From contig CACBQR010000008.1 of the NCBI GenBank assembly GCA_902541435.1, positions 1 to 41,649 of the forward strand: a DNA stretch of 41,649 nt, read 5' to 3'. The position numbers and the translations under genes are program-made. Shown here one piece after another: positions 1 to 41,649 of the stretch. The DNA is from an uncultured Alphaproteobacteria bacterium. Its GTDB lineage: Bacteria > Pseudomonadota > Alphaproteobacteria > HIMB59 > GCA-002718135. Numbering within the stretch: the first letter of the stretch is position 1; every line of letters begins with the position of its first letter. Below the pieces are notes generated by a model. It was not told the DNA's origin. It saw nothing but the letters and a program-made list of their open reading frames with translations, and ran no database searches.

Positions 1-630
1 AACTGCAACAAATTTATTTGTTTCATTGAATATTTGAAAAAGAGCCTTTTGCATATTGATGTTTTTTTTATAAGTTTTCAAACCTTCTTCAGAAAATATA
101 GGGTGCGAAGCTTTGTGAACAATTTCAGAAATTTTATTAGAATTTTTAAAATTATCTAGATCAGCAACACATTTAATATTTTTTTTATTGGTATTAATAG
201 CAATATAAGAGGCCATATCTATCCATCTCATATCTATTGAATAAATATCCTTTTTTTTAAAATTTAATTTGGGTATTTTCTTATAATCAAGTAGTTTTGG
301 ATCATTGTATGCTGCTAGTAATCTTTCACCTTTTGTATCCTCAATTACAAAGCTTTGCGAAGACTGACATTTTTTAATAAAAATTGATTTACTAGTATTA
401 ATAGAAAATTTTTTTAATTCATTTTTTAAAAAGTCTGATGAATCATCATCTCCAAATTTTCCTATGAATTTTGATTCAGAGCCCAAAATTTTTGCAGTAA
501 ATGCAGATACTGCTGCTGAACCACCTAATCTTTTATCAATACCTCTAGATAAAACTTTAATTGGTTTTTTTGGAAATTTATTAATCCTACTTATGTAATC
601 TGTAAATATTGATCCTGCGCAAATGATCAT
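1..630 (-). CDS. PfkB/ribokinase-family sugar kinase, C-terminus truncated by the window edge; resembles YihV-type sulfofructose kinase
   Basis: Hand translation from the ATG at 630 is open to position 1: MIICAGSIFTDYISRINKFPKKPIKVLSRGIDKRLGGSAAVSAFTAKILGSESKFIGKFGDDDSSDFLKN...SQSFVIEDTKGERLLAAYNDPKLLDY...SIDMRWIDMASY...HPIFSEEGLKTY. PfkB N-terminal GGSAA and GKFGDD signatures. Not in the ORF track because it runs off the edge. Confidence 0.85.
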   Translation of the reverse strand, partial: MIICAGSIFTDYISRINKFPKKPIKVLSRGIDKRLGGSAAVSAFTAKILGSESKFIGKFGDDDSSDFLKNELKKFSINTSKSIFIKKCQSSQSFVIEDTKGERLLAAYNDPKLLDYKKIPKLNFKKKDIYSIDMRWIDMASYIAINTNKKNIKCVADLDNFKNSNKISEIVHKASHPIFSEEGLKTYKKNINMQKALFQIFNETNKFVAV

Positions 631-640
631 AAAATATTAA

Positions 641-1210
641 TTAAAGGTATTTAACTTTACCAATAAACTTTCTAAACCTATCTCTTATAGTTATAGGATT
701 GAGTGGAATGGGATCAATTTTAACATTTCCAGAATTGATCTTTGAAATTATTACATATGAATTATCTTTATCATCAATGGCTTTGTTCAATTCATTAACT
801 GTTTCCTCGCCAGAACATTCAACCACATTTTTGCAGCCAGCTCCTAATGCAACATCCTTCAAGGAAGTTTTCTCATCAGTAAATGTTCGTTGATCTCCTG
901 TTGATCCATAAGAACCATTATCAATTATCAATAAAGTATAGTTTGATGGCGCTCTATTACCTATTGTTGCTAGGGTATTCATATTCATTAAAACTGATCC
1001 ATCACCATCTATACTAATAACGTGTTTATTTTGGGATAGTGCCAAGCCTAAGCCAATAGAAGATGATAAGCCCATACTGCCTAACATATAAAAAAAATTT
1101 GGTTGATCACTAATTTTATATAATTCTTGAGATGGAAGACCTATATTACAAATAACTAAGTTATCTTTAAGAATATTTTGTACCTTATTTAATAAATCAA
1201 AACGGTTCAT
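641..1210 (-). CDS. comE: Sulfopyruvate decarboxylase beta subunit-like TPP enzyme (ComE family)
   Basis: TPP-binding motif GDGSVLMNMNTLATIGNRAPSNYTLLIIDNGSYGSTG; 189 aa; ATGA overlap with the upstream ComD-like gene. Confidence 0.8.
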   Translation of the reverse strand: MNRFDLLNKVQNILKDNLVICNIGLPSQELYKISDQPNFFYMLGSMGLSSSIGLGLALSQNKHVISIDGDGSVLMNMNTLATIGNRAPSNYTLLIIDNGSYGSTGDQRTFTDEKTSLKDVALGAGCKNVVECSGEETVNELNKAIDDKDNSYVIISKINSGNVKIDPIPLNPITIRDRFRKFIGKVKYL

Positions 1211-1707
1211 TTATCATCTTTCATTAAATTGAAATCACATAAAATAGCTACCGGTGATTCAACAACTTTGGCATGTTTGCTAAATGTTGAAATTTTATTT
1301 AATTCTTTTTCAGAAGAGCAATGCAACATAGGTATTCTCAACGTTTGTAAAATATCTTCAGTAATCTTCGCCATTCCACCTTGCGCTCCTACTGGCTCAC
1401 CAGGTGTACCCCTGTAACTAATTAAAAAAACAACAGGCATTTGATATAATTGTAATAGAGAAACAATTGCATTCACTGAATTTCCAATCCCTGTATTCTG
1501 CATCATTATACACGGGAATTTATTTCCTAAATAAGCTCCAGCACAAATACCCATACCTTCTTCCTCTCTTGGTACAGCCGAATAATAAACATCTTTATCA
1601 TTTTCAAGAATATCAATCATGTTGGCTAATAGCTTACAAGGAACACTTAAGTAAAAATCTACTCCACCTTTTTTTAAATTATCTATGATTTTTTTACTGA
1701 TTTTCAT
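1207..1707 (-). CDS. comD: Sulfopyruvate decarboxylase alpha subunit-like (ComD family)
   Basis: 166 aa TPP pyrimidine-domain protein with the conserved glutamate region (VPREEEGMGICAGAYLGN) and QNTGIGNSVNAIVSL; translationally coupled to comE. Confidence 0.8.
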   Translation of the reverse strand: MKISKKIIDNLKKGGVDFYLSVPCKLLANMIDILENDKDVYYSAVPREEEGMGICAGAYLGNKFPCIMMQNTGIGNSVNAIVSLLQLYQMPVVFLISYRGTPGEPVGAQGGMAKITEDILQTLRIPMLHCSSEKELNKISTFSKHAKVVESPVAILCDFNLMKDDK

Positions 1708-1753
1708 TTATGCGGATGTCTATAGATATAAAATTATAAAACAATAAATTAAT

Positions 1754-2806
1754 TTATTTAAAATCATTTCTTAATTTTATTTTTGTATTTGAATTATATG
1801 TTTCGCCTACTTTTAATATAGTTGATGGAAAATTTGGTTGATTAATAGCATCTGGAAAAATTTGCGTCTCTAGACACATACCATATTGTAATCCATAATT
1901 ACGATTATGTTTGCCATGATATGAATCTTTCATCATATTACCAGTATAAAATTGTATTCCAGGTTGATCAGTCGAGTATTCAACTCCCATACCAGTAATA
2001 TTACTGTAGATGGAAGCTATAGATTGATCAATAGAATAATCTTTGAGAACATAATTGTGATCAATACCACCGCCATCTAAAAAAGATTTATTTATTTCAA
2101 ATGAATTATTAAGATCATATTTTGTATTAACTACATCGAATAGTTTACCAGTAGGAATTGATCCCTCATCAGTTTCGCAAATTTGATTAGATGATATTCT
2201 TACAACATGGTCAGTAATATTTTTATAATTATCTTTATGGCCATGGAAATTCCAATAGTTATGATTAGTCATATTAACAATAGTATCTTGATCTGTTGTA
2301 GCATTAAAGGAAATTAGAATTTCGTTATTATTATTAAGTTCGTAAATAGTTTTACAATTTAGGTTGCCTGGATAATTTTCTTCTAAATGTTTAGACTGGT
2401 AAGTGAGCTCTACTTTTATACTTTGGCTTGTTTTTTTAATATCAGCTATTTTCCAAATCTTTTTATTAAAACCTACCTCTCCACCATGAAGATGATCAGG
2501 TTCAGTATTAGAATATAAATTATATTCTTTCCCATTGAGAGTAAATTTACTTTGCCCTATTCTATTACAAACTCTTCCAATAATTGAATTGAAATATCCA
2601 TGAGCTTCCAAGCAATCATCTAAATTACCATAACCTAATAAAACATCCTCTGTTTCAGAGACATTCGAAGAAGTTGGAATACAAACTTCACTCATATAAC
2701 CACCATAAGTATAAAAACTAAAACTATAATTGTTTGAGTTAATAATATTAACTATGTCAATATCTAAACCTTTATCATTTTGAAGTTTGGTAATTTTATA
2801 TTTCAT
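1754..2806 (-). CDS. galM: Aldose 1-epimerase (GalM family)
   Basis: GRVCNRIGQSKFTLNGKEYNL, HLHGGEVGFNKKIW, NHNYWNFHG, GIDHNYVL, FYTGNMM and CLETQIFPDAINQPNFPS are classical GalM motifs. Confidence 0.9.
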   Translation of the reverse strand: MKYKITKLQNDKGLDIDIVNIINSNNYSFSFYTYGGYMSEVCIPTSSNVSETEDVLLGYGNLDDCLEAHGYFNSIIGRVCNRIGQSKFTLNGKEYNLYSNTEPDHLHGGEVGFNKKIWKIADIKKTSQSIKVELTYQSKHLEENYPGNLNCKTIYELNNNNEILISFNATTDQDTIVNMTNHNYWNFHGHKDNYKNITDHVVRISSNQICETDEGSIPTGKLFDVVNTKYDLNNSFEINKSFLDGGGIDHNYVLKDYSIDQSIASIYSNITGMGVEYSTDQPGIQFYTGNMMKDSYHGKHNRNYGLQYGMCLETQIFPDAINQPNFPSTILKVGETYNSNTKIKLRNDFK

Positions 2807-3705
2807 TATATTTTCCTTAATCTTTGAAAATCATTTTTTCTTTGTTGAAGATAAATGATTAATCCACCTAAAACTATGAAAAAAGCACCTGGGAAAAGTT
2901 GATCAACTGGCCATTCTGCAAAAAATATCCAACCTAAAATAAGTGCAAAAAATATCTCGATATAATCAAATGGCATAATTTTACTAAGTTCTGCTTTTCT
3001 TGCACCATATATTAAAAGTAAAGTTCCAGATCCTCCTGCAATCCCCATGACACAAACTACTAAGAAATCATTTATACTTTTAAAATTTTCCCACATACCA
3101 AAAAACATTACTAACATACATGCAACGATGATTGTCCCTGTTTGACCGTATAAGTTAATAAGTGGTGAAGGAACATGATCCTCAAAACTTAAAGAAGTTA
3201 CTCTTGCTAATGAATATCCCAAAGCTGCAAGTATAGGAAGTAGTAACATATAATTAAAATCTGATGACCAAGGTTGCATAATTAAAACGATACCTGCAAA
3301 ACCAGAAATTACTGCACTCATTTTGTACCAACCAAATTTTTCACCTAGTATAGGAATAGCAAGAAGAGTAACCATCATAGGTCCTGTGTATTCCATGGTA
3401 GCGACTAAAGCAAATGGGAGGTAAGCATAAGAAGTGTAGAGACATAATTGAGCCAATGCTACAAATACTCCACGGAATAATCCTAGCTTCCATTGTGTTA
3501 TTTTTATTTGTCTACCGTTTCGATGCCAATCTTGTGAGAAATATAGAGCAATAACACATGGGATCATCCCAAATAAATTTCGAAAAACAGAAAGTTGAGC
3601 TGCTGGATAGTCATTTCGCAAAAACTTTATCGCAATCCCCATACAATCCAATAAAAACAAACCTGAAAGTGATAATATAACAGCTAAAAATAAATTATTT
3701 TTCAT
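2806..3705 (-). CDS. EamA/DMT-superfamily permease
   Basis: About 10 hydrophobic helices, two EamA-like repeats, 299 aa. Confidence 0.85.
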   Translation of the reverse strand: MKNNLFLAVILSLSGLFLLDCMGIAIKFLRNDYPAAQLSVFRNLFGMIPCVIALYFSQDWHRNGRQIKITQWKLGLFRGVFVALAQLCLYTSYAYLPFALVATMEYTGPMMVTLLAIPILGEKFGWYKMSAVISGFAGIVLIMQPWSSDFNYMLLLPILAALGYSLARVTSLSFEDHVPSPLINLYGQTGTIIVACMLVMFFGMWENFKSINDFLVVCVMGIAGGSGTLLLIYGARKAELSKIMPFDYIEIFFALILGWIFFAEWPVDQLFPGAFFIVLGGLIIYLQQRKNDFQRLRKI

Positions 3706-3718
3706 TAATCATAGTCTA

Positions 3719-4777
3719 TTATTCTAAAATAATTTCTTTTCCTATTTCTTGACTTTTATAGATTCCATCTAAAATTTTCATTACTTGTAGAGAGTGTTCA
3801 GCCGGAATAGTAACTGGTTGATCGTTTGCAACAAACTCTGCAAACTCGATACATTCTTTGGCATGAGGTTCAATAGTGTCTTTTAAATTTCCTTCAATTT
3901 TTTTAGTTATGTGAGTTTGAGAATTGATATCATTTTTTATAATCTCACAATTAGGCCAATGCAAACCAGCTTCTCTTCCGTATAACCATACCTGCATATC
4001 TTCTATTTTATCTTCTGGTAGTTTATGATGAAGCATCCATGATACTTCAAGCATCAAGGTTGCACCATTTTTAAACCTAACAAACGCAGCTGCAAAATCC
4101 TCAACGTTCATTGCTTCCTTATCGTACTCTCCATTGTAACTAAAAGAATTTGGCTGCTTTGCTAATTCTGTTTTTGACACACCCGTCACAGAAAGTGGTT
4201 CTGGATTGTTCATAAACCAAAGAGTTAAATCTAATACGTGCACCCCTATATCAATACAAGGCCCTCCTCCTGAATTTTCTTTTTTTAAAAAACCAAGTGA
4301 GACTGGTAAAAAATTTCTTCTAAGCATCCAAGAGCGTGCATGATATATCGAACCAATTGATTTGGATTGATCTTTTATTAATTGAGAATCTTTTCTGAAC
4401 CTAAAGTGTTGAGCACACATTAATTTTTTTTTCGTTTGATCTCTTACTTCAATCATTTTTTTTATTTGTGAGGCATTTGGAGCTAAGGGTTTTTCACATA
4501 AAACATCTTTGCCTGCTTGCATTGCTTTAATTGCTAAATCACAATGATAGTTATTAGGCGCACAAATATCTATTACATCTATATCTGGATCATTAATCAT
4601 ATCTAAGGGATCAAGATATAATTTTTTTATTTGATTTATATTACCCCAATCTTCAAGAATAGAATTATTAATATCGGAACCTGCTATTAATTCTGCATGT
4701 TCTGACATGCGCCAACCAGGTACATGTAACTTTGCAATGCCACCGACGCCAATAATGCCAACTTTTATTTTACTCAT
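3719..4777 (-). CDS. Gfo/Idh/MocA-family NAD(P)-dependent oxidoreductase
   Basis: N-terminal Rossmann VGIIGVGGIAKLH, CEKPLA motif, GGGPCIDIGVHVLDL. Confidence 0.9.
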   Translation of the reverse strand: MSKIKVGIIGVGGIAKLHVPGWRMSEHAELIAGSDINNSILEDWGNINQIKKLYLDPLDMINDPDIDVIDICAPNNYHCDLAIKAMQAGKDVLCEKPLAPNASQIKKMIEVRDQTKKKLMCAQHFRFRKDSQLIKDQSKSIGSIYHARSWMLRRNFLPVSLGFLKKENSGGGPCIDIGVHVLDLTLWFMNNPEPLSVTGVSKTELAKQPNSFSYNGEYDKEAMNVEDFAAAFVRFKNGATLMLEVSWMLHHKLPEDKIEDMQVWLYGREAGLHWPNCEIIKNDINSQTHITKKIEGNLKDTIEPHAKECIEFAEFVANDQPVTIPAEHSLQVMKILDGIYKSQEIGKEIILE

Positions 4778-4793
4778 AATTATATTTTTTAAT

Positions 4794-5783
4794 TTAGATA
4801 TTTATCCATTTTTTTTCTTTTTCTGATTGGTAAATTGATTCCATTATACTACTTCTCAATGCTGCTTCTGTAGGAGTAACTAGGTTTTTAGTATTGTTAT
4901 CATTTAATGAGTTGAGAAACAAATCAAATGCATGTGGTAATGTTTCTGGTAAATTTTCTTCTATTCTTTCTATTTTTTTACCTTCCTTATTTTCATTTAT
5001 AATTAATTGCTCATTAGTTGTTCTTGCGTGAGCTTTTGTACCGCTTACAAAAATAGTGTATGGCTGCGCTACATCTATCCATCCCGCAGCAATACTAGCT
5101 ATCAACCCACTTTTAAATTTTATCAAAGCTTCTCCACTTTCTTCACAATCTGGATATTGATTATATACTTTTGTAAAGGTTGCGCTCACTGACTCAACAT
5201 CAGAAAAAAACCATAAAAGAAGATCTAAAACATGTGTTCCTAAATCACCAAAAGCTCCAACGCCTGCAACCTTAGGATCTGTCATCCATTGATAGTTTTT
5301 GAAAATATCCCTCATAAGACCATCGTGACAATTAATGAGTCGAATTCTTGAAATTTCGCCAAAATAATTATCAGTGATTAATTGTTTAAGCTTTATGTAA
5401 ACAGGATTGCTTCTCATGAAATATCCAGTTTGAAAAATAATTTTTGAAGACTCAATAAGATTTGCCATTTCAAAAGAGTCTTTTTTTCCTATACCCAAAG
5501 GTTTTTCTATAAAACAGTGTTTTTTATTCTCGGTAATTTTTTTAACTAATTCATAGTGCAAATTAGTTTCTGAACATACTATAACACCATCTAAATTAGG
5601 TTCTTTCAATAAATCAACATAGTTATCATAATTCTTACATTGCAGTTTATCAGAATCAATTTTTGACCTATTCTTGTCTTTGTCCCAAACACCAATACAA
5701 TTAATTTTAATGTTTGAAATTACCTTAGAAATAAAATTTGGTGTATGAATATGAGAGGTTCCAATAAATGCTATATTTTTCAT
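4794..5783 (-). CDS. Gfo/Idh/MocA-family oxidoreductase (second)
   Basis: IEKPLG motif, GVGAFGDLGTHVLDLLLWF; Rossmann N-terminus. Confidence 0.9.
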   Translation of the reverse strand: MKNIAFIGTSHIHTPNFISKVISNIKINCIGVWDKDKNRSKIDSDKLQCKNYDNYVDLLKEPNLDGVIVCSETNLHYELVKKITENKKHCFIEKPLGIGKKDSFEMANLIESSKIIFQTGYFMRSNPVYIKLKQLITDNYFGEISRIRLINCHDGLMRDIFKNYQWMTDPKVAGVGAFGDLGTHVLDLLLWFFSDVESVSATFTKVYNQYPDCEESGEALIKFKSGLIASIAAGWIDVAQPYTIFVSGTKAHARTTNEQLIINENKEGKKIERIEENLPETLPHAFDLFLNSLNDNNTKNLVTPTEAALRSSIMESIYQSEKEKKWINI

Positions 5784-5801
5784 TACAGTTATAAAAACTA
5801 C

Positions 5802-6788
5802 TTATAGAGCACAACACTGATCGACCCAGTGACCTGGTTCAACTTCAATAAGGCCCATTTTTATTTCTCCACCTTTGCAATCTACTCCAGGATTAGGACA
5901 TCTGGTTCTAAATACACAACCTGGAGGTGGATTTAATGCACTAGGAATTTCTCCCTTTAGTTCTATAGCTTCAGATCTTTTCTCTGGATCAATTGATGGA
6001 ATAGAAGATAATAGTGCCTTTGTGTAAGAATGTTTTGGATTCTTAAATAATTCTCTTGAGGGTCCCATTTCAACAATGTGCCCCAAATACATAACTGCAA
6101 CAACGTCACATACATGAGCTACTACACTTAAATCATGACTTATGAATAAATAAGTTAAGTTAAGCTCGGTTTGAAGTTGTTTTAAAAGATTTAATATATC
6201 TGCTTGTATTGATACATCTAAAGCAGCAACACTTTCGTCTGCTACTATAAATTTTGGATTACTTACTAAGGCTCTTGCAATTGATATTCTTTGTCTTTGT
6301 CCTCCAGAAAATGCATGAGGAAATCTTCTTAGGTGCTCAATATTTAATCTACATTTTGAAGCAATGTCTCTTACTCTTTCATCAGTTTCTTGTCTTGAGT
6401 TTGTTATTTTCATCACTTCTAAAGGCTCTGCAATAATATCCCTCACTGTCATTCTTGGACTTAAAGCAGCATAAGGATCTTGAAAAATTAATTGAGCTTT
6501 TTTTCTATATTCTTTTAAATCTTGTTTGTTCATATCTGTTAAATCATAATCTCTTTCATCGTCATGAAAAATAACATTTCCAGAACTAATTTTATTAGCT
6601 CCAAGTATTGCTCTACCAAGAGTAGTTTTTCCTGAACCAGATTCACCCACTAAACCAAAAAAAGATCCTTTTTTAATTTTGATATTGATATTGTTTACAG
6701 CATGTATTTTTTGTTTTTTTGAAATAAAATTTTCTTGATAATCAAAATTTACTGAAACATTATTTACTGAAATTAAATTATCACCCAT
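5802..6788 (-). CDS. oppF: ABC transporter ATP-binding protein, oligopeptide/dipeptide type (OppF/DppF)
   Basis: Walker A GESGSGKTT, signature SGGQRQRISIARAL, Opp/DppF C-terminal GCVFRTRCP. The ORF track extends to 6842, but the internal start MGDNLISVNNV at 6788 is more likely. Confidence 0.9.
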   Translation of the reverse strand: MGDNLISVNNVSVNFDYQENFISKKQKIHAVNNINIKIKKGSFFGLVGESGSGKTTLGRAILGANKISSGNVIFHDDERDYDLTDMNKQDLKEYRKKAQLIFQDPYAALSPRMTVRDIIAEPLEVMKITNSRQETDERVRDIASKCRLNIEHLRRFPHAFSGGQRQRISIARALVSNPKFIVADESVAALDVSIQADILNLLKQLQTELNLTYLFISHDLSVVAHVCDVVAVMYLGHIVEMGPSRELFKNPKHSYTKALLSSIPSIDPEKRSEAIELKGEIPSALNPPPGCVFRTRCPNPGVDCKGGEIKMGLIEVEPGHWVDQCCAL

Positions 6789-7770
6789 TTTGACCACACT
6801 TAATTCCACATTGATCAACCCAGTGACCTGGTTCAACTTCAATTAGTTTCATTTCTATTTTACCATCTTTTCCTTCTGGATTATGATGGGGGCATCTAGT
6901 TCTAAATACACACCCTGTTGGTCTATCTAATGGACTTGGAATATTTCCAGGTATTGGAGATAACGGCGCGTCTAAGTTATTTATGTCAGGTAAAGCTTGT
7001 AATAGCCCTTTTGTATAAGGATGTTTTGGGTTTTTAAGGATCTCATTTACTGGACCTTTCTCCACTACACTTCCCAAATACATAACCGCTACATGATCAG
7101 CGACCTGTGCAATAACACCTAGATCGTGAGTAATAAATATTACTCCCATTTGATATTCTTTAATAATATCTTTAATTAGGTTAATTACTTGAGCTTGAAT
7201 TGTTACATCTAAAGCAGTTGTTGGCTCATCTGCTAATAAAAGTTTAGGCATTGTTGATAGTGCCATAGCTATCATTGCTCTTTGACGCATTCCCCCAGAT
7301 AATTCAAATGCATATTGATTAAACCGTTTTTCTGCATCTGCTATGCCTACTCTTTTTAGCATGTTTATGGATATTGATTTTGCTTCCTCTTTATTAATAT
7401 TTTTATGAATTAGTAATTGCTCAACCATTTGTGCGCCAATTTTTATTGCCGGAGCAAAACTTGCCATAGGCTCTTGAAAAATCATTGATACTTTACCACC
7501 TCTTATTTTTTTTAAGTCTTGCTTAGAGGTAAATTGAAGAACATTTTCGTTGTCTAAAATTATTTCTGCGTCTTCATTATAAGAAGTATTACCTGGATTT
7601 AATTTCATAATCGATTTAGCAGTCACAGATTTACCTGATCCGGATTCACCAACTATACCAAGTACTTCACCTTGATCTACAGAAAGAGAGATATTTTCAA
7701 CTGCAGTAATTCTACCTTCATCAGTATCAAATTTTACATCTAAATTTTTTACTTCTAATAAATGACTCAT
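6781..7770 (-). CDS. oppD: ABC transporter ATP-binding protein, oligopeptide/dipeptide type (OppD/DppD)
   Basis: Walker A GESGSGKS, SGGMRQRAMIAMAL, C-terminal GCVFRTRCP. Confidence 0.92.
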   Translation of the reverse strand: MSHLLEVKNLDVKFDTDEGRITAVENISLSVDQGEVLGIVGESGSGKSVTAKSIMKLNPGNTSYNEDAEIILDNENVLQFTSKQDLKKIRGGKVSMIFQEPMASFAPAIKIGAQMVEQLLIHKNINKEEAKSISINMLKRVGIADAEKRFNQYAFELSGGMRQRAMIAMALSTMPKLLLADEPTTALDVTIQAQVINLIKDIIKEYQMGVIFITHDLGVIAQVADHVAVMYLGSVVEKGPVNEILKNPKHPYTKGLLQALPDINNLDAPLSPIPGNIPSPLDRPTGCVFRTRCPHHNPEGKDGKIEMKLIEVEPGHWVDQCGIKCGQNG

Positions 7771-7771
7771 A

Positions 7772-8932
7772 TTATTTTACCTTATGAGGATCTGCTGCAT
7801 CACGTAATCCATCCCCTACATAGACAAATGTTAAAATTAATACGACTAAGAAAAATACAGGAATAAAATACCATTGATAGTTTAAAAGTACGTCGGCCTT
7901 TGTTGCATTTTGTAAAAGTACACCTAGAGAGTTTACAGGTTCTCTCAAACCAAGTCCTATAAAACTTAAAGCTGTTTCAGATAATAACATGTATGGGAAA
8001 CTAATGACTAAATCGACAATAATATAGCTCGTGAAACTTGGTAACAAGTGTCTTATAATAATGTGAGTAGATGATGCTCCACAAAGTTTTGCAGCAAGAA
8101 TATATTCTTGGCTTCTTTCACTAAGTAGATGCGTTCTTACTCTTCTAGCAAGTGTTGGCCATGAAATTAATCCAAGTAAACAGGAAATAAAAAAGAACCG
8201 TAATTCAGAACTCCATTCTAATGGCGCAAAGGCAGCAAGACACATAAACAGAGGTATTGGCGGAACCGTTCGAATTGCATCAGTAAACATTTGCAATACA
8301 CTATCAATCCATCCACCATAGTAACCTGATATTCCACCTATAATTAAGGATAGTACAAATGATATAAAAACACCAAGTGTCCCTACAGCTAGTGAAATAT
8401 AAATTGCACTCAAGGTTCTGCTAAATAAATCTTTTCCTGCCTTATCTGTTCCAAATATATGAATACCACCTTCTTCAACTCCAAATAAATGAGTATTAAA
8501 TGTAAAACCTGGAATTTTAAAATCTAAAATTTTTCCTGGAAGATTTATATTAAAATCAAAAACTTTATACTCCCAACCTTCAACAAAAAAATAAACATAT
8601 CTTCTTTTTTCTGTATCAGTTTTATAGACCCATCTAAAATTAGTATCAGCTCCTCTATATTTTGTTAAAGTGTGTAAAAACGGCCTTGGTGAAAAACCAT
8701 TTTCATCCCAAAACATCGGAACCTGAGGTGCTCCATTTTCATAATCTTTGTCGCGACCATTAATAGTCGGATCATATGGAGATAAAAAATCTGAGAATAG
8801 ACTACAAACAATCATGAAAAGTAATATTGAACCTGCAATCATTGCCGATCTATTTCCAAAAAAGCGTGTTCTTACTAATTGCATCTGTGTAGCTGTATAA
8901 TAAGCTTCTTTTTTTTGATTACTAACCTCCAC
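7772..8932 (-). CDS. oppC: ABC transporter permease (OppC/DppC type) with a large insertion between TM1 and TM2
   Basis: HIFGTDKAGKDLFSR and EYILAAKLCGASSTHIIIRHLLPS (EAA loop). Confidence 0.9.
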   Translation of the reverse strand: MEVSNQKKEAYYTATQMQLVRTRFFGNRSAMIAGSILLFMIVCSLFSDFLSPYDPTINGRDKDYENGAPQVPMFWDENGFSPRPFLHTLTKYRGADTNFRWVYKTDTEKRRYVYFFVEGWEYKVFDFNINLPGKILDFKIPGFTFNTHLFGVEEGGIHIFGTDKAGKDLFSRTLSAIYISLAVGTLGVFISFVLSLIIGGISGYYGGWIDSVLQMFTDAIRTVPPIPLFMCLAAFAPLEWSSELRFFFISCLLGLISWPTLARRVRTHLLSERSQEYILAAKLCGASSTHIIIRHLLPSFTSYIIVDLVISFPYMLLSETALSFIGLGLREPVNSLGVLLQNATKADVLLNYQWYFIPVFFLVVLILTFVYVGDGLRDAADPHKVK

Positions 8933-9935
8933 CCATAACTCCTTTTCTTATTCTTGGATCCATTATTGCTAAAATTATATCTGTAACAAAATTAACAAAA
9001 ACGATTGTTGCTGTAAGTAAAAATATTATTGCTCCAGCTAGTTGCTGATCATTTGATCTAGCCAAAGCTTCTATTAACAAAGCTCCTGCCTCAGTCAAAA
9101 TTAAAATCAGAGCAACTATTGGAAGTGCACTAAAAATTCTATTTAAATCAAATCCTATTGAATTTATTACAGGTCCTAAAGAATGCTTTGCTGGATATCG
9201 CCAAAGCAAACTCATCCCTGATACACCTCTTGCCCTTGCCGCCATTACATACAACTTATCATTTTCATCTAACATTAAAGCTCTGACAGTTTGCAATGCA
9301 AAGGCAGTTGCATTCCATCCTAAAACAAAAATAGGCAACCATGCTCTACCTAAAAAATCCATTAACTTTGCTGATGACCATGGTTCATTTTCATATTCTT
9401 GAGAAAATAATCCTGTCATCGTATCTCCATAATAGATTGTCATAAAAAGCATTATACAAAGTGCCACTAAAAAATTTGGCAATGCTATGCCAAGGTAACT
9501 AACAAACTTTAGAGTGTTATCTAATGATGCATATTTTGTCGTGGCTGAAATAATTCCTACCGGTATAGCAATTAAATATGAAAATATTAATGCTACTAAA
9601 CATATGGTTAGAGATAAAGTAAATCTTCCACTTAATAATTCATTAATATTCATTCTTAGAATACAACTATCACCAAAATCTTGATTGATAACAATGTCAG
9701 AAATCCACTTTCCATATCTATAAAGGAATGGTTTATCTAAGCCTAAGCGAATTTTTTCTGCTTCAATATCTTCATAAGTAATTTGAGAGCCCTGAGTATT
9801 TTTAAAAGCTAAATATCTTTCAGCACACGTTCCAGGTACTAATTCCATTAAAGAAAAAACTATGAAACAAACAATTAATAAAGTTACAATAGCTAAAAAT
9901 GCTCTTGTAAATGTAAACTGAACAAAATTAATCAT
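8922..9935 (-). CDS. oppB: ABC transporter permease (OppB/DppB type)
   Basis: LGLDKPFLYRYGKW, EAA-loop-like YVMAARARGVSGMSLLWRYPAKHSLGPV. Confidence 0.9.
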   Translation of the reverse strand: MINFVQFTFTRAFLAIVTLLIVCFIVFSLMELVPGTCAERYLAFKNTQGSQITYEDIEAEKIRLGLDKPFLYRYGKWISDIVINQDFGDSCILRMNINELLSGRFTLSLTICLVALIFSYLIAIPVGIISATTKYASLDNTLKFVSYLGIALPNFLVALCIMLFMTIYYGDTMTGLFSQEYENEPWSSAKLMDFLGRAWLPIFVLGWNATAFALQTVRALMLDENDKLYVMAARARGVSGMSLLWRYPAKHSLGPVINSIGFDLNRIFSALPIVALILILTEAGALLIEALARSNDQQLAGAIIFLLTATIVFVNFVTDIILAIMDPRIRKGVMGGG

Positions 9936-9979
9936 AGCATGATTTCACTTAATTGATTTTTAAGAATAGTAGAAAAAAG

Positions 9980-10008
9980 AAAAGCGGCAATAAAAAATTG
10001 CCGCTTTT
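9980..10008 (-). terminator. Strong hairpin with T-rich tail (on the minus strand) between oppA and oppB
   Basis: Perfect 12-bp stem aaaagcggcaat / attgccgctttt with 5-nt loop; the minus-strand 3' side continues as ctttttt. Confidence 0.8.
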
Positions 10009-10027
10009 AAGTATATTTATAGTTGAC

Positions 10028-12082
10028 TTATTCGTCTAACCACCACTGAGTAGCTAAATATGGATAAGTTCTATAATATTCATAAGAAGTTGTTTTGAAT
10101 TGTGTAAAGTTTTTCAAAGCATTTCTATGATATGTTGGGAAAGGTGCTTTTACAGTTCCAATTAACAAAGTTTGCTCTGTTAACATTGTTGTAATTTTTT
10201 CACCCCACTCATTTGATTCAGGTGTACCTAAAGCATATGATTGAAATTTATCAATACCATCACTTAAATCGTAAACCCATTGAGGAGGCTCTACACCTTC
10301 ATCACCGTTACTATCAATGTAAGCTGCCCACAACATTCCTTGCGTATGGTTAAAGTAGTTTCCAAAAGGCGCTTTGAATGTTTCAGGATCACCTGCAATA
10401 ATTGCTAATGGTTGACCTTTATCCCATGCATGGACATCTAATGCATTTGAAGATTGTGAACCACGATATTCATCAGGAGTTACCTCTTTAAAAGAAGTTT
10501 TAACTCCTACATCGTTCCACATACGAGCAACTAACTCAACTTCTACACCACCTATACCTTGAGTAGCATAGTCAATGTTCATAGCAAAAGGCTCTCCGTT
10601 AGGGAGTTCTCTAAAGCCATCACCGTCAACGTCCTTAAGGCCAACTTCGTCTAGAAGTGCTTTAGCACCATCTGGATCATATTGAGTCATATACATTTTC
10701 ATATCTTCACGTACGAAATCAGGAGCTGGTGACATACCTGTGAACTGCTCTACAACACCCATACCATAGTAAGCAACATCGTTAATTTCATTTCTATCTA
10801 GAGCAATTGACATTGCTTGACGGAAACGAATATCACCGTAAACTTTACGTTTTTCTAAGTCTGGGTGAGTGACGTTGAAGCTAAATAGTGCTGCTCCACA
10901 ACCAGGGTTAATTTGAATATTATAGCCTCCAGACTCTGCTCCATCTAATAATTGAGGTGCAGACTCAAGTTGTACAGATTGAGATTTGTAATCAACTTCA
11001 CCATTAACAAGTTTCAATAATCTTATTTCATTTTCATTGATATATCTCTCATTTTGATAGTCAATGTATGGTAATTGATTCCCAGCTGTATCAACTTGGA
11101 AAAAGTATGGGTTTGCAGCATATACTCTACCTTCAGTAGTATCTTCAATAGTCATGTAAGCTTCCAAAGAAGGATAAGCAGCATATGGTAAACCATCTAC
11201 TAACTCTGGATTTCTTAATAACGGAGTTGGAGTATCAGTCCAACCTGAGTTACCATAATAAGCCGCTAAAGCATCCCAGCCATCTGCGAAACCTAAAGCT
11301 TGTGCATTCGCATCAGCATTTGAATCAATTTCTGGATGGAATTGTTCTAGGAAATGTGAAGGCATAAAAGCTTGGTTATAAGATGTAGCTAAAGTAGCAA
11401 GTAAACCAGGAAACGGAGATGGTAAGTTAAATCTTACTGTTTGATCATCAATTACATCAACAGTCATTGGCTCACCACCAACTAATAGATATGGATATGG
11501 TTTTTCACGAATCTTTGGATTCATCATCAAGTCTTCGTACCAAAACTCTACATCTCTGGCTACAAAAGGTTCACCATTTGACCACTTGTGACCTTTACGT
11601 AACATGAATGTTAAAGTAGTAAAATCATCATTCCATTCATAATCTTTTGCAACATTTGGAACTACAGTTGACAAGTCATCAGCAAAACGAACTAAGTTAA
11701 CATGTCGAGTAGAAAGCATGTCTGAAGTACCAGCTTCAGTTGCATTAGATAAGAAATTAATAGTGTTTCCATATTTACCAATTGATTCATATGGCACTAC
11801 AACAAGTGGTTCATCAGGTAATCTATCCTCAACTGGAGGTAGGCTTCCTGGGTTCCCTTGAATTGTTGCATTAATACTTGCAATACTTGGGTTCTCTGAA
11901 AACTTCATCGCACAACTTGCTGCACTTTCGTATTCTGATAACTCATATTGCTGTGGATATTTTCCGCCAGTATATGCATCGCTCATGGTTGAGCCTACGC
12001 AATGACCGCCTGCAAAAGAGCTTCCACTCCATACAAACATTGCGGAAGAAAATACCAATGCTACGAGTATTTTTTTTAACAT
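10028..12082 (-). CDS. oppA: ABC transporter substrate-binding protein, family 5 (peptide/oligosaccharide type)
   Basis: Signal peptide MLKKILVALVFSSAMFVWSGSSFA from the internal ATG at 12082, preceded by GGAGAAAATAT; SBP5 motifs LRKGHKWSNGEPF and FRQAMSIALDRNEI. The ORF track start at 12148 would put a non-signal extension in front. Confidence 0.9.
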   Translation of the reverse strand: MLKKILVALVFSSAMFVWSGSSFAGGHCVGSTMSDAYTGGKYPQQYELSEYESAASCAMKFSENPSIASINATIQGNPGSLPPVEDRLPDEPLVVVPYESIGKYGNTINFLSNATEAGTSDMLSTRHVNLVRFADDLSTVVPNVAKDYEWNDDFTTLTFMLRKGHKWSNGEPFVARDVEFWYEDLMMNPKIREKPYPYLLVGGEPMTVDVIDDQTVRFNLPSPFPGLLATLATSYNQAFMPSHFLEQFHPEIDSNADANAQALGFADGWDALAAYYGNSGWTDTPTPLLRNPELVDGLPYAAYPSLEAYMTIEDTTEGRVYAANPYFFQVDTAGNQLPYIDYQNERYINENEIRLLKLVNGEVDYKSQSVQLESAPQLLDGAESGGYNIQINPGCGAALFSFNVTHPDLEKRKVYGDIRFRQAMSIALDRNEINDVAYYGMGVVEQFTGMSPAPDFVREDMKMYMTQYDPDGAKALLDEVGLKDVDGDGFRELPNGEPFAMNIDYATQGIGGVEVELVARMWNDVGVKTSFKEVTPDEYRGSQSSNALDVHAWDKGQPLAIIAGDPETFKAPFGNYFNHTQGMLWAAYIDSNGDEGVEPPQWVYDLSDGIDKFQSYALGTPESNEWGEKITTMLTEQTLLIGTVKAPFPTYHRNALKNFTQFKTTSYEYYRTYPYLATQWWLDE

Positions 12083-12226
12083 ATATTTTCTCCTATAAGA
12101 TAAATTTATCGTATGTATTTTTTTTATACAAATTTGAGCTTTTAGCAAAAATAATTGACAAATTTATTACGTTTTTTTTTAAAAAATTGTGTATTTCTTT
12201 TTAATTACTTTAGTATTTTGTAGAAT

Positions 12227-13762
12227 ATGAAGAAAATCAAAAAATCTGTACTTTTTATATGTGCTGATCAGTGGCGCTTCGATTGCTTTAGTTTTTTAAA
12301 TCATGAATATGCTCTCACTCCTAATTTGGATAAATTAGCAAAAAAAAGTGTTATTTTTAAATCACACTTTGCAGGTATTGTTCCATGTGGTCCTTCGAGA
12401 ACTACAATGCTCACTGGTTTATATCCATTTATACATCGCTCAGTATATAATGGTGCTCCACTTGATAAAAGATTTACAAATATTGCTAAAGAAGCTCGAA
12501 AATTAAATTTCAATCCAAGACTTTACGGATACACTGATACTTCTTGGGATCCAAGATACTTGGATCCAAAAGATAAAAAAAATTTTACCTATGAATCACC
12601 AATGGAAGGGTTTGATGATGGTTGTGTTTTACCAGGAGGAAAACCGGAGCTTTGGGCTAACCATCTTAATCAAAATGGTTTTGAAATTAATAAAGCAGAA
12701 GATTTGTACAAAGGAAGAAAGCCTAAAGATGATCAAGCGTATATTTATGAACCATATTATATTCCAACTGAATTTTCAGACACCGCATTTTTAGCAGACA
12801 AAGTTGTTAACGATTTAAAAAAAGTCAAAGATCCATTTTTTATGCATGTATCTTTTTTAAAACCACACCCGCCCTTTCATATAGCTGATCCATGGTTTAG
12901 TAAATTTAATCCAGATAATATTAATTTATCTAAAAATAATATTTCACTTAAAGAATTATCAAAAAAACATCCTCTACTTGAAGAGTTATGCAAAAAATTT
13001 TTATTAAAAGAAAATTTCTCTGAAATTAATTATGATCTTTTAAAAGATCAAGACATCAAAAATATTATGAGTGTCTATTTTGCTATGTGTGCAGAAGTTG
13101 ATTTTAATATTGGTAAAATTTTAAATGCTCTGAAAGAATCAGGGCAAGAAGAGAATACAATGATAATATTTACCAGTGATCATGGAGAAATGTTAAATGA
13201 AAATAATTTATGGGGAAAATTAGGTTGGTGGGACTCCTCTTATAGAATTCCATTATTCATATATGTCCCTCAAAACAATCCAAAAAAAATTAACCACTTA
13301 ACAGAATCGGTAGATGTTGCTCCTACAATTTTAGAATGGCTTGGTGGTGAAATCCCCATTGATTGGAATGGTCAGTCACTAATGCATAATATTTACGATC
13401 AATATGAAAAATCACCTAATAAAGAATTTGTTGTTTTTGATTATGATTTTAGAGAAAGCACTGAATTTGTTAAAGATAAAAAATTAGCACCCGAGCAATG
13501 CAATCTATCAGTTATTAGAAATAATAAATGGAAATATGTTCATTTCCCTTCATTGCCATGTTTATTGTTTGATTTAGAAAATGATCCTAATGAAATCAAT
13601 GATTTATCTAGAGTAAAAGAATTTCAAGATATTAAAAATGATTTAGTATCAAAACTATTAAGCCACCGAATGATTCATCAGGAAAGACAGTTATCTAATA
13701 CAAAACTTTCTAGCTCAGGGGTTAAAACAAAATCTGGACCAGCTAGCAGAAAAATGGGATAA
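12227..13762 (+). CDS. Alkaline-phosphatase-superfamily sulfatase / phosphonate monoester hydrolase-like protein
   Basis: Metal site FICADQWRFD, formylglycine-type motif CGPSR, FTSDHGEMLNENNLWGKLGWWDSSYRIPL, C-terminal RNNKWKYVHFPSLPCLLFDLENDPNEINDL. Confidence 0.88.
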   Translation: MKKIKKSVLFICADQWRFDCFSFLNHEYALTPNLDKLAKKSVIFKSHFAGIVPCGPSRTTMLTGLYPFIHRSVYNGAPLDKRFTNIAKEARKLNFNPRLYGYTDTSWDPRYLDPKDKKNFTYESPMEGFDDGCVLPGGKPELWANHLNQNGFEINKAEDLYKGRKPKDDQAYIYEPYYIPTEFSDTAFLADKVVNDLKKVKDPFFMHVSFLKPHPPFHIADPWFSKFNPDNINLSKNNISLKELSKKHPLLEELCKKFLLKENFSEINYDLLKDQDIKNIMSVYFAMCAEVDFNIGKILNALKESGQEENTMIIFTSDHGEMLNENNLWGKLGWWDSSYRIPLFIYVPQNNPKKINHLTESVDVAPTILEWLGGEIPIDWNGQSLMHNIYDQYEKSPNKEFVVFDYDFRESTEFVKDKKLAPEQCNLSVIRNNKWKYVHFPSLPCLLFDLENDPNEINDLSRVKEFQDIKNDLVSKLLSHRMIHQERQLSNTKLSSSGVKTKSGPASRKMG

Positions 13763-13769
13763 TTAATTT

Positions 13770-14819
13770 ATGTTAACAACTGTTATAGGCGCCTACCCAA
13801 AACCAAGTTATTTAAAATTAACTGATTGGTTTAATGCTTCTGGTGGTACAGATACTGAATATCCAACTAAATTTTACGAAGATGAAATAAATAAGATGGG
13901 CGATAATGTTGAAGAGTTATTTAATGAAGCTACCAAAGAAATAATTAGTGATCAGGAAGAATGCGGTATTGATATCCTAACAGATGGTGAAGTTAGAAGA
14001 GAAAATTATATTCACTATCATTGTAGATATTTAGAAGGAATTGATTTTGCAAATCTGACAGAAAAAGTTGCAAGGACAGGGAATTATAAATGCTGGTTAC
14101 CAACAATAACTGCAAAAGTTAAAGCAAAAGAATCTTTTTTAGTCGAAGAGTGGAAAAAAAATCAGAGTTTAACAAATAAAGATTTAAAAATTACTATTCC
14201 TGGACCAATGACTATAACAGATACCATAGCAAATATATTTTATGATTCAGATGAACATATGGGTGAAGACTTAGCTGATGCTATTAATGTAGAAATTAAA
14301 AGATTGGTTGATGCAGGATGTAAATATATTCAAGTCGATGAACCGTTGTTTGCTAGAAAACCAGAAAATGCTCTTAATTTTGGAATCAAAAACCTAGAAA
14401 GATGTTTTAAGGATATTAATAATCAAAGTATTGAAAAAATTACTCATATTTGTTGCGGCTATCCTGATAAATTAGATGCAGTAGATTATCCAAAAGCGCC
14501 TTTAGATTCTTACAGTAAAATTAGTAAAGCTTTAGATGAGTCAATTATGGATACCGTTTCTATTGAAGATGCTCATCGATATAATGATTTAAATTTTTTA
14601 AAAGATTTTAAACAAACAAAAGTTATTTTTGGTTTAGTAAAAATAGCAAGCTCTCAAGTAGAGTCTAAAGAAGAAATTGTCTCGAGAATAAATGATGCAT
14701 TAAAGTTTATTGATAAGGAACAATTAATTGTTGCTCCTGATTGTGGCCTTGGTCACTTACCTAGAGATTTGGCAAAAATAAAATTAAAGATAATGGTAGA
14801 AGCTTCTAATAGTTTTTAG
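13770..14819 (+). CDS. MetE C-terminal-domain-like protein (cobalamin-independent methionine synthase family)
   Basis: TVIGAYPKP start, DGEVRRENYIHYH, IPGPMTITDT, QVDEPLFAR, THICCGYPDKLD, VAPDCGLGHLPRDLA; carries the Zn-ligand-like HxC and C pattern. Confidence 0.85.
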   Translation: MLTTVIGAYPKPSYLKLTDWFNASGGTDTEYPTKFYEDEINKMGDNVEELFNEATKEIISDQEECGIDILTDGEVRRENYIHYHCRYLEGIDFANLTEKVARTGNYKCWLPTITAKVKAKESFLVEEWKKNQSLTNKDLKITIPGPMTITDTIANIFYDSDEHMGEDLADAINVEIKRLVDAGCKYIQVDEPLFARKPENALNFGIKNLERCFKDINNQSIEKITHICCGYPDKLDAVDYPKAPLDSYSKISKALDESIMDTVSIEDAHRYNDLNFLKDFKQTKVIFGLVKIASSQVESKEEIVSRINDALKFIDKEQLIVAPDCGLGHLPRDLAKIKLKIMVEASNSF

Positions 14820-15931
14820 TGTACTAAAGTTTCTGGATTAGCATAATCATAATTTAAATCATCAGCAATAGCTTTATATGTAACGGCACCTTTAAAAATA
14901 TTTAAACCATTCATAAAATTTTTATCATTTTTTAAAGCATCTTTAAAACCATTAGAAGCTAAGTTTTGAATAAATGGCAAAGTGACTGCATTTAAAGCAA
15001 GAGTGGAAGTTCTAGGAACTCCCCCTGGCATATTTGCAACACAATAATGAACAACATCATCAACAACATATGTAGGGTTTGCATGAGTTGTTGGTTTACT
15101 AGTTTCAACACAACCACCTTGATCAATTGCAACATCAACAATTACAGATCCACTTTTCATCTCTTTTATCATGTCCTTAGTTATAATCTTTGGAGCATTA
15201 GAGCCTGGAACAAGTACTCCGCCAATTAGTAAATCACATTCAGAAATATAATCTTTTAGATTTATTTTATCACTATGTAGTGGTTCTATTTTATCACCAA
15301 ATTTTTCTTGTAATTCTTCTAATCTTTTTTCTGATTTATCAACGATGAAAACTTTTGCTTGCATACCTGTAGCAATTATTGCTGCATTTTCTCCAACAAC
15401 ACCTCCACCTAAAATTAATACATTTCCAGGCTGAACTCCAGGTGCGCCACCTAAAAGTAAACCACTTCCACCCTTATGTTTTTCAAGAGAATAAGCTCCT
15501 GCTTGTATCGACATTCTACCTGCTACAGCACTCATTGGTGCTAGCAGAGGTAATTTATTATTATGATCACTTACCGTTTCATAAGCTATACAAATAGAAT
15601 TTGAATCAATTAAACCCTTTGTCAATTCTGGAGCTGCTGAAAGATGTAAATAAGTAAATAAAATTTGGTTTTCTCTTATCATTGCTACTTCATTCATTAG
15701 AGGTTCTTTTACTTTTACGATCATTTCAGAATCATTGAAAACATCTTCAGCGGAATTTACAATTTTAGCACCTGACAATTCATAATCACTATTTGAAAAG
15801 CCAGCTCCAATACCCGCATCCTTTTGGATTAGAACGGTATGTTTATCTTTTACTAATTCTTTAACACTTTGTGGGGTAAGCCCAACTCTGGACTCCTGAG
15901 CTTTAATCTCAGAGGGAACACCTATTTTCAT
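14816..15931 (-). CDS. ald: Alanine dehydrogenase
   Basis: MKIGVPSEIKAQESRVGLTPQSVKEL, LFTYLHLSAAPELT, APMSAVAGRMSIQAGAY, VDVAIDQGGCVETS, PGGVPRTSTLALNAVTLPF. Confidence 0.97.
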   Translation of the reverse strand: MKIGVPSEIKAQESRVGLTPQSVKELVKDKHTVLIQKDAGIGAGFSNSDYELSGAKIVNSAEDVFNDSEMIVKVKEPLMNEVAMIRENQILFTYLHLSAAPELTKGLIDSNSICIAYETVSDHNNKLPLLAPMSAVAGRMSIQAGAYSLEKHKGGSGLLLGGAPGVQPGNVLILGGGVVGENAAIIATGMQAKVFIVDKSEKRLEELQEKFGDKIEPLHSDKINLKDYISECDLLIGGVLVPGSNAPKIITKDMIKEMKSGSVIVDVAIDQGGCVETSKPTTHANPTYVVDDVVHYCVANMPGGVPRTSTLALNAVTLPFIQNLASNGFKDALKNDKNFMNGLNIFKGAVTYKAIADDLNYDYANPETLVH

Positions 15932-17271
15932 TATCTGTCATGCATATAGTTTGAGATACCTGTTCTTAATTTTTCAATTATCTCATCAATATGTTTTTTT
16001 TCACAAGTAAATGGAGGTGCAACAATTAAACAATCACCTGTTGCTTTCAAGCTTAAGCCTGCTTCAAATAATTTTTTAAAACAAGCATATCCAGCTTTGC
16101 CTAAACGCTCATCCATTTTAATGTCAATTCCTCCCATCATTCCATATCCTCTTATATCAGTAATGATATCTAAGTCTTTCAACGAAAATAAACCATCTAA
16201 GAAATATGGAGACATATCCTTTGCTCTATTAAATAAATCTTCTTTCTCGATTATATCTTGCATTGCTAAACCTGCTGCCATTGAAACTGGTATAGCAGAA
16301 TAAGTATAACCATGAAAAAATTCTATAGCTCCTGTAGGTGATGCATCAACAATAGTATCATAGATATGATCACGTGAAGCTACTGCCCCTAAAGGTACAA
16401 CGCCATTAGTAATTGCTTTAGCCATTGTCATGATATCTGGACAAACATCAAAAGCTTGAGCTGCAAATGGAGCACCCATTCTTCCCCAACCAGTAATAAC
16501 TTCATCAAAAATTAAAAGAATTCCGTGTTTGTCACAAATTTCTCTTAATCTTTTTAAATATCCTTTTGGTGGAACTAAAGTTCCTGTTGATCCTGCAACT
16601 GGCTCTACAATACATGCTGCAATATTTTCAGCACCTATGTTACCAGCAATTCTTTCAAGATCATCTGCTAGATCAGCACCTGTTTCAGGTTCGCCTTTTA
16701 CAAATAAATTTTCAGGTAAATGAGTATGTCTTAGATGATGTACATTTGGCATGAGAATATTTGAGAAAGTTTTTCTATTAGCAATCATTCCACCAACAGA
16801 AATTCCTCCAATATTCATTCCATGATAACCTCTTTCTCTTCCTACTATGTGAGATCTATGACCTTCTCCTTTTGCTTTAAAATATGCTATGGCTGTTTTA
16901 ATTGCTGTTTCAACAGCTGACGAACCACAAATAGTAAAAAATATTTTATTTAAATCTTCGGGTGTATGTTTTGAAACTTTTCTAGCTAAATCAAATGAAC
17001 CACCAAAACCTTGTTGAAATGGTTGAACATAATCTAATTGCTCTAATTGTTTTGATACTGCTTCTCTTATTTCTGGTCTTGAATGACCCGCTGGACTACA
17101 AAATAGCCCTGAGCTAGCATCAATTAATTTATTTCCATAATGATCAGTATAATAAACACCTTCTGCCTTAACCATTAATCTTGGACTATTTTTATAATCT
17201 CTATTAGATGTAAATGGCATCCAATGTTCTTCTAATGAATTAGGTATTTCAGTTCTTTTTTCTAAGTCCAT
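15931..17271 (-). CDS. tpa: Class III (omega-amino acid) pyruvate aminotransferase; probable taurine/hypotaurine/beta-alanine:pyruvate aminotransferase
   Basis: HWMPFTSNRDYKNSPRL, FTICGSSAVETAIK, HGILLIFDEVITGWGRMG, MTMAKAITNGVVPLGAV (PLP lysine). Adjacency to ald and pta supports amino-sulfonate use; substrate not provable from sequence alone. Confidence 0.8.
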   Translation of the reverse strand: MDLEKRTEIPNSLEEHWMPFTSNRDYKNSPRLMVKAEGVYYTDHYGNKLIDASSGLFCSPAGHSRPEIREAVSKQLEQLDYVQPFQQGFGGSFDLARKVSKHTPEDLNKIFFTICGSSAVETAIKTAIAYFKAKGEGHRSHIVGRERGYHGMNIGGISVGGMIANRKTFSNILMPNVHHLRHTHLPENLFVKGEPETGADLADDLERIAGNIGAENIAACIVEPVAGSTGTLVPPKGYLKRLREICDKHGILLIFDEVITGWGRMGAPFAAQAFDVCPDIMTMAKAITNGVVPLGAVASRDHIYDTIVDASPTGAIEFFHGYTYSAIPVSMAAGLAMQDIIEKEDLFNRAKDMSPYFLDGLFSLKDLDIITDIRGYGMMGGIDIKMDERLGKAGYACFKKLFEAGLSLKATGDCLIVAPPFTCEKKHIDEIIEKLRTGISNYMHDR

Positions 17272-17321
17272 TTTTTTCCTTATTAAAGATTGAGTATATG
17301 AAATTATAGATAAATCAAAGA

Positions 17322-17347
17322 ATATTTCTTACACAATAAAGAAATAT
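17322..17347. promoter_or_regulatory. Interrupted perfect inverted repeat between divergent tpa and pta; candidate operator
   Basis: atatttctt-acacaata-aagaaatat (9-bp arms, 8-bp spacer). Confidence 0.4.
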
Positions 17348-17389
17348 CATAGGAAAAATTGTAGCAGTGGTATAGAGAGAATATCAAAT

Positions 17390-18289
17390 ATGAGCACATT
17401 ACCAGAAGATCTTAAAAGTAAAGCTTTAGAGACTCCTAACATACCAGCAGCAGTTGTGTGCCCCAATCAAGAAAGCATATTATCAGCTGTAATTGAAGGT
17501 AAGAATATGAACCTCATCGATCCAACTTTAATTGGAAATAAAAGTTTAATTACTGAAACAGCGAAAAAATTAAGTTTGGATATTTCTAATTTTAATATTG
17601 TAGAGGCTAAAGATGAAGAGGATAGTGCATCAATTGCTTGTCAAATTTCTAATGAAAATAAAAGTAAAATCATAATTAAAGGGAATCTTCATACTGATAT
17701 TTTAATGCGCTCTTATTTAAAAAAAGAATTTAATTTACTTGATGGTAGAAGATTAAGTCATATTTGGCATATGACTACGCCACAGCTTAAAAAACCCCTT
17801 TTTATTACTGATGGCGCCTTAAATGTTTTACCAAGAGTTGATATAAAATTACAAATTCTTAAAAATGCTGTTCAATTTTGTAATAAATTAAATATTACTA
17901 AACCAAAAGTTGCAATTTTATCAGGTACAGAAGATCCAATTGACAGTATGCCAAGTTCAGTAGATGCCAAAAAAGTTATGGAACTTGCGTTAGAAGAAAA
18001 AATTAATGCTTTTGTTCATGGACCGCTTGCTTTTGATAATGCTGTTTCTAAGGAAGCAGCTAAAATAAAAGGAATAAATAATGATGTTGCTGGTGATGCT
18101 GATGTATTATTAGTACCTAATTTAGAAACTGGAAATTCTTTGTCCAAAATAATGGTTTATTTTATGAATGCTTGTGCGGCAGGAATAGTAATTGGTGGTA
18201 AAGTACCAGTTGTAGTCCCTAGCAGAGCAGATAGTAAAAATTCTAAACTTGCGTCAATTATGGCAGCTGTAGTTGCTGCAAATAACTAA
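17390..18289 (+). CDS. pta: Phosphate acetyl/butyryltransferase family protein (Pta)
   Basis: GRRLSHIWHMTTPQLKKPLFITDGALNVLP, AILSGTEDPIDSMPSS, VHGPLAFDNAVSKEAA, GDADVLLVPNLETGNSLSKIM. Confidence 0.9.
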   Translation: MSTLPEDLKSKALETPNIPAAVVCPNQESILSAVIEGKNMNLIDPTLIGNKSLITETAKKLSLDISNFNIVEAKDEEDSASIACQISNENKSKIIIKGNLHTDILMRSYLKKEFNLLDGRRLSHIWHMTTPQLKKPLFITDGALNVLPRVDIKLQILKNAVQFCNKLNITKPKVAILSGTEDPIDSMPSSVDAKKVMELALEEKINAFVHGPLAFDNAVSKEAAKIKGINNDVAGDADVLLVPNLETGNSLSKIMVYFMNACAAGIVIGGKVPVVVPSRADSKNSKLASIMAAVVAANN

Positions 18290-18312
18290 TTAGAAAATAA
18301 ATTTTAGCTCGA

Positions 18313-19170
18313 ATGCTTTTAAGACATTACTTTTTAATTTTAATAATCACTTTTTTATTTGGAAGTGCCTACCCTGTTCAGAAAGTTATTTTTAATGAAA
18401 ATGTTCCCCCATTATTAATGGGAAGTTTAAGAATGTTAGTGGTTTTCATATGTCTTTTGCCTTTTTGGCGATTTAGAATTCCTGAAAAAAAATACTGGTT
18501 ACCACTTCTCTTTTTTTCAATTTCTATGGGTTTTTTGGCAAATGTTTTTATGACATTATCTTTAAATGAAGCAAACATAGTTTCTCCGATAATTATTGGT
18601 TCTCAACTGGCTGTACCATTTGCAATATTATTAAGCTCATTTTTTTTAAAAGAGAAAGTAAGTATTAAAAAATGGGTACTTATATTTATTTCTTTTTTTG
18701 GCATTATTTTGTTAGGCTTTGATCCATTGATAAGAAATGAAATTTTTGCATTAATCTTAATAACGTTAATGGCATTCTTCTATGCTAGTGCACAAGTATT
18801 TTCCAGGTACCTAAAAGATTTAGAAGTTACTCTCACAAATGCAGTAATGGGACTAGTTGGATTTGTATTACTAATTATTTCATCATCAATATTTGAAGGA
18901 CAAACGATAAACGAAATAAAAAATATTAGTTTTCAGTCATGGTTATTAATATTGCATTCAGGTATCTTTGTCTCAATTGCTGCACATATGTCGATGTTTT
19001 ATTTGTATAGGATGTATCCTGTTAATAGAGTATTTCCATTTTACGCTTTATTTCCTGTATTTGGTGTGTTGTTAACATTTATAATTTTTTATGAAATACC
19101 AACTTTAATTACTTTTATTGGTGGTGTAATTGTAATCGTAGCAACTTATTTTATAAATAAAGAAAATTAA
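18313..19170 (+). CDS. EamA/DMT-superfamily permease
   Basis: About 10 TM segments, 285 aa, two EamA repeats. Confidence 0.85.
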   Translation: MLLRHYFLILIITFLFGSAYPVQKVIFNENVPPLLMGSLRMLVVFICLLPFWRFRIPEKKYWLPLLFFSISMGFLANVFMTLSLNEANIVSPIIIGSQLAVPFAILLSSFFLKEKVSIKKWVLIFISFFGIILLGFDPLIRNEIFALILITLMAFFYASAQVFSRYLKDLEVTLTNAVMGLVGFVLLIISSSIFEGQTINEIKNISFQSWLLILHSGIFVSIAAHMSMFYLYRMYPVNRVFPFYALFPVFGVLLTFIIFYEIPTLITFIGGVIVIVATYFINKEN

Positions 19171-19177
19171 TTTTTGA

Positions 19178-19945
19178 TTATTTAGCTGTCCATCCTCCAT
19201 CAATTACTAGTGATGAACCAGTCATCATTGATGCGGCATCTGAAGCAAGATACACTACAGCACTAGCAATATCACTTTCTGTTGCTACTTTTCCTAAAGG
19301 TATGTTTTCAATTACAGATTTTTTAAAACTTTTATCTTTAAAAAATTTTTTGACCATTGGTGTTTCCACAAATGTAGGACAAACAGAGTTAACTCTAATG
19401 TTATATTTGGCCAAATCAATAGCCATTCCTCTAGTGAGACCTTCAACACCAAATTTAGTCATATTATAAACACTTCTAAGAGGAGCTCCAACTTTACCTA
19501 ATTGAGAAGAAATATTTATTATTGATCCACCAATTTTTTTTCGATTTTTTGATTTAAGCATAACTTTTGTTGCCAATTGAGCAATATCAAATGATGCTTT
19601 AATGTTAAGATCAACAACTTCACTCATATCTTTTCTTTTTATTTTAGTAAAATATTCAGGTCTATTTGTGCCAGCATTATTCACTAATATGTCTAATTGG
19701 TTGATTTCAGAAAATATTTTTTTAACTTCTTTTACATTTGTAACATCACACACATAATAACTACATTTCTTTTTGAGTTTTTTAATTTTGTCTTGAACAA
19801 TTAAAAGATCTTTCTCTGTTCGACTCAGAATAATTACATTTGCACCTGCTTCTGCTAACGCTATAGCACATGCTTTACCTATGCCTTTGCCTGACCCTGT
19901 CACAAGAGCAGTCTTATTTTTTACATTAAAATTTTTTAGAAACAT
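19178..19945 (-). CDS. Short-chain dehydrogenase/reductase (SDR)
   Basis: TGSGKGIGKACAIAL, LVNNAGTN, YNMTKFGVEGLTRGMA, C-terminal GSSLVIDGGWTAK. Confidence 0.93.
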   Translation of the reverse strand: MFLKNFNVKNKTALVTGSGKGIGKACAIALAEAGANVIILSRTEKDLLIVQDKIKKLKKKCSYYVCDVTNVKEVKKIFSEINQLDILVNNAGTNRPEYFTKIKRKDMSEVVDLNIKASFDIAQLATKVMLKSKNRKKIGGSIINISSQLGKVGAPLRSVYNMTKFGVEGLTRGMAIDLAKYNIRVNSVCPTFVETPMVKKFFKDKSFKKSVIENIPLGKVATESDIASAVVYLASDAASMMTGSSLVIDGGWTAK

Positions 19946-19958
19946 TTGATCTGATTAT

Positions 19959-20618
19959 TTACAATGAAAAAATAGATTGATCTAATAAATTCATTTTTTT
20001 AATACACATTTGAAAACTATCTTCCAAATGGTAATCACCTGGAAACCCAATGCATTTAATTCCAGCACTTACGGCAGAATTACTACTTTCTTCAGTATCC
20101 TCTATTGCAAGACAATCTTCTGGCTGTAAATTTAATTTATCCAATGTAACTTTATAAATTTCTGGATGTGGTTTTTCATTTTTAACAAATGATTTATTAC
20201 CAATGAATTCAAATTCTTCTTTTGAAATTTGACCGGAAAGACTTTCAAATACTGCATCGACATTATTTAAAGTTGTAGAAGTTGAGAAAGCAAGTTTAAT
20301 ATTATTATCTTTTGTATACTTAATTATTTCATCAACACTCTTTCTTAATTTTTGTTTATTCTGAATAATGTACGAGCTAAAGATTTCTGTTTTTCTATTT
20401 CTAATTTGTGAAGCATTTACATTAACATTATTTTTTTCTGCAAAATCCTCTATTCTTTTTGTGCCACCCGATTGTTTAAGCAATAATCTATAATCCTCTT
20501 GATCCCAATACCAATCTAGTCCAGCTTCTTTAAAAGCTTCATTAAATGATTCTCTTTGCAAATCTGATGTTTCAATTAAAGTTCCTATTGAGCCAAATAA
20601 TATTGCTTTATAATCCAT
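19959..20618 (-). CDS. HAD-superfamily (CbbY/Gph-like) protein with non-canonical motif I
   Basis: AILFGSIGTLIET in place of FDxDGTL; motif II AFSTSTT, motif III KNEKPHPEIY and motif IV AIEDTEES retained. Confidence 0.85.
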   Translation of the reverse strand: MDYKAILFGSIGTLIETSDLQRESFNEAFKEAGLDWYWDQEDYRLLLKQSGGTKRIEDFAEKNNVNVNASQIRNRKTEIFSSYIIQNKQKLRKSVDEIIKYTKDNNIKLAFSTSTTLNNVDAVFESLSGQISKEEFEFIGNKSFVKNEKPHPEIYKVTLDKLNLQPEDCLAIEDTEESSNSAVSAGIKCIGFPGDYHLEDSFQMCIKKMNLLDQSIFSL

Positions 20619-20660
20619 TTTATCCTTTCAATTTTATGGAACAAGAAATCATATAACTTA

Positions 20661-21734
20661 TTATTTTATTGACCCAAGTCCTTTAGAAATATTAATATCT
20701 CCAATGTTTCTCGCTTTGTTAAATTCTTTTATTCTATCAAAAACATTAACACCTATTTGCTGGTAAACATCGAGAAGGTCTACTAAAACCCAATTCTCTC
20801 TGATAAGACCATTTTCTAATCTCCAAAAATCTAAACTCCGCATTTCTATAATTTGATTTGATGGAGCAATACCCATCCATCCATCTTGAGAAATTGTAGA
20901 TCGCATATTTGGCCAACCAGTTTCACAAACATAATCGCCTTCATATATCCAATGTGTTTGCATATCCTGCAACCCTTCATTTTTTAAACTATCATTTGAT
21001 GAGCCTCCCTTTCTATCAGGCATTGCACGCAAAAAAGGTATTTGATGCCAATGGCGAAATCCTTCGATACCCCTTGCTGTGCCAATTCCAACTGGTCCGT
21101 ACCAATTAAATCTGGGGTGCCAATATTTATCTAAATTCATAACTTGTGGATTTGGATTACTAGGGTGTAAAACCATATCTCGAAGCATATTTATTACAAT
21201 GTCAAAATTTTTTGATCCATCACCTTCTATCTTTAAACCGTCTCCTGTCATAGGAGATGGTGTGCATAAAAAAGATCCTAGCTGAGGACTCATTGGCCAT
21301 GCATTTGCCTGCATCATCAATTCAGGTAGATCCCAAATTGATTGCATTTCTATAATTTGATTATTTTCTATTTGGAAAAACTCATGATAACGCATATGAA
21401 CTAAATTTCCTGTTGGCGGAATATCTAAAAATGATTTTAAAAAAGTTCCCATATAATTGCCCATAGTGCCTAACCAATCTTTACCTTCAGGTGTTGTGCC
21501 TGCCATAACAATCATATCTCTTCTTTCAAGATCAGGAATGCTATCTAAAAGGGGATTTATACAATTAGTTAACAATTTATCTAAACCATTAAATGTTCCA
21601 AAAGGATAGCAGAAATGAAACACCGAATTTTCAGAAAAATATTTAACTAGAGAATTTTTTATTGAATTTTTGTTAAAATTTTGAGTAGCTAATTGATAAT
21701 TTTCAAAATATTTTTTTAACTCTTCAGGTTTCAT
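20661..21734 (-). CDS. Two-domain SnoaL-like / NTF2-fold protein, paralog A
   Basis: Repeated SnoaL-like features (IPDLERRDMIVMAG...; HPRFNWYGPVGIGTARGIEGFRHWHQIPFLRAMPDR); shares WYGP-GIGTARG and RENWV with the protein at 30008-31102. Confidence 0.75.
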   Translation of the reverse strand: MKPEELKKYFENYQLATQNFNKNSIKNSLVKYFSENSVFHFCYPFGTFNGLDKLLTNCINPLLDSIPDLERRDMIVMAGTTPEGKDWLGTMGNYMGTFLKSFLDIPPTGNLVHMRYHEFFQIENNQIIEMQSIWDLPELMMQANAWPMSPQLGSFLCTPSPMTGDGLKIEGDGSKNFDIVINMLRDMVLHPSNPNPQVMNLDKYWHPRFNWYGPVGIGTARGIEGFRHWHQIPFLRAMPDRKGGSSNDSLKNEGLQDMQTHWIYEGDYVCETGWPNMRSTISQDGWMGIAPSNQIIEMRSLDFWRLENGLIRENWVLVDLLDVYQQIGVNVFDRIKEFNKARNIGDINISKGLGSIK

Positions 21735-21739
21735 AATTT

Positions 21740-22622
21740 TTAACCTTTAACTGCTCCAGCTGTTAATCCACTAACAATCTGTCTTTGAAAAAACATTACA
21801 AGAAAGAATAATGGAGCAGTTGCTGAAACAACGGCAGCTACAGCATACATTACTTTACCTTCTTCCTGTACGGTACCTAAAAAGCTAGCAATTGCTGGGA
21901 TCATTGTTTCATTTTCATCTGAAAGCAACATAGATGTAACTGTAAAATCATTGTAAGCAAGAAGGAAACTAAATAATCCAGTAGTTATTACACCCGGCCA
22001 CATTATAGGAATGATCACATATCTAAATGCTTGAAATCTATTACAGCCATCGCACATAGCGCTTTCATCTAAATCTTTTGGTATATTTAAAAAAAATGAA
22101 TGTAACATCCACAGAGTAAAAGGCTGATTAATTGCAACAAGTACAATTATTGTTGTAGGTAAAATTCCCCAAATATTCCAAGCAAAAAAAGGTTGAAGAT
22201 ATCCTGAAACTAAAGTCATATGAGGCATCGCACGAAAAATAAGACCTGCCATTAAAATCCAGAAGGCATATCGATAAGTAGACCTTGCAAGAGCATAGCC
22301 TCCTAAAGTTCCAAATGTAAGAGAAATTAAAACTGTAAAAAATACTACTATGCTTGTGTTAATAACAGCGCGCCAAAATTCCTCTTCTATCCAAGAGCCA
22401 TAATATCCATCAATAGTAAAAAAAATTACCTGTTTGTTTTTCAGTATGAAAGCCAAATATTGCATTTGCCCAGTCAGCTTTTGAAAAAAAATCAGCTTGT
22501 ACTTTAAAAGACCCCCACAATGTCCAGATAAAAGGAAACATAGCAACAATCAACCAAAGAGCCACGAATACAAAAGCAATAATTCGAACTGGGGTTAATT
22601 TATTTTCAATTTTTGTATTCAT
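21740..22622 (-). pseudogene. ABC transporter permease (MalG-like), reading frame disrupted at a T8 tract
   Basis: N-terminal part in ORF 22410-22622 (MNTKIENKLTPVRIIAFVFVALWLIVAMFPFIWTLWGSFK...GNFFYY*); remainder in ORF 21740-22549 (...TIDGYYGSWIEEEFWRAVINTSIVVFF...). Removing one T from the minus-strand T8 run (22418-22425) joins them as GNFFTIDGYYGSW. Confidence 0.8.
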
Positions 22623-22628
22623 AAATTT

Positions 22629-23663
22629 CTAACCCTTATTTTTTTCATTAAAATCTCTCCATGTTCGAATTAGCACTGGCAAAAGTAAAATTCCTACACA
22701 AAAAATAGTAATCATAGATGTTGCGCCTGCTGCATTATATAGAGGGTAAGCACTTTCACGCAAATGATTCCATATTAACCAGGATATTGAGGTAGCGTGG
22801 GCTTCTGCTCTAAAACTTATTATTGGTTCAAAAACTCTAAAATTATCCATTAAAAGTATTAAAGTTATAAAAATAGCAAGTGGCATTAAATGAGGAATAA
22901 CGACATGGCGTGTTCTTTGAAATTTAGATGCACCATCTATAGTTGCTGCCTCAATTGTTTCATGAGGAACTGTTTGAAGACCTGCATAAAAAACAATAAA
23001 ACTAAACGGCATCAAATGCCATATACCATAGACCATCAACATGACCCAGGTAAGCACAGGTGATGCTTTCAAGCTCAGAGAATTATCATTAAATAATTTT
23101 TGGAGTGTGGCTCCAATAACACCATCGCCATCAACCATCCAAAACAATATCAATGAACCCACAAGAGGTGTAACTATCATTGGAAGAAGAGATGCAAAAA
23201 TTGTTGGACCTTTTAACAACTTAGGAAGATTATTGACTCCAAGAGCAACTAAAAAACCAAGAAATAAAACAAACGGAGTAACTACAAAGGTGTAAGTAAG
23301 AGTAAAGCTAAGCGCTCTATATAAGGGGTAATTATATATTTTTTTTACAAAAACTATAAAACTATCCGAGCTATTCCAAGCCTCTCCTATTTCATCAAAT
23401 GCAAAATGCATTCTGTTTGAATACGTTTTAAATCCATTAAATTTACCAAGAGGTGCTTTTTCTTTTAACTTCGCAGAAGCTTCAGTATCCACAGATGTTG
23501 TCGTCTCACATCCAAAAGGATCACAATTTTCTGAAACAATTATTACTTGTTTATGTTCTATATGTAGGGATTGAATAAAAACAGAAACTATAGGTATTGC
23601 AATAAATAAAAACATTACACTTAATGAAGGAAGGATGAATAATAAGAATGTGCTGTGCTTCAT
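22629..23663 (-). CDS. ABC transporter permease (MalF-like)
   Basis: EAA loop ETIEAATIDGASKFQRTRHVVIPHLMPL; sugar-type permease topology. Confidence 0.9.
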   Translation of the reverse strand: MKHSTFLLFILPSLSVMFLFIAIPIVSVFIQSLHIEHKQVIIVSENCDPFGCETTTSVDTEASAKLKEKAPLGKFNGFKTYSNRMHFAFDEIGEAWNSSDSFIVFVKKIYNYPLYRALSFTLTYTFVVTPFVLFLGFLVALGVNNLPKLLKGPTIFASLLPMIVTPLVGSLILFWMVDGDGVIGATLQKLFNDNSLSLKASPVLTWVMLMVYGIWHLMPFSFIVFYAGLQTVPHETIEAATIDGASKFQRTRHVVIPHLMPLAIFITLILLMDNFRVFEPIISFRAEAHATSISWLIWNHLRESAYPLYNAAGATSMITIFCVGILLLPVLIRTWRDFNEKNKG

Positions 23664-23693
23664 TATGCTATTTTAAATTACATAGAAAGATAT

Positions 23694-23721
23694 AAGGGGT
23701 TTTCAAATTTGAAAACCCCTT
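23694..23721. other. 28-bp perfect palindrome between SBP and permease genes
   Basis: aaggggttttcaaa/tttgaaaacccctt; could fold into an mRNA hairpin downstream of the SBP ORF. Confidence 0.85.
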
Positions 23722-23743
23722 TTTATTGATTTATATTTATTGA

Positions 23744-24985
23744 CTACAGATAACCTGCGTCTTTAGCAGCTGTTTCGTAAACAGCCTCTACATCACTAAG
23801 TGCTTGTTCAGCACTTTCTGCTCCCTTTAAAAAATCAACTAGCTCTGCACCTAATGCATTGTGCAATAATCCCATTTGAGCAAACATTGGATAAGATTTA
23901 GCGCCGCCTTGAGCAGTTGCAGACACTCCTGCTGCAGCTGGACCAGGTTTAAAACCATCAATTAACCAAATTGCATCATCATTATTAGCAGCAACCATTT
24001 CTGAAGTCATACCACTTACAAGTGCTGCAAAAGTTGCTTCTGCTTCACTGTCAGACACGTTAGTTGCTATAGTTATTCCATCCCACCATAAAGTTGCTCC
24101 TGGTATTGAACCACCAGTAACAGTTGGAGCTGCAGATAGAACAGTATTTGAAGTCACCTCAGCTGAAGAACCTTCATTATCTAGTATAACTCCTCCACGA
24201 GAACCCCACATAAAGCCAATTGCAGCTTGACCAGCTTCCCATAATCCTTGCGTATCATCAGATGCCTGTGTTAAATGATCAGGATGAGCATACTCAACTA
24301 GAGCTTTCATTGTTTCTAGAGCCGCAATACCTTTAGCGTTATTAATAGATGCTTCTGCACTACCTTGCTTAAAGAATTCTCCACCATGTGCTAAGTATAT
24401 AGTATTAAATACTTCTCCAACATTCCATCCTACTTTAAGATTCATTACAAGTGGATGCTCCATGATACCAGCTGAACGTATTTTTTCAGCAGCAGAAATT
24501 ATTTCATCATAAGTTGCTGGCATTCCATCAACTCCAGCTTTATCTAAAATATCTGTTCTATAATACATGTGCTGAGAATTAGCCATGAATGCTATAGCCA
24601 TTATTTTACCATCAATAGTTATAAGTTGATTAGATTTTAAGTTGCCACCATATTTTTCAACTAGGTCATTTAATGGTCTCACTAGTCCATCATTCATTAA
24701 CTGAACAAGAGTAGAGTTAGCTACAATCACTGATGTATACTCTGCTGGATCTGGTGTTTGAGCAGCGTTCATTATTTGGCGCGCTTCAGTAGTATGATTT
24801 CGAGTGAATTCAGATGCAGATCCTGCACAATTGCTTTCAGCAGAATTTGCTATTGCGTGAATTGCTGGAAAATCACTTGCTAAAATTCGGATGGATTGTC
24901 CATTAGGACCACAATCAGCCGCAAACAAAGATGAGCTGAAGAATAGTGCTGTTAATCCACCTAAAATTAATTTTTTTAAAAACAT
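23744..24985 (-). CDS. ABC transporter extracellular substrate-binding protein, family 1 (MalE-like)
   Basis: Signal peptide MFLKKLILGGLTALFFSSSLFA; SBP1 features YYRTDILDKAGVDGMPATYDEIISAAEKIR, LWEAGQAAIGFMWGSRG. Confidence 0.9.
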   Translation of the reverse strand: MFLKKLILGGLTALFFSSSLFAADCGPNGQSIRILASDFPAIHAIANSAESNCAGSASEFTRNHTTEARQIMNAAQTPDPAEYTSVIVANSTLVQLMNDGLVRPLNDLVEKYGGNLKSNQLITIDGKIMAIAFMANSQHMYYRTDILDKAGVDGMPATYDEIISAAEKIRSAGIMEHPLVMNLKVGWNVGEVFNTIYLAHGGEFFKQGSAEASINNAKGIAALETMKALVEYAHPDHLTQASDDTQGLWEAGQAAIGFMWGSRGGVILDNEGSSAEVTSNTVLSAAPTVTGGSIPGATLWWDGITIATNVSDSEAEATFAALVSGMTSEMVAANNDDAIWLIDGFKPGPAAAGVSATAQGGAKSYPMFAQMGLLHNALGAELVDFLKGAESAEQALSDVEAVYETAAKDAGYL

Positions 24986-25058
24986 GTTTCCTCCATATAT
25001 TACTTATAAAAAACAATTTTTTTAAGCGTATGTATATTACTATAATTATTAAAATGAT

Positions 25059-25086
25059 ATTGCATTAATTTGAATTAATATGCAAT
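25059..25086. promoter_or_regulatory. Interrupted inverted repeat in the SBP/lacI divergent intergenic region; candidate operator
   Basis: attgcat-taatttgaattaat-atgcaat (7-bp perfect outer arms) just upstream of a LacI-family gene. Confidence 0.35.
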
Positions 25087-25112
25087 GTAATGAATAAATT
25101 AATAGTGGATAA

Positions 25113-26117
25113 ATGAACATTCAGAAAGCAAAATTACCAACATCAAGTAGTGTGGCAAAGCTAGCAGGTGTGTCACAATCGGCTGTTTCACGATGCTTTA
25201 CAAAAGGAGCAAGCATTTCTAATAGAACAAAATTGAGAGTTATCGAGGCAGCAAAAAAACTAGGATATAAACCACAGACCTTTTCAACTAATTCTCTGAG
25301 TATAGATGAGGGAGGTTTAGTTGGTGTTATATTACCATATATTACGAATAGATATTATCCTGAAGTTCTTATCGAATTACATGAAGCTCTAAGAGTATCA
25401 GGGTATAGAATTTTATTAATTACTACTGATGATGGTGAGGAATTAGATGATAATTTAATTCAACCCTACTTAAAAGAAAAGTTAGTTGCAATTGTCTCAG
25501 CAACAAAGCCTACTGATGCGTTTGTAGAAAACTGTTTAGCCAAACAAATTCAACTTATTGCATTTAATAGAAATTGGAAAATACCTACACTGAGTTCTGT
25601 AGCTTGTGATCATAAGTATGGTGGAGAAGCGGCGGCAGAACATTTCGTTAATAATGGGCATACTAAAATAGGAATGGTTGAAGGACCAATTGGATCATTT
25701 GTGAGTAAGGAAAGATGTAAAGGTTTCAAAAACTATTTAAATAATTTAGACAAAATTAAACTGTTTCATGAAAGAGGAAATTTTACATATGAAGGAGGTT
25801 TAGATTCAGCAAATAAACTTTTAAAAAATAATATTACAGCATTGTTTTGTGCTGATGATATTATGGCTTTTGGTTGTGTTGATTATATTAAAAAAAATAC
25901 AAAACTTAATATACCAGAAGAGATAGAGGTAATTGGATATGATGATATATCTTCAGCAAATTGGCATTCATATAATTTAACAACAATTAGACAACCAGTA
26001 AGACAAATGTCTAAACTTGTAACCCAAATAATAGATGATAACATTAAGGATCCAGAGTTAGAGCCTATCAATCATTTAATTCAGGGTAAATTTATTTATC
26101 GAAATACAACTAGATAG
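25113..26117 (+). CDS. LacI-family transcriptional regulator
   Basis: N-terminal HTH TSSSVAKLAGVSQSAVSRCFTKGASISNRTKLRVIEAAKKLGYKP; periplasmic-binding-like effector domain. Confidence 0.95.
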   Translation: MNIQKAKLPTSSSVAKLAGVSQSAVSRCFTKGASISNRTKLRVIEAAKKLGYKPQTFSTNSLSIDEGGLVGVILPYITNRYYPEVLIELHEALRVSGYRILLITTDDGEELDDNLIQPYLKEKLVAIVSATKPTDAFVENCLAKQIQLIAFNRNWKIPTLSSVACDHKYGGEAAAEHFVNNGHTKIGMVEGPIGSFVSKERCKGFKNYLNNLDKIKLFHERGNFTYEGGLDSANKLLKNNITALFCADDIMAFGCVDYIKKNTKLNIPEEIEVIGYDDISSANWHSYNLTTIRQPVRQMSKLVTQIIDDNIKDPELEPINHLIQGKFIYRNTTR

Positions 26118-26120
26118 AAA

Positions 26121-26813
26121 TTGTCTAAAATAATTTTGATTCCAGGATATATGTGTACCAATAGCATTTGGGATGCACAAATATCTATTCTAAAAAAAAA
26201 ATATAATGTTTCCATTCCTTCTCTAAAGAATATTGCTACAGTTGATGATGCTGTACAAAAAATCATAAACAAAAATAAAAAAAAAATTTCTGTTATTGGT
26301 TTTTCAATGGGAGGATTTATTGCAATAAAATTAGCAATCGATTATCCAGAAATATTAGATAAATTAGTTTTAATAGGAACTAATGCAAGAAATATTTCAC
26401 AAAAAAGAAAGTTGCTTTTAGAAAAGTCATTAACAACATTAAATAAAAATAACTTCGCAAAATTATTTTATCAAAAAAACTATAGTTCCTATTTTTCTAA
26501 TAAAGATTTGAAAAATACATCATACCAAAATACTGTTTATTCAATGGCTAAACAATTAGGATATAAAACTTTTTTAGACCAAACGAATTTGACTCTAAAA
26601 AGACCTAATCAATTAAATAAACTAGATAAGATTATATCAAAAACTCTTATTATTCGTGGCAAAAACGATAAACTATCCTCTAATATTATGAACAATGAAT
26701 TAAATAAAAAAATAAAATATTCAGTTTATACAGAAATTAAAAATTCTTCTCATTTTGTAATGCTAGAGAAGCCAAAAACTTTTAATAAAATTATTACTAA
26801 TTTTTTATTTTAA
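26121..26813 (+). CDS. Alpha/beta hydrolase (TTG start)
   Basis: ILIPGYMCTNSIWDAQ, nucleophile elbow GFSMGGF, C-terminal SSHFVMLEKP. Confidence 0.85.
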   Translation: MSKIILIPGYMCTNSIWDAQISILKKKYNVSIPSLKNIATVDDAVQKIINKNKKKISVIGFSMGGFIAIKLAIDYPEILDKLVLIGTNARNISQKRKLLLEKSLTTLNKNNFAKLFYQKNYSSYFSNKDLKNTSYQNTVYSMAKQLGYKTFLDQTNLTLKRPNQLNKLDKIISKTLIIRGKNDKLSSNIMNNELNKKIKYSVYTEIKNSSHFVMLEKPKTFNKIITNFLF

Positions 26814-26814
26814 A

Positions 26815-27945
26815 TCAAATCGTTTTAGATGCTATTTGAGTGCCCTTAACTAACGAAATTAATTTCTCATAACAAATTTTTTCATCAACTTTTCCAAATC
26901 CAGCAAAAGTACTAAAACCACAATCTGTACCAGCCATAATTTGCTCCTTTGGTACAAAAGTAGAAAATTGTTTTAACCGATCAGCAACAACTTCCGGGTG
27001 TTCAACAAAATTTGAAGTAGAATCAATAACACCAGGCACAATAACTTTATCTCGTGGCAATTTGATCTTTTCAAAAACTTTCCATTCATGAGCATGTCTT
27101 GGATTAGAAGACTCAATTAATAAATATTTACTTTTTGCCTTAAGTACTATTGGTAAAATTTTTTCCAAACCAATATCAAAGGTATGAGGTCCTTCATAAT
27201 TTCCCCAGCAGATATGCATTCTAATTTTGTCTTGTGGAACTGATGCCAGTGAAAGATTAAGAGCTTCAATTTGTTTTTCTGCTCGCAGCAAAAAACTTTT
27301 TTCATCTAATTCTTTAAAATTCATATGCCTTGCTAGGGCTAAATCTGGACAATCAACTTGCAAGAATAAATTATTATAAGTAATTTGTTGATATTCTTCT
27401 GCCATAATCACGCTAAGCTTACTTAGGTACTCGTCATCATTTTTGTAAAATTTATTTGGTAAAAAAACATTTATGACTCCTGGTGAAGCAGCATTCATAA
27501 AGCCCTTAGTATGATTATTAGCATTTAATGCAGAAGATAGATTATTTATATCTTTTAAAAGATCATAATTATTTTTAATAGAGAGTTCTCCAGTACAACA
27601 GGGTCGGGTATAAGTAGGTGTTCCCCCACTTTTAGCAATTTTATCTTTATATTCAGGAAATGCATCTAAGTCAGCTGGCGCTCTTCTTTCACTTTCGCCG
27701 GAAAAACCATTAATTCTATCTTTAACATATGTAGCATAACTGATTTTACTCATTTCACCATCACTGACAAAATCAATACCTGTATCAAGTTGTTTTTTAA
27801 CAATGTCACTTACATTTTTTTTTACAACATCATCAAATTCATTTTCACTAAAACTATCTCCCTTATCTTTTGCAAAAAGTAATTCTGATAAAGCTTTAGA
27901 ACGAGGTAAACTTCCTACATGTGTTGTTAAAATTTTCGTGTTCAA
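26815..27945 (-). CDS. MetE-family (cobalamin-independent methionine synthase / epoxyalkane:CoM transferase-like) protein
   Basis: THVGSLPRS, SDGEMSKISYATYVKDRINGF, MHICWGNYEGPH, IESSNPRHAHEW, GTDCGFSTFAGFG. Confidence 0.85.
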   Translation of the reverse strand: MNTKILTTHVGSLPRSKALSELLFAKDKGDSFSENEFDDVVKKNVSDIVKKQLDTGIDFVSDGEMSKISYATYVKDRINGFSGESERRAPADLDAFPEYKDKIAKSGGTPTYTRPCCTGELSIKNNYDLLKDINNLSSALNANNHTKGFMNAASPGVINVFLPNKFYKNDDEYLSKLSVIMAEEYQQITYNNLFLQVDCPDLALARHMNFKELDEKSFLLRAEKQIEALNLSLASVPQDKIRMHICWGNYEGPHTFDIGLEKILPIVLKAKSKYLLIESSNPRHAHEWKVFEKIKLPRDKVIVPGVIDSTSNFVEHPEVVADRLKQFSTFVPKEQIMAGTDCGFSTFAGFGKVDEKICYEKLISLVKGTQIASKTI

Positions 27946-27952
27946 TCTTTAG

Positions 27953-28924
27953 CTATCCTGTTTTCATCAAAATTTGTTTCCAAATTTCAGTTTCATCAAA
28001 CAAAATCCATTCATTTTTAATACCTCGTGGTCCAAATTCAACATGTGATATAGCCATGACATGAACTGCTGCTTGACTAGGTACTCCAAAATATCCCGAA
28101 CCCGAATGAACACCATTAAGTGACCATCTAATAGCTGCCTTTCTGTACTGATTTGGTTCTTCTAAATAGCTAACATGATCAATTGAAAATGTTGCATCAG
28201 GAAATGATGACAATAGAGAAGTCCAAAAAGTTTTTACTTCTTCAACTCCGTAAGCTTTCAATCCGCCTGGTAATTCTTGATTTATTGCTCTATCATATTT
28301 TTTATCAACTATATTAATATCTTTATTAAATATAGATTTTAGTACTTCTGCATATTCATAACCTGAATTTTTTTCAGGTAAATTTAATTGTGAATATTTT
28401 AAATCCAAAGGCGTATTTTTGTTAAAAGGAACTGCGCAATTTTCAAAACCCCCTTGATTATCAATTATTTGTTTTGCATATTTTTTTGGATCTAAATTAA
28501 GTTGTCTTACGATTGCGCCCTGATCTCTAACAAGCCATTCATCATACACTTGATTATCCTTGCATGCACAATCTGCAATTACTCTATAAATAAGTTTTTT
28601 TCCTGTTGCTTTTCCATAAACACCATCATTTAAGTGGGTTGCTCTAGTTAAAATTCGGTGCGAAGATAAATACCCATCATGTTCATTACCTATCCATATG
28701 ACATCTTCACCTAAAAGTTGACGGTCAGGAAATTCTTCTAAAGTTGCATAAGTTGCTTTCACAACTGCATCAGGTCCATACACAACTCCAGCAGGGGACC
28801 TAACTGGAATTCCTTTTGCATAATATTCTCTTATTGACTCAACATCCTTGTCTTCCCAAATTTGATGTGTAATTTTTAGTATATAATCGGGTAGATCTCT
28901 AAATTTTTTATCAAAACCCTTCAT
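27953..28924 (-). CDS. Two-domain SnoaL-like / NTF2-fold protein, paralog C
   Basis: Two tandem SnoaL-like halves (SPAGVVYGPDAVVKATYATLEEFPDRQLLGEDVIW ...; PGGLKAYGVEEVKTFWTSLLSSFPDATFSIDHVSY). Confidence 0.7.
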   Translation of the reverse strand: MKGFDKKFRDLPDYILKITHQIWEDKDVESIREYYAKGIPVRSPAGVVYGPDAVVKATYATLEEFPDRQLLGEDVIWIGNEHDGYLSSHRILTRATHLNDGVYGKATGKKLIYRVIADCACKDNQVYDEWLVRDQGAIVRQLNLDPKKYAKQIIDNQGGFENCAVPFNKNTPLDLKYSQLNLPEKNSGYEYAEVLKSIFNKDINIVDKKYDRAINQELPGGLKAYGVEEVKTFWTSLLSSFPDATFSIDHVSYLEEPNQYRKAAIRWSLNGVHSGSGYFGVPSQAAVHVMAISHVEFGPRGIKNEWILFDETEIWKQILMKTG

Positions 28925-28927
28925 CTT

Positions 28928-29899
28928 TTAATTTTTTTGGCGCACTATATAAATGCTACCTTTATCGCTACTTATATTTTTAAGGCTTCTTGTAGAGTTT
29001 TTAGGAGGGGAGAAGGCATCTCTAGGGCCAATTAACACCTTTTTATCATTACATGTAATTTCCCATTCTCCCTCCAAACATAAATAAACTTCAGATTTTG
29101 ATGAGGTGTAAGAATGTATATGAGCATTATTACCTTCAAGAAGAGTAAGTCCAAATCCAGTTTTATGACTAATATATGGTTTAAATTCTTTATTATGAAT
29201 AGTGAAATCATCTAGATAATTTAAAATAGAATTTGAATTATAATGTTCGTCATCTAGAAAATAATTTTTTTGATCTGAATAACGAATTACAAATTTTTCA
29301 ATTTCTTCAGAAGTGTAATGATCAAATTGTGTTAATTCATTATCTGTGATTGGCTCTATTGCTTTTTTACCATCAGGTATTTGATTTTTTTCTAAATCAA
29401 TAAGAGAGTTATCATTCAAAAGAACCATTCCAGTTTCTTTTGCTTTTTTTAACAATGAAGGAGTCCATGTAATTACTCCTGGATCATTTTCACCTAAAAC
29501 TACAAACATCAATGCTTGTTGATCACTAACATTTTGAAATCCTCTAAACATATTAGTGGGAAATGAAGCAACATCTCCTTTATGTAAAATAACCTCACCC
29601 TCTTTTCCATCTGGTCCCCAATAAAAACGCCAAGAACCAGAAAAAATAATAAATACCTCAGCTGTTGTATGACTATGAAGCCCAGAACCATTCATCGGTG
29701 CAGCACTTACTGCTCCAATATTAAACCCATGCTCCTCAGCAATTTTTACATTTTGTTTAGAATCTTCACTTACGCCAGGCCCCACTAATGAGTAATTCAA
29801 TCTATCTTGATGTCCTTTTAATTTACCCTCAACAAAAGGAACCTTACTTGGTATTAGATCATTAAATCTCGCAAGACGACTTTCTATATTTATTGACAT
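28928..29899 (-). CDS. Bicupin (two cupin domains)
   Basis: N-terminal cupin GSGLHSHTTAEVFIIFSGSWRFYWG...GDVASFPTNMFRGFQN; C-terminal cupin AHIHSYTSSKSEVYLCLEGEWEI...RDAFSPPKNSTRSLKN. Confidence 0.85.
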   Translation of the reverse strand: MSINIESRLARFNDLIPSKVPFVEGKLKGHQDRLNYSLVGPGVSEDSKQNVKIAEEHGFNIGAVSAAPMNGSGLHSHTTAEVFIIFSGSWRFYWGPDGKEGEVILHKGDVASFPTNMFRGFQNVSDQQALMFVVLGENDPGVITWTPSLLKKAKETGMVLLNDNSLIDLEKNQIPDGKKAIEPITDNELTQFDHYTSEEIEKFVIRYSDQKNYFLDDEHYNSNSILNYLDDFTIHNKEFKPYISHKTGFGLTLLEGNNAHIHSYTSSKSEVYLCLEGEWEITCNDKKVLIGPRDAFSPPKNSTRSLKNISSDKGSIYIVRQKN

Positions 29900-29937
29900 T
29901 TTAAGAAAAATTATATTTTATGCATTTTTAATGAATA

Positions 29938-29957
29938 TTATTCAAAATATTGAATAA
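29938..29957. promoter_or_regulatory. Perfect inverted repeat in the bicupin/SnoaL divergent intergenic region; candidate operator
   Basis: ttattcaa-aata-ttgaataa (8-bp arms, 4-bp spacer). Confidence 0.4.
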
Positions 29958-30007
29958 ATCAATTAAATATTGAGCCTAAGCTGTGAGTAACTGAAACTAA
30001 GTAAATT

Positions 30008-31102
30008 ATGACAGAAATTGAAAATTTTAATACTGGAATAAAAAAAGAAGGAAGCACTGAAGTAATTAATTTAAATCCAAAGATAAATATAGCAAATAAA
30101 AAAAAAATCAGAATTCTTCTAAAAAATATAGCTGAATCTAATTCAGAAAATATTAAAAATAATATTAGTGATGCGTATCATGATGATGCAGAAATAAGAG
30201 CCTTCCATCCACTTAATGACTTAAAAGGCATTTCTGAAATAACAGAAAAATTATGGAAACCGCTTTTAAATGCATTTCCTGATCTTGAGAGAAGGGATAA
30301 CCTAATTCTTGGTGGTTCTTTTCAAGACTCAGTTTTTGTTTCAACAATAGCTCATTTAACTGGGACTTTTGTTAATCCATGGCTTAATGTTCCTGCTCAT
30401 GGCAAAACAATACATTTAAGAATATGTGAAGCGCATCAAATTAAAGATAATAAAATCATTCAATCACATATTTTGATTGATACTCTAGATTTTATTCGTC
30501 AGGCAGGATTTTGGCCAATAAATAAATCATTAGGAGTAGAAGGAATGTGGCCTGGTCCTATAACCGGTGATGGTACAACATTTGAAAATATGAATGATGA
30601 GTTATCCATCAATTCGATGAATCAAGTTTTAACGATGCAGAGAAGTTTAAATATAAAACCAGAAACAGATCCTGGATCAACGCATGAATACGTTAGAGAT
30701 AAATTACTAAATCATCCTCAAAAAGAATTCTGGCATCCTAAAATGATGTGGTACGGACCTTGCGGTATTGGTACAGCAAGAGGTTTAAAAGGATATGTTG
30801 ATCATCATCAATTACCTTTTAGGTTTACATTTAAAGAGAGAGATTATTGGAAAATTGGTCATTATATAGAAATAGCTGATGGTAATTATTCAATGACATC
30901 AGGCTGGCAAAGTATTGAGTGTATACATGGTTCTAATGAGTGGCTAGGCTACAAAGGTACTGGTAAAGCTGTCACAATAAGAGTTATGGATTTTTATTTA
31001 CATCATGAAGGGTTAATTAGAGAAAATTGGGTACCAATCGATATAGCACACATATTAGATCAAATAGGCATTGATATCTTTAAATTAATTCATAAAAAAT
31101 AA
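30008..31102 (+). CDS. Two-domain SnoaL-like / NTF2-fold protein, paralog B
   Basis: [14 protein letters not shown]..., [50 protein letters not shown]; clear paralog of 20661-21734. Confidence 0.75.
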
Positions 31103-31104
31103 TT

Positions 31105-32424
31105 ATGGCAATAGAATATTTAAAAAAAGGTTTAGACGAAAAACAAAGAATTGAAGATAATGATAAAGTAAAAAAAATTGTTGAGGAAACGTTAAGTAAA
31201 ATTGAATCAGAAGGCGATAAACATATTAGAGAGCTATCTCAAAAATTTGATAACTATTCTCCAGATAGTTTTAGATTAAGTGAAGAGCAAATTAATCAAT
31301 TAATGAGTGAAGTCTCTGATCATGACAAGGAAGATATTAAATTTGCTCAAAAACAAGTGCGATCATTTGCGGAAGCACAACTTAAAACTTTAAGTGAATT
31401 AGAAGTAGAAACCCATCCAGGCGTTATTCTTGGTCATAAGAATATACCAGTACAAGCAGTTGGATGTTATGTACCTGCTGGAAAATTCCCAATGGTAGCT
31501 TCTGCTCATATGTCAGTTGTTACTGCCTCTGTTGCTGGGGTTCCAAGAATTGTTGCTACTACACCGCCTTTTAAAGGTAAGCCAAATCCAGCTGTTGTTA
31601 CAGCAATGAAAATGGGCGGTGCTCACGAAATTTATGTTTTGGGAGGAATGCAAGGAGTTGGTGCTATGGCTATTGGTACAGAAACTATTAAACCTGTAGA
31701 TATGCTTGTTGGACCTGGCAATGCATTTGTTGCTGAAGCGAAAAGACAATTGTATGGCAAAGTTGGTATCGATTTATTTGCTGGTCCAACTGAAACAATG
31801 GTAATTGCAGATGAAACTGTTGATGGTGAAATATGTGCAACAGACTTATTAGGACAAGCTGAACATGGATATAATTCTCCTGCTGTGATGATAACAAACT
31901 CAAGAAAACTTGCAGAAGAAACATTTAAAGAAATTGATAGAATTTTAGAAATTTTACCCACTAAAGAAACAGCAAGTACAAGCTGGAGAGATTATGGAGA
32001 AATAATTTTATGTGATACTTATGATGAGATGTTATCTAAAGCAAATGAAATAGCTTCAGAGCATGTTCAAGTTATGACAAAAAAAGATGATTGGTTTTTA
32101 GAAAAAATGACATCTTATGGCGCTTTATTTTTAGGTGCTAGAACTAATGTTGCTAATGGTGACAAAGTGATAGGTACTAACCATACTCTTCCTACTAAAA
32201 AAGCTGGAAGATATACTGGTGGTTTGTGGGTTGGTAAGTTTATTAAAACCCATACTTATCAAAAGATTATGACAGATGAAGCTGCAACTCTCATCGGAGA
32301 ATATGGATCTAGACTTTCACATTTAGAAGGTTTTATAGGTCATGCAGAACAATGTAATGTAAGAGTAAGACGATATGGGAAAAAAAATGTTGGATATGGA
32401 AAGCCAGCTGGAGAAAAAATTTAG
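31105..32424 (+). CDS. hpsN: Histidinol dehydrogenase homolog of the HpsN type (sulfopropanediol 3-dehydrogenase-like)
   Basis: HisD fold motifs ([53 protein letters not shown]) with clade features [30 protein letters not shown] and [14 protein letters not shown]; not in a his operon. Confidence 0.8.
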
Positions 32425-32425
32425 C

Positions 32426-32821
32426 TTATTTTAATTCCCCTTTAACTCTCATTTCATTTCTAATTTTTGTTGCTGAGATATCATGTATCTCTTTTCCTAA
32501 ATCATGTTCTGTAAATGAATAACCAACTCCTCTTCCATAAGAAATATCAATAATGTTTGGAACCTTAACAACTACATATTCTTTGCCATCAGTAAAACCA
32601 TGTTGAGCTAAACCTTCATTAATTTTTGCTTTTACTTCTTCAAATTGAAATGGATTGTCCGCTTGACCTTCTACACCTGCATCTACACCTCCCACGTCAC
32701 GATACATAATACATACCTGACCTGTTTTCTGAAGTGCTCTTTTAAATAATTCTGTATGTCCATCATGCCATGGTTGCCATCTACCTAACATTTGTACTGT
32801 TGGTTTTTTCCAATCAAACAT
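32426..32821 (-). CDS. Small nucleotidyltransferase (cytidylyltransferase-like fold)
   Basis: MLGRWQPWHDGHTELFKRAL (HxGH-type motif) and ISATKIRNEM near the C-terminus. Confidence 0.8.
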   Translation of the reverse strand: MFDWKKPTVQMLGRWQPWHDGHTELFKRALQKTGQVCIMYRDVGGVDAGVEGQADNPFQFEEVKAKINEGLAQHGFTDGKEYVVVKVPNIIDISYGRGVGYSFTEHDLGKEIHDISATKIRNEMRVKGELK

Positions 32822-33227
32822 TTTTAATCTCCTTTGCTAGATTTTCTATTTCTTCATCTGATAAAAATTTAGTTATTTTAATGTCAGTTTTATTTGGTTG
32901 TTCAAACATTTTATTTGTATCTTCAAACCTACCTTCTTTAATAGTATCCAGCCAGATAACAAAATCAGGCTCAAAAGCTTCTCTTGCTTTTTCAGTTGGT
33001 GCTACAAAGTCACAAATTACCCATCTTCCATTTTGTTTTTCGAAATCAGCAAATGTTTTCATTCTATTGGCTTGTCGTATTCTACCTTCCATCGTAAAAT
33101 CCCAATCGTTTGCTGACTTCCTGACTACATCTGCGTTATACCAAGCACAATTATCAATTACTTTAATAAGCCTTTCAGCTAACCAAGTTTTGCCAGCACC
33201 AGGAAGACCACAAATAAGTATTTTCAT
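32814..33227 (-). CDS. Adenylylsulfate kinase-like P-loop protein
   Basis: MKILICGLPGAGKTWLAERL, YNADVVRKSANDWDFTMEGRIRQANRMKTFADF, VICDFVAPTEKAREAF; overlaps the downstream nucleotidyltransferase start by 8 bp. Confidence 0.8.
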   Translation of the reverse strand: MKILICGLPGAGKTWLAERLIKVIDNCAWYNADVVRKSANDWDFTMEGRIRQANRMKTFADFEKQNGRWVICDFVAPTEKAREAFEPDFVIWLDTIKEGRFEDTNKMFEQPNKTDIKITKFLSDEEIENLAKEIKNV

Positions 33228-33238
33228 ATGATTATAAT

Positions 33239-34045
33239 TTATATTTTAGCGATAAAATTAGGGTTAATAACACTTTCTTTCGTGTTGTATAGTATTATAT
33301 TTTTATTAAAATCTTTAACTGAACCACCTGCCTCTTCAAGAATAATATGTCCCGCAGCAATATCCCATTCTGAAGTTGGACCTAGTCTTGGATAGATATT
33401 TGCCTTACTTTCAGCTAAGTAACAAAATTTAAGAGAACTACCAATTTGGATTAACTCAAAATTATTACAATTATCATTTATCCAATTATCAAAATCTTTA
33501 TTAGAATGTGAACGACTACCGATAACCTTGGTTAAATTACTTTTGTCTTTTACTGAATTTATTTTTATAAATTCTTTAGTTGTTTCAATATTTGACTCTG
33601 TAATTAATTTATATGCACCATTGTTTTTTAAAGCGTAATAAAGCAAAGACTTAGCAGGCGCATATATAATACCAAATATTGGTGAATTATTTTTTATTAA
33701 TGCAATGTTAACTGTAAATTCTCCATTTTTTTTTATAAACTCTTTAGTTCCATCTAATGGATCTATTAACCAATATGAATTCCAAGTTTTTCTTTCTTTC
33801 CATTCTATTAGGCTTTCTTCGCTTAATATAGGAACATTCGGGCTAAAAGATTTTAATCTATTTAAAATTAAATTATTTGATTTTATATCAGCTTCGGTAA
33901 TAGGTGAATTATCATCTTTGATTTCTACATTAAACGATTTTTTATATACTTTTTGAATTTCCTTACCTGCATCTATAGCCGTATTTAATATTTTTAATAA
34001 ATTTTTTGATTTATGTAATTCTAAGTTCATGATTCTTTTAATCAA
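33239..34045 (-). CDS. cysQ: 3'(2'),5'-bisphosphate nucleotidase (CysQ / inositol-phosphatase family)
   Basis: DDNSPITEADIKSN, LSEES, WLIDPLDGTKEFIKKNGEFTVNIALI, GPTSEWDIAAGHIILEEAGG. Confidence 0.93.
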   Translation of the reverse strand: MIKRIMNLELHKSKNLLKILNTAIDAGKEIQKVYKKSFNVEIKDDNSPITEADIKSNNLILNRLKSFSPNVPILSEESLIEWKERKTWNSYWLIDPLDGTKEFIKKNGEFTVNIALIKNNSPIFGIIYAPAKSLLYYALKNNGAYKLITESNIETTKEFIKINSVKDKSNLTKVIGSRSHSNKDFDNWINDNCNNFELIQIGSSLKFCYLAESKANIYPRLGPTSEWDIAAGHIILEEAGGSVKDFNKNIILYNTKESVINPNFIAKI

Positions 34046-34064
34046 ATTTTTTTATTAATTAAAG

Positions 34065-34976
34065 TTATATGTAAATGATATACATATATCCAAAGTACAA
34101 AGTTAATCCGATAATTCCATAAATACGTCCAATTTTTTTTGCAAATATCATAAAAATTAAAATTAATGCTGTAATTGATAGCATGAAGTATAAGTCTTGA
34201 TTTGCTAAAACTGCAGGAACTTTGAAATTACCAAAGAATGAACTAATACCTAGAACACCTAATACATTATAAATATTAGACCCCAGAATATTTCCTAGAG
34301 CAAAATCAATCTTTTTTCTAAATGCAGAGACAATACCAACTGCAAGTTCTGGAAGAGAAGTACCAAAAGCTACTAATGATAATCCAATTACTGAAGCTGG
34401 AACATTATATGTTCTTGCAATATTAATTGCTGAATCAACAAGTAAATCTGCACCAAATACTAAACACCCTATACCTATAATAATTAATATTAATGAGATT
34501 GTTATTGAATAATCATTTTTATCTATTTCTAAATTATCAATTTCTCCTTTTTTTATTTGAACATACATTAGATAAATTAATGATGTAGTTGCAACTAATC
34601 CAAAAATGAAATTAAAATAAAAAAAAGTCATAATAATTAATACAATTCCTAAAATAATATTTATCCAAGCTTGGTTAATCTGATTTTTATTTATATTTAC
34701 AATTGGAAAAATTAATGTTGTTGTGGCCATTACAAGTATCAAGTTTGCAATATTACTCCCAACTACAGCGCCTAAAGCAAGATCCGAAAAATCATTAAGA
34801 ACTGCATTAATACTGCTTGCCAATTCAGGTAATGATGTTCCCCCGGCTACAATTACAACACCAATTGCAAACAATGAGATATTAATTTTTCTTCCAAAAC
34901 TAACTGAGCCTCTTATAATTATTTCAGCACCTAAAACTAGAAGCCCTAATCCAATTATCGAAAATAATATATCCAT
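34065..34976 (-). CDS. Na+/Ca2+ exchanger (CaCA) family protein
   Basis: Two alpha repeats: VVAGGTSLPELASSINAVL...ALGAVVGSNIANLIL and LVAFGTSLPELAVGIVSAFRKKIDFALGNILGSNIYNVL. Confidence 0.93.
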   Translation of the reverse strand: MDILFSIIGLGLLVLGAEIIIRGSVSFGRKINISLFAIGVVIVAGGTSLPELASSINAVLNDFSDLALGAVVGSNIANLILVMATTTLIFPIVNINKNQINQAWINIILGIVLIIMTFFYFNFIFGLVATTSLIYLMYVQIKKGEIDNLEIDKNDYSITISLILIIIGIGCLVFGADLLVDSAINIARTYNVPASVIGLSLVAFGTSLPELAVGIVSAFRKKIDFALGNILGSNIYNVLGVLGISSFFGNFKVPAVLANQDLYFMLSITALILIFMIFAKKIGRIYGIIGLTLYFGYMYIIYI

Positions 34977-35050
34977 TGAAAATTTTTAATTATTTAAGTT
35001 AGTTATATGTTTAAATAAAATAGTATATAATAAACAAATTTTTCTAAATT

Positions 35051-36655
35051 ATGAACGAAAGTTTTGACTATATTATTATTGGTGCAGGCACAGCAGGTTG
35101 CATATTAGCAAATAGACTTTCAGAGAATGAAAACATTAAAGTGCTTTTAATTGAGGCTGGAGGAAAAGACACTAATCCTTGGATACATATTCCAGGTGGT
35201 TATTTTAAAACAATGCATAATCCAAAAACTGATTGGTGCTTCACAACTGAAGAAGAAAAGTTTTGTAATAATAGAAAAATGCTTATTCCAAGAGGAAAAA
35301 CATTAGGTGGAAGTTCATCAATTAATGGGATGTTGTATATAAGAGGTCATGCAAATGACTATAATTACTGGAGACAATTAGGTAATATTGGATGGTCTTG
35401 GGAAGACGTATTGCCGTATTTTAAAAAATCTGAAGATTACAGAATTTCTAAAAGTGAATTTCATGGTACTGATGGACCTATCAAAGTAGAAAAAATAAGA
35501 TCAAAGTTTAAATTATTGGATTTATTTTTAGAGGCATCTCAAGAATTTGGTTACAAAAAAAATGAAGACTTTAACGATGGCGACAATGAAGGAATGGGTT
35601 ATTTCCCGATGACAATTGATAAAGGGTTTAGATGTAGTGCTGCAGTCGCTTTCTTAAATCCTATCAAAAATAGAAATAATTTAAAAATTATAACTGAGGC
35701 ACATGTTAAAAATTTAACCTTTGAAAATTTAAAAGTAAAAAATGTAAATTTATGGAAAAACAATGAAGAATTTTCATATTCTGTAAACAAAGAAGTTTTA
35801 TTGTCTGCAGGAACAATTGGATCTCCTCACATATTACAAGCTTCAGGTATTGGTCCAGGTAAACTGTTAAATGAAAATAATATTAGTATTGTAAAAGAAA
35901 TTGAAGGTGTTGGAAAAAATTTAACTGATCATTTAATGTTAAGACCAGTTTACAAAATTAAAAACTTAGAAACGTTAAATGACATATATCATAGTTTTAC
36001 AAAAAAATTTTTAACAGGATTAAGCTATTTAATTTATAAGAAAGGACCATTAACAGTTGGAGCAAGTTATTTGTGTGGCTTTATTAAAAGTGATTCGTAT
36101 TTAGAAAACCCTAATTTACAATTTCATATCTCACCAGCTAGTACTGATTTACTTGGAAAAGCAGGCCTACATAAATTTCCAGCATTCACTCCTACAATAA
36201 CAAATATTCGTCCGACAAGTAGAGGTTCAATAGAAATTAAATCTTCAGATACAAGAATTTATCCTCAAATAAAAATGAACTACTTATCTACTGATGAAGA
36301 TAGGGAAATTGCAGGTAAGTCTATTAAAATTGTAAGAAAAGTTGTTTTAGAATCAAAGGCATTTAAAAATTATGAACCTGAAGAATATAGACCAGGGATA
36401 CAATTTAAAGATAATGAATCTCTGGCAAAAGAAGCGGGTAAATTTGCAAACACTATTTTTCATCCAGTAAGTACATGTAAAATGGGTAATGATGAAAATT
36501 CAGTTGTAAGCGATAGTCTAAAAGTAAAAGGAATAAACAACTTAAGAGTTGTTGATGCATCTGTTATGCCCACTATAACATCTGGTAACACCAATGCCCC
36601 TACTATGATGATTGCTGAGAAAGCATCAGACTTAATTATTAGAGATCAGAATTAA
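35051..36655 (+). CDS. GMC-family FAD-dependent oxidoreductase (choline-dehydrogenase-like); isethionate dehydrogenase candidate by context
   Basis: FDYIIIGAGTAGCILANRLSENENIKVLLIEAG, GGSSSINGMLYIRGHANDY, GTIGSPHILQASGIGP, C-terminal VVDASVMPTITSGNTNAPTMMIAEKASDLI. Confidence 0.93.
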   Translation: MNESFDYIIIGAGTAGCILANRLSENENIKVLLIEAGGKDTNPWIHIPGGYFKTMHNPKTDWCFTTEEEKFCNNRKMLIPRGKTLGGSSSINGMLYIRGHANDYNYWRQLGNIGWSWEDVLPYFKKSEDYRISKSEFHGTDGPIKVEKIRSKFKLLDLFLEASQEFGYKKNEDFNDGDNEGMGYFPMTIDKGFRCSAAVAFLNPIKNRNNLKIITEAHVKNLTFENLKVKNVNLWKNNEEFSYSVNKEVLLSAGTIGSPHILQASGIGPGKLLNENNISIVKEIEGVGKNLTDHLMLRPVYKIKNLETLNDIYHSFTKKFLTGLSYLIYKKGPLTVGASYLCGFIKSDSYLENPNLQFHISPASTDLLGKAGLHKFPAFTPTITNIRPTSRGSIEIKSSDTRIYPQIKMNYLSTDEDREIAGKSIKIVRKVVLESKAFKNYEPEEYRPGIQFKDNESLAKEAGKFANTIFHPVSTCKMGNDENSVVSDSLKVKGINNLRVVDASVMPTITSGNTNAPTMMIAEKASDLIIRDQN

Positions 36656-38425
36656 TTATTGAACTACTGTATCTTGAGGATCAATACCAGCAACTTCAAC
36701 TGGTGCTTTCATAGCATCTCTTCTAAAAGGTTCTCCCAGTTCTTGGTTTAACATTACTTCTATAAAAGTAGTTATACCTTCCATTTGATCCTTGCAAGAT
36801 TGTTGTAAAGTTTCTGTTAGTTCCTCTTGAGTGTGAACTTTAATACCTTTAAATCCACACGCTTCTGCAATCTTTGCATAGCTTAATTTAGGATCAAGTT
36901 CTGTTCCAACAAAATTATTATTATACCAAAGTGTAGTATTTCTTTTCTCCGCTCCCCATTGATAATTTCTAAAAATTATCATTGTAATATTTGGCCAACC
37001 TTCTCTATTACAAGAAGTCATTTCACTCATACTTATTCCAAATGCGCCGTCACCTGCAAAGCCAACAACTGGTGTATTTGGACAACCTATTTTAGCTCCA
37101 ATTACAGATGGAAAACCATAACCACATGGTCCAAATAAACCCGGTGCTAAATATTTTCTACCATTCTCAAATGTTGGATAAGCATTACCGATTGCACAAT
37201 TATTTCCTATATCACTTGATATAATTGCATCTTCAGGAAGACCTGCTTGAATAGCTCGCCATGCCATTCTTGGTGACATTTTCTCTGGTTCTCTATCTCG
37301 TGAATCTTTATTCCAAGATGTGCCAGGATCATCTTCTTCATGATCAAGGCCAGTTAATGTTTGAAGCCATGCTGACTTTGTCTTATGAATTAACTCTTCT
37401 CTTTCTCTTCTATCTTTATCACCTGCATTTGTTGTAAGGTTTTCTAAAATTTGTTCTGCAACTAGTTTTGCATCTCCACAAATACCAACACTTATTTTTT
37501 TTGTTAAACCAATGCGATCGGAATTTATATCAACTTGAATGACATCCGCATTTTTTGGCCAATAATCTATTCCATAACCTGGTAAAGTTGAGAAAGGATT
37601 TAACCTTGTACCAAGTGCGAGAACTACATCTGCCTTAGATATTATTTCCATTGCTGCTTTAGATCCATTGTAACCTAAAGGACCAACCGCAAGAGGATGT
37701 TTGCCAGGAAAACTATCATTGTGTTGGTATCCGCAGGCAACTGGAGCGCTTAATTTTTCAGCAAGTTTTTTGCAATCATCAATAGCGTCAGCTAAAATCA
37801 CTCCAGCACCAGATAAAATGACTGGGAATTTTGCATTAGATAAAAGATCAGCAGCATCTTTAATTGCTTCTGTTCCACCTGCAGGTCTTTCAAATTTAAT
37901 TATAGGTGGCAGATCAATATCAACAACTTGAGTCCAAAAATCTCTTGGTATATTTAATTGAGCAGGAGCAGATCCTTTAATAGCTTTTGAAATAACTCTA
38001 TTTAAAACTTCTGCAACTCTTGATGGATCTCTTACTTCTTCTTGATAGCACACCATATCTTTAAATAAGTTCATTTGCTCGACTTCTTGGAAACCTCCTT
38101 GACCAATAGTTTTGTTAGCTGCTTGAGGAGTAACTAAGAGCATTGGAGTATGATTCCAAAAAGCAGTTTTTATAGGTGTAACTAAGCCAGTTATACCAGG
38201 TCCGTTTTGCGCAATACACATAGCGATTTTACCAGTTGATCTTGTATAGCCATCAGCCATAATTCCACCATTTGTTTCATGAGCAACATCCCAAAATGTT
38301 ATTCCAGCCTTAGGAAAAAGATCTGATATTGGCATAAATGCAGATCCAATTATTCCAAAAGCATGTTGAATACCGTGTTTTTGCAAAACTTTTACGAAAG
38401 CCTCTTCTGTTGTCATTTTTGCCAT
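36656..38425 (-). CDS. xsc: Sulfoacetaldehyde acetyltransferase
   Basis: MTTEEAFVKVLQKHGIQHAFGIIGSAFMPISDLFPKAGITFWDVAHE, NGPGITGLVTPIKTAFWNHTPMLLVTPQAANKTIGQGGFQEVEQMNLFKDMVCYQEEVRDPSRVAEVLNRVI; TPP motif GDGAFGISMSEMTSCNREGWPNITMIIFRN. Confidence 0.95.
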   Translation of the reverse strand: MAKMTTEEAFVKVLQKHGIQHAFGIIGSAFMPISDLFPKAGITFWDVAHETNGGIMADGYTRSTGKIAMCIAQNGPGITGLVTPIKTAFWNHTPMLLVTPQAANKTIGQGGFQEVEQMNLFKDMVCYQEEVRDPSRVAEVLNRVISKAIKGSAPAQLNIPRDFWTQVVDIDLPPIIKFERPAGGTEAIKDAADLLSNAKFPVILSGAGVILADAIDDCKKLAEKLSAPVACGYQHNDSFPGKHPLAVGPLGYNGSKAAMEIISKADVVLALGTRLNPFSTLPGYGIDYWPKNADVIQVDINSDRIGLTKKISVGICGDAKLVAEQILENLTTNAGDKDRREREELIHKTKSAWLQTLTGLDHEEDDPGTSWNKDSRDREPEKMSPRMAWRAIQAGLPEDAIISSDIGNNCAIGNAYPTFENGRKYLAPGLFGPCGYGFPSVIGAKIGCPNTPVVGFAGDGAFGISMSEMTSCNREGWPNITMIIFRNYQWGAEKRNTTLWYNNNFVGTELDPKLSYAKIAEACGFKGIKVHTQEELTETLQQSCKDQMEGITTFIEVMLNQELGEPFRRDAMKAPVEVAGIDPQDTVVQ

Positions 38426-38557
38426 AATAAATCCTTAATATATTATTCTTTCCTACATTAAATTAATTATTAAATGAACTACAATAATCTTGTTAGTTAT
38501 TTATTAATTTTATAAAATTCCTATTTAATGAAAAAATAATTATTTACGATTGATAAA

Positions 38558-40390
38558 ATGACGCTTCCTGGACAAGAGATTATTAAGGCTACATCTAAAA
38601 CTTTGCCAAATCAACCTGGTGTATACCAAATGCAAGATGAGAAGGGTAACATTCTATATATTGGAAAAGCAAAAGTATTATCTAATAGAGTAAAGAATTA
38701 TCTATCTTTAAATAACCTAACCAGAAGAATTCAAAGAATGGTTAGTCTAACTAAATCAATGAACTTCTTTGTCACAAATACAGAGTTGGAAGCAATCATA
38801 CTTGAATGTAATTTAATTAAAAAACATAAACCTCGGTTTAATGTTCTGTTAAGAGACGATAAATCATTCCCTTATATATTTATTTCATCAGAACATGATT
38901 TTCCTAGAATTGAGAAACATCGTGGTCCACAAAAGAAAAAAGGTAGATATTATGGACCATTTGCAAGTCCAGATGCAGTAAATAGAACTATTAATACAAT
39001 ACAACGAATATTTCTTTTAAGATCATGCACAGATAAAGAGGTTAATGCAGGAAATAAATTGTGCTTCAATTATTATCTTAAAAGATGTTCTGGTCCATGT
39101 GGAGGAAAAATAACAAAAGAAGCTTATTCGAAATTAATAGAGTCAGCTGATGATTTTCTAAGTAGTGGTAATTCTCAAAAAATACAAAAAAATTTTACAG
39201 ATCAAATGTATAAGGCTTCAAAAAAAAATAATTTTGAATTAGCAGCATCTTTAAGAGATAGACTCAAAGCTTTAAAACATATTGAGCAAAATAATTCAAT
39301 TAAGATTAAGGATATTAAAAATGCTGACATTTTTGCTATAACATCAAATGAAGGCAAAACATGTATTTATGGAAGTTTTTTTAGAAATAATACTTCTTAT
39401 GGTGGTAAAGCTTTCTACCCAGATCATGACAACTTATTAGATCACGAAGAAATAATGTTAGGTTTTTTAAACATATTTTATGCAGAGAAAGATATCCCTG
39501 AAACAATTATTACTAACATAGTTGTTGATAAGAATAATAATGCACAAATTTTAGGAAAAAATTTTGATAAAACAAAATTCATAAAACCATTAAAAGGGCC
39601 TAAAAAAAATTTACTTAAATTTGCAGAAAAAAATTCTAAAATAAATTTAGACATCAAATTAAATAAACTTAAATCCTTTGATAATTTTAATGCAGAAATT
39701 AAAAAAATATTTAAACTTAAAGATGAAATTATAAAAATAGAAGCTTACGATAATAGTCATACATTTGGAAAACATCCTATAGGTGTAATGGTTGCCTATA
39801 ATCAAAATGGATTTATAAAATCAAATTATAGAAAGTTTAATATTCGATTTGATCTTGAAGAAAACAAAAATAAAGTTGATGACTATTATATGATGAAAGA
39901 AATGCTAACTAGGAGATTTAGTAATTCAAAATTTCAAGATGAATTAGACCTGCCAAGTTTATTACTAATAGATGGAGGTAAAGGACAATACAATTCTGCA
40001 AAAAAGGTATTAGATAATTTAAAAATAGATATACCAATTATCTCTATGGCAAAGGGTGAGGAAAGAGATGCAGGTAGAGAAATATTGATACATGATAAAT
40101 TTATACATAGATTAAATGAAAATAATCCACTTCTTCATTTTTTACAAAATATTAGAGATGAAGTGCACAGATTTGCAATAACAACACATAGATCAAAAAG
40201 ATCAAAGATGAGTGTTAAATCTGTATTTGATGATATAGAAGGGGTGGGTCCAGAAAGAAAAAAAATATTAAAAAAGCATTTTGGTACTGTTGAGAAATTA
40301 AAATTAGCCAGTTTAGATGAATTAAAAGAGGTTAAATCTATACCTGAGTCAATTCTAACAAAAATTTATGAATATTTTCATAGCGTTTAA
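38558..40390 (+). CDS. uvrC: Excinuclease ABC subunit C
   Basis: PNQPGVYQMQDEKGNILYIGKAKVLSNRVKNYL, GPFASPDAVNRTINTIQRIFLLRSC, EAYDNSHTFGKHPIGVMV, LLIDGGKGQYNSAKKVL, C-terminal HhH. Confidence 0.98.
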   Translation: MTLPGQEIIKATSKTLPNQPGVYQMQDEKGNILYIGKAKVLSNRVKNYLSLNNLTRRIQRMVSLTKSMNFFVTNTELEAIILECNLIKKHKPRFNVLLRDDKSFPYIFISSEHDFPRIEKHRGPQKKKGRYYGPFASPDAVNRTINTIQRIFLLRSCTDKEVNAGNKLCFNYYLKRCSGPCGGKITKEAYSKLIESADDFLSSGNSQKIQKNFTDQMYKASKKNNFELAASLRDRLKALKHIEQNNSIKIKDIKNADIFAITSNEGKTCIYGSFFRNNTSYGGKAFYPDHDNLLDHEEIMLGFLNIFYAEKDIPETIITNIVVDKNNNAQILGKNFDKTKFIKPLKGPKKNLLKFAEKNSKINLDIKLNKLKSFDNFNAEIKKIFKLKDEIIKIEAYDNSHTFGKHPIGVMVAYNQNGFIKSNYRKFNIRFDLEENKNKVDDYYMMKEMLTRRFSNSKFQDELDLPSLLLIDGGKGQYNSAKKVLDNLKIDIPIISMAKGEERDAGREILIHDKFIHRLNENNPLLHFLQNIRDEVHRFAITTHRSKRSKMSVKSVFDDIEGVGPERKKILKKHFGTVEKLKLASLDELKEVKSIPESILTKIYEYFHSV

Positions 40391-40417
40391 AAAATTCTTC
40401 ATCTAGATAGAACAAAG

Positions 40418-40960
40418 ATGAATATATCTAATATTCTAACGTTAATTAGAATAGCGATAATACCTATTATAGTTATTTGTATATATCTTAAAAACCCATA
40501 TTTTGGCTGGATTGCCTTTACATTATTTTGTTTAGCTGGAATAACAGATTATTTTGATGGATATTTAGCAAGAATAAGAAATGAAGTTACAAATTTTGGA
40601 ACATTTCTTGATCCAATTGCTGATAAATTATTAGTAGCAGCAGTGATTCTTATTTTAACTTCTAAAGGTGTAATAAAAGACTGGGATACGATTCCAGCCC
40701 TAATAATATTATTAAGAGAAATAACAGTATCAGGTTTAAGGGAATACTTAGCAGGAATTAAAATCAGTATTCCAGTATCAAGAATTGCAAAAGCAAAAAC
40801 CTTTCTTCAACTAGCCGCACTTGGATTACTTATACTATCTGAGAGTAATCTAAATTTATTATTTATTTTTTATTTAGGTAAGGTTTTTCTATGGATTGCT
40901 GGAATTCTTACACTCTATACAGCCTATGATTACATTAAAGGATCAATAAAACATTTTTAA
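40418..40960 (+). CDS. pgsA: CDP-diacylglycerol--glycerol-3-phosphate 3-phosphatidyltransferase
   Basis: CDP-alcohol phosphotransferase motif DYFDGYLARIRNEVTNFGTFLDPIADKLL. Confidence 0.95.
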   Translation: MNISNILTLIRIAIIPIIVICIYLKNPYFGWIAFTLFCLAGITDYFDGYLARIRNEVTNFGTFLDPIADKLLVAAVILILTSKGVIKDWDTIPALIILLREITVSGLREYLAGIKISIPVSRIAKAKTFLQLAALGLLILSESNLNLLFIFYLGKVFLWIAGILTLYTAYDYIKGSIKHF

Positions 40961-40965
40961 ATAAT

Positions 40966-41211
40966 ATGAGAATTCGATATTTTGCTTGGATTAAGGATAT
41001 AACAAATAAGGATGAGGAAATAATTGAAATAAATCATCCTAAAACTATAAAAGAATTAAAAAAATATTTAGAGAATTTATATCCTGAGCTGCAAAAACAT
41101 TTTTTACAAGATGTTTTAAGATTTGCAGTTAATCAAGAATATGTTTCAGAGAATTTGAATTTAAAACCAATTGATGAAATTGCAATCTTTCCGCCAGTTA
41201 GTGGTGGTTAA
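40966..41211 (+). CDS. moaD: Molybdopterin synthase small subunit
   Basis: 81 aa beta-grasp protein ending in AIFPPVSGG; immediately upstream of moaE. Confidence 0.93.
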   Translation: MRIRYFAWIKDITNKDEEIIEINHPKTIKELKKYLENLYPELQKHFLQDVLRFAVNQEYVSENLNLKPIDEIAIFPPVSGG

Positions 41212-41627
41212 TGATTAAAATACAAAAAAAAAATTTTAATTTAGAAGAAGAAATAGAGAAAATTAAAAATAAATATTCAGACATAGGAGCTCTTACTTCT
41301 TTTGTTGGATATGTAAGAGATTTAAATAACAATAAAGATGTGAAATATTTAAATTTAGAAGTTTATCAAGAAATGGCTTTTAAAGAATTATCAAAAATTG
41401 AAAATAACGCGACTAAAAAATGGAGTTTAATTGATACTTTGATAATTCATAGATATGGAAAATTAAATGTTAATGAAAAAATTGTTTTAGTTTGTTGTTT
41501 TTCTCAACATAGAAAAGATAGTTTTGCAGCTTGTGAGTTTATTATGAATTATTTAAAAAAAGACGCTCCATTCTGGAAAAATGAATTTTATTATAAAAAT
41601 AATGAATGGTTAGAAAATTCTAGCTAG
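41211..41627 (+). CDS. moaE: Molybdopterin synthase large subunit
   Basis: GALTSFVGYVRDLNN, LEVYQEMAFKEL, IHRYGKLNVNEKIVLVCCFSQHRKDSFAACEFIMNYLKKDAPFWKNE. Confidence 0.95.
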   Translation: MIKIQKKNFNLEEEIEKIKNKYSDIGALTSFVGYVRDLNNNKDVKYLNLEVYQEMAFKELSKIENNATKKWSLIDTLIIHRYGKLNVNEKIVLVCCFSQHRKDSFAACEFIMNYLKKDAPFWKNEFYYKNNEWLENSS

Positions 41628-41649
41628 CGTTTTTAACCATATCGCTAAA

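Follow-up and report, generated by a model that had tools for sequence, protein, structure and literature searches.

A probable sulfoquinovose catabolic operon with sulfopyruvate decarboxylase genes in the HIMB59/AEGEAN-169 lineage of ocean bacteria

The DNA analyzed here ("the window") is an entire contig, positions 1 to 41,649, from an uncultured alphaproteobacterium of the HIMB59/AEGEAN-169 group, whose members are small and abundant in the open ocean, and the contig end lies at its first base. Twelve genes form one minus-strand run in the order oppA, oppB, oppC, oppD, oppF, two Gfo/Idh oxidoreductase genes, eamA, galM, comD, comE and a kinase gene whose reading frame is interrupted by the contig end. 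These and the other window genes that bear on the argument are as follows:

1 to 630, minus strand: PfkB-family kinase, putative YihV-like 6-deoxy-6-sulfofructose kinase, truncated (about 302 amino acids in relatives; PDB match and tree)
641 to 1210, minus strand: comE, predicted sulfopyruvate decarboxylase beta subunit (TIGR03846)
1207 to 1707, minus strand: comD, predicted sulfopyruvate decarboxylase alpha subunit (TIGR03845)
1754 to 2806, minus strand: galM-family aldose 1-epimerase, probable sulfoquinovose mutarotase (PF01263, E 5e-69)
2806 to 3705, minus strand: EamA-family transporter (PF00892)
3719 to 4777, minus strand: Gfo/Idh/MocA oxidoreductase 1, DgpA-like glycoside 3-dehydrogenase, optional cassette (PDB matches)
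4794 to 5783, minus strand: Gfo/Idh/MocA oxidoreductase 2, optional cassette (PF01408)
5802 to 6842, minus strand: oppF, ABC transporter ATPase (reading frame and gene order)
6781 to 7770, minus strand: oppD, ABC transporter ATPase (reading frame and gene order)
7772 to 8932, minus strand: oppC, ABC permease (Opp4C model, 230 bits, below cut-off)
8922 to 9935, minus strand: oppB, ABC permease (Opp2B and Opp4B models, below cut-off)
10028 to 12148 (ATG start at 12082), minus strand: oppA, family 5 solute-binding protein, oligosaccharide-binding branch (PF00496, E 3e-53)
17390 to 18289, plus strand: phosphate acetyltransferase, Pta-type (PRK08190, 307 bits, cut-off 282)
31105 to 32424, plus strand: HpsN, sulfopropanediol (DHPS) 3-dehydrogenase (PDB HpsN 8v35)
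36656 to 38425, minus strand: xsc, sulfoacetaldehyde acetyltransferase (TIGR03457)

The original prediction described an uninterrupted same-strand run from oppA to the kinase with ATGA coupling of comD to comE and a 10 bp gap between comE and the kinase, and the coordinates, strands and spacing of the reading frames bear this out: intergenic distances range from −62 to +92 bp (mostly 0 to 50), comD and comE overlap by the 4 bp ATGA read directly from the sequence, and the comE-kinase gap is 10 bp. The real start of oppF is probably an internal ATG near 6788 rather than the TTG at 6842. The PDB neighbors of OppA are 5ipw, SPH1118, a periplasmic alpha-galactoside-binding protein and a chitin-oligosaccharide-binding protein. 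The GalM protein scores below the cut-off of the galactose-1-epimerase model, and its gene adjoins comD in every homologous locus that reaches galM. The role of the EamA transporter is not known; it might possibly export an intermediate or sulfite.

The top PDB sequence match of the kinase is YihV (7ag6; E 2e-24, 89.8 bits, with the runner-up at 47 bits), and its motifs SQS, DTKGER, MRW and FSEEGL, earlier thought to follow the YihV order, do align with E. coli YihV. A maximum likelihood tree of 14 YihV-clade members and 8 other PfkB kinases (ribokinase, FruK, PfkB, KdgK, PsuK and YdjH included) places it in the YihV clade with support of 100/100 (82/81 at the inner fork with YihV itself) and not in a non-sulfo PfkB clade. 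We take K27, N109 and R138 to be the sulfonate-binding residues of YihV. Equivalents of K27 and R138 are kept in 14 of 14 clade members and in all 92 kinase copies, while the 8 other PfkB kinases lack them; the N109 position is Ala in at least 90 of those 92 copies. Judged by match and tree, the window kinase is a member of the YihV sulfofructose-kinase clade; sulfofructose phosphorylation itself is inferred, without an assay.

Both ComDE subunits score above curated cut-offs (ComE 223.7 bits with TIGR03846, cut-off 221.5; ComD 160.8 bits with TIGR03845, cut-off 147.95), whereas the phosphonopyruvate decarboxylase model gives ComE only 134 against a cut-off of 312. The pair is identified on these scores as a sulfopyruvate decarboxylase, an activity that remains predicted in the absence of an assay. 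Xsc scores 953.9 bits with TIGR03457 (cut-off 676.4) and was found in 32 of the 39 sampled kinase-bearing genomes; the acetyl-phosphate that it would make can be converted by a Pta-type enzyme. The gene at 31105 to 32424 has HpsN (8v35, 397 bits) as its top PDB match, and a biosynthetic HisD identity was rejected because histidinol dehydrogenases score at most 259.5 bits. HpsN and Xsc thus share the window with the operon, about 30 to 36 kb from the kinase.

The two Gfo/Idh proteins of the run had been proposed for comparison with NAD-dependent sulfoquinovosidases of the GH188 type, and that identity is rejected: the GH188 residue motif is absent from both, the top PDB matches of the first are DgpA1 (9m3d, 182 bits) and DgpA (174 bits) with GH188 8qc2 at only 32.7 bits, and a PDB sequence search with the second gave no close relative. 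The pair is an optional cassette, present in 31 of 59 loci, with both genes missing together from the other 28.

What lies beyond the contig end? Sixty-four homologous loci of the same genus that continue past this point were compared. In these relatives the kinase is followed by a SlcC-like sulfolactate dehydrogenase gene and then, convergently, by genes for a GH188 NAD-dependent sulfoquinovosidase and an SftI-family sulfoquinovose isomerase, so the outcome that would have counted against the original prediction, downstream genes unrelated to sugar or sulfosugar breakdown, did not arise. The order galM-comD-comE-kinase-slcC recurs in 59 of the 64 loci, where translational coupling, or something close to it, ties these genes together. 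Contig ends interrupt the remaining loci, or almost all of them; a seven-gene block is conserved in 55 of 64. This recurrence of galM-comD-comE-kinase and the next gene exceeds chance. The sulfosugar part is present in at least 58 of the 91 sampled genomes of the genus: all 55 genomes with GH188 also have the kinase, and in the 3 with the kinase only it lies close to a contig end. The genome to which the window belongs is 75% complete and has no detectable GH188; the presumed reason is that the contig breaks off within the kinase gene.

The downstream GH188 protein scores 355 bits to 8qc2/8qc8; once the top three matches are set aside, the best-scoring protein that is not SqgA reaches 106. In ArSqgA sulfoquinovose (SQ) is bound by R166, L170, K172, E189 and H193; K107, E189 and H193 are catalytic, and R166, L170 and K172 contact the sulfonate (PMC10755693). 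All six of the catalytic and sulfonate residues are kept in every relatives' GH188 copy checked. The isomerase matches NCBIfam NF048012 (SftI) over its full length (E 8e-85), but its 285 bits fall short of the equivalog cut-off of 700, and it is a member of a homologous family and not a called equivalog. The SlcC-like dehydrogenase is 37-40% identical to SlcC-type proteins and 28-32% to SerA by BLAST, the deep order of the 2-hydroxyacid dehydrogenase tree being unresolved; its best plasmid matches sit in UxaA-UxaA (SuyA/SuyB-like) plus Ldh (ComC-like) operons of Paracoccus and Methylobacterium.

The same enzymes could in principle act on another sulfosugar, such as sulfofucose, sulforhamnose or some SQ-containing oligosaccharide apart from SQ-glycerol. 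The N109 to Ala change suggests an altered kinase pocket, OppA resembles oligosaccharide binders, and the DgpA-like Gfo/Idh cassette, itself optional, is a hint that the glycosides vary. We nonetheless regard this as very unlikely, since the SQ-reading residues of GH188 are fully kept, the isomerase and kinase match the SQ isomerase family and the sulfofructose kinase clade, and the known sulfofucose route is of the Entner-Doudoroff type without these enzymes (PMC12421959). Sulfoquinovose remains the preferred substrate.

Similar gene sets occur in unrelated lineages. An unrelated alphaproteobacterium (G164) has a single operon of kinase, LacD aldolase, SftI, GH188, GalM, GabD, SlcC, ComD and ComE, with Xsc elsewhere in its genome; this supports the earlier claim that sulfosugar breakdown and ComDE/Xsc are linked in one cell. 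Two more genomes (G258 and G362) carry similar sets, with GabD linked to the cluster in all three, and Zymomonas plasmid pZZM402 has a class II aldolase, GalM, SftI, GH188, SSADH and kinase. Such repetition bears on the alternative that the operon serves ordinary breakdown of a neutral sugar or uronate, with a TPP decarboxylase, a kinase and an isomerase that merely resemble sulfo enzymes, an idea that draws on the commonness of PfkB, GalM, Gfo/Idh and FucI folds in sugar operons and on the several matches under equivalog cut-offs. With five sulfo-specific families gathered at a single locus, and the same recurring in unrelated genomes, coincidence is not credible and we give this explanation almost no weight against a sulfosugar operon.

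The aldolase and the sulfolactaldehyde (SLA) dehydrogenase are less well accounted for. The original prediction had raised the question whether an aldolase, an isomerase or an SLA dehydrogenase follows the kinase; the isomerase does in relatives, and the sulfofructose-1-phosphate (SFP) aldolase and SLA dehydrogenase are absent from the operon of the window's subclade. No LacD-type aldolase is at its locus and none was detected in its genomes. Within the genus an aldolase in the cluster is confined to one subclade (as well as the unrelated genomes), and a search found the LacD type in only six genomes, five of them kinase-bearing, which excludes it as a general feature. The 276-aa class II aldolase of the window's genome was rejected as the SFP aldolase; it probably belongs to an inositol cluster, because it adjoins an IolB-like gene and, in G070, an IolC-like gene also. 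No SLA dehydrogenase gene is linked to the operon. The genome's GabD is unlinked too and was set aside as a dedicated SLA dehydrogenase because its closest relative is an ordinary succinate-semialdehyde dehydrogenase; HpsN is possible, but the characterized CpHpsN is R-selective whereas sulfoglycolysis yields S-SLA (PMC11382572).

Might sulfosugar catabolism then stop short of Xsc, with sulfolactate or DHPS excreted and ComDE serving a separate DHPS/sulfolactate or cysteate pathway (with HpsN and Xsc) that merely shares the sulfonate island? HpsN and Xsc could run on DHPS alone, and the missing linked SLA dehydrogenase fits. However, the coupling of comD and comE to kinase and slcC across the genus, and the SlcC and ComDE genes that close the complete SQ operon of G164, speak against it, and separate substrates for ComDE and the kinase are hard to square with their inferred co-transcription. 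We consider it unlikely.

We therefore favor, with considerable confidence, the reading that the operon represents the near half of an SQ catabolic locus in which sulfo-EMP glycolysis is joined to SlcC-ComDE-Xsc, mineralizing sulfoquinovose in one HIMB59/AEGEAN-169 cell. The identities of the GH188, SftI-family, YihV-clade kinase, ComDE, SlcC-like and Xsc proteins, and their linkage, rest on sequence; substrate, direction, SFP cleavage and SLA oxidation are inferred, no member having been assayed. The proposed route is as follows: the Opp-type ABC importer (substrate untested) would take up an SQ glycoside, from which the GH188 NAD-dependent sulfoquinovosidase encoded past the contig end in relatives would liberate SQ; GalM would interconvert its anomers, the SftI-family isomerase convert it to sulfofructose, and the YihV-like kinase make sulfofructose-1-phosphate. 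An aldolase (inferred; LacD-type in one subclade and, in the clade of the window, probably the class II enzyme FbaA) would cleave this to DHAP and S-sulfolactaldehyde, which GabD or another dehydrogenase (also inferred) would oxidize to S-sulfolactate. The SlcC-like dehydrogenase would then give sulfopyruvate, ComDE sulfoacetaldehyde, and Xsc sulfite and acetyl-phosphate.

Sulfoquinovose, a sulfosugar of plants and algae, is produced in billions of tons a year, and its breakdown is usually pictured in two tiers, one bacterium excreting DHPS or sulfolactate and another mineralizing it. A 2025 paper calls both tiers in one cell unusual (PMC12421959). Our literature searches for sulfoquinovose with sulfopyruvate decarboxylase, with Xsc plus SAR11, or with HIMB59 found no description of this route, and a survey from 2026, which covered six described SQ pathways in aquatic settings, makes no mention of the HIMB59 group (PMC13372026). 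Every enzyme family is already known; the joining of the modules and their occurrence in the HIMB59 lineage were not found in the literature searched. Somewhat more cautiously, but still as the likelier case, we propose that this tandem operates in a single streamlined ocean bacterium, with its sulfosugar part carried by the genus fraction given above, an Opp-type importer and an optional glycoside oxidoreductase pair that widens the range of SQ glycosides. Winter maxima of the genus are reported for Blanes Bay and for Bermuda (PMC8692485). If the proposal is true, a widespread open-ocean genus is a direct sulfolipid-carbon sink and sulfite source that bypasses excreted intermediates, and the locus may assign a function to the AEGEAN-169 sugar transporters that lack a known route into glycolysis (PMC10308909).

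Compared with the sulfo-EMP pathways of E. coli (yih operon) and Arthrobacter (YihS, YihV, YihT, then YihU or SlaB), HIMB59 shares the mutarotase, the YihV-clade kinase and (by inference) the cleavage of sulfofructose-1-phosphate to DHAP and SLA, and Arthrobacter also uses GH188; it differs in having an SftI-family isomerase rather than YihS, a LacD-type or no dedicated aldolase rather than YihT, and a C3 product that is proposed to be fed into SlcC, ComDE and Xsc rather than excreted. With the SqgA enzymes (PMC10755693) the GH188 proteins past the contig end share all SQ-binding residues, unlike the window's Gfo/Idh pair. The hybrid cluster of Zymomonas mobilis pZZM402 (NC_013785) has the GalM, SftI-family, GH188 and YihV-clade kinase genes in common, plus a class II aldolase and SSADH, but no ComDE or SlcC is annotated on the plasmid and its transporters are MFS and TonB types in place of the Opp ABC system. 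Alphaproteobacteria that mineralize DHPS or sulfolactate via HpsN, SlcD or SlcC, ComDE and Xsc use the same sequence from sulfolactate through sulfopyruvate and sulfoacetaldehyde to acetyl-phosphate and sulfite, but that route is fed by external DHPS (PMC11382572), whereas comDE of HIMB59 sit inside a sulfosugar operon. Finally, Paracoccus wurundjeri also combines sulfosugar cleavage and sulfonate mineralization in a single cell, with SlcC, by a tandem of sulfofucose Entner-Doudoroff and sulfolactate sulfolyase pathways (PMC12421959); there the sugar is sulfofucose, the upper part is of the ED type, and the SuyAB lyase stands at the end where HIMB59 has ComDE and Xsc.

The window (41,649 bases) is one entire contig of a 1.2 Mb, 75% complete parent genome (G000). 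Contigs homologous to it derive from single-cell genomes of uncultured marine Alphaproteobacteria, including Pelagibacteraceae bacterium AG-337-I02; in papers AG-337-I02 serves as the genus name for the AEGEAN-169 marine group within order HIMB59, previously SAR11 clade V (PMC8692485, PMC12965618). The twelve-gene same-strand run of the original prediction is present as described: comD and comE are coupled through an ATGA overlap, and 10 bp separate comE from the kinase gene, which is truncated at the contig end. ComD and comE score above the curated sulfopyruvate decarboxylase cut-offs and far under that for phosphonopyruvate decarboxylase.

The proposed YihV-like nature of the kinase was borne out by phylogeny: a tree built with an IolC-like kinase and seven PfkB-family kinases of E. 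coli places it inside a fully supported YihV clade. Among solved structures YihV is the closest, scoring nearly double the bits of the runner-up. Of YihV residues K27, N109 and R138, which we take to be those that bind the sulfonate, K27 and R138 are conserved in all clade members and absent from every outgroup kinase, and N109 is replaced by alanine in at least 90 of 92 kinase copies. A YihV-clade kinase with conserved K27 and R138 also adjoins an aldolase and a succinate-semialdehyde-dehydrogenase-like gene on a Cereibacter sphaeroides plasmid (L194, 4567-8888), possibly an unrecognised sulfosugar operon; related kinases occur on Rhizobium plasmids.

What lies past the contig end was read from 64 homologous loci (53 from one scan and eleven more divergent, drawn from whole genomes). 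In 55 of them galM, comD, comE, the kinase and a 2-hydroxyacid dehydrogenase follow one another in that order on one strand, after which a third Gfo/Idh gene and one resembling L-fucose isomerase occupy the other; the remainder are mostly interrupted by contig ends, and one locus has a second 2-hydroxyacid dehydrogenase. The third Gfo/Idh scores 355 and 347 bits (8qc2/8qc8 and 8qc3) and 325 bits (8zn9) against solved GH188 proteins, the next protein reaching 106, and all copies checked retain every sulfoquinovose-binding residue named in PMC10755693; judged from sequence, it is the GH188 NAD-dependent sulfoquinovosidase. The window's own two Gfo/Idh proteins, for which the original prediction asked for a comparison with such enzymes, are not GH188; one of them is DgpA-like (glycoside 3-dehydrogenase family). 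The isomerase-like protein aligns along its whole length with the SftI sulfoquinovose isomerase model (E 8e-85), its score falling short of the model's strict cut-off. The dehydrogenase is nearest to hydroxyacid dehydrogenases whose genes lie between those of transporters and an Ldh-family (ComC-like) gene; Paracoccus aestuarii, P. seriniphilus and Methylobacterium oryzae have two UxaA-family (SuyA/SuyB-like) genes there as well. It therefore appears most like SlcC. Extension past position 1 supplied, in relatives, an SftI-family isomerase together with GH188 and an SlcC-like dehydrogenase, but a LacD-type aldolase in one subclade only.

That aldolase adjoins the isomerase and scores 265 bits to 8tnf and only 66 to YihT. 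No LacD-type aldolase was detected in the window's subclade, where the candidate SFP aldolase is a class II FbaA (G000:C27). GabD is present in G000, but its nearest relative is SSADH, so no enzyme oxidising sulfolactaldehyde (SLA) was assigned. The window also carries an HpsN gene (31105-32424); characterised HpsN oxidises R-SLA, and sulfoglycolysis yields S-SLA (PMC11382572). A possible second sulfosugar-like cluster in the genus (L187, G022:C7, 3417-12336; L188, G060:C10, 8094-17055) combines DhaK/DhaL-like genes (by eye) with a LacD-type aldolase of 320 aa and a distant SftI/FucI-like isomerase, and encodes a protein that comes close to the sulfolactaldehyde 3-reductase model, at 303 bits against a cut-off of 348.

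Across 151 relatives the kinase occurs in 58 genomes, all within this genus (91 sampled), and GH188 in 55, each with the kinase; in the three kinase-only genomes, the window's included, the kinase is close to a contig end as far as coordinates show. Xsc is present in 32 of the 39 kinase-bearing genomes common to both samples.

The upstream genes vary. OppA falls within family 5, in its oligosaccharide-binding branch, and the importer is swappable, because in one genome (G061) a different ABC system precedes the same core genes. The window's two Gfo/Idh genes are present in 31 of 59 loci and absent from 28; the DgpA-like member suggests a role in opening particular glycosides, without proof. 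A PehA-like sulfatase/phosphoester hydrolase gene (12227-13762) is divergent from oppA and neighbours it in relatives too. At L061 (17482-19460) a sulfatase, a formylglycine-generating-enzyme-like gene and a sugar ABC transporter adjoin the sulfosugar locus, a neighbouring module exchanged between subclades.

Elsewhere on the contig, omega-aminotransferase AptA, alanine dehydrogenase, phosphate acetyltransferase and Xsc (14816-19170 and 36656-38425) resemble a pathway for taurine or a similar amine-sulfonate. Next to the HpsN gene are duplicated SnoaL-like and cupin proteins whose function is unknown (27953-32424), and two proteins with the MetE C-terminal domain only (13770-14819, 26815-27945) lie beside sulfur-compound genes. 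On a different contig of the window's genome, a TauE/SafE-like membrane protein (by eye; G000:C1, 2903-3637) is a sulfite exporter candidate.

The strongest evidence that comDE is part of the sulfosugar route comes from gene sets in independent lineages. Among 385 alphaproteobacterial genomes, one reached via the isomerase (G164) encodes in a single operon the kinase, LacD-type aldolase, SftI, GH188, GalM, a GabD-type dehydrogenase, an SlcC-like dehydrogenase, ComD, ComE and a solute-binding protein, in this order; Xsc lies elsewhere in that genome, which backs the predicted sulfosugar-ComDE-Xsc linkage. Two others (G258, G362) have the kinase-to-GabD stretch in the same order, plus Xsc, and Zymomonas mobilis plasmid pZZM402 carries a class II aldolase, GalM, SftI, GH188, SSADH and the kinase. 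As far as homology can tell, these sets match the steps from sulfoquinovose glycoside to sulfoacetaldehyde.

A 2025 paper describes a sulfoglycolytic and a mineralising pathway within one bacterium as unusual (PMC12421959). The literature searched, of limited coverage, gave no account of this module combination or of sulfoquinovose use by HIMB59/AEGEAN-169; the combination is therefore apparently new, its enzyme parts being known, and given that coverage priority is not certain. Compared with sulfo-EMP, the upper part is a variant in which the kinase is YihV-type, the isomerase SftI-type and the aldolase LacD-type, class II or unknown, and the lower part is the known ComDE and Xsc branch of DHPS and sulfolactate users.
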